Shown here: positions 1 to 64,000 of the stretch, in pieces | Layout: every line of letters starts with the position of its first letter | Position numbering within the stretch: position 1 is the stretch's first letter | Origin: an uncultured Veillonellaceae bacterium | GTDB taxonomy: Bacteria > Bacillota > Negativicutes > Veillonellales > Negativicoccaceae | Direction: 5' to 3' | DNA length: 64,000 nt | Assembly (NCBI GenBank): GCA_945876385.1 | Contig: CAMCNU010000002.1 | Span: 62,001 to 126,000, forward strand | Position numbers and translations under genes: made by a program | The notes under the pieces: model-generated | Seen by the model: the letters and a program-made list of their open reading frames with translations, nothing else | The model's database searches: none | Told to the model about the DNA's origin: nothing

Positions 1-1830
1 TTCACATCATCTGCAGACAGATTGCCGGCATTCTTGTCAGCCTTCGCCTTCAACGACTGATTGACATCCGCTTTGCTTGCTTTTTGCTCCAGCGCACGAT
101 AAATTTTGTCACCGGTCACGCCTTTAGTAGTGTTAGCGGCTGTAATCTCGCCATCCAGCGAGGCATTACCCGCAACCACTCCGCTAATCGCTTTATTCAG
201 CGTGTCGCCCGTAATCAGTCCCGTATTGCCGGCCGCGTTTGCTCCGTTGCCGAGTTTGGTCTGCCATGCCGTGACGTCATCGGTTGTGAGATTGCCTGCG
301 TTCGTGTCCGCTTTCTTTTTCAATGCGTTATCTACGTCCGCTTTGTTCGCTTTGTTGGCAAGATCTTCCGCTACCGCCGCTTGCATCGCTTGTTTGCTGA
401 CGTGCACTTTGTAGACAGTGGCGTCGCCTTCTATTTCCGTTGTCACGGTCGTGTTCGTACCGTCCGCTACTTTTACGCTGCCTTTGGCAAGGTCACGGAT
501 GACCGTCTTGCCGGTGTCCGTCAGGTTGTCCATGTCCGTATTCGCTTTGTTGGCAATATCAGCTGCATTCGCTTTTCCTTGCAACGCTTCGTACACTTTA
601 TCGCCCGTCACAAGCCCGGTGTTTCCTTGTGTGACCGTGCCGTCACCGAGTGCCGCTTGCCAGTTCGTCTTGTCGATGTTCGTTGCGTCTTTGTTGGCTT
701 TCTTATTCAAGTCTGCAGTGAGCGTCGTCTGCAAGTTGTTGATTTTGTTGTAGACGGTATTGCCCGTGACTAATCCCGTATTACCTTCGGCTACTTCTCC
801 CGTGCCGAGTTTGGCTTGCCATGCGGTGACGTCATCGGGCGTGAGATTACTCGCGTTCGTGTCCGCTTTCTTTTTCAGAGCAGCGTCTACGTCCGTTTTG
901 TTCGCTTTGTTGGCGAGGTCATCTGCTACCGCGTCTTTCATCGCTTGTTTGCTGACGTGCACTTTGTAGACAGTGGCTTCGCCTTCCGTTTCCGTTGTCA
1001 CGGTCGTGTTCGTACCGTCCGCTACTTTTACGCTGCCTTTGGCAAGGTTGCGGATTTCTGTCTTACCTTCTTCAGTAATGTTCTTCAGATCCGTATTCGC
1101 TTTGCCGGCTACTTGGGCTGTGACGTCAATGTTTTGGATGGCACTGTGAAGTGTATCCCCCGTAATCAGTCCTGTATTCCCGGCTGCATTGGCGCCGTCA
1201 CCGAGTGCCGCTTGCCATTTCGTCTTGTCGATGTTCGTTGCGTCTTTGTTGGCTTTCAGTGAAAAGTCCGCGGTCAGCCTCGTCTGCAGGTTCTGGATTT
1301 TGTTGTAGACGGTATTGCCCGTGACTAAGCCCGTATTGCCTTCGGCTACTTCTCCCGTGCCGAGTTTGCCTTGCCATGCTGTGACGTCGCCAGGCGTGAG
1401 ATTGCCCGCGTTCGTGTCCGCTTTCTTTTTCAGAGCAGCGTCTACGTCCGTTTTGTTCGCTTTGTTGGCGAGGTCATCTGCTACCGCGTCTTTCATCGCT
1501 TGTGTGCTGACGTTGACTGCATAGGTCGTCGCATTGCCGTCCGTCCCTGTCGTGACGGTCGTGTTTTCGCCTTTGACTACTTTCACGCTGCCTTTGGCAA
1601 GGTTGCGGATTTCCGTCTTACCTTCTTCGGTAATGTTCTTCAGATCCGTATTCGCTTTGCCGGCTACTTGGGTTGTGACGTCAATGTTTTGGATGGCACT
1701 GTGAAGTGTATCCCCCGTAATCAGTCCTGTATTCCCGGCTGCATTGGCGCCGTCACCGAGTGCCGCTTGCCAGTTCGCTTTGTTAAACTTCGCAAAAGAA
1801 GCCGGCGTTTCAGCCAATGTGTTCAGCTGT
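1..1830 (-). repeat. Stalk repeat of 555 bp (185 codons), about three copies
   Basis: Matching landmarks recur at exactly 555-bp spacing. The string cgagtttg occurs at 251, 806 and 1361. The actttgtagacagtgg block occurs at 406 and 961. The tgccgcttgcca block occurs near 651, 1206 and 1761. The copies differ by scattered substitutions but keep frame, as expected of an adhesin stalk that changes length by recombination. The array continues off the left edge. Confidence 0.85.
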
Positions 1831-2744
1831 TTGAAATTCACCGCATCATTGTCTTGCGTGGCATCCGCCACATGAATAATCCGGCGTTCCTTGCCCGTCG
1901 CACCGACAGATACCGTATTGTCTTCTCCCGTACTGTTGGCACCGAGCACTACCGCATTTCGGGCAGCCGTGGTCACATTCGCGCCAAGGACATACGTACG
2001 ATTACCCGTGACTGTATTATCCGTGCCGATGGCGGCGCTTTGCATGCCGGCCACTTGATTGGCACGGCCGAGCGCAATGCTGTCCTGTCCGGTCACGACG
2101 ACATCTTTACCGAGACCGATAGCGGCATTTCCCGTCACAAGCGCGTTCGTACCGTAAGCGATGGCATCGGCGCCTTTGTTGGCAAGGTCATGCAGTGTCA
2201 AGCCGTCTTTGAGGTTTTGAAGTTCGTCCGTTTCGGTTTTCAGTGCGTCGGCTTTTTCTTTCAGCTCCTGTGCCACGCGTTCGTATTCGCGTGCGAGTAT
2301 CAAGTCTTCTTCAGACGGATTCAAACCCTCATAATTTCGCCGCGCTTGGTCGGCTTTGTTGCGCAAGTCTTGGATTTGACGCTCGTATTCTTGGATCGCG
2401 TTCTTGTTAATCCCCAGTTCGCGTTCCAGTTCCGCAGTCAATTTATTTGTCGCGAGTTTATTCTTTTCTTCAACACCGGTGATGTTTTCTTGTGTCCATT
2501 CCTTCTTAATGCCTTTGCCGATTTGATTAAACAAAACAGATGTGCTACTCAACTCTTTACCAAACAATTCTCTGTACTTGTCTTTTATGGTTTGTTCATT
2601 TGTGTCCAGCTTTTGTTGGCGTTTGTCCAGTGCCGCTTTTTTCTTGTCCAACCATTGGGTATCATGCGTGTCTTCGTACTTCCCCTGGTAGTAACAAATC
2701 TGATAGTCCAAATCGACCAGTTCAAACTTCATGTCCGTAACCAT
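1..2744 (-). CDS. Trimeric autotransporter adhesin, distal part: coiled coil, YadA-like head, neck and repeated stalk (partial, runs off left edge)
   Basis: The frame is open from ATG at 2744 to the window edge. It starts with a charged coiled coil, then a YadA-like head of repeats of the type AIGLGKDVVVTG and SIALGRANQVAG. A classic neck follows (IIHVADATQDNDAVNFKQL), then a long stalk of 555-bp repeats. Such proteins form trimers on the outer surface and bind host or partner cells; the membrane anchor would lie beyond the window. There is no signal peptide at this ATG and no good ribosome binding site. The frame is the same as that of the exported protein just upstream, separated by a single TAA. 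It is therefore most likely the rest of one adhesin cut by a nonsense codon, not an independent gene. The ATG given is only the first one available. Confidence 0.75.
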   Translation of the reverse strand, partial: MVTDMKFELVDLDYQICYYQGKYEDTHDTQWLDKKKAALDKRQQKLDTNEQTIKDKYRELFGKELSSTSVLFNQIGKGIKKEWTQENITGVEEKNKLATNKLTAELERELGINKNAIQEYERQIQDLRNKADQARRNYEGLNPSEEDLILAREYERVAQELKEKADALKTETDELQNLKDGLTLHDLANKGADAIAYGTNALVTGNAAIGLGKDVVVTGQDSIALGRANQVAGMQSAAIGTDNTVTGNRTYVLGANVTTAARNAVVLGANSTGEDNTVSVGATGKERRIIHVADATQDNDAVNFKQLNTLAETPASFAKFNKANWQAALGDGANAAGNTGLITGDTLHSAIQNIDVTTQVAGKANTDLKNITEEGKTEIRNLAKGSVKVVKGENTTVTTGTDGNATTYAVNVSTQAMKDAVADDLANKANKTDVDAALKKKADTNAGNLTPGDVTAWQGKLGTGEVAEGNTGLVTGNTVYNKIQNLQTRLTADFSLKANKDATNIDKTKWQAALGDGANAAGNTGLITGDTLHSAIQNIDVTAQVAGKANTDLKNITEEGKTEIRNLAKGSVKVADGTNTTVTTETEGEATVYKVHVSKQAMKDAVADDLANKANKTDVDAALKKKADTNASNLTPDDVTAWQAKLGTGEVAEGNTGLVTGNTVYNKINNLQTTLTADLNKKANKDATNIDKTNWQAALGDGTVTQGNTGLVTGDKVYEALQGKANAADIANKANTDMDNLTDTGKTVIRDLAKGSVKVADGTNTTVTTEIEGDATVYKVHVSKQAMQAAVAEDLANKANKADVDNALKKKADTNAGNLTTDDVTAWQTKLGNGANAAGNTGLITGDTLNKAISGVVAGNASLDGEITAANTTKGVTGDKIYRALEQKASKADVNQSLKAKADKNAGNLSADDV

Positions 2745-2762
2745 ATTAAAGAGAACGGTGCT

Positions 2763-3947
2763 TTACCCGCCGGTTGCAGTATCAAATTTCCCGAACACTT
2801 CATCCCCGCTACGACGGTTCGCGTCATGAATCTGCGCCTTCCACCCCTCTTTGGCGGCATTCCATTTGTCATAAGTCGCTTGATCGACTGTATCGCTTTT
2901 CACATTCCAATACGTTTGGTAAATTTCGCCGTTATATGCCAACTTGCCGCCATCGCGCAGTCCATTTACACGAACAATACCGTTATTATCAATTGAATAC
3001 TCTCCTAAAGAATTGTAGCTGTAGGAGGAGGAGGAGTGGTAGGAGGAGGAGGGGTAGTAGGAGGAGGAGGAGTAGTAGGAGGAGGAAGAGTCGTATCGGG
3101 AGGAGGAGGAGGAGCTGGAAGTGGAGGTGGAGGTGCCGTAGCCGTGGGCGGAGGTGGTGGGGTCGTCATATTGCAAGACAATTCCATTTAAATCTCTTCC
3201 CAACGGATTTTCCCGCATCTGATCGACGATTCTTCGATTTCCATGGTCGCTAATCACTTTGTTATTCTTCCGCAAATCCCCCAGTGCCTTGTAGTAACTG
3301 CTTACATAGTCCTTGTAAAAGCCTTCCGACAGGTTCAGCGACGTCCCCTGCTCGGCTTTGGCTTTCAGTTCCTGTGCCGCCCGCGTCAGCCCTTCCGGAG
3401 TGGAGATATCCGTATTGGTCAGTTGACTTACCCCCGTCAAACGACTGTTGAGGTCATCCAGCTTTGCCTGATGGGCTGCAAATGCATCTCTCGTGCCGTC
3501 GACCTTGGCTTGCCAAGTCTGTTCCGCACTTGTCCACACATTTTTGGCGTTTTCTTTTGACTTGCGAATCTGTTCTACACGGATACCGGCTTCAATCGTT
3601 TTCTGTTCACGGATTTTGAGGGCATTCAATTCATCACCGAGCTGCTTGACTCGGCGTTGCTTGTCCTCAATTTGTTGCAGTTTGGCTTGGTTTTCGGCCA
3701 GCTTTGCTGTGATGGTGGCGGATGTTTCGTTGTTCCCTGTGGCGGTGGCACCTTTCCCGATGGCAATACTGTTCGTACCGGTCGAAATCGATCCCTCGCC
3801 GCGCGCATACGAATCCGTTCCGAGCTCCAATCCGGTGCGTTCATACGGCTGGTTGACGGTAATATCGACCACCGTACTCGCCGCTAAGGCACTCCCCGTC
3901 ACCACGGAAAACGCTGCCCATGCGGCCAAAACCTTTTTATTCTTCAT
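2763..3947 (-). CDS. Trimeric autotransporter adhesin, N-terminal part ending at an in-frame TAA
   Basis: The ATG at 3947 has a GGAGG about 11 bases upstream and opens a signal peptide (MKNKKVLAAWAAF...ALA). After it come a short YadA-head-like segment (GTNSIAIGKGATATG), a long charged coiled coil, a Ser/Tyr-rich low-complexity stretch (about 3015-3135) and a mixed domain ending FDTATGG. An upstream in-frame ATG at 4016 lacks both a ribosome site and a signal peptide directly behind it. The frame stays open past the TAA at 2765-2763 into the coiled coil, head and stalk of the next entry. As read, this piece would be exported without an outer-membrane anchor. Either it is a broken adhesin, or the stop is read through, or it is a sequence error. 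Confidence 0.75.
   Translation of the reverse strand: MKNKKVLAAWAAFSVVTGSALAASTVVDITVNQPYERTGLELGTDSYARGEGSISTGTNSIAIGKGATATGNNETSATITAKLAENQAKLQQIEDKQRRVKQLGDELNALKIREQKTIEAGIRVEQIRKSKENAKNVWTSAEQTWQAKVDGTRDAFAAHQAKLDDLNSRLTGVSQLTNTDISTPEGLTRAAQELKAKAEQGTSLNLSEGFYKDYVSSYYKALGDLRKNNKVISDHGNRRIVDQMRENPLGRDLNGIVLQYDDPTTSAHGYGTSTSTSSSSSSSRYDSSSSYYSSSSYYPSSSYHSSSSYSYNSLGEYSIDNNGIVRVNGLRDGGKLAYNGEIYQTYWNVKSDTVDQATYDKWNAAKEGWKAQIHDANRRSGDEVFGKFDTATGG
3015..3135 (-). repeat. TCC-rich microsatellite coding a Ser/Tyr tract
   Basis: On the coding strand this is a run of TCC triplets broken by TAC/TAT codons, giving blocks of four to seven serines separated by tyrosines (SSSSYY, SSSYHSSSS). Slippage by whole triplets would change tract length without shifting the frame. 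Confidence 0.8.
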
Positions 3948-4280
3948 ACTTTCTCGAACCTCCAATCGATGACTACCGCTATCTCGAACACATCCTTTTT
4001 TGCATTTAAGTCCCACCGCAGATGTATTCTTTAGCCTCCCACATCCGTCAATTTATAATAAGTATATATACTTATATACGTCCAACATAAATATATCACA
4101 CAAATATAATTATTTTCAATATTTTCAGGATTATATTTAATTAAGCCTATTACCTTTTATCATTCCGGTATTTCGATTACGGACGCGTTTAGCCGTGTAT
4201 AGCCGCACCATTCATATCACACCAACCGCCGCTACTCTCCAACGTTATCGCACTCTTCGCTTCCCGTTTATCACAATCAC
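3948..4280. other. AT-rich intergenic and leader region of the adhesin
   Basis: No gene is seen. The stretch from about 4040 to 4160 is strikingly AT-rich compared with its surroundings. On the minus strand it holds several promoter-like pairs, for example TTGAAA with an AT-rich -10 about 17 bases on. It also holds the 18-bp palindrome listed separately. The adhesin therefore probably has a leader of about 100 bases or more. The exact promoter cannot be chosen by eye. Confidence 0.5.
4058..4075. promoter_or_regulatory. Perfect 18-bp AT palindrome, possible operator of the adhesin gene
   Basis: ATAAGTATATATACTTAT reads the same on both strands. It lies about 110 bases upstream of the adhesin start, within the promoter-like AT-rich block. 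That is a typical position for a repressor or activator site, but the protein is unknown. Palindromes made only of A and T can also arise by chance in such a region. Confidence 0.4.
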
Positions 4281-4327
4281 GGCACACAAAAATACGCGCC
4301 ACATCGTGGCGCGTATTTTTGTGTGCC
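4281..4327 (-). terminator. Terminator of the G5/3D-domain gene
   Basis: A perfect 22-bp inverted repeat with a 3-base loop lies just after the stop of the minus-strand gene ending at 4336. The arms contain runs of A and T, so the hairpin could act in both directions. Confidence 0.85.
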
Positions 4328-4335
4328 GTCTGCTC

Positions 4336-5313
4336 TTAATTCAAAATATACACTTCCGTCATCCGGCGACCGAATTCGAAGGCTTCGTCATAGTCTTCCA
4401 TGCACAGGTCGATGCGGGCGCCTTGGATGGCACCGCCGGTATCGGCGGCAATCGCCTCGCCGTAGCCGGGGATAAATACCCGCGTCCCGAGCGGAATGAC
4501 GTCGGGATCGACCGCGACGACACCGTAGGTCGCCGGGATACCGCTGGCGGTAATGCCGCGGCCGTCACCGTCCATCGGATGATAAGCGGTCGCTTCCATT
4601 TCCATCACTTTCGTAAAACGGATGTCTCCGCGACTCGTCGTCACGACCGAGCGGGTCCCCGCTTCGCGCACTTCCGTAACCGGCGGCGTGATATCCGCCA
4701 CCGCCACAACATGACGGCGCAGTTCTTTGCCGTCCACCCAAATCCGTTCGTAGGTCACCTTGCGCTCACCGTTTCGGCCGGCGGTCACCAGGCGCTCTTC
4801 GCCCATACGCATCCGATTGTTCGGCTGTATCTGCGTCACAAAGGGAACCTCTTCCACGACGTCCACCGTGTCTTTCGTACAGAGCGCCATCGTAATCGTC
4901 ATGCCCGCCATCAGCGGTTCATCATCCGCCTGCAACGTCGTGTACTTCGTCAAATCGTACCCGAGTTGGGCGGCAGCCTCGCCGACCGTATAGGCCGGAA
5001 TCACCATGTCCCGAGATGTCGTCCCGTCGGTCACCGTCACCGGCACACCGCGCACGACGGTAATCCGTTCTGCACCCGTTGCGGCATCGCGGACCATCGT
5101 GACCCGGTCATGCCCGCCGAGCAGGATACCCGTTTCTTGCAGTATCCCCGCCGCCGAACGCGCGGTCGTCCGCACTTCCCGCTCCGTCCCGTCTACCGTC
5201 AGTACGACCGTCCGCGGCGGCATGGCAAAGCCGACCAACCACAGCGCGCACCAGAGTACGACGACGACACTCACAAGGGAAGGCGAGACATATGTCTTCC
5301 AATTTGTCCTCAT
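4336..5313 (-). CDS. YabE-like cell-wall protein: ubiquitin-like domains, G5 domain and C-terminal 3D lytic domain
   Basis: This 325-residue protein has one N-terminal membrane segment (about residues 9-33). Two DUF348-type ubiquitin-like modules follow (TVDGTEREVRTT..., VTDGTTSRDM...). Next is a G5 domain around ERLVTAGRNGERKVTYERIW, then a 3D domain with YGVVAVDPDVIPLGT and ADTGGAIQGARIDL, whose aspartates are the family's catalytic set. Relatives such as YabE and Rpf-like proteins cut peptidoglycan during growth or outgrowth, so the domain order supports a membrane-tethered wall hydrolase. ATG at 5313 is preferred over an in-frame TTG at 5319, because GGAGG lies 7 bases before the ATG and only 1 base before the TTG. 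It is transcribed alone. Confidence 0.85.
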   Translation of the reverse strand: MRTNWKTYVSPSLVSVVVVLWCALWLVGFAMPPRTVVLTVDGTEREVRTTARSAAGILQETGILLGGHDRVTMVRDAATGAERITVVRGVPVTVTDGTTSRDMVIPAYTVGEAAAQLGYDLTKYTTLQADDEPLMAGMTITMALCTKDTVDVVEEVPFVTQIQPNNRMRMGEERLVTAGRNGERKVTYERIWVDGKELRRHVVAVADITPPVTEVREAGTRSVVTTSRGDIRFTKVMEMEATAYHPMDGDGRGITASGIPATYGVVAVDPDVIPLGTRVFIPGYGEAIAADTGGAIQGARIDLCMEDYDEAFEFGRRMTEVYILN

Positions 5314-5334
5314 AATCAAACCTCCAACGTGAAA

Positions 5335-5364
5335 ATTCTACCATAGGCGGACATTTTCTGTCAA
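5335..5364 (-). promoter_or_regulatory. Sigma-A-type promoter of the YabE-like gene
   Basis: On the minus strand, TTGACA (5364-5359) and TAGAAT (5340-5335) are 18 bases apart, about 22 bases upstream of the start codon. Confidence 0.75.
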
Positions 5365-5660
5365 AGGAACGTGGTTGACAATAGCTGTTTTCAGGCTCTC
5401 CGCGGGCGTTTTTCTAATATTCGGATAGGACATTTTTGTCCGGCACGGATGATTGTTATCCCCGTGAAAAAGAACGACAGGCAACGCTTTTCTTGACGTC
5501 CACAGGAGACGGACAAAATGTCGTGGTTTTTGTTCGGCACGAACGACAGCAAATATTATGTTTTTATTAGAGCAACATTTTTCGCCTTTTTTTGCTTATT
5601 TTTTTACATAAATCAGTCAATTTCTTCCGTTTTGCGTCCGCAATTCTCCACTTTGGCAAC
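5365..5660. other. Intergenic region without a convincing gene
   Basis: It lies between the YabE-like promoter and the ppk terminator. It contains a near-perfect inverted pair, gacatttttgtccg (5429-5442) and cggacaaaatgtc (5510-5522). It also has a short AT-rich frame from 5518 whose coding nature is doubtful. Confidence 0.5.
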
Positions 5661-5698
5661 AAAAATCACCGGCAGATGCAGTACCGCATCTGCCGGTG
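5661..5698 (-). terminator. Terminator downstream of ppk
   Basis: A 13-bp stem (caccggcagatgc with gcatctgccggtg) and 6-base loop are followed on the minus strand by ATTTTT, 30 bases after the ppk stop. Confidence 0.85.
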
Positions 5699-5728
5699 AA
5701 GGCTAAATGTAGTATCCCCGGCGGACAC

Positions 5729-7849
5729 TCACCATTCGTCGGAGTAGTAGGGCTCCAAGCGTTGGCGCAGGGTCATCTTGACCGGGCGGTCACGTTTTTC
5801 CGCCAGTTCCCGGAAGTAGTCTTGACTGTTCAGGGGATCGACCTCGGCAATCGTCTTGGTATAGGTGCCGTCGGCATGCATGATGTGCGCTTTGCGATTG
5901 TCGGCCAGTTCCGTTTCCAGTATGCGACACAGGCGCTCGCGGTGTTCGGGTTCTTCGACCGGCGCCATCAGCTCGACGCGGTCATTGAGATTGCGCGGCA
6001 TCCAATCGGCCGAACCGATATAGACTTCTTCGCGGCCGCCGTTGGCAAAGCGAAAGATGCGACTGTGCTCGAGGAAGCGCCCCACGATACTGCGTACCCG
6101 GATTCGCTCGCTTACCCCGGCAATCCCCGGCTTGAGGACGCAAATCCCGCGGACGATGAGGTCGATTTCCACGCCCGCCTGCGAGGCTTCGTAAAGTTTG
6201 AGTATCATCTCGCGGTCGAGCAGGGAATTCATCTTGGCCATGATGCGGGCGGGTTCGCCGCGGCGGGCCCATTCGATTTCCCGGTCAATCAGCTCGACGG
6301 TGCGCCGCCGCATATCCATCGGCGCGACGATGAATTTATTCCATTCGGGCGGGTCCGAGTAGCCGGACAGCAGGTTGAAAAACGCCGTCGCATCGATACC
6401 GAATTGCTCGTTACAGGTAAATATCCCCACATCCGTGTAGAGTTTGGCGGTCTTGCCGTTATAATTACCCGTACCGACGTGGACGTAGCGGCGGATACCG
6501 TCCGATTCACGTCGGATGACGAGCGTACATTTGGAATGGGTCTTGACGCCGACCAGCCCGTAGATGACATGCGCCCCCGCCTGCTCGAGCCGCCGCCCCA
6601 TGATGATGTTGTTTTCTTCGTCAAAACGCGCCTTCACTTCCATCAGGACGGTGACCTGCTTGCCGTTTTCCGCCGCTTTCGCCAAGGCATTGACGATAGG
6701 CGAGTCGGAGCTGACCCGATACAGTGTCTGTTTAATCGCGAGGACGTCGGGGTCAAGCGCGGCTTCCGCCACCAGCCGCTCGACCGGCGCAAACGATTCG
6801 TACGGCAAATGCACAAACAGATCGCGCTCCCGAATCATCGCAAAGATATTGTCCCCCGTCGCCTGCAGGACGGCATACGGTGTCCGCGGCCGGAAGGGGA
6901 CATAGTGCAGCCTTTCGGTGCCTTCGAGGTTGCCGAACGCGAAAAACACGGTACAGTCCAGCGGCCCTTCGACGGGATAGACTTCGGCGGGATTCAGTTG
7001 CAATTCCGCCCGCAAAAATCCTTCCAACTCGGCACTCGCGCCGGCACTGATTTCCAGTCGGACGGCGGCCCCGCGACGGCGCAGTTTGAGCGATTTTTCC
7101 ACTTCCGTCAGCAAGTCTTCCGCGCCTTCTTCGTCGATATCCAAGTCCGCGTCGCGTGTCACACGAAAGACACAGGTCTCCGTGATGGTAAAGCCGCGGA
7201 AAAAGTCTTCCGCATGATGTTGCAATATTTCTTCGAGCAGGACAAATTCGCGCGCTCCCTCCTGCTGCGTCGTCATCAGCGGCACCAAGCGGGGTAATAC
7301 GCCCGGCACCGGCAAAATCGCGCGCCGCTCGTCCGCATCGCCGTCCCCGTGCAGGCGTACGCCGACATTGAGGCTACGGCTCTGCAAAAACGGAAACGGG
7401 TGACTGGCATCGACCGCCAGCGGCGTCACGACGGGGTAAATCGTGCGGACAAAGTAGGTATGCAGTTCCTCACGCTGGGCGGCGGACAGCTCCGCAAAAT
7501 GACGCACCACGATACCCTCCTGCGCCAGTTGCTCCAGGATAGGCGCCAAGTAGCGGCTCTGCCGCGCCACCAGTGCTTGCGCCTGTGTCGCGATGGCGGC
7601 CAGCTGCGCGGCCGGCGTCATGTCGGCATTGTCGCGCCGCTCGATGCCGCCTGCCCGCTGATGCATCAGCCCCGCCACGCGAATCATGAAAAACTCGTCC
7701 AAGTTTGACGAGGTAATCGCAATAAAGTTCAGCTTTTCCAAAAGCGGATTATTCGGATCGACCGCCTCTTCCAACACCCGTTCATTAAACGAGAGCCAGC
7801 TCAATTCCCGATTGAGAAAATAACGATGATCCAGTACCGGTACGGTCAC
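5729..7849 (-). CDS. ppk: Polyphosphate kinase
   Basis: Ppk1 reversibly builds polyphosphate from ATP. The 706 residues match the usual family length. The N-terminal domain starts YFLNRELSWLSFNERVLEEA, followed by the NLDEFFMIRVAGL motif. The C-terminal phospholipase-D-like half carries KTHSKCTLVIRR, with the histidine expected to be phosphorylated, and HVGTGNYN. The start is GTG and shares the four bases GTGA with the stop of the upstream Ppx-like gene. The two are thus translationally coupled and presumably act together on polyphosphate or stringent signalling. A strong terminator follows. Confidence 0.95.
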   Translation of the reverse strand: MTVPVLDHRYFLNRELSWLSFNERVLEEAVDPNNPLLEKLNFIAITSSNLDEFFMIRVAGLMHQRAGGIERRDNADMTPAAQLAAIATQAQALVARQSRYLAPILEQLAQEGIVVRHFAELSAAQREELHTYFVRTIYPVVTPLAVDASHPFPFLQSRSLNVGVRLHGDGDADERRAILPVPGVLPRLVPLMTTQQEGAREFVLLEEILQHHAEDFFRGFTITETCVFRVTRDADLDIDEEGAEDLLTEVEKSLKLRRRGAAVRLEISAGASAELEGFLRAELQLNPAEVYPVEGPLDCTVFFAFGNLEGTERLHYVPFRPRTPYAVLQATGDNIFAMIRERDLFVHLPYESFAPVERLVAEAALDPDVLAIKQTLYRVSSDSPIVNALAKAAENGKQVTVLMEVKARFDEENNIIMGRRLEQAGAHVIYGLVGVKTHSKCTLVIRRESDGIRRYVHVGTGNYNGKTAKLYTDVGIFTCNEQFGIDATAFFNLLSGYSDPPEWNKFIVAPMDMRRRTVELIDREIEWARRGEPARIMAKMNSLLDREMILKLYEASQAGVEIDLIVRGICVLKPGIAGVSERIRVRSIVGRFLEHSRIFRFANGGREEVYIGSADWMPRNLNDRVELMAPVEEPEHRERLCRILETELADNRKAHIMHADGTYTKTIAEVDPLNSQDYFRELAEKRDRPVKMTLRQRLEPYYSDEW

Positions 7850-9411
7850 CTGTCACGCCTCCTTTCCAAACGCACATTGACGCCGAATACATCGGCAAAG
7901 AAACGGTTTTCTTCCTCACAGGTCCACATCTCCAGCGTCGTATCCCGCTGCGACGTATAGGCGATGACCAGCTCGCCCCGCGACAGCGCCGCCTCGACAC
8001 GGCGCAGCTTTTGGGTCTCGCCCTGATCGAGCGCGATCGCCATCCGCAAGACCGCCGCCAGCTTGATGACAGTCATCTTCACCGCTTCCGGCAAGCGCCG
8101 AAAGACCGCGTCCTCATCGCTCGGCGTGCCTTTGTAATTATAATACGCAATCGTCGAGACGACTTCTTTTTCCAAATCGCTCAACCCGAAAATATCCGTC
8201 CCCATGATGATATGATACGTATGCTCGTTGTTTTGGCGCAAATTGACATACTTGCCGACCGTATGCAGCAGCGCCGCCATGCGGACGAGGTAGCGGTCGC
8301 GCACCGTCATGCCGTGAATCGTCCGCAGCGCATCCATCAGCACGACCGTATACTGCTCCACCGCATCGAGATGCGCCAGATTGCCGCCGTAGCGCGAGGC
8401 AATCGAGCGGGCCAGCTCCAAATGCTGATCGCGCAGATACTCCAGCTCCGCCGCCCCCGTCACCAACGCTCCATGATAAAAGACCGCCCCGTACAAAAAG
8501 GTAATCCCCATCATCACCAAGCGCTCCGCGGGGACATGCGCCAAGACTTCCGCATACAGGTGCAACGTCGGCAACAACGCCTCTGCCTGCGGCTCGGTCA
8601 TATCGTCATAATGCATCAGCCCCGTCGCCGTCTTGTCGCCCACCTCGGCGAATACCCGCGCAAAATTTTCCGGCGAGAGCATCATCATATCGTGATTACT
8701 GCGCACCCCCATCAGGCGCGCCACCATCCGCGACTCGCGCCCCGACAGGACGACACTGCGGATATCACACCGCTCCAGCATCGGCCAAATCGGCGCCAAC
8801 ATATGCCGCAAGTACTCACTCACCGCCTGCGGATACGATTGCGCGTCGCGCTGGCGGCGGTCAAACCGCTCGAGCAGGCGCAGCGTCCCGATATGCACAT
8901 TTTGCTGGTAGGTCAAGCGGTCGTCCTCCCACGCGGTAAATCCGACCGAACTCGACGTAATATCGACAAAGAGCACCCCGCCCTCGATCGGCCGGCGTCC
9001 CTGCCCGTACGGATGCGTCAGCCGATGATGCAACGCAAAATGCTTGAAATAAATCTCCTGCGGCATATCCACGACCTGCACATCCAGCGTCGTATGCACC
9101 CGAATCAAATCGAGTATCATGCGCCGGTTTTCCGCTTCCCGCAGCACCGCCGTCGCATACACGACCACCTCGGTCACCTGATAGTCCGCCAATATCCGCC
9201 GAAATCCGTTCAAATACCGACACATCCGCCGTATCGACGTAAACGAGAGCGCGCCCGTGGCAAACACCTCTTCACCGAAATCCGCCGCGCGGCGCGCCTG
9301 CTGGACGACGGTGACATGTCGGCTGTCCGTGTACTCGGCGATACACAGCGACAGTGCCACCGACCCGATATGAATGACGCCGTACAGGCGTCCGCGTTTG
9401 GTAGTTGTCAT
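7846..9411 (-). CDS. Ppx/GppA-like protein with HD domain and degenerate phosphatase motifs
   Basis: This 521-residue protein has the layout of the Ppx/GppA family: an ASKHA-fold N-terminal half and a C-terminal HD-type half (LLHTVGKY). The motifs that bind phosphate and metal are altered. The usual DLGSNS is HIGSVALS, DLGGAS is VDITSSSVG, and GIGGT is VVLSGRES. The same motifs are intact in the paralogue at 9554-11119. The fold is thus retained but hydrolysis is doubtful. It may regulate Ppk, with which it is translationally coupled, or act through the HD domain. The start ATG at 9411 has AAGGAGG ahead of it. Certainty is high on family and moderate on inactivity. Confidence 0.85.
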   Translation of the reverse strand: MTTTKRGRLYGVIHIGSVALSLCIAEYTDSRHVTVVQQARRAADFGEEVFATGALSFTSIRRMCRYLNGFRRILADYQVTEVVVYATAVLREAENRRMILDLIRVHTTLDVQVVDMPQEIYFKHFALHHRLTHPYGQGRRPIEGGVLFVDITSSSVGFTAWEDDRLTYQQNVHIGTLRLLERFDRRQRDAQSYPQAVSEYLRHMLAPIWPMLERCDIRSVVLSGRESRMVARLMGVRSNHDMMMLSPENFARVFAEVGDKTATGLMHYDDMTEPQAEALLPTLHLYAEVLAHVPAERLVMMGITFLYGAVFYHGALVTGAAELEYLRDQHLELARSIASRYGGNLAHLDAVEQYTVVLMDALRTIHGMTVRDRYLVRMAALLHTVGKYVNLRQNNEHTYHIIMGTDIFGLSDLEKEVVSTIAYYNYKGTPSDEDAVFRRLPEAVKMTVIKLAAVLRMAIALDQGETQKLRRVEAALSRGELVIAYTSQRDTTLEMWTCEEENRFFADVFGVNVRLERRRDR

Positions 9412-9500
9412 GACGTATCCTCCTTACTGTCTTTATTATAATACATATTCCGTTTGCGCTCTCCCCATGCCCGCTCCTTTTGACCGAGTTTTTGCATTCG

Positions 9501-9530
9501 TTGCACAACCGCCCGCGATTTTTGTACAAT
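9501..9530 (+). promoter_or_regulatory. Promoter of the plus-strand ppx gene
   Basis: TTGCAC (9501-9506) and TACAAT (9525-9530) are 18 bases apart, 23 bases before the start codon. Confidence 0.65.
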
Positions 9531-9553
9531 ACTGGTAGAACAGGAGTGAGGAC

Positions 9554-11119
9554 ATGAAGGATATGCAAGGAAGAGAACGTATCGCGGTCATCGACCTCGG
9601 TTCAAACTCGGCCCACCTGGCCGTCATGGAAGTCTTGACCGCCGAGCCCGCCGCCGCGTACCGCCAGATTTATCACGACAAGACCGCCGTCCGCCTGAGC
9701 CAAGGCCTGACGGACACGGGCGCCCTGCGCGAAGACGCCATGGAACGCACGCTCGACGTACTGCGCCAATTCGTCCGCATCGCCCGCCGCATGCACGTCA
9801 CCCGCACGCTCGCCGTCGCGACCGCCAGCATGCGCCTGGCGACCAACGGCAGCGCCTTTCGCGACCGCATCGCCGACGAGACGGGGCTTTCGATTGACAT
9901 CATCAGCGGCGAACGCGAAGCCGAGCTCGGCTACATCGGCGTCGTCAACACCCTCCCCGAGCGGGACTGCATCATCTTTGACCTTGGCGGCGCGAGTATG
10001 GAAATCTCCCTCGTCCGCCGCCGCCGCCGGATTCGTTCCGTGAGCCTGCCGATCGGCGCGCTGACACTGACCGACGCCTACGGGACCGCCGGTGTCACCG
10101 ACGACGCCCGCCGTCGCCGTGTGGCCACAGCGGTCACCGACGCCCTCGCCGCCATCCCCGATATCCGCAAAGCGCGCATCCCCGTCATCGGCATCGGCGG
10201 TACGGTGCGCAACCTCGCCAAAATCCACCAACGGGAAATCCGGTACCCCATTCCCAAGCTCCACCACTACCGGATGACACCCGCCGTCGTCCGTACCCTG
10301 ACAGACCGGCTCTGCGCCGCCACCCTCGACGAACGCCGCGACGTCTCGGGCCTCTCCGCCGAACGGGCCGACATCATCAACGCCGGCAGCATCGCCATCG
10401 ACACCTTGCTCCGGGCCGTCGATGCCCCCACCCTCATCATCAGCGGTTGCGGTCTGCGCGAAGGTCTCTTTTTCCAGGATTACGCGCGCCATTATCGCGG
10501 GGACATGCTCTTCCCCGACGACATGATTGCCGACAGCACCGCCGCCTACCGCGCGACGCTTCCCCTCGACGACAACGCCCACATGCGCTACGTCACGCGC
10601 CTCACCCTGAGCCTGTACGATGCGCTGGAGGCACGCTACCACTTTCCCGCCGCCGCCCGCACCTGGCTGGAGACCGCCGCCCGCCTGCACGACACGGGGC
10701 AAATCATTAACTTTTACAGTACCGCGCGCCACAGCGCCTACATCATCGCCAACGCCCCGCTCTACGGTCTCACCCACCGCGAACAAGCGATTTGTGCCAT
10801 CATCGCGGGCTTTCAGGACGGCATCAGCAGCAAACTCACCCGCTTTACCCGCTACCGCGACCTGTTGGAGGCGGGAGACTTCCGTCTCATCAAACGTCTC
10901 GCCGCGTTGCTCGCCATCGCCAAATGCCTCGCCCATACCCACGAAGGCCAAATCCGCGACCTCATGCTCCACTGCACCGACGAACGCGCCGAACTCACCT
11001 TGCTCTCCGCCACGCCGGACGACCTCGACAGCCTGCGCCGTGCCCTGCACAAACACGCCGACCAGTTCGAACGCTCCTACCGCCTGCGCCTGGTGCTGGC
11101 CGACGATGCCCCCCGCTGA
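9554..11119 (+). CDS. ppx: Exopolyphosphatase/guanosine pentaphosphatase (Ppx/GppA family) with HD domain
   Basis: This enzyme is expected to release phosphate from the ends of polyphosphate or convert pppGpp to ppGpp. The N-terminal half has the intact phosphate-binding motifs VIDLGSNSAHLAV, IISGEREAELGY, IFDLGGASMEIS and IGIGGTVRNLA. The C-terminal half has an HD-type motif (AARLHDTGQ). The 521 residues match the longer two-domain form. An aggag lies upstream of ATG 9554; a second in-frame ATG at 9563 is possible. It is divergent from the ppk operon, so synthesis and breakdown genes share the 142-base control region. The 3' end is followed by a diverged tandem copy of its last codons. Confidence 0.9.
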   Translation: MKDMQGRERIAVIDLGSNSAHLAVMEVLTAEPAAAYRQIYHDKTAVRLSQGLTDTGALREDAMERTLDVLRQFVRIARRMHVTRTLAVATASMRLATNGSAFRDRIADETGLSIDIISGEREAELGYIGVVNTLPERDCIIFDLGGASMEISLVRRRRRIRSVSLPIGALTLTDAYGTAGVTDDARRRRVATAVTDALAAIPDIRKARIPVIGIGGTVRNLAKIHQREIRYPIPKLHHYRMTPAVVRTLTDRLCAATLDERRDVSGLSAERADIINAGSIAIDTLLRAVDAPTLIISGCGLREGLFFQDYARHYRGDMLFPDDMIADSTAAYRATLPLDDNAHMRYVTRLTLSLYDALEARYHFPAAARTWLETAARLHDTGQIINFYSTARHSAYIIANAPLYGLTHREQAICAIIAGFQDGISSKLTRFTRYRDLLEAGDFRLIKRLAALLAIAKCLAHTHEGQIRDLMLHCTDERAELTLLSATPDDLDSLRRALHKHADQFERSYRLRLVLADDAPR

Positions 11120-11252
11120 CCGTCCGACCGCGCATCTCCCTGCATCGACCGCCGCACCCGGAAACACTCCTACCGTCTGCGCCTGCTACCGGCCGACGAT
11201 GCCCCCCGCTGACCGCCCGACCGCGCATCTCCCCTGATATCGACCGCCGCAC
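11074..11252 (+). repeat. Imperfect 93-bp tandem duplication of the 3' end of ppx
   Basis: Landmarks ctcctacc (11074 and 11167) and cgacgatgccccccgctgac (11101 and 11194) recur at exactly 93 bp. The second copy also carries the TGA. The gaccgccgcac block (11147 and 11242) is 95 bp apart because of a 2-base insertion. The duplicate lies after the real stop, so it is not translated as part of ppx. Confidence 0.8.
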
Positions 11253-11265
11253 ACGGCGGTCTTTT
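11242..11265 (+). terminator. Terminator of ppx
   Basis: The stem gaccgccg/cggcggtc with loop caca is followed by TTTT. The hairpin is built from the end of the duplicated segment. Confidence 0.75.
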
Positions 11266-11629
11266 GTATGCCCGCTGCCCGTCTGCTGCCATGACCGCCC
11301 GCATACACCGCCACGATAACACGGACAATGCCCCGCCACACTGTCGGCACACACATGGCGTACCCCCGACGAAGATTGCCAAACTCGGTCTCCCCGATAC
11401 ACATCCGGCACGCACGCTCACCGCCGGCACGCCCTGTCCCGTCGTCGCGATTCGTATCCACCGACCGCCCCGCCGCCGTTTCCTTCGGGCGAACCGTCAC
11501 TGCCCCTCGCGATACGCCTTCCTTTCGCCGGTGTCACCGTCATCCGCCCGCTCCGCTGCCGCGATTGCCACGACCGTCCGGCAGTCAATGTCGGTACCCA
11601 TGCTACACCTACTGCACCCGTCCGCGCAC
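11266..11629. other. Non-coding GC-rich interval
   Basis: Long frames exist on both strands, but they are rich in Arg, Pro and Ser, lack ribosome sites and resemble no family. No repeats or structured RNA were recognised here. Confidence 0.5.
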
Positions 11630-11664
11630 AAAAAAAGAAACACGGTCCCATGGGGCCGTGTTTC
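11630..11664 (-). terminator. Terminator downstream of the YadA-anchor gene
   Basis: The stem gaaacacggtcc/ggccgtgtttc, with one G-T pair and a small loop around 11650, is followed on the minus strand by a run of seven T. Confidence 0.8.
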
Positions 11665-11669
11665 TCAAT

Positions 11670-11715
11670 AAAGGAGGAAAAAAGAAAAAAGAGAAAAGAG
11701 AAAAGAGAGAAAAAA
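11670..11715. repeat. 46-base pure purine tract
   Basis: Every base from 11670 to 11715 on the plus strand is A or G, mostly GAAAA and GAGA units. It lies between the stop of the YadA-anchor gene and its terminator, hence in that gene's 3' untranslated RNA as a pyrimidine run. Confidence 0.8.
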
Positions 11716-11758
11716 CATCTATGCCTACAAGACGCGGTGATGGCGTCCGTCTTCCTGA

Positions 11759-12952
11759 TTATCGTGCCGCGAGCGCACGAACCATCCGTTCCAGCTCCGC
11801 GACCCGCTGCTGCAGTGCGACATTATCCTGCCGCATCTGCTCATTTTCCAGTTGCATCACATAAATCGACGAGATCGGTCCTGCCTGATACCGTGCCGGC
11901 ACGCCCGCCTTATCCGCCGACGAGCCGACCTTGACCGTGACACCGATATTGCCCATCACGTCACTGTCGCCGTCGTAGGCAACACCGCCGTGGAGCATTA
12001 CATCTTCCTTCGCATAATGCACCACGCCGAGCGCATATCCCTGCGCCCCTTCATACGTCGAGATTGCCCCCATAAACTGGGTCGGCGCCAGCGGATCGTA
12101 CTGCATCGGTTTCAACCCCGCCAAGGCGCCGCTGAGCGCGCCGACCTTGTCCACCCGCTTGTCAATCGCCGTCACCCGCGCATCGACCGCCTTCACTTCC
12201 CGCGCGACACCGGCAATCGCTTCCGTATTGCCGACAATGGCTTTTTGATTATCCGCAATGGCCGCCGCATTGACGCTGATAGCCTTTTGGTGGTCGGCAA
12301 TGGATTTCGCATTCGCATCAATCAAGTGCTTGTTCGCATCGATAGATTTCGTGTTGGCATTCACTTGGTCAATCGCTTTATTGACCGTATCCGCCGCTTT
12401 CGGGAGCGCCGTCATCAGGTGGGTTTGCACCTGACGCGCTTTATACGCAGCCGTTGTCGCTTTGTACAATGTAGCCGCTTTCCCTTCCGGCTTTTTCGTT
12501 CCCTTTTCATACTCCGGCATGTCTTTATAAAACGCCAATACTTCTTGTGAAGTCATCCCGAACTTATTCGCAATCATGTTCACTACTTTGGTGCCGACCT
12601 TCCCTAATGCCATCCCGGTCATCCCGCCACCAAAACTTTGTTTCAGCAATACTTTTCCGCTTTCTTCATCCATCATCGGTTTCCCGCTAGAATCCTTCAT
12701 CTCCGTGACCGGATACTGCTCACACACTTGCTTATAAACCGTTGCCAATCCGGTTTTTGTCAACCCCAAATCTTTATCGACCATTTCATTCAATTCGTGA
12801 ATGTTTTGCAGCACCTGCTCATGTGTCGCCGTTTGCTGCTTTCCGGCGTACCAATATGTCCCGCCCAAATCCACTTTGCCGAGATCCGCTGCCTGTGCGC
12901 CTGTCACCATCAAGGCCAACGCTGCCGCCAATACTGCCGCTTGCTTTTTCAT
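11759..12952 (-). CDS. Short YadA-anchor outer-membrane protein with coiled-coil stalk and C-terminal coiled-coil tail
   Basis: This 397-residue protein has a signal peptide (1-21, cut after ...GAQA). A helical region without head repeats runs about 45-190. A regular stalk of repeats such as NTKSIDANKHLIDANAKSIAD covers about 195-265. A YadA-type beta-barrel anchor covers about 268-343 (VGALSGALAGLKPMQYDP, GAQGYALGVVHYAKEDVMLHGG, GNIGVTVKVG). Normally the protein ends at the last anchor strand. Here about 54 more residues follow, finishing in a coiled coil (LENEQMRQDNVALQQRVAEL). With no passenger head it is probably not a classical adhesin. A periplasmic tail suggests a structural or wall-tethering job, which is inference. 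It has its own promoter and terminator. Confidence 0.8.
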   Translation of the reverse strand: MKKQAAVLAAALALMVTGAQAADLGKVDLGGTYWYAGKQQTATHEQVLQNIHELNEMVDKDLGLTKTGLATVYKQVCEQYPVTEMKDSSGKPMMDEESGKVLLKQSFGGGMTGMALGKVGTKVVNMIANKFGMTSQEVLAFYKDMPEYEKGTKKPEGKAATLYKATTAAYKARQVQTHLMTALPKAADTVNKAIDQVNANTKSIDANKHLIDANAKSIADHQKAISVNAAAIADNQKAIVGNTEAIAGVAREVKAVDARVTAIDKRVDKVGALSGALAGLKPMQYDPLAPTQFMGAISTYEGAQGYALGVVHYAKEDVMLHGGVAYDGDSDVMGNIGVTVKVGSSADKAGVPARYQAGPISSIYVMQLENEQMRQDNVALQQRVAELERMVRALAAR

Positions 12953-13028
12953 ACCGCTCCTCCTTATGACAACACCATCGTTTCATCGGTGCGCAGCACC
13001 ATGCTCATTGCGCACCCTCTATACTGAT

Positions 13029-13056
13029 AGCATAATACATCTCGCTATTTTGTCAA
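13029..13056 (-). promoter_or_regulatory. Promoter of the YadA-anchor gene
   Basis: On the minus strand, TTGACA (13056-13051) and TATGCT (13034-13029) are separated by 16 bases, about 75 bases before the start codon. Confidence 0.7.
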
Positions 13057-13114
13057 TCGATATTTTCTACTGTTGTACCATTTTAAGTATATAACGTTTG
13101 TTTTTTCATACCAC

Positions 13115-13148
13115 AACAAAAAAACGCTTTGCAGGATGCAAAGCGTTT
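13115..13148 (-). terminator. Terminator at the end of the envelope gene cluster
   Basis: The stem aaacgctttgc/gcaaagcgttt with a 5-base loop is followed on the minus strand by TTTTTT. It lies 13 bases after the stop of the galE-like gene and is the first terminator seen downstream of mlaE. Confidence 0.85.
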
Positions 13149-13161
13149 CGTCAAAATCATG

Positions 13162-14112
13162 TCAGCCGTTCAGGCTGTCTTTCAGTCGTTGCAGACCCGT
13201 CGTCCAATCGACCTCGGGGGTCCAGCCGAGCAGTTGTTTCGCCCGATCGGCGCAGAGTACCGAGCGACGAATATCGCCCGCCCGCGGGCCGACGATGTGT
13301 ATCGCTTGGTCGGAGTGAAAGAGCTCCGCCAACATCTCGTAGATGTCGAGGATATAGGTCTCCTCGCCTGTCCCGATGTTGATGACGGTATTGAGCGGAT
13401 GCGCGGTCGCCATGAGGTTGGCACGAACGACATCGCCCACATAGACGTAGTCGCGTGAGCAGCCGCGCGGCATGTCGGGGTAGGTCATCAGTGTCGACGG
13501 ACGCCCGGCCAGGATATTGTCCACGAAAATCGGAACGACGCCGCACTCGCCGTCGGCGACTTGGCGCGGGCCATAGACATTGGCATAGCGCATCACGGTA
13601 TATCGGTACCCGCCCTGCGCCGCATACATGGCCAGATACTGCTCGCCGGCAAATTTATGCACGGCATACGGTGAAATCAGCTGCGGCGGATCGTCTTCCC
13701 GCGAGCGCTCGTCGCCTTCAATGACTTTGGACAGGGCACCGCCCGACGACGCATAGACAATCTGCTTGACGCCGACGTCGATAGCTGCCAGCAAGACCTG
13801 TAAAAAGCCTTTGCCGTTGATGTCCTGATCGAGGAGCGGCCGCACGACGGAGTCCGCGACGGATTTCTGCGCGGCATGGTGATTGACCGCGGTCGGGCGA
13901 TACTTCCGAAAGACCGCCCGTAGCGCCTCCCCGTCGCGAATATCGACGCGCTCGACAAAGAGCTGCGGTGCATCCCACACCGCCGCCAAATTTTCTTCCG
14001 TACCGCAGGAAAAATCGTCCACAACGACGACGCGCCACCCCTCTTGCAGGTATGCCTCCGTCAGATGCGAACCGATAAATCCGGCGCCGCCGGTGACAAC
14101 AATCGTATTCAT
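13162..14112 (-). CDS. galE: NAD-dependent sugar epimerase/dehydratase (UDP-glucose 4-epimerase-like)
   Basis: An extended short-chain dehydrogenase of 316 residues. It has an N-terminal NAD motif (TGGAGFIGSH), the acidic residue after strand 2 (VVVDDFSCG), the HHAAQKSV block, the catalytic serine region (YASSGGA) and the YAVHK catalytic Tyr/Lys pair. Such enzymes interconvert nucleotide sugars for surface polysaccharide or LPS. It overlaps deoC by four bases and is the last gene of the cluster. The exact sugar substrate cannot be read from the sequence; GalE is the closest general label. Confidence 0.8.
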   Translation of the reverse strand: MNTIVVTGGAGFIGSHLTEAYLQEGWRVVVVDDFSCGTEENLAAVWDAPQLFVERVDIRDGEALRAVFRKYRPTAVNHHAAQKSVADSVVRPLLDQDINGKGFLQVLLAAIDVGVKQIVYASSGGALSKVIEGDERSREDDPPQLISPYAVHKFAGEQYLAMYAAQGGYRYTVMRYANVYGPRQVADGECGVVPIFVDNILAGRPSTLMTYPDMPRGCSRDYVYVGDVVRANLMATAHPLNTVINIGTGEETYILDIYEMLAELFHSDQAIHIVGPRAGDIRRSVLCADRAKQLLGWTPEVDWTTGLQRLKDSLNG

Positions 14113-14774
14113 AGAGTACCCTTTCCCGCCGCTTCTTCTTGACAGATTGCGACGCCTGCACTCGCCCCGATGCGATCCGCACCGGCGGCTATCATCGCCT
14201 GCGCAGCGGTATAATCACGAATCCCGCCGGCCGCCTTGACCCGTGCCGCCGTGCCGACTGTACGACGCATGAGCGTGACCGCTTCGATTGTCGCACCGCC
14301 GCTCGCAAAGCCCGTGGACGTCTTGACAAAATCCGCTCCGGCTGCCACCGCCGCCCGACAAGCCGCGACAATCTCATCCGCGGTCAATTCCGAAATTTCT
14401 AAAATGACTTTCAAGACATGCGTCCCGACCGCCGTTTTGACTTGCCTAATCTCACGCGTGACGGTATCCCAATCGCCGTCTTTGGCCGCGCCGAGATTCA
14501 TCACCATATCGATTTCCGCTGCGCCGTCGGCTATCGCGCGCGTCGCTTCCGCCGCCTTCGCCGCGCCGCCGTTCGCCCCGTGCGGAAACCCGACGACCGT
14601 ACACACGCCGACGCCCGTCCCTGCCAATGCACGGGCCGCTTGCGCGACACGTACCGGCTGTACGCATACCGTCGCAAATCCGTATGTCCGCGCCTCCTCG
14701 CAAAGTCGTGCGATGTCCTCACGCGTCGCCGTCGGCGCGAGCAATGTATGGTCGATATACGATGCAATCATCAT
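14109..14774 (-). CDS. deoC: Deoxyribose-phosphate aldolase
   Basis: Splits 2-deoxyribose 5-phosphate into glyceraldehyde 3-phosphate and acetaldehyde in nucleoside breakdown. It starts SYIDHTLLAPTAT, has the Schiff-base lysine in DFVKTSTGF and the second lysine in RVKAAGGIRD. The ATG at 14774 shares ATGA with the stop of the acyltransferase gene. An adjacent in-frame ATG at 14771 is better spaced from AAGGA and is equally possible. At about 220 residues it has normal length. A catabolic enzyme inside an envelope cluster is out of place functionally and looks like a hitchhiker in the operon. Confidence 0.93.
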   Translation of the reverse strand: MMIASYIDHTLLAPTATREDIARLCEEARTYGFATVCVQPVRVAQAARALAGTGVGVCTVVGFPHGANGGAAKAAEATRAIADGAAEIDMVMNLGAAKDGDWDTVTREIRQVKTAVGTHVLKVILEISELTADEIVAACRAAVAAGADFVKTSTGFASGGATIEAVTLMRRTVGTAARVKAAGGIRDYTAAQAMIAAGADRIGASAGVAICQEEAAGKGTL

Positions 14775-15682
14775 GAGTCCTTCTTTCTCGGCGATGTCGT
14801 CGTCAGCGTCAGCGGGTCGCCGTACAACCGCCGCGTCCATTTCCATCGATTATGCAACCAAAACCAATCTTCCGGCACCGCACGCACCCGCCTCGAGAGG
14901 CATTCATTCAGATACGCCGTCATCTCGGCAATCGCCGCCCGCTTGTCGATATCGCGGCGTGTATATACCGCCTCGCCGAACACGACCCGATAGCGGTCGC
15001 TGTCCGCATAAATATCGACCGGTATAATCGGTACCCGCCGGGAATAGCTGAGTACCGCAGGGCCTGTGACCGTCAGCGCGACCGTCCCCAACAGCGGCGA
15101 CAAAATCCCGCTGCTGCCGCCGTCCTGATCGCAAAGGAGCGCAATCTTGTTGCCGTCGTCAAGCAAGCGCAAGATGTCGCGCATACTGCGTGAATAGACG
15201 GTGGTTTGGCCGACACGTTCGCGCGCTTCCCGGATAAACCGGTCAAATCCTTCGTCCGCTTGGTGCTGTCCGACCGCCACCAGCCGCGAATAGCGCGACG
15301 CGACTGCCGCCCCGAGCACTTCCCAGGGACCGGCATGCGAGGCCGCAAAAATACAGCCGATTCCCGCCGCCTCCACAGCATCGACCGCCTCCGTGTGCTC
15401 GAACACAATCCGCGCCGGCAAATCCTCGGCCGCCGTCACCGGAAAACGAAACACTTCCATGGCCAGCGGCCCGAACCGTAGCGCCGACTCCCGCGCAATC
15501 CGCGCAATCTCCGTCGGATCCGTCGCAATGCCCGCGAGGCGGATATTGTCCCGCGCCAAGCGCTTGCGGTGCGGCGGCACCAAGAGCCAAAACAGCCGCC
15601 CCAGCCACCGTCCCCAACGCGCCGCCGCCGCCGGCGACAACCCGCACGCCCACCGGCTCAACCGACACAACCAACCGTACAT
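14771..15682 (-). CDS. lpxL: Lysophospholipid/lipid A acyltransferase of the LpxL/HtrB family
   Basis: A 303-residue protein with an N-terminal hydrophobic segment. It has the family's H(X4)E catalytic motif in SHAGPWEVLG, a DQDGG motif near residue 190 and the C-terminal PEDWFWLHNRWKW block. LpxL-type enzymes add secondary acyl chains to lipid A at the inner face of the inner membrane. It follows lpxD by 34 bases and overlaps deoC, which fits a role in lipid A. Which acyl chain or position it serves is not visible, and a broader lysophospholipid acyltransferase is possible. Confidence 0.88.
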   Translation of the reverse strand: MYGWLCRLSRWACGLSPAAAARWGRWLGRLFWLLVPPHRKRLARDNIRLAGIATDPTEIARIARESALRFGPLAMEVFRFPVTAAEDLPARIVFEHTEAVDAVEAAGIGCIFAASHAGPWEVLGAAVASRYSRLVAVGQHQADEGFDRFIREARERVGQTTVYSRSMRDILRLLDDGNKIALLCDQDGGSSGILSPLLGTVALTVTGPAVLSYSRRVPIIPVDIYADSDRYRVVFGEAVYTRRDIDKRAAIAEMTAYLNECLSRRVRAVPEDWFWLHNRWKWTRRLYGDPLTLTTTSPRKKDS

Positions 15683-15716
15683 ACTGTCTCCTCAAAAAAT
15701 GCCGCAACGCGCGGCA

Positions 15717-16736
15717 TTATTCGTTCTCTTTCAATAGGGATTTTTCCAAGCGGCGCACGCGCTTGAGCAAGTCGGGCAAATGATTCAATACCCCTTCGAT
15801 ACGCCCCCATTGGCGATGCGGCCGCGCCGGAAATCCGACATAGGTACCGCTTTCTTTGATACTGCCGATGACACCGGTCTTGCCGCCGCAAGTGACATGA
15901 TCGGCAATCGTAATATGCCCCGACACCCCCGTCTGCCCGGCCAGCACGACATGGTTCCCGATGGTCGTCGAGCCGGCGACACCGACTTGGGCGATGATAA
16001 AGCAATCTTCACCGACGTGGACATTGTGCCCCAAGTGCACGAGGTTGTCGATTTTCGTGCCGCGTCCGATGGACGTTTCGCCGAATGTCGCATTGTCAAT
16101 CGTCGTGCCCGCACCGATTTCGACATCGTCACCGATGACGACGCGGCCGATCTGCGGGACGCGCTCATGCTTGCCGCTCATCGTCGCAAAACCGAATCCT
16201 TCGCCGCCGATGACGGCATGCGAGCGGATGATGACCCGCTCACCGATTTCCGTGCGGTCATGCAAGATGGCACCGGCGTACACCGTCGTATCCGCACCGA
16301 CGCTGACATCGGCGCCCAGTACCGTATGCGCCTGCAGCACTGCCCGCGCACCGACCCGACTGCGCGGGCCGATGACCGCATACGGACCGACCGAGGCACT
16401 CTCATCGACCGTGGCCGTCGCATCGACCGCCGCCGTCGGATGAATCCCCGCGGGCGCCTGTACCGGCGGAACAAAGACCCGCACCAACGACGCAAATGCC
16501 CACTTCGGATTATCCGTCACAATCAGCGTCTTGCCCGCGGTATCTTCGGGCTCGTGTTCGACCAGTACGACACCCGCCTGTACCTGACCGAGCGCCGCCA
16601 TATACTCATCGAGCAAAAACGCCGCCTGTGTCTCGGTCGCCTCCGTCACCGCCGCCACTCCCGTGATGACGCGCGTACCGTCACCGACCACACGACCGCC
16701 GACGAGCGCCGCCAGCTCCGCTACCGTCTTTTGCAT
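15717..16736 (-). CDS. lpxD: UDP-3-O-acylglucosamine N-acyltransferase
   Basis: LpxD adds the N-linked hydroxyacyl chain in the third step of lipid A synthesis. The 339 residues are of normal length. There is an N-terminal uridine-binding domain, then a left-handed helix of hexapeptide repeats (for example PTAAVDATATVDESASVGP). The catalytic histidine lies in HLGHNVHVGEDC. The C-terminal helix (ending RRLEKSLLKENE) fits the family. The start ATG overlaps the stop of the preceding Skp-like gene. It proves the cell makes a lipid A-type outer membrane, though other lpx genes are not in this window. Confidence 0.96.
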   Translation of the reverse strand: MQKTVAELAALVGGRVVGDGTRVITGVAAVTEATETQAAFLLDEYMAALGQVQAGVVLVEHEPEDTAGKTLIVTDNPKWAFASLVRVFVPPVQAPAGIHPTAAVDATATVDESASVGPYAVIGPRSRVGARAVLQAHTVLGADVSVGADTTVYAGAILHDRTEIGERVIIRSHAVIGGEGFGFATMSGKHERVPQIGRVVIGDDVEIGAGTTIDNATFGETSIGRGTKIDNLVHLGHNVHVGEDCFIIAQVGVAGSTTIGNHVVLAGQTGVSGHITIADHVTCGGKTGVIGSIKESGTYVGFPARPHRQWGRIEGVLNHLPDLLKRVRRLEKSLLKENE

Positions 16737-17197
16737 CAGGATTTCTCCTGCGTGGCGGTATCTTTCGCGCCGGCTGACGACTGCAAGCGTTTGAGCAAAT
16801 CGTCCGTCACGTCCACACCTTTATAATGTACCGCCTGCTCATGCATGATGATGCCGAGATTTTTCTCTTTGGCTACTTGGGCGGCCTGAGTCTGTACCAA
16901 CGCTTCAAACTGCTGGCGCTTGCTCAACTGAAAAATCCGCATTTCCCGCCGTGCTTCTTCTTCCTTTTTGGCAAACTCTTCCGCCGACAGATTTTGATGC
17001 GCTTCTTCCAGCCGCGCCGCAATCTCTTGCTGTTTGGCTACCATTTCCTGTGTCATTTGTTGGGCCTGGCCGCTCTCCTTGGCAATCCGTTCAAAATTGA
17101 CCGTACCGACATTTTCATCACTGCCGCAACCGCTGAGCAGCATTGCCGTGCCGAATGTCATGGCCAATGCGACCTGTCGCCATACTTTATTTCTCAC
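16736..17197 (-). CDS. Skp/OmpH-family periplasmic lipoprotein (third of three)
   Basis: A 153-residue protein with a lipoprotein signal (AMLLSGCG, lipobox Cys near residue 24). A long charged helix typical of the Skp tentacles follows, then the family's C-terminal motif LGIIMHEQAVHYKGVDVTDDLLKRL. Skp chaperones unfolded outer-membrane proteins in the periplasm; a lipid anchor would keep this copy at a membrane. It overlaps the upstream Skp-like gene by 11 bases and lpxD by one base. Confidence 0.85.
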   Translation of the reverse strand: MRNKVWRQVALAMTFGTAMLLSGCGSDENVGTVNFERIAKESGQAQQMTQEMVAKQQEIAARLEEAHQNLSAEEFAKKEEEARREMRIFQLSKRQQFEALVQTQAAQVAKEKNLGIIMHEQAVHYKGVDVTDDLLKRLQSSAGAKDTATQEKS

Positions 17198-18125
17198 GTT
17201 CCGTTCCTCCTTGTGAAGATGTCGCCATCCGTGCCGTCATCGCGGCCGTGATATCGACCGCACCGAGATTGGTGCGATACTCACTGAAGACGATTTCCAA
17301 TCCTTTTTCCTCTGCCACGGCCTGCGCCGCCCGGGCGATATCCGCCCGCATCGTCTGTTGCAAGGCAGCGAGTTCCGCTTCTTTGGCCGCCAAGCGCTCA
17401 TGCCACTGCGCTTGCCATGCGTCACCGTCCGGCAGCAACGAGGCCTGCGCCTCGCGCGCCATCTCGGCGGCCATCTCATCGCGTCGCGCGAGCAGTTGCG
17501 CCTGCACCTGTGCCGCATACTGTGTCAAATCCGCCTCGGCCTGTGCCTTGAGCGCCGTCAAATCCGCCTGCGCCGCGGCACTGAGCGACGGCTCCCACTC
17601 GACGCCGCCGCGCGCCGCCAATATCTCCGCCAAACGTGCTTCCACCGCGGCACGTTGCGGTTCGTCCAGCGGCAATGCGCGCAATTTGAGTTGCAAATTG
17701 ACCGCTTCCAAATCCGCCGCCGAAGGCGCGGCCGTCACCGCTCCTTGTTCCTGTTGCCGCCATTCCTGTAAACGCGCCTGCAAGCGGGCGTTCCATTCAT
17801 CTTGCCGCACCGTCAGCCGCGAGCGATACTCTTCGTCCAGCGCGGCGGCCCGGTCGCCTGCATCGAGGCGGGCGGCGAGCTGCTGCTGCGCCGCCGCCGA
17901 GCGGGCAATCAAGTCCGCCCGTTCGGCATCATATTCCGCCAGCAAATTCCGATATTCCTGCTGCAAGCGGAAGTAATCGCTGTATCGATAATGCGCATGC
18001 TCCAGTTGCTCCATATCCGCTACGCCGACCGTCGGCGGCGGTGGCGGCGTTTCCTTAGGGCCGCAACCCGCCAGTGCCGCTGCCGCAATCAATGCGGCCG
18101 CCATGGCACGATATCGTCGATTCAC
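17187..18125 (-). CDS. Large Skp/OmpH-like lipoprotein (second of three)
   Basis: A 312-residue protein with a lipoprotein signal (ALAGCGPKE) followed by five prolines and a long Ala/Gln/Glu/Arg-rich helical region. Its C-terminus repeats the Skp signature seen in both neighbours (AVAEEKGLEIVFSEYRTNLGAVDIT). It is about twice the normal Skp length. The middle (about residues 140-215) looks like an inserted or duplicated helical unit. It probably acts as a membrane-anchored holdase for outer-membrane proteins. It lies 11 bases from the first Skp gene and overlaps the third. Family assignment rests mainly on the C-terminal motif and context. Confidence 0.7.
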   Translation of the reverse strand: MNRRYRAMAAALIAAAALAGCGPKETPPPPPTVGVADMEQLEHAHYRYSDYFRLQQEYRNLLAEYDAERADLIARSAAAQQQLAARLDAGDRAAALDEEYRSRLTVRQDEWNARLQARLQEWRQQEQGAVTAAPSAADLEAVNLQLKLRALPLDEPQRAAVEARLAEILAARGGVEWEPSLSAAAQADLTALKAQAEADLTQYAAQVQAQLLARRDEMAAEMAREAQASLLPDGDAWQAQWHERLAAKEAELAALQQTMRADIARAAQAVAEEKGLEIVFSEYRTNLGAVDITAAMTARMATSSQGGTEREK

Positions 18126-18136
18126 GTCGCGCCCCG

Positions 18137-18655
18137 TTATTTCTTATCGGCGGCTTGATCGGCCGTCGCTTCTTTGGACAGCGCATTCGTCAGCGAGGTC
18201 TGGACTTCGTTGGAAATATCCACGCCGCCGTACAAGACCGCCGCTTTGTCAACGACCAGGTTCAGGCCTTTCTTTTCTGCGACTTCTTTGACGGCCGCAT
18301 CGATTTTACCTTGGATATTCTTTTGAATTTCCGCTTGTTTTTCACCGAAACGTTCCTGCATCTTGGCAAAATACTGCTGCTTTTCTTCTTCGCTCATATT
18401 CGCGGACTGTGCATCAAATTCGCTTTGCAATTCCGACGCCGCCGCGGCCATTTGCTGTTGGTATTGCGCGCCGAGCGTGCTGTTCTGTTGAATCATCGTC
18501 GATTGGTCAACGACCCCGATGGACGATGTCGGCGCCGCGTTGGCGATATTGCCTGTCCCCATCATCGCATACGCGCCGATCCCCAGTACGAATACGACCG
18601 CCACAATAAACGATACCGTTTTGACATTGTGTTTGTTCCGTAATGCTTGCATCAT
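18137..18655 (-). CDS. Skp/OmpH-family periplasmic chaperone (first of three)
   Basis: A 172-residue protein with one N-terminal hydrophobic segment (VSFIVAVVFVLGIGAYAMM) that may be a signal anchor. A charged helix follows (SEEEKQQYFAKMQERFGEK), then the conserved C-terminal block KKGLNLVVDKAAVLYGGVDIS. It matches the usual size and shape of Skp, which shields newly exported outer-membrane proteins on their way to BamA. It begins an uninterrupted run of three Skp-like genes leading into lpxD. AAAGGAGA precedes the ATG. Confidence 0.88.
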   Translation of the reverse strand: MMQALRNKHNVKTVSFIVAVVFVLGIGAYAMMGTGNIANAAPTSSIGVVDQSTMIQQNSTLGAQYQQQMAAAASELQSEFDAQSANMSEEEKQQYFAKMQERFGEKQAEIQKNIQGKIDAAVKEVAEKKGLNLVVDKAAVLYGGVDISNEVQTSLTNALSKEATADQAADKK

Positions 18656-18678
18656 GATTGCATCTCTCCTTTAGTTGG

Positions 18679-19956
18679 TTATACATAGCCGATCAGCCGT
18701 AGCCACTGATCAGTTTCGGCACGGACATACTCCAGTCCGATATATTCGCGCGGCCGATAGCCGACCGCCCATTCCCGTTCGTGCGCACCGTGCGGATGCC
18801 GCCCGCGCAGGTACCAGCGTGAACCGATTTGATAGCGCCATATCCACGCGCCATAGCCGTCGGTAAGCTCGTATTGGTAGCCGGCAGTGAGCGCACTGCC
18901 GAAATCGTGCCACCACCCGACGGACCAGTCCCACGTCAGCGTCCCGGGATACAGCACCGTTTCCGTAAACATCGCATCGTGCGACCCGATGCGCCGTGCG
19001 ACCAGTCCGCGTAGCGACGCGCTGTCCGCTTCCCGCCCCGCATCTATCCGGACTTGGCCTTCGATGCGCCATTTGTCCGTATAGGCGTGCAGGACAAAGC
19101 GCAGTGTCCGATCGACTTCCACATCGCCCTGCAATTGCACGGCATACTGCTGCACAAACGCCCGTTCCCGCGCGGTCGCCAGCAACTGCTGCGCCACGGT
19201 CTTCCGATGGCGACGGACAAAATCGACCGGCAATCCCGCATAGTCCGGCAACGCCCGCTCGACGGCCCGCGTGGCATCGGCCAGCAAGAGCCGCGGCAAA
19301 CTGCCGCCGCGCACGACGGCCTCCCCGTCGCGCACAATCTCGCCTTTCGGAATCAAGTAAATGGCGACGTGCGCATCCGGCTCGGCCACGCATTCAATTG
19401 TCACGGTAAATTCCGGTACATGCGCCGCCAATCGGTCGCGCAATACCGTCTCCGAAATGCCGCCGACCCAGTCAAGTGAATCCACCGGCAAGCCGACAAA
19501 GAGCCGACGTACCTCCTCGGGGATATCGGCCAAATCCTGTGCGACAAGTGCTTTGGCTGTCGGCGACAAGTTGCCGTAATCGATTCGGGTCGTGACCGTA
19601 CGCACCGTTTCCCCGTACGGCGCAATCGCCACGCGAATACGGGTCGTCGCCCCCGGTGTCAGCTGCACGTCCGTCACCGCATAGCCGAGCGCCACACGGC
19701 CGACGACATCGGCAATGACCCCCGTATAGGCCGGCTGCCGCGCGGTCAATTCGTCTACATCGCGCCCGAGAAATACCCGCTCACCGATGACGGTGACGCT
19801 CGCCTTCAGCCGATCCTGTATCGAGGCCGGAAGTGCCGCCGTCGAGGTCACCTCGGCGCTCACCGCATGCACCGCCGTCTCCGCCGCCGCTGTCAGCGGC
19901 ATCATCGCCAAGACTCCGGCGACGGCCATCGCCATCCGCGCGCCGGTATAGTTCAT
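18679..19956 (-). CDS. Unrecognised exported protein between bamA and the Skp genes, possibly with a small beta-barrel end
   Basis: A 425-residue protein with a clear signal peptide (MAVAGVLAMMPLTAAAE). I do not recognise its family. The middle (about 40-290) looks like alternating strands and helices, compatible with POTRA-like or other small periplasmic folds. The last 110 residues are rich in alternating aromatic and polar residues (TLTWDWSVGWWHDFGSALTA, GAWIWRYQIGSRWYL, YIGLEYVRAE), as in outer-membrane strands. It lies 66 bases after bamA and 23 bases before the first skp gene. A role in outer-membrane assembly is therefore inferred from position only. The start ATG has GAGG signals just upstream. 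Confidence 0.7.
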   Translation of the reverse strand: MNYTGARMAMAVAGVLAMMPLTAAAETAVHAVSAEVTSTAALPASIQDRLKASVTVIGERVFLGRDVDELTARQPAYTGVIADVVGRVALGYAVTDVQLTPGATTRIRVAIAPYGETVRTVTTRIDYGNLSPTAKALVAQDLADIPEEVRRLFVGLPVDSLDWVGGISETVLRDRLAAHVPEFTVTIECVAEPDAHVAIYLIPKGEIVRDGEAVVRGGSLPRLLLADATRAVERALPDYAGLPVDFVRRHRKTVAQQLLATARERAFVQQYAVQLQGDVEVDRTLRFVLHAYTDKWRIEGQVRIDAGREADSASLRGLVARRIGSHDAMFTETVLYPGTLTWDWSVGWWHDFGSALTAGYQYELTDGYGAWIWRYQIGSRWYLRGRHPHGAHEREWAVGYRPREYIGLEYVRAETDQWLRLIGYV

Positions 19957-20022
19957 AGCCTCACCTCACTTACGCGACAAGCAAAGGCGACAGCACAACT
20001 GTCGCCCCGCACGTCAGTCCGA

Positions 20023-22221
20023 TCAGAATTGCCCGCCGAAACTGAAGTGGAATTTGCTTTTCTCTCCACGTGCATAATCCAACCGAATCGGTCCAATCGG
20101 TGTCTGTACCCGCAGACCGACCCCGGCCGACCAATGCACCTTGTTGCTGTCGTGATACCACGGAATCCGCGTCCGATCGACGCCCCACGCATTCCCGACA
20201 TCGCCGAAGACGACCCCTTGGACCTTTTTCACAATCGGGAACCGATATTCCAAAGTCGCGGCATACATCTTGTTGCCTTTGAACTGATCGTCTTCAAACC
20301 CGCGCAGGTTATTCGCACCGCCCAGGCTGAAGAGCTCCGAATAGGGAATATCCCCCGTCGAATAGCCGCCGATGACGCGCAGTGCCAGGACTTGGTTGCT
20401 GCCGACTTTCTTGTAGGCACGACCTTCCGCCAGGAATTTGTAGAAGCTGAAGTTACCGCCCAATCCGTGACCGGCCCAGGTGCCCGTCAGCGAGAGCCGC
20501 TGACCGCGAGTCGGATTGAAATAGTTATCACGCGAGTCGTACACATGCGTCAGACTCAGGCTGTTCGTCCGGCCGAAGTTCTTGCCGATATAATCCATAT
20601 CCTTGAAATTCAGTCCTTGCAAGTCCGGATTCTTTACCGCCTTGGCGATTTCTTCATCGATTTTCTTCGTGATTTTCGCCCGTTCGGCGTCGTCTTTGGT
20701 TTTATCGCCGGTCACTTCAAAGCTCATTTCTCCGGCGACTTTCGGACCGTCTGCACCGTTTTGCAACAAGCGATGCACTTCATATTTTTTCTTGTCTTTC
20801 TCATAGGTAAACGGCGAGGACTTGTAAACGGCGTTTTCCCCATAGTTGAATCCGCTCAAATGCTTGTCATAGCGATCGTCGCGGCTTTCCCAGGTGAGGT
20901 ACGTCGCGTTGTATTCGCCGGTCGCCCGTCCGAGCGAGAGGCTGTACCCTTTGCGGCGCTTGTCATAGCGTGCGACGGCTTGGGCATTTTCATTGTAGTC
21001 TTCATATTCGACGACACGGTTGTAGTAGGACGCGCTCAGCGAGGTGCCTTTGTCATCCAGCCACGGCCGCGTGTAGGAAATCTGGTAGTTCTTGCCTTTG
21101 CCCGAACCGCCGAACTCCCAATGCACGTTAATCTTGTCAGCCGTTCCGCGGAAATTGTTTTCACCGAATTCCAAAATCCCGACAAATCCGTCCGATTTCG
21201 AGTAGCCGGCACCGACCGTAATGACCCCCGTCTTCTGCTCGAGCAAGTCGATTTCGACGACGACCGCATGCGGTTCTTTGCCCGGCATCAGGCGCACATT
21301 GACATCTTCGAAAAAGCCGAGGTTGTAGAGGCGTTCCAGACTGCGCTGGGCGAGGAATTTGTTGAAGACGTCGCCGCGTTTGAAGCGCAATTCCCGTTCG
21401 ATGACATAGTCTTTTGTTTTTTTATTGCCCTTGAGGACGATATCTTCAATCCGCCCTTCCGCGACAGACACTTGCAAGACGCCGTCGGCATTCACCGCGA
21501 CATCGGTCACGGAGGCCAGGATATAGCCTTGCTGGAGGTACAGATTTTCAATCTCGCGCACTTTTTGGCTGATGGTGACCGTGTTGAGCGTGCTGTCCTG
21601 CGGAATCGCCATCAATTGTGCCAAGTATTGGCTCGGGAAGACCGTGTTGCCGACAAATTCGAGCTGTTTGACCGTCGGATTCATCGTGACGCGATACGTC
21701 AGCTGCACGCCTTCCGGTACCGGCGTCATCACGGGCGTGATTTGGGCAAAAATGCCGCTGTTCCCCAACACGGTGATGTCGCTGTTGAGTTTGTCCATGG
21801 CCGCTTTGTCGCCGACCTTGGTCGTCAATTGCGGCAGCCACTGGGCCCGCACCGCATCGGGTGCGCCGACGATTTCGATACGGGTGACCGCTTTGCCGAT
21901 GTACGGCGCCAGCTGTGCCTGATCGGCTTCGGAAACATACAAAGCCGGCACTTGTTGCATGTCAATCGACTGCGATGCGCCGACCGTCAGAGCGGGATTA
22001 TCCGCCAAGCCGCGTTCCTGCAGCTGTCGGTTTTGCTCTGCCGCCATCGTGGCCGCGGTCGTTTTTTGCCCGTCCGCCGTCACGGCGACACCGACTGCCG
22101 GCTTGTTAAACTGCATCTGTTCCTGTGACACGCTCGCCGCATCGGCCATGTGCAGACCGCCCACGATGGCCAATGTCACCGCCAAGGCCAGGAAGCGTTT
22201 GTTCGTATGCATTTGCTTCAT
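20023..22221 (-). CDS. bamA: Outer-membrane protein assembly factor BamA
   Basis: BamA folds and inserts beta-barrel proteins into the outer membrane. The 732 residues show a signal peptide (1-29) and an N-terminal Gln-rich linker. About three POTRA domains cover residues 110-330 (VKQLEFVGNTVFP, IEDIVLKGNKKTKDYVIERELRF). A 16-strand-type barrel carries the LRGF motif near 639-642 and ends in phenylalanine (HFSFGGQF). A charged insert of about 80 residues (roughly 468-545) lies in the barrel. The first POTRAs seem fewer than the five of E. coli, as reported for diderm Firmicutes. GGAGG precedes the start. Confidence 0.95.
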   Translation of the reverse strand: MKQMHTNKRFLALAVTLAIVGGLHMADAASVSQEQMQFNKPAVGVAVTADGQKTTAATMAAEQNRQLQERGLADNPALTVGASQSIDMQQVPALYVSEADQAQLAPYIGKAVTRIEIVGAPDAVRAQWLPQLTTKVGDKAAMDKLNSDITVLGNSGIFAQITPVMTPVPEGVQLTYRVTMNPTVKQLEFVGNTVFPSQYLAQLMAIPQDSTLNTVTISQKVREIENLYLQQGYILASVTDVAVNADGVLQVSVAEGRIEDIVLKGNKKTKDYVIERELRFKRGDVFNKFLAQRSLERLYNLGFFEDVNVRLMPGKEPHAVVVEIDLLEQKTGVITVGAGYSKSDGFVGILEFGENNFRGTADKINVHWEFGGSGKGKNYQISYTRPWLDDKGTSLSASYYNRVVEYEDYNENAQAVARYDKRRKGYSLSLGRATGEYNATYLTWESRDDRYDKHLSGFNYGENAVYKSSPFTYEKDKKKYEVHRLLQNGADGPKVAGEMSFEVTGDKTKDDAERAKITKKIDEEIAKAVKNPDLQGLNFKDMDYIGKNFGRTNSLSLTHVYDSRDNYFNPTRGQRLSLTGTWAGHGLGGNFSFYKFLAEGRAYKKVGSNQVLALRVIGGYSTGDIPYSELFSLGGANNLRGFEDDQFKGNKMYAATLEYRFPIVKKVQGVVFGDVGNAWGVDRTRIPWYHDSNKVHWSAGVGLRVQTPIGPIRLDYARGEKSKFHFSFGGQF

Positions 22222-22266
22222 TCGAATCCTCCTATACTGTTACTTCTATAGTGGTAGTGTACTTGA

Positions 22267-22776
22267 TTATGCTTGCCCGCGCAAGACTTTTCCGGCATCG
22301 CTGACCACGGAATTCAGCTCCGCTTGGGATAACGGCGCCGCGACAGTCACCACTGCCGCAGGCTCGCTCGCCGGCGCTTCCGAAACGGTCGTGACGACAG
22401 GCTCTGCGGCGACCGGTGCCGCCGATTTGCGTTCCAATCCCGTCACCTGCGGCAAGACCAATGATGTCGGCACTTCACGTACGACGGGTACCGTCGTCGC
22501 GGGTGCGCGCGCCGCATCGTCCGAGGCCGGCGGCCACATACCGAGCAGCCACATGGCCGCCAGCGCCGCCAACAGCAGGGCCGCCCCTTGCTGCCAATAG
22601 GCCGACCACAGACTGCCGCCGCGCTGCTCGCGCAACTTTTGCCATTCGGCTTGTGCCAGCATCAAGTTCAATTCTCCTTTGACCGTCGAACGATTGCGAA
22701 ACGACTCTTCCGCTTTTTCCAACCAACGCCGCGTCGCATGCACGCGTCGGGTCAATTCTTCCCGTGAGACCGACAT
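22267..22776 (-). CDS. Small single-pass membrane protein of unknown function
   Basis: A 169-residue protein with a basic, helical N-terminal part (MSVSREELTRRVHATRRWLEKAEESF) and one membrane segment near residues 60-82 (QGAALLLAALAAMWLLGMW). The C-terminal Ala/Val/Pro-rich stretch probably lies outside the cytoplasm. No family was recognised. It lies 45 bases upstream of bamA and 138 bases after the sigma-factor gene. A role as an adaptor or anti-sigma-like membrane partner is conceivable, but nothing in the sequence proves it. Confidence 0.7.
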   Translation of the reverse strand: MSVSREELTRRVHATRRWLEKAEESFRNRSTVKGELNLMLAQAEWQKLREQRGGSLWSAYWQQGAALLLAALAAMWLLGMWPPASDDAARAPATTVPVVREVPTSLVLPQVTGLERKSAAPVAAEPVVTTVSEAPASEPAAVVTVAAPLSQAELNSVVSDAGKVLRGQA

Positions 22777-22914
22777 AGCTTCTCCTTTCCTCTCTTCCGA
22801 TAGTATATAGTCCCGATTCGGCCGCCGCCGCCCAACTTTCGTCCGCCGCCGTGACAGCGACTATGCTGTCGTTTCCGCTTATTTTCGGCGTTTTTCTGGC
22901 TGTGCCGACCGCAA

Positions 22915-23544
22915 TCAGTGCTTGCGCTCTTGCATCAAGCGGCTGAGCATCCCGCGCAGACGGCGAATCCCTTTCTTTTGCAATTGATAAATATACGTGC
23001 GGCTGACCGCCAGCGCGTCCGCGACTTCCTTCGGCTCACGCTCGCCGATATAGATGCTTTCCACCACCAAGCGCTCTTTTTCCGGCAACCGTGTCAAGGC
23101 CTCGCGGACCTGTTCCCAAAGGATTCCCCGATCCGCACACTCAAAGGCGTCGGTCGGCTGCGCTGTCGGATCCGCGGCCTCCAGCGTATCTTCCCAGATG
23201 GCCGCCGGCACCGCCACCTCCATGCCGCTGCGGGCAAGATAGTCCAGCATCCGCCCGCGAATCCGGTGGCGTGCATACAGCGAAAACGCCACCCCGCGTG
23301 TATAGTCATAGCGCTCCGCCGCCTCAATCAGCCCGACCGAGCCTTCCTGTACCAAGTCCAGCAAAATCGGCTCCCGCTGTTGCAAGCGGGTCGCTTCTTT
23401 GAACACTAAGGGCTGGTAGCAGGCAATCAAACGCTCGCGGGCATCGTCGTCATGACGCTCGCGATACGCTTGCCATAATCGTTGTTCTTCGTCCGGTGTC
23501 AATAGCTGCACCGCGGCCAATTCGGCCAAGTACTCTGCCAGCAT
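22915..23544 (-). CDS. RNA polymerase sigma-70 family factor
   Basis: A 209-residue alternative sigma factor. Region 2 contains LLDLVQEGSVGLIEAAERYD, which contacts core polymerase and the -10 element. Region 4 is a helix-turn-helix (EVADALAVSRTYIYQLQKKG). Region 3 is short, making it closest to the FliA/SigB-size class. It sits between tamB (21 bases) and the small membrane protein in the envelope cluster, so it may drive envelope or stress genes. No anti-sigma factor was recognised beyond the adjacent small membrane protein. Confidence 0.9.
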   Translation of the reverse strand: MLAEYLAELAAVQLLTPDEEQRLWQAYRERHDDDARERLIACYQPLVFKEATRLQQREPILLDLVQEGSVGLIEAAERYDYTRGVAFSLYARHRIRGRMLDYLARSGMEVAVPAAIWEDTLEAADPTAQPTDAFECADRGILWEQVREALTRLPEKERLVVESIYIGEREPKEVADALAVSRTYIYQLQKKGIRRLRGMLSRLMQERKH

Positions 23545-23565
23545 AGCGCTCCTTCTCCGGCGATA

Positions 23566-26500
23566 TCAAAACCGCCATTTCCATTGCGTACCGATGTAAT
23601 AATTGTTCTCGCTGTTCGTCCAACCGCGTGCACTGAATTGGCGATTGATGTCGTAGCGGAACCCGATGTTGTACTGCCGATTGTTGACGCCGGTCGCCGC
23701 CGTCAGCATGAAATCGTCAAACAGATACTTGCCGATTTCGATATTGTACAACACACCCGTGTTGCTGTCGCTCGTCGCTGCAGAGGGGTCAAGTGAGCCG
23801 GTCGTGATATTGATCATATCCAGCCCGAATGTCTCCTGCAGCCGCCCTTCCAAACTGCCGAAGAGCAGCATCTGCGCCGCCGCCCCGAGCAGGATATTTG
23901 CGTCGGCCTTGCTCAAGTCGTTGATATCACCCGTATGCAAGGTGAGCATCGTCACGATTTCTTCTTTCGTCAGGCTCGGCTCGGAGGTCAATCCCAAATC
24001 CAACGCCGTCGGCAGCCCTGTCGCCAGCAAACGGATATGATAACGGTTAAACGTCGTCGCGGCGTCCACGTACAAATTCGGCAAGAAACCGCTGCCGCTG
24101 TTGAAATCGGCATAGCCTTCCGCGACACGGAATTGATTGTTGAGATATTTCAGGTACCCTTTGCGGACATTGACCCGGCCGCTCATCTGCGGAGCGGCGG
24201 TCGTACCGCCGGCGTGCACGTCGCCGTCGATATCCAAATCGTACAAGTACGGATTGTACAAACGGGTCTGCTCGCCCAGATGTACGGCGACATCGAGCGC
24301 AATCGGCATCATCTCGCCGCTGTCACTGAAGGTAAACGGAATATCGAGTTTCGCACGGTCGGTAGCGACCGTCCCCGCAATCGACGGGAGTCCGCCTTCC
24401 ATGCCCAGTGTCAGGTCCGCATTGAGATTGCCGCTGTAATAATCGCTCTTCGGATTGATTTGCGCGGCGGTCAGTCGGCCTTGCAACCGATACGGCATCG
24501 CCTGATCCCAGTACACATCGCCCGTACCGGTCAGCATACCGCCGCCGATATCGCTGCGCACGTCCCAATCCGCCGTCTTGCCGGTAAAATTGACGTTCAA
24601 GCGGATGTGATCGACCGGCGTATGCATCGTCGCCAAGGTCAAGCTGCCGTCCTCGACATAAATCCGACCGTCAATCCGCGGATCGGCCAATGTACCGCTG
24701 ACGACCAATCCGCCGCGGGTCGCCCCGCTTGCCGCCGTTACAGTCGGCGACAATGCCGTCAACAATTCCAAATCCGCCTTGTCGAGTTTGACTTCGACCC
24801 GCATGGATTCCGCCGGATTGTCCGTCCGACCGTCATGCGTCAGCGCCGCCACCGGCACCGTACCGTAGACACTCAAGCGATACGGATTGCGCTCCAGCAA
24901 GGTCTGATTGATATGAATGACGCCGTCTTCCAAGTTGAGCAAGCCGATGAAATGATCGAACGCGACATGATTATACGTACCGTTTGCCACGTCAAAGGAC
25001 ATATCCACCGCGGGCGAGGCGGTTTTCCCCGTCACCACGGCACTGAATCGGACGTCCCCCGTGACTGTCGGCTCTTCATTCATAAACGCCTGCAGGTAGA
25101 GGGCATCGATATGCTGTGCGGCGACTTGCAAGTCCACATCACCGTCCAGCGCGGCCGTCCCCTGCGCGGCCAGCACGCCCTCGCCGAGCGGCATGCGCAA
25201 CTCGCGAATATGGACGACCCGATCGGCCAGCGTCACATCGACGGCCGTATCGCCGATCGGCAAGCCGCGCACCGCACCCTTCGTCCACCGTCCGCGGACG
25301 GTAATGTCGGGATTGGCCGTCGTGCCGCGGACTTGCAGGTGACCGTCAATCAGCCCCGTCAAATGCGGCATATCCGCATTCGCCAAGTGCAGTAGCGGCG
25401 CCACGGCGACCGCCGTCACCCGACCGGCCCCTTCGATGGCACCGGTATCGAAACGATAGCTCCCGTCGAAATGATATTCCCCGTCATGCTGGCGGAACAT
25501 CGCATGCCGTAGCGCCACCACCCCGGCATGGTACGCCACTTCCGCGGACGCATCCTGCACGGCTTCGCCGTTGACCGACAGGCCGTCGCCGGTCACCGTC
25601 GCATAGAGCACGGGATCCGACGGCCGCCCGACGATGCGGCCGCGAGCATGGATATCCCCCTGCGCTTGCACACTGTTGCGTTCACGCAAAATCCGATCGA
25701 CATCTATCCCGCTTGCCGTCCAGTCGATGTGCATGGCGTCCGGTGCGACTTGCCCGCGGGCCGTCACCGTACCGTTATATAGCGCCGCCTGCGCATCCAA
25801 CCGGATCGCGCCCGCCGCATAGCGATACGCAGCGCGTACATCTTGGTACAACTCACCCATCACCGAGCCGTCCCAAGCATGAATCGTTCCCTGCGCCGTC
25901 GGCGCATCAATCGTCCCGCCGACGGTCAAGGTATGGTCAAACCAACCGGTGACCGCCATCCCCGCATCGGCGGCAGCCAACCAGTGTTCCAAGCGCCCCC
26001 GCTTGCCGACGGCACGAAGTTCCAAACGGCCGTCCCCGCCCCAGTCAACCGTACCGTTGACCGTCTGCGTCCCGTCCGCATCCGTCCATAACCAATCGCG
26101 CAAGGTGAGCACGCCGTCCCGATAGTCGGCATGCCCCGTCACCGTCCGGAACGGTACCCCTTGCACCGCACCGTCGCGTGCCGTCAACGCCGCCTCGACA
26201 TGCGGGGCATCCGTCCGACCGCGCACCGTCCCTGCGGAGGTCAGCGTCCCCGTCAGCGCGATGCCCGTCGCCGGTGCCAAACGTGCCAGCGGAATCTCAT
26301 TGGCCGACCAGACCAAATCGGCCCGCTCGCCCCAGTGTCCCGCGGCAGTCAGCGTCCCGCCGCCGACGGTTCCCGTCAAATGCCGAATGAGGACATCGCC
26401 GTCCGCATACGTCACCGCGCCGCTGATACTGTCGGTCATGATGCCGCGCGCTCCGACGCCGCGTCCGTCAAATACCGCGTCCGCCGTGTACACGCCCGCA

Positions 26501-27831
26501 TCCGCCGCCACGGCGGCCTGCCCGCTGACCACGCCCGTCACTGCTTCGGATAAGGGCAACAGCGCCAAATCCGTCTGCGTAAAGGTGACCCGGCCGCGGC
26601 CGCTCTTTGTCTGTAGATTATAATACCCGCTGCCCCGTACCCGCCCGTCACCGATACCCGTCACCGCGTCCGCAATGCGAACGACGCCGCTGCGATAGGT
26701 AAAACGGGTAAATGCATTGGCCAGCGGCATGCCGTCCCAACTGCCGGCGGCCAGCATGACTGCACCGTCAGCCGCCCAGTCCGCCGTCGTCCCGCCGAGA
26801 TGCACCTGCCCCGCCACCGGTCCCGTCAACGGCACATCCGCCAATTGATTGAGCTCGATGCCCGTCGTACGCACATCGATGTCGAAGTGCGGATCGGCCG
26901 CCGGCAAGATGCTTCCTTGCGCCTCCAGCGGCTGGTCATTGACCCTAAGATGCGTCTTCCAAAACGAGACTTGTTTCGAATCGACACGGACCTGCGCCTG
27001 CAGATTCGTCACCCGATACGACGCATACGTCAACGCGGCATCTTCCAGCCGCCCGTTGACCAAGTAGGTGAGCGCCCCCGCATGCCGCTCGACTGTCGCC
27101 GTCCACTCCCGTGCTTCGCCCGCCGTCACCGACAGCGGTACGTCCTGCGGCAACACCCGCATGGCCAGCGCCAGCGGCGTACGGTCACCGTCGGCCGTCA
27201 ACGCAAATTCGTCCGCCGACGTATAGGTGCCGCGCGCATGCAGCGTGCCCGACGCATGTGCCAAACGGACATCCGCCGTCACCTGCGGATACTCCGCCAA
27301 ATCCACCAGGGCCTGAATATCCCGCAACGACAGCGGCGGCTCATCTTGAAACGCCAACTCCGCCCGCCCGTCGATGACGGCAATTTTCGCACGCAAAGAA
27401 AAAGGCGTCTCGGTGTCCTTTTCTTTCAATAAACGGTTGATATTCCACGACTTGTCCGCCTCTTCGCGCAAGGTGACCGACGGCGCATCCAGATCGATGC
27501 GGTCGATGACGCTCAATGCTTCACAATCCGTCAAGAGATACGCCACCAGCCGCGGGACAGTCCAGCCCACCGTCAGCCCGTCGAGCGCCGCGACCGTCCG
27601 CCCTTCGGCGTCACGCACGATGACATCGCGCGCCGTCACGTCCAGATTACCGTTGATATGTAATTGTTCATACTGTACCGTGCCGTTCAGATTTTCCGCC
27701 AGCGCGCGGTCAATCCATTCCGGCGCGGCCGCCGTCAACTGCGGTACCAATACACCGTACACGCCGATACCGGCCCCGATGGCCGTACCGGCAAGCCCCG
27801 CCGCCAGCCACTGCTTGGTCGTCAACGCCAC
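23566..27831 (-). CDS. tamB: TamB-like translocation/lipid-transfer protein (DUF490)
   Basis: A 1421-residue protein with one N-terminal membrane anchor (about residues 8-28), then a very long run of beta-strand repeats typical of the AsmA/TamB group. The C-terminal TamB domain has the features VYWDQAMPYRLQGRLT, RGYLKYLNNQFRVAEGYADF and a terminal WRF. TamB spans the periplasm as a hydrophobic groove and is now thought to carry phospholipids outward. It starts with GTG at 27831 behind GGGAG. Its place between tolC/mla and bamA in one gene string supports a shared role in building the outer membrane. Confidence 0.93.
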   Translation of the reverse strand: MALTTKQWLAAGLAGTAIGAGIGVYGVLVPQLTAAAPEWIDRALAENLNGTVQYEQLHINGNLDVTARDVIVRDAEGRTVAALDGLTVGWTVPRLVAYLLTDCEALSVIDRIDLDAPSVTLREEADKSWNINRLLKEKDTETPFSLRAKIAVIDGRAELAFQDEPPLSLRDIQALVDLAEYPQVTADVRLAHASGTLHARGTYTSADEFALTADGDRTPLALAMRVLPQDVPLSVTAGEAREWTATVERHAGALTYLVNGRLEDAALTYASYRVTNLQAQVRVDSKQVSFWKTHLRVNDQPLEAQGSILPAADPHFDIDVRTTGIELNQLADVPLTGPVAGQVHLGGTTADWAADGAVMLAAGSWDGMPLANAFTRFTYRSGVVRIADAVTGIGDGRVRGSGYYNLQTKSGRGRVTFTQTDLALLPLSEAVTGVVSGQAAVAADAGVYTADAVFDGRGVGARGIMTDSISGAVTYADGDVLIRHLTGTVGGGTLTAAGHWGERADLVWSANEIPLARLAPATGIALTGTLTSAGTVRGRTDAPHVEAALTARDGAVQGVPFRTVTGHADYRDGVLTLRDWLWTDADGTQTVNGTVDWGGDGRLELRAVGKRGRLEHWLAAADAGMAVTGWFDHTLTVGGTIDAPTAQGTIHAWDGSVMGELYQDVRAAYRYAAGAIRLDAQAALYNGTVTARGQVAPDAMHIDWTASGIDVDRILRERNSVQAQGDIHARGRIVGRPSDPVLYATVTGDGLSVNGEAVQDASAEVAYHAGVVALRHAMFRQHDGEYHFDGSYRFDTGAIEGAGRVTAVAVAPLLHLANADMPHLTGLIDGHLQVRGTTANPDITVRGRWTKGAVRGLPIGDTAVDVTLADRVVHIRELRMPLGEGVLAAQGTAALDGDVDLQVAAQHIDALYLQAFMNEEPTVTGDVRFSAVVTGKTASPAVDMSFDVANGTYNHVAFDHFIGLLNLEDGVIHINQTLLERNPYRLSVYGTVPVAALTHDGRTDNPAESMRVEVKLDKADLELLTALSPTVTAASGATRGGLVVSGTLADPRIDGRIYVEDGSLTLATMHTPVDHIRLNVNFTGKTADWDVRSDIGGGMLTGTGDVYWDQAMPYRLQGRLTAAQINPKSDYYSGNLNADLTLGMEGGLPSIAGTVATDRAKLDIPFTFSDSGEMMPIALDVAVHLGEQTRLYNPYLYDLDIDGDVHAGGTTAAPQMSGRVNVRKGYLKYLNNQFRVAEGYADFNSGSGFLPNLYVDAATTFNRYHIRLLATGLPTALDLGLTSEPSLTKEEIVTMLTLHTGDINDLSKADANILLGAAAQMLLFGSLEGRLQETFGLDMINITTGSLDPSAATSDSNTGVLYNIEIGKYLFDDFMLTAATGVNNRQYNIGFRYDINRQFSARGWTNSENNYYIGTQWKWRF

Positions 27832-27930
27832 ATTCGACTCCCTTCTCCGCCGCCCTTCGCCGGCGCGGCAGGAGATGTGATTTTCTCTGTCTTATCGTGC
27901 TTTCGCCGTGTCGGGCAGACCCCCGCCCGC

Positions 27931-29373
27931 TCAGCGGGCGACTCGCGGCTGTGTCTCCCGCACGACCGCCGGCACGCCCATTGCCTGCTCCAGACGCGCC
28001 AGGCCGACATTGTAATCAAACAACGCCGTCACATAATTCGTCCGTGCCTGATCGAGTTGCAACTGGGCATCCAACACATCCAGGTTGATGCCCACGCCGG
28101 CACGATACCGTACGCGTGCGATGGCAAACGCTTCCTGTGCCTGCGCAACGATACGGGTATGTGTCGCAATCCGTTGCCGCGCGCTTTGGGCGTCGAGATA
28201 CGCTTTCGTTACATCCAAGCGGACACCTTCCCGTGCCGACTCCAGCGTCTCGCGCGCTTCGTCCGCCCGTGCCTTGGCCGCCGCCGTCTTGGCCGCCGTC
28301 GCACCGCCGTCAAAGAGCGGCCAGCTGACCGCGCCCGCTACCGTCCAATCCCGATTTTTGAACCCCGGAAAATCCTTGTCCTGCCAGTTCATTTCCGCTT
28401 TGACGCCGACCGTCGGCAGGTGCCCCGCCTTCGCCGCCGCCAGCTGTGCCTGCGCCGCCGACACCCCCAGCTCCGCCTGCATCAGCTCCCAGCGATGGGT
28501 CAGCGCATAGGCAATCGCCTGATCAAGCGATACCGCCAAATCCCGTTGCGGCAAATCGCTCTTGTCGACCTTGAGCGCCGTCGTCTGCGGTACCCGCATG
28601 AGATGGTTCAGATTGGCCTCGGCCAACGCCGCCCCGTTACTTGCGGCGATTTGTTTTTCCTGTGCATTCGCCAAGGCGACCTGCGAGGACAGTACGTCCA
28701 ACTTCGCCACGACCCCCGCGGCAAAATGCGCCCGGACATTATCCACATGTGCCTTGAGATTTGTCACCGCCGTATCGGCGATATCGCGCAAATTCAGCGC
28801 TTCCACCAGCTGGTAGTACGCCGCCGTCGTCTTGTACTTCACATCGGCTTCCTGCTTGACGACCTCCCACGCGGCGATATCGCGGGCATCACGCGCCGCC
28901 TCGATACCGTATTCCGCGCGGCCTCCCGTCCAAATCGGCCACGTCACGGACAGACTGTTCTGATACCCGTGATCGAGCTCCACCGGATAGTCCACAACCT
29001 GACCCGTCCGCGGGTCCTGCACCTGCACCGTTTGCGTACGCGTCTTGAACTTGGACGCGCCGAATTGGAAATCGAGTGACGGATTTTTCGCCGCCGCCAC
29101 CTCCGACACCGTCTGTGCCGCCGCCCGCGCTTTGTGCTCGGCGATACGAATCGCATGATTATGATTGACCGCTCGGGAAAGTGCCGTCGGCAAATCCAGC
29201 GTGAGCGACGCCGGTGCGGCCGCCTCCGCCGGCGCGACTGCCGTCACGCCCGTGACGACGTCAAGACCCGTCACCGTCTTGGTCATCTCCGTATCGGCCG
29301 CGCCCGCAGCCCCGCTCAAGCCGCACGCCAACACCGCCGCCATCCATACTGCTGTCCATTTTGTCGCTTTCAT
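27931..29373 (-). CDS. tolC: TolC-family outer-membrane channel protein
   Basis: The ATG at 29373 with AAGGA 8 bases upstream opens a signal peptide (MKATKWTAVWMAAVLACGLS...AGA). The mature protein shows the two helical-hairpin repeats of TolC-type trimers (ALSRAVNHNHAIRIAEHKARAA... and QAIAYALTHRWELMQAELGV...). The usual RYRAGVGINLDVLDAQ motif is close to the C-terminus. TolC forms an outer-membrane tunnel used by efflux or secretion pumps. No inner-membrane pump lies next to it. It follows mlaD by 14 bases, so it may serve the lipid-transport cluster or a distant pump. Confidence 0.92.
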   Translation of the reverse strand: MKATKWTAVWMAAVLACGLSGAAGAADTEMTKTVTGLDVVTGVTAVAPAEAAAPASLTLDLPTALSRAVNHNHAIRIAEHKARAAAQTVSEVAAAKNPSLDFQFGASKFKTRTQTVQVQDPRTGQVVDYPVELDHGYQNSLSVTWPIWTGGRAEYGIEAARDARDIAAWEVVKQEADVKYKTTAAYYQLVEALNLRDIADTAVTNLKAHVDNVRAHFAAGVVAKLDVLSSQVALANAQEKQIAASNGAALAEANLNHLMRVPQTTALKVDKSDLPQRDLAVSLDQAIAYALTHRWELMQAELGVSAAQAQLAAAKAGHLPTVGVKAEMNWQDKDFPGFKNRDWTVAGAVSWPLFDGGATAAKTAAAKARADEARETLESAREGVRLDVTKAYLDAQSARQRIATHTRIVAQAQEAFAIARVRYRAGVGINLDVLDAQLQLDQARTNYVTALFDYNVGLARLEQAMGVPAVVRETQPRVAR

Positions 29374-29387
29374 CCTATCTGTCCTTT

Positions 29388-30503
29388 CTACAATGTATAC
29401 CCGGCACCGAGGTACCACCCGCCGTCCGCCGAATCCGTCGGCCAAATCGCCTGCCCCAGCAAGCTCCATTCCTTATCCGCCTGCCATTGTGCCCGCAACC
29501 GGTAGTGCATATCATTCAAATCGTAGGCCTCCGCCGTCCACTTCCAATTGCCGCTCCGATAGTCGACCCCCGCGCCCGGCTTGCTGCGCACCATGCCGAC
29601 CCGTCCCGTCCAATCGCCGCGACGCTTGCCGTATTGTAAATTGAGCTTGGTTTCGTCGCCGATACCTTCGCCGCCGAGCCGGACAAATCCGTTTGACCGA
29701 CCGATATCCGTACCGATTTCAAAACCGTACTTGTTTTGCTTCATATTATACAACAAATTCAAGTGACTGCCCGCAAACGCGCCCGCCGCCTTCGGCCCGC
29801 TCCGCAATCGGTCGGACACGACGCGCGCATTGTCGGTCGTCTCGCGCATATTGCGCAAAATCGCCCGCAAATCGCCGCTGGCCTGTCCGTCACCGTCCAA
29901 CCGTGTCAACAGTGCCTGCACCTGTCCGCTGAGCACCTCCATCGAATCGGCCAGGACGATTAATTCACCCGACAGGGTTTCCGCATTGCGCATCGTCTGC
30001 TTGAGCGACGACTGCAATTCCTCATCGCCGACCACCCGATTGACCGAGTCCATCGCCTGCTGCATCGACACCACCAACCGATCCGCCTTGCGCATGAGTG
30101 CGTCGATACCGCCCGTCGGCCCGCCGATGACGACATCGCCCGCCGCCAGGTAGCCGCCCGCCGCATCGCCCGGTACGATGGCCACATAATGCTCACCCAT
30201 GACCCCCGTCGTCTCCACGGTAAATTGCGAATTCTTCGGGATTTCGACATCTTCATCAATCTTGAGCCGCACCGCGACCTCCTGCCCGCGCACGCGGACA
30301 TCATCGACCCGACCGACATCGACCCCCGAATACCGGACGATATTGCCCTTGGACAGACCGCCTACCTCGCGGAACACCGCCTCGAGCGGATACCCGTCCT
30401 TGCCGAACAGCACCAAATGCGACAATTGGGCCAGTACGACAGCGCACAAAATCAGCCCCGCCAGTGTAAACGCGCCTACCTTTGCTTCCGTTGTCCACTT
30501 CAT
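29388..30503 (-). CDS. mlaD: MlaD-like MCE protein fused to a C-terminal outer-membrane beta-barrel
   Basis: A 371-residue protein. An inner-membrane anchor (about 10-33) is followed by one MCE domain (about 37-115, with LSKGNIVRYSGVDVGRV and GVMGEHYVAI). A helical stretch (125-235) follows. A C-terminal region of about 130 residues with alternating strands ends in aromatic/Leu (GGWYLGAGYTL), as a beta-barrel does. Ordinary proteobacterial MlaD lacks the barrel. A single-chain bridge across the envelope of this type has been described for Veillonella parvula. It would carry phospholipids between the membranes with MlaE and MlaF. It overlaps mlaF by four bases. Confidence 0.9.
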   Translation of the reverse strand: MKWTTEAKVGAFTLAGLILCAVVLAQLSHLVLFGKDGYPLEAVFREVGGLSKGNIVRYSGVDVGRVDDVRVRGQEVAVRLKIDEDVEIPKNSQFTVETTGVMGEHYVAIVPGDAAGGYLAAGDVVIGGPTGGIDALMRKADRLVVSMQQAMDSVNRVVGDEELQSSLKQTMRNAETLSGELIVLADSMEVLSGQVQALLTRLDGDGQASGDLRAILRNMRETTDNARVVSDRLRSGPKAAGAFAGSHLNLLYNMKQNKYGFEIGTDIGRSNGFVRLGGEGIGDETKLNLQYGKRRGDWTGRVGMVRSKPGAGVDYRSGNWKWTAEAYDLNDMHYRLRAQWQADKEWSLLGQAIWPTDSADGGWYLGAGYTL

Positions 30504-31261
30504 CGCCTATCGTCCTCCGTTACCCGTGTTTCGGCAAGCGTCTCTTCGCCGCGCAAAAACTGCTGTACCAACGGCTCCCGCGACTGCAAAAACCGTTCCG
30601 TCGGCGCAATCTCCAAAAAACGCCCCTCATGCAAAAACGCCATCCGATCGGCAATCTTGCGGGCCGATACCAACTCATGCGTCACCACGACCGCCGTCGT
30701 CTGCAGCGTCCGCTGTGTCTCCATCACCAGCCGATCCACCGTCGCCGAACGAATCGGATCCAGCCCCGCCGTCGGCTCATCATACAATACGATTTCCGGA
30801 TGCGTCGCAAGCGCCCGTGCCAGGCTCACGCGCTTTTTCATGCCGCCCGACAGATTGGCCGGCATGGCCGCTTGCCACCCGTCCAATCCGACCCGCGTCA
30901 GCGCGGCGGCGACCTCCGTCCGCACCTGCTCCTCCGGCAGTCCGCGCCGGCGCAAACCGAACGCCACATTGTCACCGACCGTCATCGAGTCAAACAGCGC
31001 CGAGTACTGAAACACCATCCCCATCCGGCGGCGTACCTCGTTCCACGCCTTTTCCGTGTAGCCGGTCACGTCCTCGCCGTCGATGAGTACCCGCCCCGCG
31101 TCCGGTCGTACCAGTCCGATGATGACCCGCAAAATCGTCGATTTGCCGCTGCCCGACGCGCCGAGAATCACCATCGTCTCTCCGCGCCGCACCGTCAAGT
31201 CCACTCCGTCCAGTACCGTCCGTTCTCCCAGGCGCACCGTGACATTGTCTAATTCAATCAT
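30500..31261 (-). CDS. mlaF: MlaF-like ABC transporter ATPase
   Basis: The ATG at 31261 has AGGAGG just upstream. The 253-residue ATPase has Walker A (GASGSGKST), the Q-loop (VFQYSALFDSMTV), the signature (LSGGMKKRVSLARA), Walker B (EIVLYDEPTAGLDP) and the switch histidine (VVTHE). The FDSMTV wording after the Q-loop is typical of the Mla/Ttg2A group. It powers phospholipid transport by MlaE, to which it is adjacent (8 bases), and overlaps mlaD. Confidence 0.93.
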   Translation of the reverse strand: MIELDNVTVRLGERTVLDGVDLTVRRGETMVILGASGSGKSTILRVIIGLVRPDAGRVLIDGEDVTGYTEKAWNEVRRRMGMVFQYSALFDSMTVGDNVAFGLRRRGLPEEQVRTEVAAALTRVGLDGWQAAMPANLSGGMKKRVSLARALATHPEIVLYDEPTAGLDPIRSATVDRLVMETQRTLQTTAVVVTHELVSARKIADRMAFLHEGRFLEIAPTERFLQSREPLVQQFLRGEETLAETRVTEDDRR

Positions 31262-31269
31262 CGCGCCTC

Positions 31270-32034
31270 CTAAAACAATACCGACGACAACAAATAATTC
31301 ACCGCAAAAATCATCACCATCGCATAGACCACCGTCTGCGTGACCGCTATCCCGACCCCTTCCGCACCGGACTTCGCCTGCATGCCGCGATCGCACGCAA
31401 TCACCGCGATAATCATCCCGAAACAAATCGTCTTAATCATGCCCATGTATACATCCGCCGGCACGACAAAGGTATCAATCGACGTCCAATACGTATGCGC
31501 CGCCACTCCGTTGACCAGCGTCGCCACCAACATCCCGCCGAACGTCCCGATCACCAACCCGAATATATCAAGGAGCGGCAACATCAGCATGCACGCCGCC
31601 ATCCGCGGCACGACGAGGTACGTCACCGGATCGGTCGCCATGCACCGGAGCGCGTCAATCTGCTCCGTCACCTTCATCGTCCCGATTTCCGCCGTAATCG
31701 CCGCCCCCGCACGACCCGCCAGCACCACACCCGCCAGTACCGGGCCGAGCTCGCGTCCCATCGCCAACGTCACAATCGCCCCGATGGAAAACTCCGCGCC
31801 GTACCGAATCAACTCCGAAGCAATCTGCACCGTCATCACCATACCGGTAAAGAGCAGCGTCAGACTGACGATCGGCGCCGACTTCACCCCCAAGAGATAC
31901 ATCTGGCGAATCGTCTCCCTGACCGAGAGCGACCCGATGCGCCGCCACGTCATCACCAGCAGACGCATTGTCGCGCCGACCTGTGCCAACACTGTCAATG
32001 TAGTTGTCCCGAGTGAACTAAGCAGCGACTGCAT
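31270..32034 (-). CDS. mlaE: MlaE-like ABC transporter permease
   Basis: A 254-residue integral membrane protein with about five hydrophobic segments. It has the family's conserved loop around GRELGPVLAGVVLAGRAGAAITAE and IDALRCMATDPVTYLVVPR. It is the inner-membrane core of the phospholipid transporter with MlaF and MlaD. It is the first gene of the long envelope cluster. The AT-rich stretch just upstream (32050-32090) could hold the promoter, but no clear -35 was found. Confidence 0.93.
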   Translation of the reverse strand: MQSLLSSLGTTTLTVLAQVGATMRLLVMTWRRIGSLSVRETIRQMYLLGVKSAPIVSLTLLFTGMVMTVQIASELIRYGAEFSIGAIVTLAMGRELGPVLAGVVLAGRAGAAITAEIGTMKVTEQIDALRCMATDPVTYLVVPRMAACMLMLPLLDIFGLVIGTFGGMLVATLVNGVAAHTYWTSIDTFVVPADVYMGMIKTICFGMIIAVIACDRGMQAKSGAEGVGIAVTQTVVYAMVMIFAVNYLLSSVLF

Positions 32035-32154
32035 ACGATTCTCCTTTCGCTTGACTCTATTTATTTATTTTAACATAGTTTGACCGCTCACGGCGATATG
32101 TGCGCACGCACGACCCCCGTCAAGCCTATTTTTCACCGGGCTGTCATCTCGGCA

Positions 32155-32182
32155 TCAAAAAAGAAGACCCGCAGGTCTTCTT
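32155..32182 (-). terminator. Terminator of the murA to S55-protease unit
   Basis: The stem aagaagacc/ggtcttctt with loop cgca is followed on the minus strand by TTTTTT. It lies about 80 bases after the S55 protease stop and separates that unit from mlaE. Confidence 0.8.
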
Positions 32183-32260
32183 GTTCGTTCGGCAAGGCTT
32201 CGCACATCAAGCGTGTGTACGCAATCTTTGCAGCGGTCATCGCCCCCCGTTCTTCGCTTG

Positions 32261-34177
32261 TCAAGCCTGCGGGGCGGTGTCGCTATCGTCGACTGCATCC
32301 GCCGCGGAATCCGTCCCCGCCGCCTCCTTTTCATGGCGCATCTTGGCTTGCGCCTGCGTCGCGGTTTGTTTGTCCGCGCGCAGACGGCGTTCTTTTTCCT
32401 TCGGCGTCACGACGGCAAAGGTAAATTGTCCGTCGCCCTCGATGATGTATTCGGTATCAAGACGCACTTTGGATTTTTCCGTCGCGTCGTCTTCCGGTTT
32501 GGCGGGCGCCGTCTCGCCGGCATGGAGATAGCTCGGCAGTCGCTCCGGCTCGTGGCCGTGAATCACCGCTCCGCCGCCGCCTTCCCGTTCATCCGGCACG
32601 GCGGAGACACCGCTCTCGAGTATTTCCACGACAATCTGGTGATTGCGGTCTTCATTTTCCAGGCGGTGGCGCAGATCTTCAAAGTCCTTGTAACTGCGCA
32701 GACGCTCCAGAATCTCATCCGTCAGGTTCAACTGCTGTTTTTGAATGAGGTAGGGGAGCGGGGTGACGCCGCCGCCGCGCACTTCCAGTGTCATCTCGCC
32801 GAGCGGTTGCTCTTTCGGCACGTGAAAGACGAGGTGCCGATAGGTCTCCGGCTCGCGATACGGCCGCAGGCGCACGCGAATATAAATGTCATCGCCCGGG
32901 CTGACGACCGACGGGGTCGCCGATGCATCCAAAATCTCCGCCACGCGACGCTCCTGGGTAATTTCCATATCCATGCGAATGCCGCGCAGGCGGTAGTCGG
33001 TGAAAGGATTTTTCGCCAATATTTCCAAGACATTGTACAGCTCGTCGACGGAGCGTTCACTGACGGAGCGGCGCGAGTAGTACATATTCGTCCGCGTCAA
33101 GGGTTTTAACTTCGCATCTTGCGGTGTCAGGGTGTAGGTGAATTTCACCGTCCCGCGACCGGCGCGGTCGAGTGTCTTTTGCGCCAAATCAAAGACCCCC
33201 GTCGCCGCCAATACCGGCGTCAGTTGCGGGTCTTCGACCATGCGCACGTCGGCACGACGCACTTCCCCCGTGTCCGTGTCGACAATGCGCATCGACATCG
33301 GTACGGCGGCCGGCGCGAGATGCATGCGGCCGGCGATACCCGCACCGCGGTCTTGCGTAATCTTGCCGACTTCACTGCCGATCGAGCCGAGCTTAAACGC
33401 GGAGTTGACCGAGGGCACAACGGTAAAGATGTACGAGTTGTGCATGAAGTAGTCGAGTGTGCCGCGTTTCAAAAACGGATGCCCGAACGCCACAATCCGG
33501 TCGCCGTCCACATGGGTGACCGTCCCGACGGCACCGAGTTTCAAATCGCCCGTCATCAGGGTCGCCGCGACCGCACCGCCGGCTTCCAGCGGATGCGCCT
33601 CGGCATCGTATGTCCCCGCCGCCCCCGTACTGTACGGGACTAAATGAAAGGGCGCGAGTTTGTCGGTCAGATACGCCAGCGATTCCGCGGAAAATCCGCT
33701 CGCCATGACCGGTGTCGCGAGCGGTACCAGCCCCGGCGCTCGCGGCGGCAACCAACGGCGCGTGCGCGAATCTTCCACCGTCCACAACTTCAGCATGTCG
33801 CCGATGGGGGTGACCATGCCGATTTTGCCGTCGGCAACCCCCCAGCCGTAGGCAATCGCGCCGACGAGTTTGCCGTCGATATAGACGGGACTGCCGCTCA
33901 TCCCTTGGGCGATACCGCCGGTTTTGTCGATGACGGGACCCGATACCCGCACCAAAATCAAATCGCCTGACGGGCCGCGTTGTTTCATCACGCCGAGTAC
34001 GTCCACGTCAAACGTGTCGATACGGTCACCCGCAACGACAGTCTTGGCAATACCGTGCATTCCCTCGCGAACGGATTCGACCGGCATAAATTCCGTCGCC
34101 GCCGCGGCAAGCGTCGCGCCTGCCCACAGCACCGCCGCCAATACGGCGCGCCCCGCACGCATTCCGATTCGTTTCAT
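32261..34177 (-). CDS. SpoIVB-type S55 serine protease-like exported protein
   Basis: A 638-residue protein with a signal peptide (AVLAAVLWAGATLAAAA). Its S55 domain carries the catalytic serine in GIAQGMSGSPVY (about residue 96) and a likely catalytic histidine nearby (VREGMHGI), with VAFGHPFL further on. In spore formers SpoIVB cuts partners between the two membranes of the forespore. Here the domain is followed by about 350 residues of strands and an acidic, Ala-rich tail, and there is no PDZ domain obvious before it. The ATG at 34177 overlaps the TGA of the biotinyl-like gene; an in-frame TTG lies one codon earlier. Role in this organism is unknown; envelope proteolysis is the natural guess. 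Confidence 0.8.
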   Translation of the reverse strand: MKRIGMRAGRAVLAAVLWAGATLAAAATEFMPVESVREGMHGIAKTVVAGDRIDTFDVDVLGVMKQRGPSGDLILVRVSGPVIDKTGGIAQGMSGSPVYIDGKLVGAIAYGWGVADGKIGMVTPIGDMLKLWTVEDSRTRRWLPPRAPGLVPLATPVMASGFSAESLAYLTDKLAPFHLVPYSTGAAGTYDAEAHPLEAGGAVAATLMTGDLKLGAVGTVTHVDGDRIVAFGHPFLKRGTLDYFMHNSYIFTVVPSVNSAFKLGSIGSEVGKITQDRGAGIAGRMHLAPAAVPMSMRIVDTDTGEVRRADVRMVEDPQLTPVLAATGVFDLAQKTLDRAGRGTVKFTYTLTPQDAKLKPLTRTNMYYSRRSVSERSVDELYNVLEILAKNPFTDYRLRGIRMDMEITQERRVAEILDASATPSVVSPGDDIYIRVRLRPYREPETYRHLVFHVPKEQPLGEMTLEVRGGGVTPLPYLIQKQQLNLTDEILERLRSYKDFEDLRHRLENEDRNHQIVVEILESGVSAVPDEREGGGGAVIHGHEPERLPSYLHAGETAPAKPEDDATEKSKVRLDTEYIIEGDGQFTFAVVTPKEKERRLRADKQTATQAQAKMRHEKEAAGTDSAADAVDDSDTAPQA

Positions 34178-34476
34178 CAATTCGTTTCCACTACGGCGAC
34201 CGCGCCGCCTTTTTCGACCCGGTCACCGACCGCCACATCGACGCGCACGACCTTACCGTCCGCCGTTGCCCGTGCCGCCGGCATCGAACCGGCCAACGAT
34301 TCGACTTCGACCAGCGTGTCACCTTCTTTGACCGTCGTGCCGACCGTCACCGCCTTGGTGACCTTGCCGGACAGCACCGTCGTATGGACGATGGCCTGCG
34401 CCGCTGCCATGACCGCACCGCAGACCGCCAATGCGGCCGCCAACCAGAAAATCCGTCGTGTACTGATAGATTTCAT
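34177..34476 (-). CDS. Secreted biotinyl/lipoyl-fold protein without the modified lysine
   Basis: A 99-residue protein with an N-terminal membrane or signal segment (IFWLAAALAVCGAVMAAAQA). One biotinyl-lipoyl-like domain follows (TVGTTVKEGDTLVEVESLAG...VVRVDVAVGDRVEKGGAVAVVE). The position where true carrier proteins have EAMKM reads SLAGSMPAARA, so no lysine can be modified. This fold without lysine is known in membrane-fusion proteins, where it makes protein contacts. ATG 34476 has an AGGTGG signal; a GTG at 34485 is less likely. It is translationally coupled to the S55 protease. Confidence 0.75.
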   Translation of the reverse strand: MKSISTRRIFWLAAALAVCGAVMAAAQAIVHTTVLSGKVTKAVTVGTTVKEGDTLVEVESLAGSMPAARATADGKVVRVDVAVGDRVEKGGAVAVVETN

Positions 34477-34524
34477 TATTACCACCTCGTATCGTTACTA
34501 TACTTGTCTTTGCTCTCTAACCGT

Positions 34525-35586
34525 TCACGCGCCGCCGAGCGAATCGCGCAAGCGATCCATCTCCAGCAGTGCCTTGCCCGCACCGAGTACGACCGTAAAG
34601 AGCGGGTCTTCCGCCACATACACGGGCATGCCCAGCTGATGCGTCAAGTACGGAGCCAATCCCTGCAGGCGGGCACCGCCGCCGACGAGCAGCATCCCGT
34701 TCAGACGCACCCATTGCGACAACTCGGGTGTACACCGCAGCAGCAACGCTTCCGCGTCGGCGATAATCGGCGCCACCGCTTCGCGCAGTACCGGCTGCAA
34801 CTGTTGTGCCGTCACGGTGACTGCGACGGGCAGTCCCGTCTCGACGGAGGTGCCGGCACATTCCAGCGAATGCGGCGCCCCCTCACGCAAATCCGCCACC
34901 CGGCACGTGAGCCGCTCCGCCGTCCGCGGGCCGATGCGCACGCCGCATTCACGACGTACCGCCCGCGCCACCAGGCGATTCCACTCGCCCGTCCCCGCCG
35001 GCCGCCAGGCGGCATGGACGATGCCGCGGGCATTGACGAGCGCCATATCCGTCGTCCCCGCGCCGATATCCGCCACCAGCAGTCCCGGTGTCGATGCCTG
35101 CTCCAAATCCGATCCGTACGCTGCCGCGAGCGGGGCTTCCATGCCGACCGTCTTGCGGGTACCGACCTGTGCCGCCGTCTCCAAGACCGCGCGGCGTTCG
35201 ACAGCGGTCAGTCCCGTCCCCACCGCGGCAATCATCCGCGGGCGGGAACGCCACCCCGTGAGATAGGGATCAACCAATCGCGACAGCAAGTCCACCGCCG
35301 CCTCAAAATCGGTCACCGCGCCGTGCCGAATCGGATAAATCAACCGCATACCTTCCGGTACCGCGCCTTCCAGTGCCGCAGCCGCCTGTCCGACCGCAAT
35401 GATTTCCCGCGACGCGTCGTCTACCAAGAGCACGCTCGGCTCACGCACGACGACCCCGCGGCCGCGGATATACACCACGGTATTGGCACTGCCCAAATCC
35501 ACCGCCACGTCCGTCACGGCCACCGCATTCAGCCGTTCAAACAGCGACGGCCCCGGCCGCCGTGCCCGCCGCCTAGTCCTCTTCAC
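34525..35586 (-). CDS. MreB/Mbl-like actin-family protein, divergent
   Basis: About 353 residues with the ATPase motifs of the MreB group: phosphate 1 ([14 protein letters not shown]), phosphate 2 ([13 protein letters not shown]) and the adenosine end ([26 protein letters not shown]). MreB filaments steer wall synthesis. This copy is more divergent than a typical MreB, has an Arg-rich N-terminus and no mreC/mreD beside it, so it may be a second, specialised homologue. The start is uncertain. GTG at 35586 is used here, overlapping murA by 14 bases; an ATG at 35637 would overlap more. Confidence 0.8.
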
Positions 35587-36832
35587 GCCGCTCAATGTCC
35601 GCTCCCAACGCCTGTAATTTTTCGACAAAATGGTCATAGCCGCGATCGATATGGTGCAGATGCCCGACCTCCGTCACGCCCTGCGCCGCCAGTCCGGCCA
35701 GTACCAGCGCCGCCCCGGCACGCAAGTCCGTCGCATTGACCGGACAGCCTTCCAGTCGGGAGACCCCCTCGATGACCGCACTGCCGCTCTCGATTTTAAT
35801 CGCGGCCCCCATCCGTTTCAGCTCGTTGACATGCATAAACCGATTTTCAAACACGGTCTCCGTCACGACACTCGTGCCTTCGGCGATTGTCGTCAGCGCC
35901 ATAAACTGCGCTTGCATATCCGTCGGAAACCCGGGGTACGGGAGTGTCTTGATATCGACCGCCCGCAATCGGTCCGGCCCGACCACCCGCACGCCGTTGA
36001 TGTCTTCCACGACCGCCGCGCCCGCTTCTTTGAGCTTGGCAATCAGGGGCTTGACGTGTTCGGCAAGCGTGTTTTCCACATAGATATCGCCGCGGGTCAT
36101 GGCTGCCGCCACCATAAAGGTCCCCGCCTCAATCCGGTCGGGAATGACGTTGTGCGTGACGCCGTGCAACTCCTCGACACCGTCGACACGAATGACATTC
36201 GTCCCCGCGCCGCGAATCCGCGCCCCCATACTGTTCAAAAACGTCACCAAATCGACGATTTCCGGTTCTTCCGCCGCATTTTCGATGACGGTATGCCCCT
36301 TGGCGAGCGACGCCGCCATCAGCACATTTTCCGTCGCGCCGACACTCGGAAAATCGAGGTATATCTGGGCGCCCTTGAGTCCGCGCGGGACGACGGCTTC
36401 GACAAAGCCGTGGCCGATGTCAATCTCCGCTCCCAACGCGGCAAACGCTTTCAAGTGCAAATCAATCGGACGCGTCCCGATGGCGCAACCGCCGGGGAGC
36501 GAAATCTTCGCACGCCCCAAGCGGGCGAGCAAAGGTCCCATGACCAGGAACGAGGCCCGCATCTTGCTGACCCATTCGTACGGTGCTTCGTGCGAGGTGA
36601 GCGTCTTCGCGTCAAATACCAGTTCATGCGCATGCGCATCGACCCGCACTCCCAGATGTGACAGGACATTGCAAATCGTCACCACATCTTCCAATTGCGG
36701 AATATCGGGCAATCGGCTCGGCGTCACGGGGAGCATCGTCGCGGCAATAATCGGCAGGACGGCATTTTTCGCACTGCTGACCCGTACCCGTCCGCTGAGC
36801 GGTCGGCCCCCTTTAATGTATAACTTTTCCAA
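35573..36832 (-). CDS. murA: UDP-N-acetylglucosamine 1-carboxyvinyltransferase
   Basis: MurA starts peptidoglycan synthesis by moving enolpyruvate onto UDP-GlcNAc. It has the substrate loop KNAVLPI near the start and the active-site cysteine in [15 protein letters not shown], the residue attacked by fosfomycin, so it should be sensitive by sequence. The TTG at 36832 is chosen: GGAGG lies 9 bases ahead, it begins at the usual MEKLYIKGG-type N-terminus and gives the normal length of 419 residues. An ATG at 36859 is in frame but precedes the ribosome site. It heads a minus-strand unit with the MreB-like gene. Confidence 0.95.
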
Positions 36833-36946
36833 AACGGCATTCCTCCACTTATCGGTCATGTCGAGTATCTCTACTTGTTCTCTTTATCATACCAATTCCC
36901 TATCTTTTTTTCAATTCGTGCCCCGATATTTCCGCGGTGCGCAATC

Positions 36947-36968
36947 AAAAAGCGACACCTCGTGTCGC
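36947..36968 (-). terminator. Short terminator after the small unknown gene
   Basis: The stem gcgacac/gtgtcgc with loop ctc is followed on the minus strand by TTTTTGATTG. It touches the stop codon of the gene ending at 36968. Confidence 0.65.
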
Positions 36969-37336
36969 TAGTTCGTCGCCATCTCTTCTTCCCATTCCGA
37001 GCGCTCCACCTGCGCGCCGTTATCCGTCAGATACGCCCCGACCAGACTCTGCAAGCGTCGGGTATCGACCTCCGCCAGCACGGCCGCACTCTCGTCGCCC
37101 ACGCGGTCGATGACCGTCACGTCCCGATAGACGGAAAATCCGTAGACCGAGCCGTTGAAAAAAGCGGAATCATATTCATAATCCAATACTTCCTGAATGG
37201 ATGCGCGCAACTCTTTGCCGTACTGCCTGACATCGACGGCAAAGACATCGCTGAGCATCTGCCACGGAGCGGCAAACACATACAGCGTCTCCGTCCCCGC
37301 TCCCAAATCGACTTCCCGTTTGCGATAGGCCAGCAT
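36968..37336 (-). CDS. Small protein of unknown function upstream of murA
   Basis: A 122-residue acidic cytosolic protein starting MLAYRKREVDLGAGTETLYV. The ATG at 37336 has GAGGAGG at ideal distance. The frame extends upstream without a stop but with no coding character. There is no signal peptide, membrane segment or recognised motif. Its own TATAAT-like -10 lies at about 37386-37391 and a short terminator follows. It looks like a real monocistronic gene, but its function cannot be inferred. Confidence 0.65.
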   Translation of the reverse strand: MLAYRKREVDLGAGTETLYVFAAPWQMLSDVFAVDVRQYGKELRASIQEVLDYEYDSAFFNGSVYGFSVYRDVTVIDRVGDESAAVLAEVDTRRLQSLVGAYLTDNGAQVERSEWEEEMATN

Positions 37337-37391
37337 GTCTTCCTCCTCGCCGTGCCGACCGGTCGTCGGCCGCGTTCTTACCGCTATTATA

Positions 37392-37620
37392 CCAAATCCG
37401 TACCGCGAATAAAAACAAGCGCCGCATCCGCCTTCTCGCGCCGCTCGGCGCGTTCTTGCAAATTTCACATCATTGGCCTGTCCCGCGACGCACTCCCGCA
37501 CCGCGCCGCCGCCCGTACCGCACGTATCGTGCCGGCCGATGCCCGCCGCGCGCACGGTTTTTCGTCGTCGCCGCCCGTCGCGACGCCCGTACGGGAGGTA
37601 TGCATTCCGCTCACAATTCG
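37392..37620. other. Non-coding interval between divergent genes
   Basis: No gene is supported between the small minus-strand gene and the AbgT promoter. Frames here are Arg/Pro-rich and lack ribosome sites. The centre is GC-rich and the edges AT-rich. Confidence 0.5.
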
Positions 37621-37629
37621 CCCCTTCCG

Positions 37630-37642
37630 TGTACAATGTACA
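37630..37642. promoter_or_regulatory. TGTACA-A-TGTACA site upstream of the AbgT promoter
   Basis: Two TGTACA palindromes are separated by one A and lie 8 bases upstream of the -35 box. This is a position where a dimeric regulator could act on the transporter-peptidase pair. The regulator is unknown. Confidence 0.4.
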
Positions 37643-37650
37643 TTTGTCAC

Positions 37651-37680
37651 TTGCTTGCGGTCGCTTCGGCTGACTATAAT
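37651..37680 (+). promoter_or_regulatory. Promoter of the AbgT-pepT operon
   Basis: TTGCTT (37651-37656) and a perfect TATAAT (37675-37680) are separated by 18 bases, about 55 bases before the start codon. Confidence 0.65.
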
Positions 37681-37734
37681 AGATAGCGAGAAATTTTGTA
37701 TAGGTAAACGTTTGGTCTGAAAGGGAGGCTGTGT

Positions 37735-39291
37735 ATGAGCAGTGAAACGCCGGTCGTCACACCGGAAAAACCGAAGGGAATCCTCGGATTTATTGAACGG
37801 GTCGGGAACAAAGTCCCGGACATTACGATTTTGTTTATCAGTGCCTTTGTGATTGTATGCCTGATTTCCGCCGCCTTGGCGCAAATGACATTCTCGTATA
37901 TCAATCCGGTCACGGAAAAACCGATTCAGATTATCAACATGTTGCAACCGCAACAACTTGTCACCTTGATGACCAAGATGGTCACCAATTATTCCGGGTT
38001 CCCGCCGCTGGGCATGGTCATCGTCGCCACGCTGGGGATTGCGATTGCCGACGGCGCCGGCTACATCAATGCCGGCCTCAAAAAACTGCTGTCCTTTACG
38101 CCGAAAGCGGCCCTGACGCCGATTATCATCCTGGCCGGCATGCTCAGCCACATCGGGCCGGACACGGGCTACGTCATCATCATCCCGATTGCGGCGTACA
38201 TGTTCTACGCGTCGGGCAAGCACCCGCTCGCCGGGATTGCCGCCTCGTTTGCGGGGATTGCGGGCGCGTTTGCCGCGAACTATACCCCCAGTGCGATTGA
38301 CCCCGTCATCCAGGGGTTCACGCAGAGCGCCGCCCAAATCATCGACCCGTCGTACATGGTCAATGTCCTGTGCAACTACTTCTACATGCTGGCCGCGACC
38401 TTTGTCGTCATCCCGACCTGCTGGTACATCACGGAACGCATCGTCGAACCGTGGCTGTGGAAAATGTACCCGATTGATTTGTCGTCGGACATGGCGGAAG
38501 ATTCGCACAAGCCGCTGACGGCAAAAGAAAATCGTGCGTTTTACATCGCCAGTGCCGTCTTGATTTTGATGCTCGTCGGTCTCTTTGTGTCGGTCGCGTC
38601 GCCGGATTCGGCATGGCGCTCGCCCGACGGAGAAATCGCCAGCTTCAAAGCACCGATCATGCAATCGCTGGTCGCCTTGATTTTCGTCATTGCCGGCGGC
38701 ACGGGGCTCGTCTACGGGATTCTCGCCGGTACCTTCAAAAGCCCGAAAGACTTTACTCAATCCATGGAAACGATGACGCATACCCTGGTACAGCTGATTG
38801 TCTTCTACTTCTTTGCGGCACAGTTCCTCTATGCGTTCAACGCCTCGCAAATCGGTATCCTGATTGCGGTATCGGGGGCGGATTTCCTGCGTTCGCTGGC
38901 CTTGCCGCCGCAGCTGACCATCGGCGGGATTATCATCTTCGTCGGTCTGCTGAACCTCATTATTACGTCGGCGTCCGCGAAATGGGCGATTCTCGCGCCG
39001 ATCTTCGTGCCGATGCTGATGGGCGTCGGGATTGCGCCGGAGTTGACCCAGATGGCATTCCGCGTCAGCGACTCGGCCGTCAACGTCGTCACCCCGATGT
39101 TTGCCTTCTATCCGCTCATCATCACCTATTGCCAGAAATATGTCAAAGAAGCCGGTATCGGTACGCTCAGCTCCATGATGCTGCCGTACACCATCGGATT
39201 GCTCTTGGCATTGACGGCCACCCTGTACGTGTTCTGGTACATGGACCTGCCGCTCGGCTTACAGTCCAGCTACCTCTACCCGCGTCAATAA
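37735..39291 (+). CDS. abgT: AbgT-family transporter
   Basis: A 518-residue membrane protein with about 11-13 hydrophobic segments. It has the family's conserved stretches GMLSHIGPDTGYVIIIPIAA and AAQFLYAFNASQIG, and the late motif SASAKWAILAPIFVPML. AbgT of E. coli imports p-aminobenzoyl-glutamate; relatives such as MtrF export antimicrobials. GGGAGG precedes the ATG. It is 22 bases upstream of peptidase T, so here a peptide-like substrate that is cleaved after uptake is likely, by inference. Confidence 0.92.
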   Translation: MSSETPVVTPEKPKGILGFIERVGNKVPDITILFISAFVIVCLISAALAQMTFSYINPVTEKPIQIINMLQPQQLVTLMTKMVTNYSGFPPLGMVIVATLGIAIADGAGYINAGLKKLLSFTPKAALTPIIILAGMLSHIGPDTGYVIIIPIAAYMFYASGKHPLAGIAASFAGIAGAFAANYTPSAIDPVIQGFTQSAAQIIDPSYMVNVLCNYFYMLAATFVVIPTCWYITERIVEPWLWKMYPIDLSSDMAEDSHKPLTAKENRAFYIASAVLILMLVGLFVSVASPDSAWRSPDGEIASFKAPIMQSLVALIFVIAGGTGLVYGILAGTFKSPKDFTQSMETMTHTLVQLIVFYFFAAQFLYAFNASQIGILIAVSGADFLRSLALPPQLTIGGIIIFVGLLNLIITSASAKWAILAPIFVPMLMGVGIAPELTQMAFRVSDSAVNVVTPMFAFYPLIITYCQKYVKEAGIGTLSSMMLPYTIGLLLALTATLYVFWYMDLPLGLQSSYLYPRQ

Positions 39292-39313
39292 TTCGTAGAA
39301 AGGAAGGATTGTC

Positions 39314-40561
39314 ATGAAAGATCAGTTACTCACCCGTTTTTTGCGCTATGTCGCCATCCCCAGTCAAAGTGATGCGCGCGCGACCCAAGTCCCCAGCTCC
39401 AAAGGCCAATGGGACATGGCGCGCCACTTGCAACAGGAACTCGAAGCGCTCGGCTGTACCGAGATTCATCTCAGCGAGCACTGCTGCCTGACGGCCAAAC
39501 TGCCGCGGACGGAAGGCGTCTCGCCGGATACGCCGGCGGTCGGCTTCTGCGCTCACCTCGATACCGTCGATGTGAACCTCTCGCCGGAAATTCATCCGCA
39601 AGTCGTCCGCCACTATGACGGCGGTGTCATCACCCTGAACGCGGACAAGCAGGTCTTCCTCGACCCGGCGGAGCATCCGGAGGTATTGGCCTACCAAGGC
39701 GACGACATCGTCGTGACCGACGGCACCTCCGTCCTCGGCGCCGACGACAAAGCCGCCCTGACGGCGATTATGGAAGCGCTCACGACGCTGGCCAAGGGCG
39801 ACACGCCGCACGGCGATATCTATGTCGCGTTCGTACCCGATGAAGAAATCGGCCTGCGCGGCTCGAAAGCGCTCGAACTCGACCGCTTCCCCGTCGCCTA
39901 CGCCTACACGCTCGACAGCTGTGAAATCGGCGAAGTCGTCTACGAAACCTTCAACGCCGGCTCGGGGCTGCTCACCGTACACGGTGTCAGCGCGCACCCG
40001 ATGTCCGCCAAAGGCGTGCTGGTCAATCCGATCCTCGTCGCGGTCGACTTCATCACCATGTTCAACCGTCTGGAAACGCCGGAAAACACCGACGGTACGG
40101 ACGGCTATGTCTGGATGGAAGGCATCAGCGGCAACGCCGGCACCGCGACCGTCACGATGAATATCCGCGATCACCACCGCGACCGCTACGAACAGCGCAA
40201 AGACTATATCCGCCAAGCGACGGAACTCTTGCGCAAGCGCCATCCGCGCGCCAAGATTGAACTCGAGCTGACCGACGTCTACGCCAATATCAAGGACGCC
40301 GTCACCGACGACAACCATGCTGCCATCGACCACGTCTACGAAGCGATGAAACGCCTCGGCATCACGCCGAAGACGATGTCCATGCGCGGCGGTACGGACG
40401 GCTCGTACCTCTCCTCGCAAGGGCTGCTCACGCCGAACTTCTTCACCGGCGGGCACAATTTCCACTCCGTGTGTGAATTCTTGCCGCTCGGCTCGCTCGA
40501 AAAAGCCTACGAGATGGTCCTGACCGTCATCGAATTGGTTCGCGACGAAAAGAAACAATAA
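39314..40561 (+). CDS. pepT: Peptidase T (tripeptide aminopeptidase)
   Basis: A 415-residue M20-family zinc aminopeptidase that removes N-terminal residues from tripeptides. It has the metal-binding histidine in CAHLDTVDV, the bridging aspartate in GADDKAALTAI, the catalytic Glu pair in VPDEEIGLRG, an aspartate in TLDSCEIGEVVYE and the final histidine in TGGHNFHS. GAAAGGAAGG precedes the ATG. It is second in the AbgT operon and is followed directly by a strong terminator. Confidence 0.95.
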   Translation: MKDQLLTRFLRYVAIPSQSDARATQVPSSKGQWDMARHLQQELEALGCTEIHLSEHCCLTAKLPRTEGVSPDTPAVGFCAHLDTVDVNLSPEIHPQVVRHYDGGVITLNADKQVFLDPAEHPEVLAYQGDDIVVTDGTSVLGADDKAALTAIMEALTTLAKGDTPHGDIYVAFVPDEEIGLRGSKALELDRFPVAYAYTLDSCEIGEVVYETFNAGSGLLTVHGVSAHPMSAKGVLVNPILVAVDFITMFNRLETPENTDGTDGYVWMEGISGNAGTATVTMNIRDHHRDRYEQRKDYIRQATELLRKRHPRAKIELELTDVYANIKDAVTDDNHAAIDHVYEAMKRLGITPKTMSMRGGTDGSYLSSQGLLTPNFFTGGHNFHSVCEFLPLGSLEKAYEMVLTVIELVRDEKKQ

Positions 40562-40567
40562 CAACAT

Positions 40568-40593
40568 AAAAACGCACCTGCGGGTGCGTTTTT
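40568..40593 (+). terminator. Terminator of the AbgT-pepT operon
   Basis: The stem aaaaacgcacc/ggtgcgttttt with a 4-base loop ends in TTTTT, 6 bases after the pepT stop. Confidence 0.85.
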
Positions 40594-40812
40594 ATATGCC
40601 TGATTTTCCGATTTCGCTCTATCCGCCTTGCCGCTCACCCGCGTATCTTGCCGCATCGGCACGCCGTGTACGGTATGCATCTACTGTCTGCACCCCGCGC
40701 CGCCGCGCAAGGCGATAAGTACATGCGCATCGGTCTGCCGCTCGCTGCCGCCTACGTATCGTCTGCGCCGTTACATCCGCCGCGGCTTGCCTCAGCGTGC
40801 ATTGCCGCGGCA
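40594..40812. other. Short non-coding interval
   Basis: Nothing recognisable was seen between the pepT terminator and the facing terminator of the ECF S-component gene. Confidence 0.5.
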
Positions 40813-40847
40813 GTAAAAAACGAACCCGCCACGGTTCGGGTTCGTTT
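40813..40847 (-). terminator. Terminator of the ECF S-component gene
   Basis: The stem aaacgaacccg/cgggttcgttt with an 8-base loop is followed on the minus strand by TTTTTT. Confidence 0.8.
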
Positions 40848-40853
40848 GTATGC

Positions 40854-41471
40854 TCAGCGGCGCCGCCGCGAGCGTTGCAAGACCAAAATAATCGGTGTCA
40901 CGATGACGGCCGCGCCGATGGCTTCGGGGATGCCGTTCACCGTGCAAATGCCGATGATGATATTGATGACATTGTCCACGGGAATATGCCGCATTTCCGC
41001 AAACTCTTTGGCATAGAGCAGGTACGTCCCGCCCATGACCATCGCGGTATTGGACATCGACGTCACCAACGCCGACACCGCCACCCGCACCGCCGTCGGC
41101 CCCGGCATCGACCGATACACCAGGTACGCAATCAGTCCGAGCAGTACGCGCGGCAACACCGAAATCAACGGGTTAATAAAGACGATACTCATCAAGGTCG
41201 GCGCGATGATGTTTTGCAAGAGACTGAAACAGCCGAAAATCAGGCCGATCAGCATGCCGACGCGCGGCCCTTCCATAATCCCGCCGATAATCGTCGGAAT
41301 GTGCAAAATCGTCGCTTTCATAAAGACCAAATTGATAAATCCGTAACCGGTCAGCCCCAAGAGAGCGGTAATGCCCCCCAACAAGCCGACGGTGGTGAGT
41401 TGGCGCGTCGTCAAAAACGGCGCACGCTTGGGCGTCGACGGTGTCGACGCATCTTCTACAGTGTGTGTCAT
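40854..41471 (-). CDS. ECF transporter S component (substrate-binding membrane subunit)
   Basis: A 205-residue protein with about six hydrophobic segments. The KATILHIPTIIGGIMEGPRVG block is typical of S components of the ECF vitamin transporters. It would bind one vitamin and use the shared EcfA1/EcfA2/EcfT module, whose genes lie at 57.4-59.9 kb of this window. The substrate cannot be named; pantothenate, folate or a cobamide precursor are possible. It has a strong promoter, a leader of about 105 bases and GGAGG before the ATG. Confidence 0.85.
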   Translation of the reverse strand: MTHTVEDASTPSTPKRAPFLTTRQLTTVGLLGGITALLGLTGYGFINLVFMKATILHIPTIIGGIMEGPRVGMLIGLIFGCFSLLQNIIAPTLMSIVFINPLISVLPRVLLGLIAYLVYRSMPGPTAVRVAVSALVTSMSNTAMVMGGTYLLYAKEFAEMRHIPVDNVINIIIGICTVNGIPEAIGAAVIVTPIILVLQRSRRRR

Positions 41472-41563
41472 GGTATACCTCCGTTCTTATTCCTCTCCGG
41501 ATATAAGTCGTGTGACCATCGCCTCACGTCTCTCCCTTGCGGTTCGGTTCCGCGGATACCGAC

Positions 41564-41581
41564 CATATGCAAGTTCATATG
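41564..41581. promoter_or_regulatory. CATATG-N6-CATATG inverted repeat over the transcription start of the S-component gene
   Basis: Two CATATG palindromes six bases apart begin 2 bases after the -10 box of the minus-strand promoter. A repressor bound here would block initiation, so the S-component gene is probably controlled at this site. The binding protein is unknown. Confidence 0.45.
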
Positions 41582-41582
41582 C

Positions 41583-41611
41583 ATTGTAAAAACTTTTCCG
41601 CCGTTTGTCAA
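41583..41611 (-). promoter_or_regulatory. Promoter of the ECF S-component gene
   Basis: On the minus strand, TTGACA (41611-41606) and TACAAT (41588-41583) are exactly 17 bases apart, a near-consensus promoter. Confidence 0.85.
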
Positions 41612-41678
41612 GGCGAAGTATGATATTCCGGCATCATGACCCTGCGCGGCGAGCATTCGTTTTCCGCGACCGATATGG

Positions 41679-41684
41679 TACAAT
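41679..41684 (+). promoter_or_regulatory. -10 element of the dedA promoter
   Basis: TACAAT lies 28 bases before the dedA start and is preceded by TATGG. The matching -35 is weak. Confidence 0.45.
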
Positions 41685-41711
41685 AGACCATATCATTAAC
41701 AAGGAGTTCGC

Positions 41712-42299
41712 ATGGACTGGCTATATCAATTTATGTCGGAGTGGGGCTATTGGGCGCTGCTTTTGACGATGATTTTGGAAAATATGAATATCCCGATTCC
41801 CAGTGAAGTCGTACTGGGATTTGCGGGATTTTTGGTGTCGCAAGATGTATTTACCTACTGGGCGGCGGTCGCCGTCGGTACACTGGCCGGTATCATCGGC
41901 TCCCTGCTGTCGTATGCCATCGGCTACTACGGCGGACGGCCGTTGCTGCTCCGCTACGGCCGCTACGTCATGCTCCGCCAGCACGAACTGCATCGGGCGG
42001 ACGACTGGTTTCAGCGGTACGGCGGCATTGCCGTCTTTACGGGGCGACTGCTCCCCGGCGTGCGGACCTTCATCTCGCTGCCGGCGGGCATGGCACGCTA
42101 TCCCCTGCTCCCCTTCATCGCCTACACCGTCCTCGGTACGATTCCCTGGACCATGCTGCTCGTCTGGGCGGGGATGACACTGGGCGAACACTGGCAACAG
42201 CTGCTCGAATACGACATGGAAATCATGCTGGCCGGCGGCGTGATTGCGCTGCTCGCGTATCTCTTTTACCGCTGGCGGCGCGGGCAAGAACAAGACTGA
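41712..42299 (+). CDS. DedA-family membrane protein
   Basis: A 195-residue inner-membrane protein with the DedA/SNARE-associated motifs: ENMNIPIPSEVVLGFAGFL near the start, YYGGRPLLLRYGRY, and FTGRLLPGVRTFISLPAGMARY. DedA proteins flip undecaprenyl phosphate or phosphatidylethanolamine and keep the membrane healthy. AAGGAG precedes the ATG. It is monocistronic with its own terminator. Confidence 0.92.
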   Translation: MDWLYQFMSEWGYWALLLTMILENMNIPIPSEVVLGFAGFLVSQDVFTYWAAVAVGTLAGIIGSLLSYAIGYYGGRPLLLRYGRYVMLRQHELHRADDWFQRYGGIAVFTGRLLPGVRTFISLPAGMARYPLLPFIAYTVLGTIPWTMLLVWAGMTLGEHWQQLLEYDMEIMLAGGVIALLAYLFYRWRRGQEQD

Positions 42300-42319
42300 C
42301 CGCCATTCCCGTAATGACA

Positions 42320-42347
42320 AAAACCGTTCCGACATCGGAACGGTTTT
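42320..42347. terminator. Terminator shared by dedA and the convergent TM2 gene
   Basis: A 13-bp stem (aaaaccgttccga/tcggaacggtttt) has T-rich arms at both ends between two convergent genes, so it probably works in both directions. Confidence 0.85.
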
Positions 42348-42364
42348 CTTGTATACCAATGCGC

Positions 42365-42820
42365 TTACGCTTGCGTGTCGCTTGCGTCGCGTTCTTCCGT
42401 GGTCTCCGTTGCTTCGGTTGCGTTCGCCGTTTCGACGGCATCGCCGTCTGCACTGCCTGCCTCCGTCGCATCGTCCGTCGCATCGTCCGTCGCATCGGCC
42501 GTCGGCACCGCGCCGCCCTCATCGGGGTAGAGGATGCGCGCTTCCTGCACCAGCTGATTGACAATCTGCGCATTCACGCCGCGCACCAAACTGCTCATGC
42601 GGAACAAATCGATAATCCCCCAAATGACAAATCCCGCGCCCGTAAACCAGTACAGCAAATTCAACAACGGCTTACCCAGGTAAAAATAATGCACCCCGAA
42701 CAGCACCATGCAAATATACGCCGTCGAGGTCTTTTTCGCCCGCTGTTCATACGCCATCAGGACATGCCCGCGCTGTTTTTCGCCGAGCCCCTGAACGGCC
42801 GCCAATTCTCTTGCTTCCAT
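42365..42820 (-). CDS. TM2-domain membrane protein with acidic Ala/Thr tail
   Basis: A 151-residue protein. The middle is a TM2 domain: two hydrophobic hairpin segments around STAYICMVLFGVHYFYLGK and LLYWFTGAGFVIWGIIDLF. The last 50 residues are low complexity and acidic (DATDDATDDATE...). TM2 proteins are common in Firmicutes, but their function is unsettled. It has a near-consensus promoter. Confidence 0.85.
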   Translation of the reverse strand: MEARELAAVQGLGEKQRGHVLMAYEQRAKKTSTAYICMVLFGVHYFYLGKPLLNLLYWFTGAGFVIWGIIDLFRMSSLVRGVNAQIVNQLVQEARILYPDEGGAVPTADATDDATDDATEAGSADGDAVETANATEATETTEERDASDTQA

Positions 42821-42865
42821 ATGTCAATCCTCCTTTGACAACTGCCTTGCGATTCCCCTGCACTT

Positions 42866-42894
42866 ATTATAATTTAATCTTTTCAGCGAGTCAA
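42866..42894 (-). promoter_or_regulatory. Promoter of the TM2 gene
   Basis: On the minus strand, TTGACT (42894-42889) and TATAAT (42871-42866) are exactly 17 bases apart. Confidence 0.8.
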
Positions 42895-42917
42895 TGTAAT
42901 TTTTCTGCACGTACAAC

Positions 42918-42944
42918 AAAAGACCGTACATCGTACGGTCTTTT
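42918..42944 (-). terminator. Terminator of the metF-metH operon
   Basis: A 12-bp stem (aaaagaccgtac/gtacggtctttt) with a 3-base loop ends in TTTTGTTG on the minus strand, 14 bases after the metH stop. Confidence 0.8.
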
Positions 42945-42958
42945 ACTTCATCGCCCGT

Positions 42959-45349
42959 TTATTTCACCGCGGGACCGAAAAACGCCGCCGCGATATCCGC
43001 CACCGCCGCCGGGTGCGCCGCGTAGCAATCCGCCCCGATATCGGCGGCGTACTGCTCGTTGAGCACCGCGCCACCGACGACCACACGCACGTCGGGGAGT
43101 TCGCGTTTGAGCAGGGCAATCGTCTCCTGCATGGACACGACCGTCGTCGTCATCAGCGCACTGAGCCCCACCAGCCGCGCATCATACTTGCGACAGGTGT
43201 CGAGTACGGTCTGCGGCGAGACATCCTTGCCGAGGTCGATAATCCGATAGCCGTAATTTTCCAAGACGACTTTGACGATATTTTTGCCGATATCATGCAC
43301 ATCGTGCCGCACCGTCGCCAGCACAATCGTCCCGCGTGCCGCCGCCTGCTCGCCCGCCGCCGCCAGCCGGCGCTTCACCTCGGCAAAGGCGACCTGGGCG
43401 GTCTGCGACGCCCGAATGAGTTGCGGCAAAAACAGCTCCTGCGTTTCAAACCGGCGCCCCACTTCATTGAGTGCGCCGATGAGGTCGTCATTGACCACAT
43501 CCAGCGGCGCTTTGTGCGTGAGCAGCTCTTTCGTCAAGCGCAATGTCTCCGCCTCGAGCCCGTCCGTAATCGCCGCCAGTATCGTCGGCGCCGCCGGCTC
43601 GGTTTGCGTTTCGACCGTCGCCTGCGCCCGTGCAATCCACTCGCGTGCCCCGACATCCACCCCCGTCAGCACCCGATACGCGGCCAGCGTGTCCGTCATC
43701 CCCCGGTCGCCGGGATTGGCAATCGGCGCATCGAGCCCGTGGGCGAGTGCCATTTGCAAAAACGTCCGATTGATAATCGGGCGATTCGGCATGCCGAAAG
43801 AAATATTGCTCACGCCGAGTGCCGTGGCGACACCGAGCTCACGCTTGACCGCCGCGACCGCGTCCGCGGTAATACGGGCGTTGTCCGCGCCCGTACCGAG
43901 GGTCAGCGTCAGACAGTCGATGAGGATATTTTCCCGCGGGATACCCGCCGCCAGCGCCCGCGCGACAATCCGCTCCGCCAGCCGCACGCGCCCCGCCGCC
44001 GTCTCGGGAATGCCGTCCTCGTCCAAGGTCAGCCCCAAGACACATGCGCCGTATTGTGCGGCAATCGGGAGCACTTGCGCCAGGCTCTCCGCACCCGCAT
44101 TGACCGAGTTGAGCAGCGGTTTGCCCGCATACGCCCGTGCCGCCGCCGCCAGTGCCGCGGGCGACGCCGAATCGAGCACCAGCGGCGTCCCCGCCACCGC
44201 CTGCACGGCGCGTACCGCCTGCGGCAACAGCACCGTTTCATCGACCCCCGACGTGCCGACATTGACATCCAACAACGCCGCACCTTCGCGACGCTGGACG
44301 ACCGCCTCGCGCACGACGCGATCGAGCGCACCGCGGCGCAATTCCTCCTGCAACGCCTTCTTACCCGTCGGATTAATCCGCTCCCCGATGAGCACCGGCC
44401 CTTGCCCGATGACCACCGTCTCCGCATACGACGACACGCGCGTCACGGGCGTCACCGCAGGCCGCGTGCCGTGTACTTCCCGCCGCAACCGATGCAAGCG
44501 GGCAATCAATGCGGGATTCGTACCGCAACACCCGCCGACCATCTCCACGCCGCGTTCCAAAAAATACCGCATCTCCGCCAAATGCGCTTCGACATCGAGA
44601 TGACTGTGCCCGTCCGCATCGGGAATGCCGCCGTTCGGCTGGACAATCAGCGGCAGTCTCGTCGCCGTCAGCAAGGTATCGACCAGCGGCCGCGTTTCCG
44701 CCGCCCCGAACGAGCAATTAATCCCGATGGCCGTCACGCCGAGGCCTTCGAGCGTCGTCGCCATCGTGACGACATCCGTCCCCGTAAAGGTCCGCCCCGT
44801 GTGCTCAAAACTCATCGACGCCACAATCGGCAAGGCACTGTATTCCCGCGCCGCCAGCACCGCCCATTTCAACTCCGCCAAATCGGTCTGCGTCTCGATG
44901 AGCAGCAAGTCCGCCCCCTGCGCTACGCCGATTTCGACTTGCTCACGATACAGCGCAAAGGCGCGTTCCGCGGGCATATCGCCGGCCGGCGCGAGCAATG
45001 CCCCGATCGGGCCGATATCGAGCGCCAGGTAAATCGGCCGCGCACCGTACTCGCGCAGGTAGCGCTCACGCGCGCGCCGCGCACATCCGAATGCCGCCGT
45101 AATCAGCGCTTCGGGCGTCGTGTCCGTACCCGCACATTTGTAGCCGTTGGCGCCAAAGGTATCCGTCGTGAGCACGTCGGCGCCGCTCACGAGATAATCG
45201 TAATGAATCGCCTCGATGAGCTCGGGCGCATACAGCACGCACGCATCGGGCGCAACCTGCAAATCCGGCCGCCGCTGTTGGACTTCCGTCCCCATCGCAC
45301 CGTCAAACAGCACGGTATGTGTCTTGCACCAAGTCGCAAACGGAATCAT
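42959..45349 (-). CDS. metH: Cobalamin-dependent methionine synthase, without activation domain
   Basis: Moves a methyl group from methyltetrahydrofolate through cobalamin to homocysteine. ATG 45349 has AAGGAGG ahead and gives 796 residues. The homocysteine-binding barrel starts VLFDGAMGTEVQ and holds the zinc cysteines (GGCCGTNP). A pterin-binding barrel follows (GERINPTGKKALQEELRRG). The cap and cobalamin domain has the lower-ligand histidine in RHDVHDIGKN. The S-adenosylmethionine-binding reactivation domain of E. coli MetH is absent. It is supplied by the adjacent upstream gene, whose stop overlaps this start (ATGA). Confidence 0.95.
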   Translation of the reverse strand: MIPFATWCKTHTVLFDGAMGTEVQQRRPDLQVAPDACVLYAPELIEAIHYDYLVSGADVLTTDTFGANGYKCAGTDTTPEALITAAFGCARRARERYLREYGARPIYLALDIGPIGALLAPAGDMPAERAFALYREQVEIGVAQGADLLLIETQTDLAELKWAVLAAREYSALPIVASMSFEHTGRTFTGTDVVTMATTLEGLGVTAIGINCSFGAAETRPLVDTLLTATRLPLIVQPNGGIPDADGHSHLDVEAHLAEMRYFLERGVEMVGGCCGTNPALIARLHRLRREVHGTRPAVTPVTRVSSYAETVVIGQGPVLIGERINPTGKKALQEELRRGALDRVVREAVVQRREGAALLDVNVGTSGVDETVLLPQAVRAVQAVAGTPLVLDSASPAALAAAARAYAGKPLLNSVNAGAESLAQVLPIAAQYGACVLGLTLDEDGIPETAAGRVRLAERIVARALAAGIPRENILIDCLTLTLGTGADNARITADAVAAVKRELGVATALGVSNISFGMPNRPIINRTFLQMALAHGLDAPIANPGDRGMTDTLAAYRVLTGVDVGAREWIARAQATVETQTEPAAPTILAAITDGLEAETLRLTKELLTHKAPLDVVNDDLIGALNEVGRRFETQELFLPQLIRASQTAQVAFAEVKRRLAAAGEQAAARGTIVLATVRHDVHDIGKNIVKVVLENYGYRIIDLGKDVSPQTVLDTCRKYDARLVGLSALMTTTVVSMQETIALLKRELPDVRVVVGGAVLNEQYAADIGADCYAAHPAAVADIAAAFFGPAVK

Positions 45350-45924
45350 CGCGCGCCTCCTTTCTCTCTTCCCGTCAAAAAGATAATCGATTTCTCCGGC
45401 ACCATCAAGTGCCCCTCCGTCACATGGACACCGATGCGTTTCGGAAGTTCGAGCACCGCCGCCAGCCGCTGATTGAGTGCCAGCGGGACGTCGCCGTAGC
45501 CGGGACTGAACCGCATCGTCGTCGCTCCGAACCGATGCTGCAAGTACGCGGCATACGCATCGACCAGCACCGACGCCGTCGCATCGACCGCCACCCCCAG
45601 CGCGGGCTCGGCCGCCATCCATTCCCGAATTGTGCGGTAGACGTCCTGCCCGATGGTACAACCGCAGACGACGACCTCGTCACACGCCGCAAAGAGCCGC
45701 GCCAATGACTGGTACGGCAGGGACATCTCCCCCCACCGGCCACCCTGCGCGTCACTGCGCCACGGCCGGACGAGATGCACCTCGCGGTACACCGCCGCCG
45801 CATCGACAATCTTGCGCGCCCGCACGAGCCAGCGGCGATCGTCCTCGCTGATGCGGCGCCGTTTGTGCCGCAAGAACCGCAACACATCCGCTTCATCAAA
45901 AAAATCAGCCGGCGTTCGTTCCAC
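45346..45924 (-). CDS. Stand-alone MetH activation-domain protein
   Basis: A 192-residue protein matching the C-terminal reactivation domain of MetH: RFSPGYGDVPLALNQ (S-adenosylmethionine binding) and the ending LMVPEKSIIFLTG. It should regenerate oxidised cob(II)alamin on the split MetH next door. The start is GTG at 45924 with AAGGAGG six bases ahead, overlapping metF by 20 bases. It is coupled to metH by four shared bases. Confidence 0.88.
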   Translation of the reverse strand: MERTPADFFDEADVLRFLRHKRRRISEDDRRWLVRARKIVDAAAVYREVHLVRPWRSDAQGGRWGEMSLPYQSLARLFAACDEVVVCGCTIGQDVYRTIREWMAAEPALGVAVDATASVLVDAYAAYLQHRFGATTMRFSPGYGDVPLALNQRLAAVLELPKRIGVHVTEGHLMVPEKSIIFLTGREKGGAR

Positions 45925-46807
45925 GATGTTCCTCCTTGCATGTCTTCAGCGTCCGACCGATGCCCTGCGTCACCGCCCGCGCCACATCCGGCCGGTTCAT
46001 CACATAGAGATGAATGCCGTCCACTCCCGATGCCAGCAAATCGATAATCTGCTCGCACGCATACGCAATTCCCGCATCATACATCGCCTCCGGCGCATGC
46101 TCGTAGCGATCGAGCATCCGGCGGAATTTCGGCGGCAGGCTCGCCCCCGACAGCGCCGTCATACGCACAATCTGTGCCTTGTTCAAACAGGGCATAATCC
46201 CCGCGGAAATCGGGACATTGATATCGATACTGCGCGCCGTTTCCAAAAAGCGGAAAAACGCGTCGTTGTCAAAAAAGAGCTGACTGACCAAAAAGTCCGC
46301 CCCCGCGTTCACCTTGTCCCGCAAGCGAATCAAGTCCGCCGTCAGACTGCGCGCCTCCGTATGTCCTTCCGGATACGTCGCCGCCCCGATACAAAAGTCA
46401 TGCTGCGCGCGCACATACGCCACCAATTCGTCGGCATGCTGAAAGCCGTCCGTCGGCGTTTCGCTGTCGGCGCGCCGGTCACCGCGCAACAAGAGCGTAT
46501 TCTCGATGCCCGCCGCCTCGATGTCGCGCAGCATCGCCGCCAGTTCCGCCCGCGAGTAGCCGACACAAGTCAAATGCATCAGCGGCTCGATCCCCAGCCC
46601 GCTGCGGATATATTCCGCCAGCTTGAGCGTCAGCCGGCCGCGCGCCGCGCCCGCCGCGCCGAACGTCACCGACATAAAATCCGGCCCCCATTGCGCGATG
46701 TCGTGCAAGGTCGCCACCATATTGTCAAAATCCCCCTCGCGCTTCGGCGGAAATACTTCAAACGAATACAACGGACCTTCCTGCAAAAACTTCTCCTTGA
46801 TGGACAT
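45905..46807 (-). CDS. metF: Methylenetetrahydrofolate reductase
   Basis: Reduces 5,10-methylene- to 5-methyltetrahydrofolate, the methyl donor of MetH. About 300 residues with the FAD-barrel features YSFEVFPPKREGD, SVTFGAAGAARG, LLLRGDRR and FLVSQLFFDNDAF. ATG 46807 has AAAGGAG ahead of it. It is first in a metF-activation-metH operon whose leader is a T-box, so all three answer to tRNA charging. Confidence 0.94.
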   Translation of the reverse strand: MSIKEKFLQEGPLYSFEVFPPKREGDFDNMVATLHDIAQWGPDFMSVTFGAAGAARGRLTLKLAEYIRSGLGIEPLMHLTCVGYSRAELAAMLRDIEAAGIENTLLLRGDRRADSETPTDGFQHADELVAYVRAQHDFCIGAATYPEGHTEARSLTADLIRLRDKVNAGADFLVSQLFFDNDAFFRFLETARSIDINVPISAGIMPCLNKAQIVRMTALSGASLPPKFRRMLDRYEHAPEAMYDAGIAYACEQIIDLLASGVDGIHLYVMNRPDVARAVTQGIGRTLKTCKEEHRGTNAG

Positions 46808-46825
46808 AAGCGTCTCCTTTCGCAA

Positions 46826-46863
46826 TAAAAAAGCCCTCGCCCTGATTCACTCAGGGACGAGGA
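46826..46863 (-). terminator. T-box regulated terminator
   Basis: The stem around CCTCG-TCCCTGA and TCAGGG-CGAGG is followed by TTTTTT, 19 bases before the metF start. It competes with the antiterminator formed by the T-box sequence. Confidence 0.85.
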
Positions 46864-47100
46864 CACTCGTGGTACCACCCTACTTCGTCTGCCGTGCAGA
46901 CCTCATTCATGTACGGCTCGGCGAGCGATACACTAGTGCGTTGACGGGCACACCCGGCACGACCTTGCCTTGCGGCTCAGCCGGCAGCTCCGAGGCCATC
47001 TTCCGCAACGTTTCCAATCGCCCGTTTGCACCGACCCGGGCTCTCTGCAGATTGTCCGCACTGCGTACTCTTCTCTTCATCGCTTTTGGCATGGTTAAAT
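46826..47100 (-). promoter_or_regulatory. T-box leader controlling metF-metH, probably methionine-specific
   Basis: The minus-strand leader has the conserved T-box AGGGTGGTACCACG (46881-46868). A terminator follows directly. Upstream is Stem I, with GATGAAGAG, AGTA, the AG bulge (CAGAGAG) and GGTGCAAACGGGC in the distal loop. The likely specifier side reads GAAGATGG, so AUG (46999-46997) is the probable specifier codon. Uncharged tRNA-Met would then favour the antiterminator. The specifier choice is by eye; GAU, one base earlier, cannot be fully excluded. Confidence 0.88.
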
Positions 47101-47107
47101 TATAGGC

Positions 47108-47137
47108 ATCATACCAAATCCGTGAGCCGTTTGTCAA
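47108..47137 (-). promoter_or_regulatory. Promoter of the T-box metF-metH operon
   Basis: On the minus strand, TTGACA (47137-47132) and TATGAT (47113-47108) are 18 bases apart, giving a start near 47101. Confidence 0.75.
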
Positions 47138-47164
47138 ACACTTTTTGAAACTATCATCCGTTTC

Positions 47165-47767
47165 TTACCGATTCCCAATCGCTTCCCGTGCCCGTGCCGT
47201 GTCGCCGAACACGTACGGCCGTTCGTGCGTCCACGCCGTCGGCTGCGCGTAGCCCAGCGTCACTTCGGCCGCGCCTTCGTCGCCGATCCCGTATCCCGTC
47301 CGTTCCGGCACCAGTGTCGGCAAGTCGGTCGTCGTCACCAGTGCCCGCGCGACGAGTTCCGCCACGCCCGTACCGACGGAACCGACCGCGACCGTCGTCA
47401 CATCGAGATACGCCAGCCCGAGCGCCACGCCGGACGCCGCGATCCATTCGTCGGCCGTCCGGAGCCCGCCCGCCTCGCGCGCTTGCAAGAGCACCGCCGC
47501 CATGCGTTGCCAGCCGCCGGCCGTCTCCCCGCGCAATAACGGCGCCCGGTCCGCGAGCGCGGGCGGCAAGACACCGCCGTCCGCCCGCCACGACACGCGG
47601 CGCCCGACCATCCCGAAAATCGACGTTTCCTCTATACCCACTTCGACATGCAGGCCGCACCGCGCCCATTCGGCTTGCCAGTACGCGGCGGGGACGCCGA
47701 GATCGGCCAGCGCGCCCAGCCACGCCGCCGCATCCGGAATCACCGGCGCCGCCAATACCCGTTCCAT
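47165..47767 (-). CDS. Unknown protein translationally coupled to the CobT-like pair
   Basis: A 200-residue protein with no signal peptide or membrane segment. It has Gly/Ala-rich stretches (VTTVAVGSVGTGVAELVARA) and a C-terminal part YGIGDEGAAEVTLGYAQP. I do not recognise a family. Its ATG shares ATGA with the stop of the preceding CobT-like gene, so it is made with that pair. A role in cobamide lower-ligand activation or handling is inferred only from this coupling. Confidence 0.7.
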   Translation of the reverse strand: MERVLAAPVIPDAAAWLGALADLGVPAAYWQAEWARCGLHVEVGIEETSIFGMVGRRVSWRADGGVLPPALADRAPLLRGETAGGWQRMAAVLLQAREAGGLRTADEWIAASGVALGLAYLDVTTVAVGSVGTGVAELVARALVTTTDLPTLVPERTGYGIGDEGAAEVTLGYAQPTAWTHERPYVFGDTARAREAIGNR

Positions 47768-48813
47768 CAGCGCACCTCTTCTCTCTGCCGTCCTTTGCCC
47801 GGCCCGTCTTCCGCGACAGTCACGCCCGCCGTCCCGAAGGTCTTCATTTCATTGAGCATATCGAGCGCACCGTCGAGCAGCGACAAGCCCAGCACCGAGC
47901 CGAGCCCCTGCGCCAAGGTGAAATCATAATGCAAGTACCCCTGCAATCCCAACTGCTGTAACTGCAATTGCTGGAGCGGATTCGTATACGCCGCCGACGA
48001 AAAGAGATATGCCTTCGCCCGCGGGGCAATCGTCACCGCCGCCAGCGCCGCCGCGCCCGTGACCGCATTGTCGATGACAATCGCCATGCGCGACGCCGCC
48101 GCGCCCAAGATGACGCCGACGAGCATCGCAATCGACGCCGAGCCGTAGCGCGCCAGTACCGTTTCCGGTTCGCGCGTCGCCAGCTCCCAGTCGTCGCCGA
48201 CCGCACCGGCACCGGCGGCTTCAATCTTGGCGGCGAGATCCGGTCCGAGAAACGCCGCCGTCACCGCCAGCGCCGCAAGGTCCGCCCGCTCGCCGATATC
48301 TCCCAACCCGAGCAAGCGCACACCGTCTTCGGCCAGTTGCATCGCGACCTGTACGCCGAACGCAACCGCCTCCGCGCATGCCTCTTGACTGAGCGCCTCA
48401 CGCGTCTGCGGCCGGCGGCTGCCCGCTTGCCACTTGTGTACCATGATGCCGTCCACGCCGCTCACATCGCGCTCCAATCCGACATCGGCCAGGTACACCG
48501 CCGCGCCGATATCCCGCGCGACCGCACTCACCGGGGCGACACCGCCCGCAATCAAGAGCGCTTCCTCATAGCTCGAGGCGCCGTGACCGACATTGGCCTC
48601 GCTGTCAATCGCCGCGTCCGCCGCCGCAATCACGACCGCTTTGGGCAAATCATGCGGCTTGACCGTCCCGCAGATACCCGCCAGCCGCACCGCCATGACT
48701 TCCATCTCCGCCAGCGATCCGAGCGGCTTGGTCAAATTGTCCACATAGTCGCGACATTGTTCCTCAATCGCCGCATCCGGCACGGGGATGCGTTCGTTCC
48801 ATGCTGCTATCAT
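47767..48813 (-). CDS. cobT: Divergent CobT homologue, likely ArsB-type partner for phenolic cobamide ligand activation
   Basis: CobT enzymes transfer ribose 5-phosphate from nicotinate mononucleotide to the lower ligand of cobamides. This 348-residue copy keeps the family frame (NLTKPLGSLAEME, LGLGDIGERADLAALAV), but the ADHG motif reads AAADAAID and other active-site blocks are altered. Two adjacent CobT-like genes, one divergent, is the arrangement of arsA-arsB of Sporomusa ovata (unrelated to arsenic). Their product activates phenol and p-cresol. ATG 48813 has GGAGG ahead and overlaps the upstream gene by four bases. Confidence 0.78.
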   Translation of the reverse strand: MIAAWNERIPVPDAAIEEQCRDYVDNLTKPLGSLAEMEVMAVRLAGICGTVKPHDLPKAVVIAAADAAIDSEANVGHGASSYEEALLIAGGVAPVSAVARDIGAAVYLADVGLERDVSGVDGIMVHKWQAGSRRPQTREALSQEACAEAVAFGVQVAMQLAEDGVRLLGLGDIGERADLAALAVTAAFLGPDLAAKIEAAGAGAVGDDWELATREPETVLARYGSASIAMLVGVILGAAASRMAIVIDNAVTGAAALAAVTIAPRAKAYLFSSAAYTNPLQQLQLQQLGLQGYLHYDFTLAQGLGSVLGLSLLDGALDMLNEMKTFGTAGVTVAEDGPGKGRQREEVR

Positions 48814-49874
48814 TGTGCCGCACCTCCCGCCTGTTGCCATTCCTCCGTCGTCAAGGTATCGCGATAAATCGAGAGCGCATGCTCGAGCATCCGCATCTGT
48901 ACCGAGGCCCCCGACGCTTCGCCGAGACGAAATCCCAAATCGACATACGCCTCCGCATCCAGTGCCGCCAGCGCCCGCCGATGTGCCTGCTCCGCCGACA
49001 GATGCGACGCCATCACATAATGCCGGCTCGCCGGTGCGAGCGATTTGGCGACATGCGCGCAGGCCGTCGTATTGAACCCGTCGATAATCACCAGCGCGCC
49101 GTACGCCGCCGCGCCCAAGATGACGCCGGCAATCACGCCGAACTCAAACCCGCCGACCTTTGTCAATATATCCAAGCCGTCGGTCGGGTCGGGGCGGTTC
49201 ACGTCCAACGCCTGCGCGACGATGCCGATCTTGCGGCGCAAGCGTTCATCCGAGATATTCGTCCCGCGCCCCGTCACCTCTTCCGCCGTCCAGCCGCGAA
49301 ACGCGCCGATCATCGCCGCCGCCGTCGTCGTATTGGAAATCCCCATCTCGCCGACGGAAAACAGCCGATAGCCGCGGTCGATGCAGTCCTTGACCGTGTC
49401 GATACCGATCTGAAGTGCCTGCAACGCCTGCTCGCGCGTCATCGCCGGCCCTTGGCTCATATCCGCCGTCCCCCATGCGATTTTGCGATGCACCAGTCCC
49501 GGCACGCCGCTCATATCCGCCGCGATCCCCGCATCGATGACCGTCATATCCGCCCCCGCGTAGTGAGCGAGCGCATTCGCGCCGGCGCCTTTGCTGATTA
49601 AATAATTGCGCGTCATATCCACCGTCACCGAGACCGGATAGGCGGACAGCTTATACTTGGAAATCCCGTGATCGCCCGCCGCCAAAATCATCATTTTCTT
49701 CGCATCGGGCGGATTCTCCTCGCCGAGCGCGGCCGCGTATTGCGTCACGATTTCCGCCAGCTTGCCTGCATCTCCCGCGCCAAGATGAAGCCGGTCCCAA
49801 CGGGCCCGTACCCGTTCCGCCACCTCCGGCGACGGCAGCCGTATCGCGGCACACAATTGTTCTACTTCGTTCAC
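48810..49874 (-). CDS. cobT: CobT homologue with intact motifs, likely ArsA-type subunit
   Basis: A 354-residue phosphoribosyltransferase with the expected CobT motifs: ILAAGDHGISKYKLSAYP, VGEMGISNTTTAAAMIG, GRGTNISDERL and VGGFEFGVIAGVILGAA. It starts with GTG at 49874 behind GAGG, giving the usual length; an upstream in-frame ATG at 49952 precedes any ribosome site. It is first of three overlapping genes. With the divergent second copy it probably forms a heterodimer like ArsAB. Ordinary CobT acting on dimethylbenzimidazole cannot be excluded. Confidence 0.85.
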   Translation of the reverse strand: MNEVEQLCAAIRLPSPEVAERVRARWDRLHLGAGDAGKLAEIVTQYAAALGEENPPDAKKMMILAAGDHGISKYKLSAYPVSVTVDMTRNYLISKGAGANALAHYAGADMTVIDAGIAADMSGVPGLVHRKIAWGTADMSQGPAMTREQALQALQIGIDTVKDCIDRGYRLFSVGEMGISNTTTAAAMIGAFRGWTAEEVTGRGTNISDERLRRKIGIVAQALDVNRPDPTDGLDILTKVGGFEFGVIAGVILGAAAYGALVIIDGFNTTACAHVAKSLAPASRHYVMASHLSAEQAHRRALAALDAEAYVDLGFRLGEASGASVQMRMLEHALSIYRDTLTTEEWQQAGGAAQ

Positions 49875-49962
49875 TGTTTGCCTCGCTTTCCCCGCCCGTC
49901 CGTGCGGGCAGTCCGTTGTGTGTATTATATCATGCAGGCGCCGTGCATACACCCCGCCGCGC

Positions 49963-49991
49963 TTGAAACAAATCCCCGCGAACGGTACAAT
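49963..49991 (+). promoter_or_regulatory. Promoter of the aldehyde dehydrogenase gene
   Basis: TTGAAA (49963-49968) and TACAAT (49986-49991) are 17 bases apart, 46 bases before the start codon. On the minus strand TATAAT (49928-49923) may serve the CobT operon. Confidence 0.75.
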
Positions 49992-50037
49992 ACAAGTAAC
50001 AAGACCCGATAGTCATGACGAAGAAGGAGGAATCGAT

Positions 50038-51459
50038 ATGAACTTTTCGCAATTATATACCGACGGTGCCTGGGTGGCACCGCTCAGTACCGACCGTATC
50101 GCCGTCGAAAATCCGGCAACACGTGAAATCATCGCGCATGTCCCCGCCTGCGGACAGGCGGACACCGACCGCGCCGTCGCGGCCGCCAACGCCGCCGCCC
50201 CGCGCTGGCAAGGGACTTCTCCCGCCGCGCGCATCGAGATTGCGCAGCGCGCCCTCGAGCACTTGCTCGCCGCACGCGACGACATCATCGAACTGGAAAT
50301 CGCCGAACTCGGCAGCTCACGCAAGCAGACCGTCGCGGCGCATTTCGAATTTCAAGTCCAACGCATCCGCACCTTTATCCGACTGGCGGAACGCATCCCC
50401 TGGGAAACCAAACTCGAGCATTCGACCATGCTGCGCGAGCCCTTCGGCGTCGTCGCGGCGATTACGCCGTGGAACTATCCCCTCGGCCAGGTCGTCCAAA
50501 AACTCCTGCCCGCCCTGCTCACGGGCAACACCGTCGTCCTGAAACCGAGTCAACACACCCCGCTGACCGTCTACTACCTCGTCGATGCGTTTCATCGGGC
50601 GGGACTGCCGGCGGGCGTGCTCAATCTCGTCACCGGTCGCGGCGGTGAAGTCGGCGACCGCCTGTCCGCCCATCCCGATGTGGATATGGTTTCGTTTACG
50701 GGCTCGACCTCCGGCGGGATTACCGTCGCGCAAAAGGCCCTGCAGACCGTCAAGCAAATCCACCTGGAACTCGGCGGCAAATCGCCGCTGCTGCTGCTCC
50801 CCGGCGGCGATGCGGCCGTGGCGGCGCGCGTCACCCTCGGCTCCTTGCTGCCCAACTGCGGCCAGACCTGCTCGGCACTCTCGCGTCTCCTCGTCCCGAT
50901 AGACCGCAAAGAAGAAGCGGAAGCCGCCGTACGGCAGGAACTCGCCCGCTATACCGTCGGCGATCCGACCGATCCCGCCACCGACATCGGCTGTCTGTCC
51001 GGCCGCCGCCAATACGACAAAGTCCGCCACTACATAGAGCAAGGACTGGCGGAAGGCGCGACCATGCTCACGGGCAGCGTCCCGCCGGCCGATCCGCAAG
51101 GCGGCTACTTCGTCGAGCCCGTCGTCTTTACCGACGTCACGCCGCAGATGACGATCGCCCGAGAAGAAATCTTCGGCCCGGTGCTGTCCGTTCTCACCTA
51201 TACCGACATCGATGAAGGCGTCCGCCTTGCCAACGACACCGTCTACGGCCTCAATGCCGCCGTCTGCGGCCCGCACGCCGAAGCCGTCCGCGTCGCCAAG
51301 CGCATCCGCTCGGGCAACGTCTACATCAACGACGCGCCGCGCGACATCACCGCCCCCTTCGGCGGCTACAAGCAGTCCGGCATCGGTCGCGAAGGCGGCC
51401 TGGTCGGCCTGCTCGACTTCACGCAGACGAAAGTCATCTTTGACGAAACGCGCGAATAA
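50038..51459 (+). CDS. NAD(P)-dependent aldehyde dehydrogenase
   Basis: A 473-residue enzyme of the aldehyde dehydrogenase superfamily. It has AITPWNYPLGQ, the cofactor loop FTGSTSGG, the catalytic glutamate in LELGGKSP, the catalytic cysteine in NCGQTCSALSR and the late EEIFGPVLSV motif. ATG 50038 has AAGGAGGA ahead, so the longer upstream frame is not used. The substrate is not defined by sequence. It is monocistronic with promoter and terminator. Confidence 0.92.
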   Translation: MNFSQLYTDGAWVAPLSTDRIAVENPATREIIAHVPACGQADTDRAVAAANAAAPRWQGTSPAARIEIAQRALEHLLAARDDIIELEIAELGSSRKQTVAAHFEFQVQRIRTFIRLAERIPWETKLEHSTMLREPFGVVAAITPWNYPLGQVVQKLLPALLTGNTVVLKPSQHTPLTVYYLVDAFHRAGLPAGVLNLVTGRGGEVGDRLSAHPDVDMVSFTGSTSGGITVAQKALQTVKQIHLELGGKSPLLLLPGGDAAVAARVTLGSLLPNCGQTCSALSRLLVPIDRKEEAEAAVRQELARYTVGDPTDPATDIGCLSGRRQYDKVRHYIEQGLAEGATMLTGSVPPADPQGGYFVEPVVFTDVTPQMTIAREEIFGPVLSVLTYTDIDEGVRLANDTVYGLNAAVCGPHAEAVRVAKRIRSGNVYINDAPRDITAPFGGYKQSGIGREGGLVGLLDFTQTKVIFDETRE

Positions 51460-51477
51460 CGACACTCCTCGGCACAC

Positions 51478-51509
51478 AAAAACGACTCCGCCTAAGCGGA
51501 GTCGTTTTT
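51478..51509. terminator. Terminator between convergent aldehyde dehydrogenase and ferredoxin oxidoreductase genes
   Basis: A 14-bp stem (aaaaacgactccgc/gcggagtcgttttt) with loop ctaa has T runs on both strands and probably serves both genes. Confidence 0.88.
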
Positions 51510-51521
51510 ACTATGCCGTTA

Positions 51522-52385
51522 TCAGCGAAACTCTTGCACGAGCGTATCGAAAAATTCCTGCGAGGGCGGACATACCGCATTGACCAGCGGCACCTCATCC
51601 AGCCCGATCGCGTCTTCATAACAGCCGCTGTTCTCGTTCTCATAGATGACACCGGTGACGAGCCCGTCGGTTTCCGCCAGCATCTGCAGCGCCGCCGCCG
51701 GATCGTGCGCATCGTAACCCTCCCGCTCGTCCAGCGAGGTGAGGTTTTCCTTGAACCAGTCGTACGTATTGTACTTGTTGTACGTCACGCACGGGGTAAA
51801 GACATTGATATAGGAAAATCCCCGATGCGCCATGCCGCGCATAAGTATTTCGACGAGCTCCTTGCGGTTGCGCGCGTACCCTTGCGCGACAAATCCCGCC
51901 CCCGCCGTAATTGCCATCGACGTGACCGCCAGCGGCGTTTCGATATTGCCCTCCGGCGTGGTTTTCGTCACAAATCCCTGACTCGAACGCGGACTGGTCT
52001 GCCCCTTCGTCAAGCCGTAGACCTGATTGTCAAATACGATGTACGTCAGGTCGATATTGCGTTTCATCGCGTGAATCGTATGCCCCATGCCGATGGCATA
52101 CGCATCGCCGTCGCCGGAACAGACGACGACCTCCAGCTCCCGATTGGCCAGCTTCACCCCTTGCGCAAAGGGCAACGCCCGCCCGTGCGTCGTATGCGCT
52201 CCGTAGCAGTAGAGATAGCCGCCGATACGGCTCGAACAGCCGATACCCGAAATCAGCGCCAACCGCTCAAACGGAATCTCCCGCTTCGACGCGGCCTCCT
52301 GAATCGCCATCTGAATCCCGAAATCGCCGCACCCCGGACACCAATTCGGCTGAATCGCGTTTTTATATTCCATCGTCTTGGCCAT
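51522..52385 (-). CDS. korB: 2-oxoacid:ferredoxin oxidoreductase, beta subunit
   Basis: A 287-residue thiamine-diphosphate subunit with NWCPGCGDFGIQMAIQEA at the start. The metal-diphosphate motif is VVCSGDGDAYAIGMGH, followed by YIVFDNQVYGLTKGQ. It oxidises a 2-oxoacid, most likely 2-oxoglutarate, to the CoA ester with ferredoxin as acceptor. It is coupled to the alpha subunit gene by four shared bases. The substrate is judged from the alpha/gamma fusion layout and is not certain. Confidence 0.9.
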   Translation of the reverse strand: MAKTMEYKNAIQPNWCPGCGDFGIQMAIQEAASKREIPFERLALISGIGCSSRIGGYLYCYGAHTTHGRALPFAQGVKLANRELEVVVCSGDGDAYAIGMGHTIHAMKRNIDLTYIVFDNQVYGLTKGQTSPRSSQGFVTKTTPEGNIETPLAVTSMAITAGAGFVAQGYARNRKELVEILMRGMAHRGFSYINVFTPCVTYNKYNTYDWFKENLTSLDEREGYDAHDPAAALQMLAETDGLVTGVIYENENSGCYEDAIGLDEVPLVNAVCPPSQEFFDTLVQEFR

Positions 52386-54130
52386 CAGATCACCTCCCGC
52401 ACACGTGCCGCCAACGCCGACGACGCCATCGTCATCCCGTCATAGCGCAAGTACGACAAGTACGGCGCCGCCTCCGGTATATGCATCGTCACCAGACTCG
52501 CCAGCTGTGCCGTCGCATTGTACTCGACGATCATCGTCTTCTCGGCGCGGGCAATCTGCGCCGCCAGCGCCTCCGTCGGAAACGGCTCCAACAGCCGCAA
52601 ATGTACATGGTTTACCTTGACACCGCGCGCGCGCAAGACGGCCAGCGCCTCTTCGATGCCCCCGCGGGTCGAATTGATGCCCACCAGCAATATTTCCGCC
52701 TCATCGTACGGCGCATCGACATACAGCGGATCAAACCGCTCCGTCACCGTCGCCAGCTTGCGCAGGCGCTTGTCTACCTGCGCCGTCCGTACCGCCGGCG
52801 CCTCCGCCGGCTTGCCGATGGCATCATGCTCCAGCCCCGTCGACAAAAACATCCCGTCCGCGACGCCGGGCCGCGTCCGCGGAGAAATCCCCGACTCCGT
52901 CACCGCAAAGCGCTCGAAGTAATCCGGCCGCACGAGCGGCGGCAAATCCTCCGTCAGGAGCGCACCACGGTCAACGGTGACACGCGACAAATCAAGCGCG
53001 GGAATGCTCTGTTTGTTCAATCCCATCTGCAAGTCGCTCAACACGATGACGGGGCATTGGTAGACCTCCGCCAAGTTGAACGCCTCCGCCGTCACGTAGA
53101 AACACTCCTCGATCGACGTCGGGGCGACCACGATTTTACCGCGATCGCCGTGCGCACTGTAGATGGCCGCCATGATATCGCTGTGCTCGATTTTCGTCGG
53201 CATCCCCGTGGACGGCCCCGCCCGCATCACATCGACGATGACCGTCGGGATTTCCGCCATCGTCGCCATCGAAATCGACTCCGCCATCAGCGACAACCCC
53301 GGCCCCGACGTTGCCGTAAACGCGCGAATCCCCGCATAATTGGCGCCCATCGCCATCATACAGGCGGCCAGCTCATCCTCCGTCTGGACCACCGTCCCTT
53401 TCAGGCGATGCACGCAGCGTATCATATACTCCATAATCTCCGACGCCGGCGTAATCGGATAACTCGCCATAAAACGCGACCCCGCCGCCAGCGCACCGAG
53501 CGCCGTCGCTTCATTGCCCATCATAAAAAGCAAATCCGCCGTCGGCGGCGGCGGCAATTCGCCGAGCGCATCCTCTTCGCCCTGCTGCTCGTCCGCCAAC
53601 CGCGCCCCTTCCGTAAACGCGCGCACATTGGCCGCGACGACATCCTGCGTCTTGCCCGCAAACCGCTCCGCAATCGCCAAGACAAATGCGTCGCGCGCAA
53701 ACCCCAAGAGCGCGACCGACATCCCGAGCGCGACGATATTTCGCATCTGGAGCATGCCGCATTCCTTTGCCGTGTCGCTCATCGGCAGCGACAACAGACG
53801 CACCCCCTCCGGCAACTCCGCCGTCGGCTTGAACTTGGCATCGGCCAGTATGACCCCGCCGCGGCGCACCTCACCGGCATGCAAATCAATCGTCTCCTGA
53901 TCGAGCGCGACCAGTACATCCACCGCCTCGCCGATTGTGCCGATTTTCTCGCTGGCAATCCGCAACGCAAACGTCGTATGACCGCCCTTAATCCGCGACG
54001 AAAACAACCGCTGACTGAACAGCGAATACCCTTGCGACGCCAACACCCGCGCCAAAATCTCGCCGCCCGACTCGATGCCTTCGCCTTGCTGGCCGCCCAT
54101 CTTCCAAATCAAATCCCGTCTGGTCTGCAA
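52385..54130 (-). CDS. korA: 2-oxoacid:ferredoxin oxidoreductase, fused gamma-alpha subunit
   Basis: A 581-residue protein. The N-terminal gamma domain (about 1-190, WKMGGQQGEGIESGGEILA) is fused to the alpha domain, with YPITPASEIMEYMIR, AFTATSGPGLSLMAESI, VDVMRAGPSTGMPTK and YVDAPYDEAEILLVG. This layout is typical of two-subunit 2-oxoglutarate enzymes. The start codon is TTG at 54130, with GGAGG seven bases ahead. No separate ferredoxin-like delta subunit lies nearby. Confidence 0.92.
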   Translation of the reverse strand: MQTRRDLIWKMGGQQGEGIESGGEILARVLASQGYSLFSQRLFSSRIKGGHTTFALRIASEKIGTIGEAVDVLVALDQETIDLHAGEVRRGGVILADAKFKPTAELPEGVRLLSLPMSDTAKECGMLQMRNIVALGMSVALLGFARDAFVLAIAERFAGKTQDVVAANVRAFTEGARLADEQQGEEDALGELPPPPTADLLFMMGNEATALGALAAGSRFMASYPITPASEIMEYMIRCVHRLKGTVVQTEDELAACMMAMGANYAGIRAFTATSGPGLSLMAESISMATMAEIPTVIVDVMRAGPSTGMPTKIEHSDIMAAIYSAHGDRGKIVVAPTSIEECFYVTAEAFNLAEVYQCPVIVLSDLQMGLNKQSIPALDLSRVTVDRGALLTEDLPPLVRPDYFERFAVTESGISPRTRPGVADGMFLSTGLEHDAIGKPAEAPAVRTAQVDKRLRKLATVTERFDPLYVDAPYDEAEILLVGINSTRGGIEEALAVLRARGVKVNHVHLRLLEPFPTEALAAQIARAEKTMIVEYNATAQLASLVTMHIPEAAPYLSYLRYDGMTMASSALAARVREVI

Positions 54131-54211
54131 TCCGAACCCTCCTCACCCTTTTCGATTGTACCTCTGCTACCATTATACCATTCTCTCTGCCGCTCCCCCG
54201 CCGTGCGCACA

Positions 54212-54243
54212 AAAAAACACACGGGAAATCCCGTGTGTTTTTT
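54212..54243 (-). terminator. Terminator after the DUF3298-like gene
   Basis: A 15-bp stem (cacacggga/tcccgtgtg flanked by A and T runs) overlaps the stop codon of the gene ending at 54242. It separates that gene from the korA promoter, which has a TATAAT at 54177-54172. Confidence 0.85.
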
Positions 54244-54898
54244 ATTTGACCGGTGCAATAATCGTCGCCGGCACTTCGATACGCACGATACCGACCGCAT
54301 ACGGTCCGACCTCGTACGGATTGAACACCAGCTCGACATGCCCGTCCGCGGTCAATGTATAATTCAACTCCGCCTCCGGCGCAAACAGCTCATGGATAAA
54401 CTCTCCCCAAAACGCGAGATCGCCGATACCGCGCCGCTCCACTTCCTCGCGTGTCAGCCGCTCCAGCTTCGGATACAGCGTCGCCGCCGGCTCACCCGCC
54501 AGCTCGCTCACACCGACCCGCGCGCCCGTGCGCTTGTCATAGACGGTATACATCTCGCTGTAACTGCCGTGCGCCCCGCCCAAGTAGCACTCCATGTGCG
54601 TACCCATCACCAGATACCGCTCCGTCTCCGCCGCAGGTGCCGTCTCACTGCGATAACTGTACATCGGTACATCCGGATACTCGCGTACCGCCTCGCGATA
54701 CCCCGCATCGACCTCCGCCGCATCCGCCTGCGCCTGTGCGACCCGTACCGCAATATCCGCATTCACGCGCGCCGCCGCCACCGCATCGGGCCACGACACC
54801 GTCCACCCCGTCACCGCGATCTCCGCCTGCGCCGCCCATGCCGCCTGCGGCAACCATACCGCACACAGCGCCGCCAGACACCACTCTCGTAACTTCAT
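54242..54898 (-). CDS. Exported DUF3298/DUF4163-like protein
   Basis: A 218-residue protein with a signal peptide (MKLREWCLAALCAVWLPQAAWA). It has the DUF4163-DUF3298 arrangement seen in RsiV and PdaC extracytoplasmic parts (GGAHGSYSEMYTVYDKRTGARV, FIHELFAPEAELNYTLTADG). Relatives bind or sense wall material. ATG 54898 has AAGGAGGA ahead. It resembles the protein at 55793-56437, so the two are paralogues. Confidence 0.75.
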   Translation of the reverse strand: MKLREWCLAALCAVWLPQAAWAAQAEIAVTGWTVSWPDAVAAARVNADIAVRVAQAQADAAEVDAGYREAVREYPDVPMYSYRSETAPAAETERYLVMGTHMECYLGGAHGSYSEMYTVYDKRTGARVGVSELAGEPAATLYPKLERLTREEVERRGIGDLAFWGEFIHELFAPEAELNYTLTADGHVELVFNPYEVGPYAVGIVRIEVPATIIAPVK

Positions 54899-55106
54899 AC
54901 AGATTCCTCCTTCGATAAGACGCCCCCTGCACACCGCGTTCCTAAACATTTCCCCCTGCTTAGCGACAAGTCTAGCATTTATGACATAAAAATCTATCAG
55001 CTGTCTGCAACATATTCTCTAACATTGCCATTTCCCATAGACTAATTTTTCACGCAATGCGTCCACTCATAAAAATTTTCCGAACGATTGCAAAGGTTGT
55101 AGTATC

Positions 55107-55625
55107 TCAGCTATTGATGTATTGTTCAAGATTATCATATTGCAATTCACCATCTACATTCAATTGCAATATTTTTCCGTCAGGATAGGATAAAATAACA
55201 AAAAATATGTGTGAGACCTTTTCTCCATAACTATCTTGCCCTCTAACATTACCATCAACTTGAATAATCTCTTTTCCTGTATCTTTAAACTCCCATTCCA
55301 ACTTATGACGTGTTGCTTTGATATACTTAAAATCCACTTTATTGAGATTATTCATGCGAGAGGTCATTAGTGTTTTTACAGCAGTTTCAGCATTTCTTTT
55401 CTCCTTGTGAGTTAGGCCACTCAATTTTTCTGAATCTTCTACTGCAATTCCTCCCGTATTACTGCAGCTATTCATACAACTCGCAATCATCAATATGAAA
55501 GCAAAAAAGAAAGTTCCTAAGCACCCTAAAGTAAATTTTCGATTGCTTTTTATTCTTTTTTTTCGTTCATCTTCTTTTTCGATTAACATTTTAACTAATT
55601 TATCGTGATCAGATTGTTCTGACAT
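55107..55625 (-). CDS. AT-rich gene for a membrane-anchored protein of unknown function
   Basis: A 172-residue protein. It has a charged cytosolic start (MSEQSDHDKLVKMLIEKEDERKKR) and one membrane segment followed by cysteines (LGCLGTFFFAFILMIASCMN). The outer domain is lysine/asparagine-rich and ends in strands (DGKILQLNVDGELQYDN). ATG 55625 is chosen because GGAGG lies 10 bases ahead. Base composition is far more AT-rich than every neighbour, pointing to transfer from another source. No family was recognised. Confidence 0.65.
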   Translation of the reverse strand: MSEQSDHDKLVKMLIEKEDERKKRIKSNRKFTLGCLGTFFFAFILMIASCMNSCSNTGGIAVEDSEKLSGLTHKEKRNAETAVKTLMTSRMNNLNKVDFKYIKATRHKLEWEFKDTGKEIIQVDGNVRGQDSYGEKVSHIFFVILSYPDGKILQLNVDGELQYDNLEQYINS

Positions 55626-55739
55626 AGCAATCCATCCTCCTGTCATAATACTCATTACAAATATTATGGATTTATTTTTAGTATATCACATCGTATCATC
55701 CTATGGCTCCTAACTTTCATTCTGATTCATATTCCACAA

Positions 55740-55764
55740 AAAACGCGGCATGGCCGCGTTTTTG
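55740..55764 (-). terminator. Terminator after the second DUF3298-like gene
   Basis: The stem aaaaacgcggc/gccgcgttttt with loop atg is followed by T on the minus strand. The same hairpin occurs again at 56514-56540. Confidence 0.85.
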
Positions 55765-55792
55765 TGTCACCATAATTCGTTTTTCCTGCTGT

Positions 55793-56437
55793 TTAGTTAT
55801 CTACCCAGCTGCTATTGACCGGCAGGACGGAGCGGGGCACGGTGATATGAACTAACCCCATTACGGGTGACCCCAGCGCCCCTTGACTGAAGATGAGGAT
55901 GACCTCACCGTTGCGACTGAGCGTATAGTTCAAATCACGATGCGGCGCGAAATAATCATCGAGCATATTCGGATAGACGGATCTTGCCGAACCTCTATTT
56001 TCAAGATAGTTCATGACGAAGGCTTTCATCTCCCGATTGAGCGTCGCCCGATCGCGCCCCGTGATTTCCGACAGGGTCACCAGGCGTCCCGTCTGCTTGG
56101 AAAAGACGTAGCCCGTCTCCGTTTGCTGGCGATGTACCCAGTAGCGTTCCACCAATCCCAAGTACTTCGGACCGTTTTCCGTCACGCGCATATCGGCAAA
56201 GAAGTATTCCAGCTTACCATTTTTGTTATACGGATCTCCGATAAAGCGCTTCGTATTCTTCTCCAGGGCCGGCATTCTCTGCCGATGAATTTCGGTCAGT
56301 GTAGCATTAATCCTCTCTGCGACCTCCGTGTCGCTCATCCCGACATACACATACACCCCTTCATAGCGCACGGCATCCGCCTGCGTCGCACCGCTCAACA
56401 GTAATGCAAGCCCGAGCGCGACTCCCCATTTTTTCAT
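55793..56437 (-). CDS. Exported DUF3298-like protein
   Basis: A 214-residue protein with a signal peptide (MKKWGVALGLALLLSGATQADA). The domain is similar in layout to the protein at 54242-54898 (GYVFSKQTGRLVTLSEITGRD, DYFAPHRDLNYTLSRNGEVIL). The shared blocks FAP..(D/E)LNYTL and the V-rich end mark them as paralogues. Function is unknown; RsiV-like sensing or wall binding is possible. GGAGG lies upstream of the ATG. Confidence 0.75.
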   Translation of the reverse strand: MKKWGVALGLALLLSGATQADAVRYEGVYVYVGMSDTEVAERINATLTEIHRQRMPALEKNTKRFIGDPYNKNGKLEYFFADMRVTENGPKYLGLVERYWVHRQQTETGYVFSKQTGRLVTLSEITGRDRATLNREMKAFVMNYLENRGSARSVYPNMLDDYFAPHRDLNYTLSRNGEVILIFSQGALGSPVMGLVHITVPRSVLPVNSSWVDN

Positions 56438-56513
56438 TGTACCGCCTCCTTGTCAATGATAGTTTGATTAAATTCATTATAGCACGGATGGATTTCCTTC
56501 GCGACGCGCAAGC

Positions 56514-56540
56514 AAAAAACGCGGCATGGCCGCGTTTTTT
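56514..56540 (-). terminator. Terminator of the ecf-truA operon
   Basis: The stem aaaaaacgcggc/gccgcgtttttt with loop atg lies 26 bases after the truA stop. It is the same hairpin as the one at 55740-55764. Confidence 0.85.
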
Positions 56541-56565
56541 GTGTGTGCAGTGTCGTACGGATGTA

Positions 56566-57381
56566 TCAACCGTCGGGGCGGCCGTCGTTCCACAGCGGGA
56601 CGGGGGTCCGCAGTACGTCCGCAATCGCCGCGGGGGTGACGGCGTCGAAGTAGGTGTGGAGCAGGCAGAGCCCCGCCGCGGGGGCGGTCATGCCGAGGAG
56701 GCGGCGGTCTTTTGCCGCGCGGATGCGCACCAGGTCGGCCGCCGTCTTGCGGCCGCGCCCGACGTCGACGAGCGCGCCGGCGATGTTGCGTACCATGTGG
56801 TACAAAAATCCGTCGCCCGTCACGTAGATACGGAGCAGGCGGCCTACGGTGGCGATGCGCACGTCGTAGAGGGTGCGCACGGGGTCGGCAGGGACGGAGT
56901 TGCTGCCGCGGTAGGAGGTGAAGTCATGTGTCCCCGCCAGTACGTCGCAGGCGCTCCGCATGGCGGCCACGTCGAGCGCCGCGTAGACTTGCCAACTCGT
57001 GCGGTACAAAAACGGCTGGTCGGCTTCGCCGCGCAGGATTTGGTAGACATAGGTCTTGCCGGTATTCGTGCGGCGCACGCTGTAGTCTTCCGGCCGCTCG
57101 ACGGCGCGGCGTACGCGTACGGTCGGGGGCAGGAGGGCGTTGAGGGCGGATTTGTACTTGGCGGCGGGGATGGTCCCGTCGGTATAAAAGGTACATTCCT
57201 GTGCCCACGCATGCACGCCCGCATCGGTGCGAGCGACGAAGTAGAGTGTCGTCCGTGCACCGTGTATCCGCTCGAGTGCCTGCTCGACGACTTCCTGCAC
57301 GGCGAGGCCGTTGGCCTGACGCTGGAAGCCGGCGTAGGCATATCCGTCATATGCCAGCGTAATCTGAATGTTGCGCGGCAT
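56566..57381 (-). CDS. truA: tRNA pseudouridine(38-40) synthase
   Basis: Makes pseudouridine in the anticodon arm of tRNAs. About 271 residues from ATG 57381, beginning RNIQITLAYDGYAYAGFQRQ. The catalytic aspartate is in VARTDAGVHA, and GDGFLYHMVRNIAGALVDVG is the late family motif. The ATG shares ATGA with the stop of ecfT, the usual order in Firmicutes (ecfA1-ecfA2-ecfT-truA). Confidence 0.95.
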   Translation of the reverse strand: MPRNIQITLAYDGYAYAGFQRQANGLAVQEVVEQALERIHGARTTLYFVARTDAGVHAWAQECTFYTDGTIPAAKYKSALNALLPPTVRVRRAVERPEDYSVRRTNTGKTYVYQILRGEADQPFLYRTSWQVYAALDVAAMRSACDVLAGTHDFTSYRGSNSVPADPVRTLYDVRIATVGRLLRIYVTGDGFLYHMVRNIAGALVDVGRGRKTAADLVRIRAAKDRRLLGMTAPAAGLCLLHTYFDAVTPAAIADVLRTPVPLWNDGRPDG

Positions 57382-58178
57382 CAGAGCCACCGCAGTGCCG
57401 CCAGCAGGGCAAAGACGGCCGCCGTCCCCGCAAAGGCGATGACGTCGAGCCGACCGTAGACGAGCTCGTGCATGCGGGTGCGGCCGTCGCCGCCGTGGTA
57501 GCAACGCGCCTCCATCGCGACGGCGAGTTCGTCGGCGCGGCGAAAGGCACTCACAAAGAGCGGCACCAAGAGCGGTACCATCGCTTTGGCACGGCGGATG
57601 AGGTTGCCCGAGCCGAAGTCCGCACCGCGCGCGGTCTGCGCTTTCATAATGCGCTCCGTCTCTTGCAACAGTGTCGGGATGAAGCGCAGGGCGATGGTCA
57701 TCATCATGGCCAGCTCATGGGCGGGCACGCCGATACGCCGAAAGGGATTGAGCAGTTGTTCGATGCCGTCGGTCAGTACGATCGGACTGGTCGTGTAGGT
57801 GACGAGCGAGGAGAACATAATCAGGAATACGAGCCGGGCGGTCATCATGCCGCCCATCCGCAGACCTTCCTTGCTCACAACGAGCCAGCCCCATTGCCAC
57901 AGGACTTCGCCCGGTGTGGTAAAGACGTGGATGGTGAGCGTAAAGACGATGATAATCCAGAGCGGTTTGACCGCGCGCCACATCAGTCCCGCCGGCAGGC
58001 GCGAGAGCGCGAAGCAAAAGACGGTAAACGCGGTCACGATCCCGTAGGCGAGCCAGCTGTCGGCAAAGAAGATGGACACGACAAAGGCCAGTGTACAGAG
58101 AATCTTCGTGCGCGGATCCAACCGATGCAGGAAGGATTCCGCCGGATAATATTGTCCGAGTGTAATATTACCGAGCAT
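57381..58178 (-). CDS. ecfT: Energy-coupling factor transporter transmembrane protein EcfT
   Basis: A 265-residue membrane protein with five or six hydrophobic segments. It has the coupling-helix motifs around MMTIALRFIPTLLQETERIMKAQTARGAD and FRRADELAVAMEARCY (Ala-Arg-X signatures). It links the ATPases to various S components such as the one at 40854-41471. It overlaps ecfA2 by 11 bases. Confidence 0.94.
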   Translation of the reverse strand: MLGNITLGQYYPAESFLHRLDPRTKILCTLAFVVSIFFADSWLAYGIVTAFTVFCFALSRLPAGLMWRAVKPLWIIIVFTLTIHVFTTPGEVLWQWGWLVVSKEGLRMGGMMTARLVFLIMFSSLVTYTTSPIVLTDGIEQLLNPFRRIGVPAHELAMMMTIALRFIPTLLQETERIMKAQTARGADFGSGNLIRRAKAMVPLLVPLFVSAFRRADELAVAMEARCYHGGDGRTRMHELVYGRLDVIAFAGTAAVFALLAALRWL

Positions 58179-59073
58179 GGCGTGTCTCCTTTGGCGGGCG
58201 GGCGGCGGGCGCGGCGGGCAGGCGGGTCAGCCGCGCCTTGATATGGGCGGCGGCTTCGTCCGGCTCGACGGCCGATTCGTCTATCTGCCAGCCGCGTTCA
58301 TTGAGTGCGCTGAGCAGGCGCGATACGGGCGGCGGCTCCAGTCCCGCCGCGGCGAGTTCGTCGCGGTGCTGCGTGAAAATCGTAAGCGGCGCGCCGTCGA
58401 GCATGACGGCACCGCGGTTCATCACGATGACCCGCGACGCCAGCCGCGAGATGTCTTCCATATTATGCGAGACCAAAATCACGGTCGTGTGCTGTTCTTC
58501 GTGCAAGCGGGTAATCTGCGCATAAATCTCCCGCCGTCCGACGGGGTCGAGCCCCGCGGACGGTTCGTCCAGTACGAGGTAGTCCGGTTTCATGGCGATG
58601 ACGCCCGCAATCGCGACCCGCCGCATCTGGCCGCCCGACAGGCGAAAGGGCGAGCGCGAGGCAAATTGCCGATAGGGCAGGCCGACGAAGCGCATCGCGG
58701 CGCGGACACGCTCTTGGACGGTCTCTTCGTCCCAGCCCAGATTGCGCGGGCCGAAGGCAATGTCTTCGGCAATCGTTTCTTCAAAGAGCTGATGTTCCGG
58801 ATATTGGAAGACCATGCCGACGCGCCGCCGGGCGGCTTTGGCCTCCGCGCCCGTTCCCGCCAGTGAGACGCCGTCTACAGTCACCGTCCCCGTCGTCGGG
58901 GTGAGCAGGCCGTTCAAATGCTGGACGAGGGTCGATTTGCCCGAGCCGGTATGGCCGATGATGCCGACGAATTCGTGGCGGTGCAGTTCCAAATCGATGC
59001 CCGTAAGGGCGACTTTTTCATACGGCGAGCCTTTGCCGTAGATATGTGATACCTCTCTCAGACATATGGACAT
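58168..59073 (-). CDS. ecfA2: Energy-coupling factor ATPase EcfA2
   Basis: A 301-residue ABC ATPase with Walker A (GHTGSGKST), Q-loop (VFQYPEHQLFEETI), signature (LSGGQMRRVAIAG), Walker B (YLVLDEPSAGLDP) and switch (LVSHNME). A C-terminal extension follows the usual domain, ending in an Ala/Pro/Arg-rich tail. Together with EcfA1 it powers vitamin uptake. It overlaps ecfA1 by 16 bases. Confidence 0.95.
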   Translation of the reverse strand: MSICLREVSHIYGKGSPYEKVALTGIDLELHRHEFVGIIGHTGSGKSTLVQHLNGLLTPTTGTVTVDGVSLAGTGAEAKAARRRVGMVFQYPEHQLFEETIAEDIAFGPRNLGWDEETVQERVRAAMRFVGLPYRQFASRSPFRLSGGQMRRVAIAGVIAMKPDYLVLDEPSAGLDPVGRREIYAQITRLHEEQHTTVILVSHNMEDISRLASRVIVMNRGAVMLDGAPLTIFTQHRDELAAAGLEPPPVSRLLSALNERGWQIDESAVEPDEAAAHIKARLTRLPAAPAARPPKETRHAR

Positions 59074-59906
59074 AGTGCATCCCCCAACTCCGTCGCCGTA
59101 AGGACATCGGCCGCGACCGGTACGCCCTGTGCGCGCAAACGGGCCGCGACTTCGGTCGCGACGGGTACTTCCAATCCCAAGTCCAGTAAGGTATCCACTT
59201 GCGAAAATACCTCCCGCGGCGTCCCCGTCATGACGGGGCTGCCGTGTTTCATCACGATGACACGGTCGGCGGTAATCGCTTCTTCCATGAAGTGCGTAAT
59301 GTAGACGACCGTCATCCCGAGCGTGCGGTGCAATTCGTGCACCGTCGCCAGGACTTCCCGCCGCCCGCGCGGATCGAGCATGGCGGTGGGCTCATCGAGG
59401 ATAATCGCCTGCGGCTGCATCGCCAGCACCCCCGCAATCGCAATCCGCTGCTTTTGTCCGCCCGAGAGCAGGTGCGGTGCATGCGTGCGATACTCCTGCA
59501 TGCGCACGGCGGTCAGCGCCGCATCGACGCGCCGCCTAAGTTCCGCGCGCGGGACGCCGAGATTTTCCGGGCCGAAGGCGACATCTTCTTCCACGACGGC
59601 GGCGACAATCTGGTTATCCGGGTTTTGAAAGACCATCCCGACGCGCCGCCGGATATCCCACAAGCGGCTGTCGTCCGACACGGAAATCCCGTCTACCAAA
59701 ATATCGCCCTGCGTCGGCTTGAGCAAGACGTTCAGATGCTTGGCGAGTGTCGATTTGCCGCTGCCGTTCGTCCCGATAATCGCGACAAATTCGCCGTGCG
59801 CAATCGTCGCCGACACGTCATTGAGCGCCAGCGCCTCCGTGCCTTCTTCATCGATGTACGCATGACTGACATGATCGATGACAAACATCGCTTTCGATTC
59901 AATCAT
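59058..59906 (-). CDS. ecfA1: Energy-coupling factor ATPase EcfA1
   Basis: ATG 59906 has AAAGGA nine bases ahead and gives 282 residues. It has Walker A (GTNGSGKST), Q-loop (VFQNPDNQIVAAVVEEDVAFG), signature (LSGGQKQRIAIAG), Walker B (AIILDEPTAMLDP) and switch (YITHFMEEA). First gene of the ecfA1-ecfA2-ecfT-truA operon. A TACAAT about 35 bases upstream (59946-59941) may be its -10. Confidence 0.95.
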   Translation of the reverse strand: MIESKAMFVIDHVSHAYIDEEGTEALALNDVSATIAHGEFVAIIGTNGSGKSTLAKHLNVLLKPTQGDILVDGISVSDDSRLWDIRRRVGMVFQNPDNQIVAAVVEEDVAFGPENLGVPRAELRRRVDAALTAVRMQEYRTHAPHLLSGGQKQRIAIAGVLAMQPQAIILDEPTAMLDPRGRREVLATVHELHRTLGMTVVYITHFMEEAITADRVIVMKHGSPVMTGTPREVFSQVDTLLDLGLEVPVATEVAARLRAQGVPVAADVLTATELGDALCPYV

Positions 59907-59990
59907 CGTATTGTGTCCTTTCCGTTGGTTATCTTTTCCTATTGTACCATATCCGTCATAATGTCTACACATCGGGCGGGAAAAATTGAC

Positions 59991-60025
59991 AAACAAAAAC
60001 GGGCGCCGCGCACCCGTTTTTGTTT
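59991..60025 (-). terminator. Terminator of the two-component operon
   Basis: The stem aaacaaaaacggg/cccgtttttgttt with a GC-rich loop overlaps the stop codon of the histidine kinase gene. Confidence 0.8.
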
Positions 60026-61457
60026 ATTCGTCTGCCCGTTCATCCGTCGTCGGGAATACCAGCGTAAAGGTCGTCCCCTCTCCCGGTACGGACTCGACGC
60101 GGATATCCGCGCCGTGCAGGTCGGCGATGTCCTTGGCAATCGCCAGTCCCAGTCCGTTGCCGCCCGTGTCTTTCGTCCGCGAGGAGTCCACGCGATAAAA
60201 GCGCGTGAAGATGTGCGGCAAGTCGTCCGCGGCGATGCCGATGCCTTCATCGCGAACGGCGACTTCGACCGCGCTGTCCGTCTGCCGCGAGGCGAGGTAG
60301 ATGTGCCCGCCCTTCGGCGTGTACTTCACGGCGTTTTCGATGAAGATGCGAATCAGCTGCTTAATCAGCGCTTCATCGCCCGGCACCGTCGCCGATGCAG
60401 TCTCTTCGAGTACCCACTGATGGGCGCCGCGATCCATGATATTCGCCCCTTGCCAGACGGCGTTGATGACCTTGTCCATCGCCACGGCGCGACGTTCCGG
60501 CCGGATTTCGCCCGATGACGCCCGCGCCAAAAACAGCAGCCGCTCAATCAGGCTCTGCATGTACGCCGTCTCGCCGCGTATCGCCTCCAGGCCTTCGCGC
60601 AGGGTGTTGGGGTCTTGCGCGCCCCAGCGCACCAGCATGTCCGCATAGCCGCCGATGACGGTAATCGGGGTGCGCAATTCGTGCGAGGCGTCGCTGACGA
60701 ATTGTTTCTGCTGGCGAATCCCCGCCTCGATGCGGTCGAGCGCGCGGTTAATCGCGACCGCCAGCTCGCGCTGTTCGTCCTGCGCCTTAGGCACGGGCAC
60801 GCGATGCCCCATCTCGTTCGCTTCAATCTTACGCAACGGCGCGAGCATGTCCCGCATCGGCGCAAGTACTTTGCCCGACAGGAAGAGCGCCGCCAGCACC
60901 GTCAGTACCAGGCTCGAGAGCAGTGACACGATAATCTGGCGCATCATCAAATCGATGAAGGTTTTTTCCCGCGCCGCTTCCCGCCAAAATTCCAAGTAGT
61001 AGACCGTGCCGTTTGCCAGCTCGCAGCGTTGCCAGAAGCGATAGGACAGATCCTGCGTGATTTCCACGATTTCGCCGTCCACCGTGTGCGTCATCGCCTC
61101 TATCCGCGACGGCGACAAGGGTTCGGTCACCGTAAAGCGGGCATAGTTGTCCAGTATCGGCCGGCCGTACTTGTCGTAGATGACGACCGATACATTCGGC
61201 ACGACATTGCGCGCATCCAGCGCGCGTCCGTCCACATACCCGTGCCGGCGGATATAGGCGGTCACCCGTTGGGCGCTGTCCCGCACATCCGTCTGCAGTT
61301 GGCGCATCAAGAGGTAGTATGCGCTCCCGATGGCCAGCACAGTTGCAAAAACGAGGATCATGAGCATGATCCCCGTATACATTGCCGTCAGTTTTGTCGA
61401 CAGCAGCCACGCGATAGTTCCGATTCGTTTGCGGCAGGCCTTAATCGCGCGCCACAT
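60024..61457 (-). CDS. Sensor histidine kinase
   Basis: About 477 residues: a membrane segment (AMYTGIMLMILVFATVLAIG), an outer sensing region of about 120 residues, a second membrane segment (VSLLSSLVLTVLAALFL) and a HAMP linker (LAPLRKIEANEMGHRVPV). The phosphorylated histidine is in FVSDASHELRTPITVI, and the ATPase end has FTRFYRVD and GGNGLGLAIA. ATG 61457 overlaps the response-regulator stop by 17 bases; the ribosome site is weak, so it is probably translated by coupling. The signal is unknown. Confidence 0.92.
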   Translation of the reverse strand: MWRAIKACRKRIGTIAWLLSTKLTAMYTGIMLMILVFATVLAIGSAYYLLMRQLQTDVRDSAQRVTAYIRRHGYVDGRALDARNVVPNVSVVIYDKYGRPILDNYARFTVTEPLSPSRIEAMTHTVDGEIVEITQDLSYRFWQRCELANGTVYYLEFWREAAREKTFIDLMMRQIIVSLLSSLVLTVLAALFLSGKVLAPMRDMLAPLRKIEANEMGHRVPVPKAQDEQRELAVAINRALDRIEAGIRQQKQFVSDASHELRTPITVIGGYADMLVRWGAQDPNTLREGLEAIRGETAYMQSLIERLLFLARASSGEIRPERRAVAMDKVINAVWQGANIMDRGAHQWVLEETASATVPGDEALIKQLIRIFIENAVKYTPKGGHIYLASRQTDSAVEVAVRDEGIGIAADDLPHIFTRFYRVDSSRTKDTGGNGLGLAIAKDIADLHGADIRVESVPGEGTTFTLVFPTTDERADE

Positions 61458-62124
61458 AGCCGATGCCCCGCACCGTGTGGATATATTTCTTGCCGACGAC
61501 TTCGTCGACCTTGCTGCGCAAGTAGCGGATATAGACATCGACGATATTCGTGTCGCCGACATAGTCATAGCCCCAGACATCTTCCAAAATCTGCTCGCGC
61601 TTGAGTACCGTATTCTTGTTTTGCGCCAAGTACGTCAGCAGTTCAAATTCTTTCTTCGTCAAGTTGATAATCGTCGTGCCGACCTGCACCTCGTGCCGAT
61701 CGGGGAAGATGTACAAGTCTTTGACGTGGTAGGACGATTCGTTGAGCTTGTCGCCGCCGACCCGTTTGCGCAAGAGTGCGCGGATGCGGGCGAGCAGCTC
61801 CTTGCTGGAAAACGGCTTCGTCAGGTAGTCGTCCGCCCCGTGGTCGAGCCCGGCGACCTTGGAGTCGACGTCGTCTTTGGCGGACAGCATCAAAATCGGG
61901 ATGTTGCTGATTTCGCGTACCCGTTTGCAGATGCTCAGTCCGTCCTCACCGGGCAGCATGACGTCGAGCAGAATCAAATCAAAATGCCCCTGTCCGATAT
62001 GATCGATGACGCTTGCGCCCGTAAAGTCGATGACGCAGCTGTATCCGGCATGTTCCAATTCCAATTGTAAAAACCGTGCAATCTTCTTTTCGTCTTCGAC
62101 GATCAAAATTCTTTCGTTCGCCAT
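61441..62124 (-). CDS. OmpR-family response regulator
   Basis: A 227-residue regulator. The receiver has the acidic pocket (VEDEKKIA), the phosphoacceptor aspartate in LILLDVMLPGEDG and the lysine in YLTKPF. The winged-helix DNA-binding domain (FELLTYLAQNKNTVLKREQIL, DVYIRYLRSKVDE) places it with OmpR/PhoB. ATG 62124 has AGGAGGGG ahead. It pairs with the overlapping histidine kinase; targets are unknown. Confidence 0.95.
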   Translation of the reverse strand: MANERILIVEDEKKIARFLQLELEHAGYSCVIDFTGASVIDHIGQGHFDLILLDVMLPGEDGLSICKRVREISNIPILMLSAKDDVDSKVAGLDHGADDYLTKPFSSKELLARIRALLRKRVGGDKLNESSYHVKDLYIFPDRHEVQVGTTIINLTKKEFELLTYLAQNKNTVLKREQILEDVWGYDYVGDTNIVDVYIRYLRSKVDEVVGKKYIHTVRGIGYVARD

Positions 62125-62196
62125 AGTCCCCTCCTGTGTTCGTTCTTGTGTTGCATGGGTGAATCTCATCGTTTCTTCATCCATTGACCTACTATT

Positions 62197-62225
62197 ACTA
62201 TACTCCTTATGTACTCATTTTTCAA
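62197..62225 (-). promoter_or_regulatory. Promoter of the two-component operon
   Basis: On the minus strand, TTGAAA (62225-62220) and TATAGT (62202-62197) are exactly 17 bases apart. Confidence 0.75.
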
Positions 62226-62480
62226 TCTTGTTTGCTAACAGCGACATCCGTAGCGTTTTTTTATTAAAATCCGCAGAGAGATATCGTGCCGCTCCGCCTT
62301 CGTCATCATTTCGTCAACATCCCGCGGGGCGGGCGATATCGACGAAATTCACCCGTTCGGGGCAAGTGCGCACGGGCGGCAAACGGGGGAGATAATCGCA
62401 CTCAGCCGAAACTCTTTTGTTTTTTATATTCGGCGTGCGCGGGACAGCACTCCGCCCCCGCACGCGGCCGGCGGTACGGA
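62226..62480. other. Non-coding region between divergent operons
   Basis: No gene, terminator or clear repeat was recognised between the response-regulator and recQ promoters. The left part is AT-rich, the right GC-rich. Confidence 0.5.
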
Positions 62481-62487
62481 AAAATGG

Positions 62488-62493
62488 TATAAT
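62488..62493 (+). promoter_or_regulatory. -10 element of the recQ promoter
   Basis: TATAAT preceded by TGG suggests an extended -10. It lies 19 bases before the recQ start; the -35 is not clear. Confidence 0.5.
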
Positions 62494-62512
62494 ACAGCAA
62501 AGGAGTGAGTGT

Positions 62513-64000
62513 GTGAACGGGGTCGATCTCAAGGAAGTCTTACAACAATATTTCGGATTTACGTCGTTTCGGCCGGCACAGGAGCCGATTATCCGCAGTC
62601 TGCTGACGGGACGCGATACGCTCGCGGTCTTGCCCACGGGCGGCGGCAAATCGCTCTGCTACCAGTTGCCGGCGCTGTGCCGGCAGGGGCTCACCGTCGT
62701 CATCTCGCCGCTGATCGCCCTGATGAAAGACCAGGTCGATACACTCACGGCGCAAGACATCCCCGCGACGATGCTCAATTCCGCCGTCACGGACGAGGAG
62801 TTTCGGGCGCGCATGGGGGCGCTCAGGCAAGGGCGGTATCGCCTGCTCTACCTGGCGCCGGAGCGGCTGGAGTCGGAGTCGTTTTTGCGTTTTTTGGCGG
62901 CGTTGCCGATTGCGATGCTCGTCGTGGACGAGGCGCATTGTATCAGCGAATGGGGGCATGAGTTTCGCCCGAGTTACCGCACGATTTGGCGGGCGGTCGA
63001 GGCGTTGCCGCGGCGGCCGGTCATCGGCGCATTTACCGCGACGGCGACGCCGCACGTCCGTGACGATATCCGGCGGGAACTGCATCTGCACGATCCGGCG
63101 GTCTTTGTCGAAGGGTTTGACCGACCGAATCTCTACTTTGACGTCGCAGAAGGCATCGACGACGACCGGCTCGTCGACTACGTCCGCGCCCATGACGGTG
63201 ACAGCGGCATCATCTATTGCGCGACGCGCAAACGGACGGACGAGCTCTATCTCACGCTGGCGGCGGCGGGCATCTCCGTCACCAAGTACCACGCAGGCAT
63301 GGACGAGGACGCACGCCGGCGGGCGCAGGATGACTTTGTCTATGACCGTTGTCCGGTGATTGTCGCGACGAACGCCTTCGGCATGGGCATCGACAAGTCC
63401 AACGTCCGCTACGTCCTGCACGCGCAACTCCCCGCCAGTCTGGAGGCGTACTATCAGGAGGCGGGACGCGCGGGGCGCGACGGCGAGCCGGGTGAATGCA
63501 TCCTCTGCTACCACGGTCGCGACGTCCGCACCCGCAAGTACATCATCGAGCACAATCCGAGCGATTCCGAGGCCCTGCGGCGGCTCTACGATGTCGTCGA
63601 CTACTGCCGAAGCGACGGTTGCCTGCGTGCCCGCCTGCTCGGTCATTTCGGCGCGTCCGTGCCCGACCGCTGCGGGCATTGCGGCAATTGTGAGCGGCCG
63701 CACGCCGTACAGGACGTGACCGCCGATGCACTCGATGTCCTGCGCGCCGTCCGCGGCACGCGCGAACGCTACGGGGCGGCGGGCATCAGCCGCATCTTGC
63801 GCGGACGACTCACCGAGCGCGACTTGCGTGTCGGGCTGGACAATGTCGCCGGCTACGGTACGCGGAGCGGCATGACGGAACAGACCGTCCGCGCGGAAAT
63901 CGACCGCTACATCGAGGCGGGGGTGCTCTATCGCCACGGCGACAAGTACCCGCTGCTCGGTCTCACCGCCCACGGCGATGCCGTGCTGTCAGACCGCCGC
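62513..64000 (+). CDS. recQ: ATP-dependent DNA helicase RecQ (partial, runs off right edge)
   Basis: RecQ unwinds DNA 3' to 5' in recombination and repair. The start is GTG at 62513 behind AGGAG; 496 codons are visible and the frame stays open. Seen are FGFTSFRPAQEPII (motif 0), Walker A (LPTGGGKSLCYQ), the DEAH box (VVDEAHCISEWGHEFRPSY), FTATATP, motif V (VATNAFGMGIDKSNVRYV) and motif VI (QEAGRAGRDGEPG). The zinc-binding cysteines are in CRSDGCLR and CGHCGNC. The C-terminal part after the winged-helix domain is missing because of the window edge. Confidence 0.95.
   Translation, partial: MNGVDLKEVLQQYFGFTSFRPAQEPIIRSLLTGRDTLAVLPTGGGKSLCYQLPALCRQGLTVVISPLIALMKDQVDTLTAQDIPATMLNSAVTDEEFRARMGALRQGRYRLLYLAPERLESESFLRFLAALPIAMLVVDEAHCISEWGHEFRPSYRTIWRAVEALPRRPVIGAFTATATPHVRDDIRRELHLHDPAVFVEGFDRPNLYFDVAEGIDDDRLVDYVRAHDGDSGIIYCATRKRTDELYLTLAAAGISVTKYHAGMDEDARRRAQDDFVYDRCPVIVATNAFGMGIDKSNVRYVLHAQLPASLEAYYQEAGRAGRDGEPGECILCYHGRDVRTRKYIIEHNPSDSEALRRLYDVVDYCRSDGCLRARLLGHFGASVPDRCGHCGNCERPHAVQDVTADALDVLRAVRGTRERYGAAGISRILRGRLTERDLRVGLDNVAGYGTRSGMTEQTVRAEIDRYIEAGVLYRHGDKYPLLGLTAHGDAVLSDRR

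Follow-up and report, generated by a model that had tools for sequence, protein, structure and literature searches.

In the RpoE-RseA system, a single-pass membrane protein relays the state of outer-membrane assembly to a sigma factor. In cell-surface signaling, likewise, a receptor in the outer membrane works together with a sigma factor and a single-pass anti-sigma factor (PMC11637429, PMC7186176). For the diderm Bacillota, no account of outer-membrane monitoring was found among the open-licence papers searched. Their outer membrane is built without BamB-E, LptE, and MlaA lipoproteins, and whether unrelated proteins fill in for the missing parts has been raised as a question (PMC10665443). 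Proteome and genome papers on the group, as far as their available sections go, place tamB, bamA, and skp in one cluster with hypothetical proteins within it; the trio of genes described below does not appear in those sections (PMC5491611, PMC5007114, PMC10665443).

The locus compared here with these systems lies in a stretch of 64,000 nucleotides from an uncultured Veillonellaceae bacterium (the window; all positions refer to it). It encodes a predicted barrel protein (the focal protein), a putative single-pass protein with a cytosolic N-terminus (the linker), and a sigma factor, which would occupy the same three compartments as the components of Fec/Fox-type signaling; as in Fec-type systems, the sigma factor gene is adjacent and co-inherited. 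Whereas Fec/Fox systems employ a TonB-dependent receptor with a signaling domain, the focal protein is predicted to end in a small 10-strand barrel and has no Pfam match; the Fec/Fox sigma factors are of the ECF type, whereas the one encoded here scores nearer to FliA/WhiG models; and the Fec/Fox genes lie beside iron uptake genes, whereas the trio lies in the bam locus. Beyond the general sigma-70 domains, no component of the trio was found to be homologous to parts of cell-surface signaling systems. With RpoE-RseA the trio would share its proposed role, i.e., reporting outer-membrane assembly to a sigma factor via a single-pass protein, but a dedicated protein with POTRA-like repeats and a predicted outer-membrane barrel is co-inherited here, and the linker matches no RseA-type family.

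An exported protein family encoded between bamA and skp

The focal ORF occupies exactly positions 18679-19956 on the minus strand, is intact, begins with ATG preceded by an RBS-like sequence (GAGGTGAGG), and encodes 425 residues. It is flanked by bamA (20023-22221, minus strand), coding for an Omp85 protein with three POTRA stretches recognized by Pfam, and by the first of three skp/OmpH-like genes (18137-18655, minus strand), which lies directly 3′ of it. The protein carries a type I signal peptide (..MAVAGVLAMMPLTAAAET..; about residues 1-25, encoded by 19882-19956, minus strand), the end of which coincides with an AxA-like site in the homologues. A lipobox cysteine was found neither in the signal peptide region of the focal protein nor at the AxA site of the family alignment, which distinguishes the focal protein from BamB-E, which are lipoproteins. 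The second and third skp/OmpH-like proteins (16736-17197 and 17187-18125, both minus strand) have signal peptides with lipobox-like LAGC and LSGC sequences and may thus, unlike the first, be lipoproteins.

Homologues of near full length and without internal stops were present in 30 of 40 relatives, sharing 29-41% identity with the focal protein when the window's own genome is excepted. A profile search, one of the checks named in the original prediction, placed the family in 237 of 300 Negativicutes genomes and in 85 of 97 genera, almost always as a single copy; the motif GLPVDSLDW served as the search pattern for family members. Among the carriers are Negativicoccus, Dialister, Megasphaera, Allisonella, Pelosinus, Propionispora, and the Veillonella species seminalis, ratti, and magna. 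This distribution, together with 22 residues that are invariant across 25 diverse members, argues that the focal ORF is not a chance reading frame. None of 33 diverse members matched a Pfam or NCBIfam family at E ≤ 0.01, the best PDB chain for the single sequence had an E-value of 0.6, and the family profile returned no match of note among the PDB sequences; the MCE domain (PF02470), which Pfam finds in the product of 29388-30503, was not found in the focal protein. The focal family is an old and previously undescribed family of exported proteins, in agreement with the original prediction, which had called the product an exported 425-residue protein of no recognized family between bamA and skp.

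The position of the gene was the same wherever the family was met at a named locus: in all 43, bamA precedes and skp follows it, and in most of them the larger order is tamB, sigma factor, linker, bamA, focal gene, three skp-like genes, and lpxD. In the window, tamB (23566-27831, minus strand) forms the upstream end of this conserved block. In a phylum-level set, 17 of 299 genomes contained the focal gene, nine of them outside the Negativicutes, and all 17 fall among the 77 genomes of the set that encode an Omp85 protein. Of eight loci outside the class, seven have the order bamA-focal gene-skp; the remaining one, L109, reaches its contig end before bamA. A distant homologue (about 22-23% identity) lies between bamA and skp in bacterium GBS-1. 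The suggestion of a lineage-specific component was thus too narrow, as the family extends across the class and is also found in other Bacillota and in GBS-1.

Predicted fold of the focal protein

AlphaFold2, supplied with 33 sequences, modeled the focal protein with a mean pLDDT of 90.8 and a pTM of 0.75. Behind the signal peptide, the model has three β-α-α-β-β repeats (residues 31-113, 120-203, and 210-292) and ten strands (residues 296-424). A barrel-like last quarter had been foreseen in the original prediction, whereas its strand-rich middle proved inaccurate, this part being made up of the three repeats. Combined with hhalign, the model delimits POTRA-like repeat 1 to residues 28-118 (19603-19875), repeat 2, containing the family motif GLPVDSLDW, to residues 119-208 (19333-19602), and repeat 3, containing a GLPVAFVxRH-type motif, to residues 209-293 (19078-19332); the C-terminal barrel, delimited by AlphaFold2, strand faces, and Foldseek, comprises residues 294-425 (18682-19077; all minus strand). 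Repeats 1 and 2 matched one another in hhalign with a probability of 95.9% (E 5e-9); the match between repeats 2 and 3 was weaker (67.9%, E 5e-5).

When the whole model was compared with the PDB by Foldseek, the best 50 matches were all Omp85 proteins (BamA, TamA, Toc75; best E 2.5e-11), with low TM-scores over the whole chain (0.15-0.24), presumably because the angles between domains are flexible and the barrel is smaller. Like the members of the Omp85 superfamily, the focal protein is predicted to consist of POTRA-like repeats followed by a C-terminal barrel, and its gene adjoins bamA; the Omp85 barrel has 16 strands, whereas that of the focal protein has 10 in both AlphaFold2 predictions, of the whole chain and of the barrel alone. 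Homology at the profile level to BamA or to its POTRA domains was rejected on the hhalign probabilities, which amounted to 2% for the family against 50 BamA sequences and did not exceed 1% for any single repeat against single BamA POTRA domains; none of 33 members matched PF01103 or the Pfam POTRA models. The β-α-α-β-β repeats resemble POTRA repeats in their predicted fold and not in sequence, and the resemblance to Omp85 proteins may be due to convergence or to very old descent.

Modeled alone, the barrel reached a pLDDT of 96.5 and a pTM of 0.85. Its top Foldseek match in the PDB was the designed 10-strand transmembrane barrel TMB10 (E 7e-4), followed by Ail and OmpA; lipocalin-like barrels and soluble nitrobindin, the latter with TM-scores of up to 0.63, were matched as well. 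Nine of the ten strands have one clearly hydrophobic and one polar face (means −0.42 versus +1.18 kcal/mol), a contrast that is in part built in by picking, for each strand, the more and the less hydrophobic half. Since some difference arises from this choice itself, the argument rests on the size of the contrast and on the conserved charges: D305, E332, R384, E395, and E409 are on the polar face, the opposite face being rich in aromatic residues. In the model, strand faces and conserved charges favor a membrane barrel with a presumably charged interior.

A small barrel of this kind has a described counterpart in the group, as the long MlaD of Veillonella parvula ends in a C-terminal 10-strand barrel (PMC10665443). 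Both proteins would be periplasmic proteins that end in a small 10-strand outer-membrane barrel and are encoded in the same gene cluster; the long MlaD has an MCE domain and an N-terminal membrane anchor, in place of which the focal protein has POTRA-like repeats. The window itself encodes an MlaD (29388-30503, minus strand) in which an MCE domain precedes an extended helical region and a C-terminus rich in strands, resembling the long V. parvula protein (PMC10665443).

Linker, sigma factor, and joint loss of the trio

Upstream of bamA lie the linker gene (22267-22776, minus strand) and the gene for the sigma factor (22915-23544, minus strand), which has regions 2 and 4 only and is FliA/WhiG-like by model score. 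All 23 linkers that were aligned share an N-terminal domain of ∼55 residues, one hydrophobic segment, a variable tail rich in proline, alanine, and threonine, which is probably disordered, and a conserved C-terminal end (PLSQAELNSVVSDAGKVLRGQA; 22270-22335, minus strand in the window). The hydrophobic segment starts near residue 55-98, mostly 60-70, and in 23 of 23 the N-terminal side of it is richer in lysine and arginine. From these sequence features, the linker is predicted to be a single-pass inner-membrane protein with its N-terminus in the cytosol. It belongs to no known family, and for the N-terminal domain no match to a known anti-sigma family was found.

The focal gene is missing from 63 of the 300 Negativicutes genomes of the profile search, and bamA and skp are intact in those inspected, so that strict fixation beside bamA, as the original prediction had it, is rejected. 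In the focal-negative genomes that were inspected first, among them Veillonella sensu stricto and two of the Dialister group, skp directly follows bamA, and no sigma factor or linker gene was seen in the stretches read; a TamB-like end is right before bamA in most of these genomes and was unseen where the stretch was short. Three skp genes immediately downstream of bamA are on record for V. parvula (PMC5491611), which is consistent with the absence of the focal gene there. The absence in three drafts (G036, G145, and G162) is uninformative because bamA was not found in them either; in a fourth (G059), the bamA match was weak.

The linker was found in 237 of the 300 genomes, and its occurrence agreed with that of the focal gene in 296 (both present in 235, both absent from 61). 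Two genomes with the focal gene alone were rejected as true exceptions, both being due to contig ends, and the two with the linker alone rest on weak matches (E 1.4e-5 and 7e-4) and have no sigma factor. The best sigma factor match did not exceed 98 bits in any of the 63 focal-negative genomes, as opposed to 252-303 bits in four focal-positive controls. Mapped on a BamA tree, which is not a species tree, the focal gene underwent at least 12 changes on supported branches, with about 12 independent losses, and the linker followed it in 11-12 of 12 independent pairs (sign test, p 0.0005-0.001; a weak linker match in G128 was counted as presence). Deletion of neighboring genes in a single event does not explain this pattern because bamA, which stays, lies between the genes that are lost. 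The joint loss could stem from transfer events that replaced the block as a whole, or from a shared need for the three products without contact between them.

Outside the class, neither a sigma factor nor a linker gene was detected beside bamA in 11 of 12 loci of other Omp85-bearing Bacillota without the focal gene. Solid linker matches in the phylum-level set were confined to the 17 focal-positive genomes and two others, G311 (L142) and G511 (L193), in which sigma factor and linker are encoded and skp comes after bamA, the focal gene being absent. Eight linkers from focal-positive loci outside the class display a related C-terminal pattern by eye (e.g., IELDLNQLVKLASDSLRG and VNYDLDMLVDLATKVLYA), three of the eight being significant with a profile trained on the class and the rest being matched by eye. 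The linkers of G311 and G511 retain the N-terminal domain but not this C-terminal pattern, as would be expected, on the evidence of two genomes, if the C-terminal end of the linker serves the focal protein. These natural exceptions would point to the partner of each linker end. When further exceptions were sought in the class of G311, G311 alone was returned.

Possible roles of the trio and other features of the window

With a probability of roughly one half, we regard the focal protein as an outer-membrane sensor or tether that acts via the linker on the sigma factor, by analogy with Fec-type systems and not as their homologue. It would be anchored in the outer membrane, with three periplasmic POTRA-like domains on a small 10-strand barrel; the conserved end of the linker's long periplasmic tail would dock on these domains, and the cytosolic N-terminal domain of the linker would hold or modulate the FliA-like sigma factor. 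In this way, the focal protein would signal the condition of the outer membrane, most likely the correct placement of barrels by BamA, and the sigma factor would in turn alter gene expression, probably also that of the linker-bamA-focal gene-skp unit. We put forward more tentatively that the bam locus thus harbors a sigma factor circuit in which a new combination of POTRA and barrel folds senses BamA activity and signals via a tail-docking linker. It is possible, although we hold this with equal reserve, that such a circuit represents a form of outer-membrane quality control unrelated in sequence to the proteobacterial ones, which occurs in diderm Bacillota and GBS-1 and was repeatedly discarded. 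Linked to bamA, lost as a unit, and with products that would reach from the cytosol through the inner to the outer membrane, the trio is a specific and testable candidate for outer-membrane monitoring; if the circuit is real, the group may have a built-in link from the state of its outer membrane to gene expression.

The focal protein might instead be an accessory subunit of BAM or TAM, its POTRA-like domains binding BamA, TamB, or Skp, aiding barrel folding, and replacing BamB-E, with sigma factor and linker having only a regulatory function. A part in the Bam or lipid pathway was also what the original prediction had proposed. An accessory subunit would agree with the predicted POTRA-like repeats and outer-membrane-type barrel, with the lack of BamB-E in diderm Bacillota (PMC5007114, PMC10665443), and with the location of the gene, which has bamA and skp as its immediate neighbors in all intact loci read. 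However, the presence of the focal gene tracks sigma factor and linker and not bamA: it was lost about 12 times while bamA and skp were kept, its loss always includes sigma factor and linker, and where the focal gene alone is missing, the C-terminal end of the linker is missing too. Moreover, Veillonella sensu stricto does not have the gene and yet has an assembled outer membrane (PMC5491611). A part in the Bam or lipid pathway is possible, and the accessory-subunit role is the main rival of the sensor reading, but it appears rather unlikely to us.

A function as a periplasm-spanning tether, in which focal protein and linker would mechanically join the two membranes at BamA sites and the sigma factor would be a co-transcribed regulator, agrees with the architecture of the linker, in which a single transmembrane helix is followed by a long tail of low complexity with a conserved end. 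In a pure tether, however, the conserved cytosolic N-terminal domain and the adjacent sigma factor gene would have no role, and this group already has an outer-membrane tether in OmpM (PMC5491611), which renders this explanation improbable. We consider it least probable that the barrel is soluble and outside the membrane, as part of a small lipid- or ligand-handling protein of the nitrobindin or lipocalin kind with periplasmic repeats. The Foldseek matches to such barrels are as expected for it, but the transmembrane barrels TMB10, Ail, and OmpA obtained better E-values, and conserved charges on the polar face opposite an aromatic-rich one are as in a membrane barrel.

A conserved promoter-like element ahead of the linker gene also speaks for the sensor reading. 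When this region was searched for motifs in 33 loci, the element GATTATAT was returned, accompanied at a constant distance by an upstream half that is less clear; sigma-28 promoters presumably have a similar spacing. Of 20 held-out genomes from other families, about 13 had their best match to the element at the expected place. In the window, GACTATAT (22805-22820, minus strand) may tentatively be taken as a −10-like promoter element. A second strong match in the window, at 4103, falls in an AT-rich stretch and has no obvious gene following it, which is why no regulon is claimed. Second promoter-like matches were also seen in the Veillonella-type loci L062 (15732), L067 (15870), and L071 (15860), the last being followed at about 80 bases by an lpxA-like gene.

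The AT-rich stretch itself (4040-4140) is in a GC-rich region beside a gene for a trimeric-autotransporter-like protein, the start of which (2763-4016, minus strand) encodes SIAIGKGAT-type sequence. Further along, three genes (5729-7849 and 7846-9411, minus strand; 9554-11119, plus strand) are what we take to be a polyphosphate-kinase-like gene adjoining two divergent Ppx/GppA-like genes. They are followed by a gene (11759-12952, minus strand) for an exported coiled-coil protein with IADNQKAI-type repeats, which resembles an autotransporter anchor.
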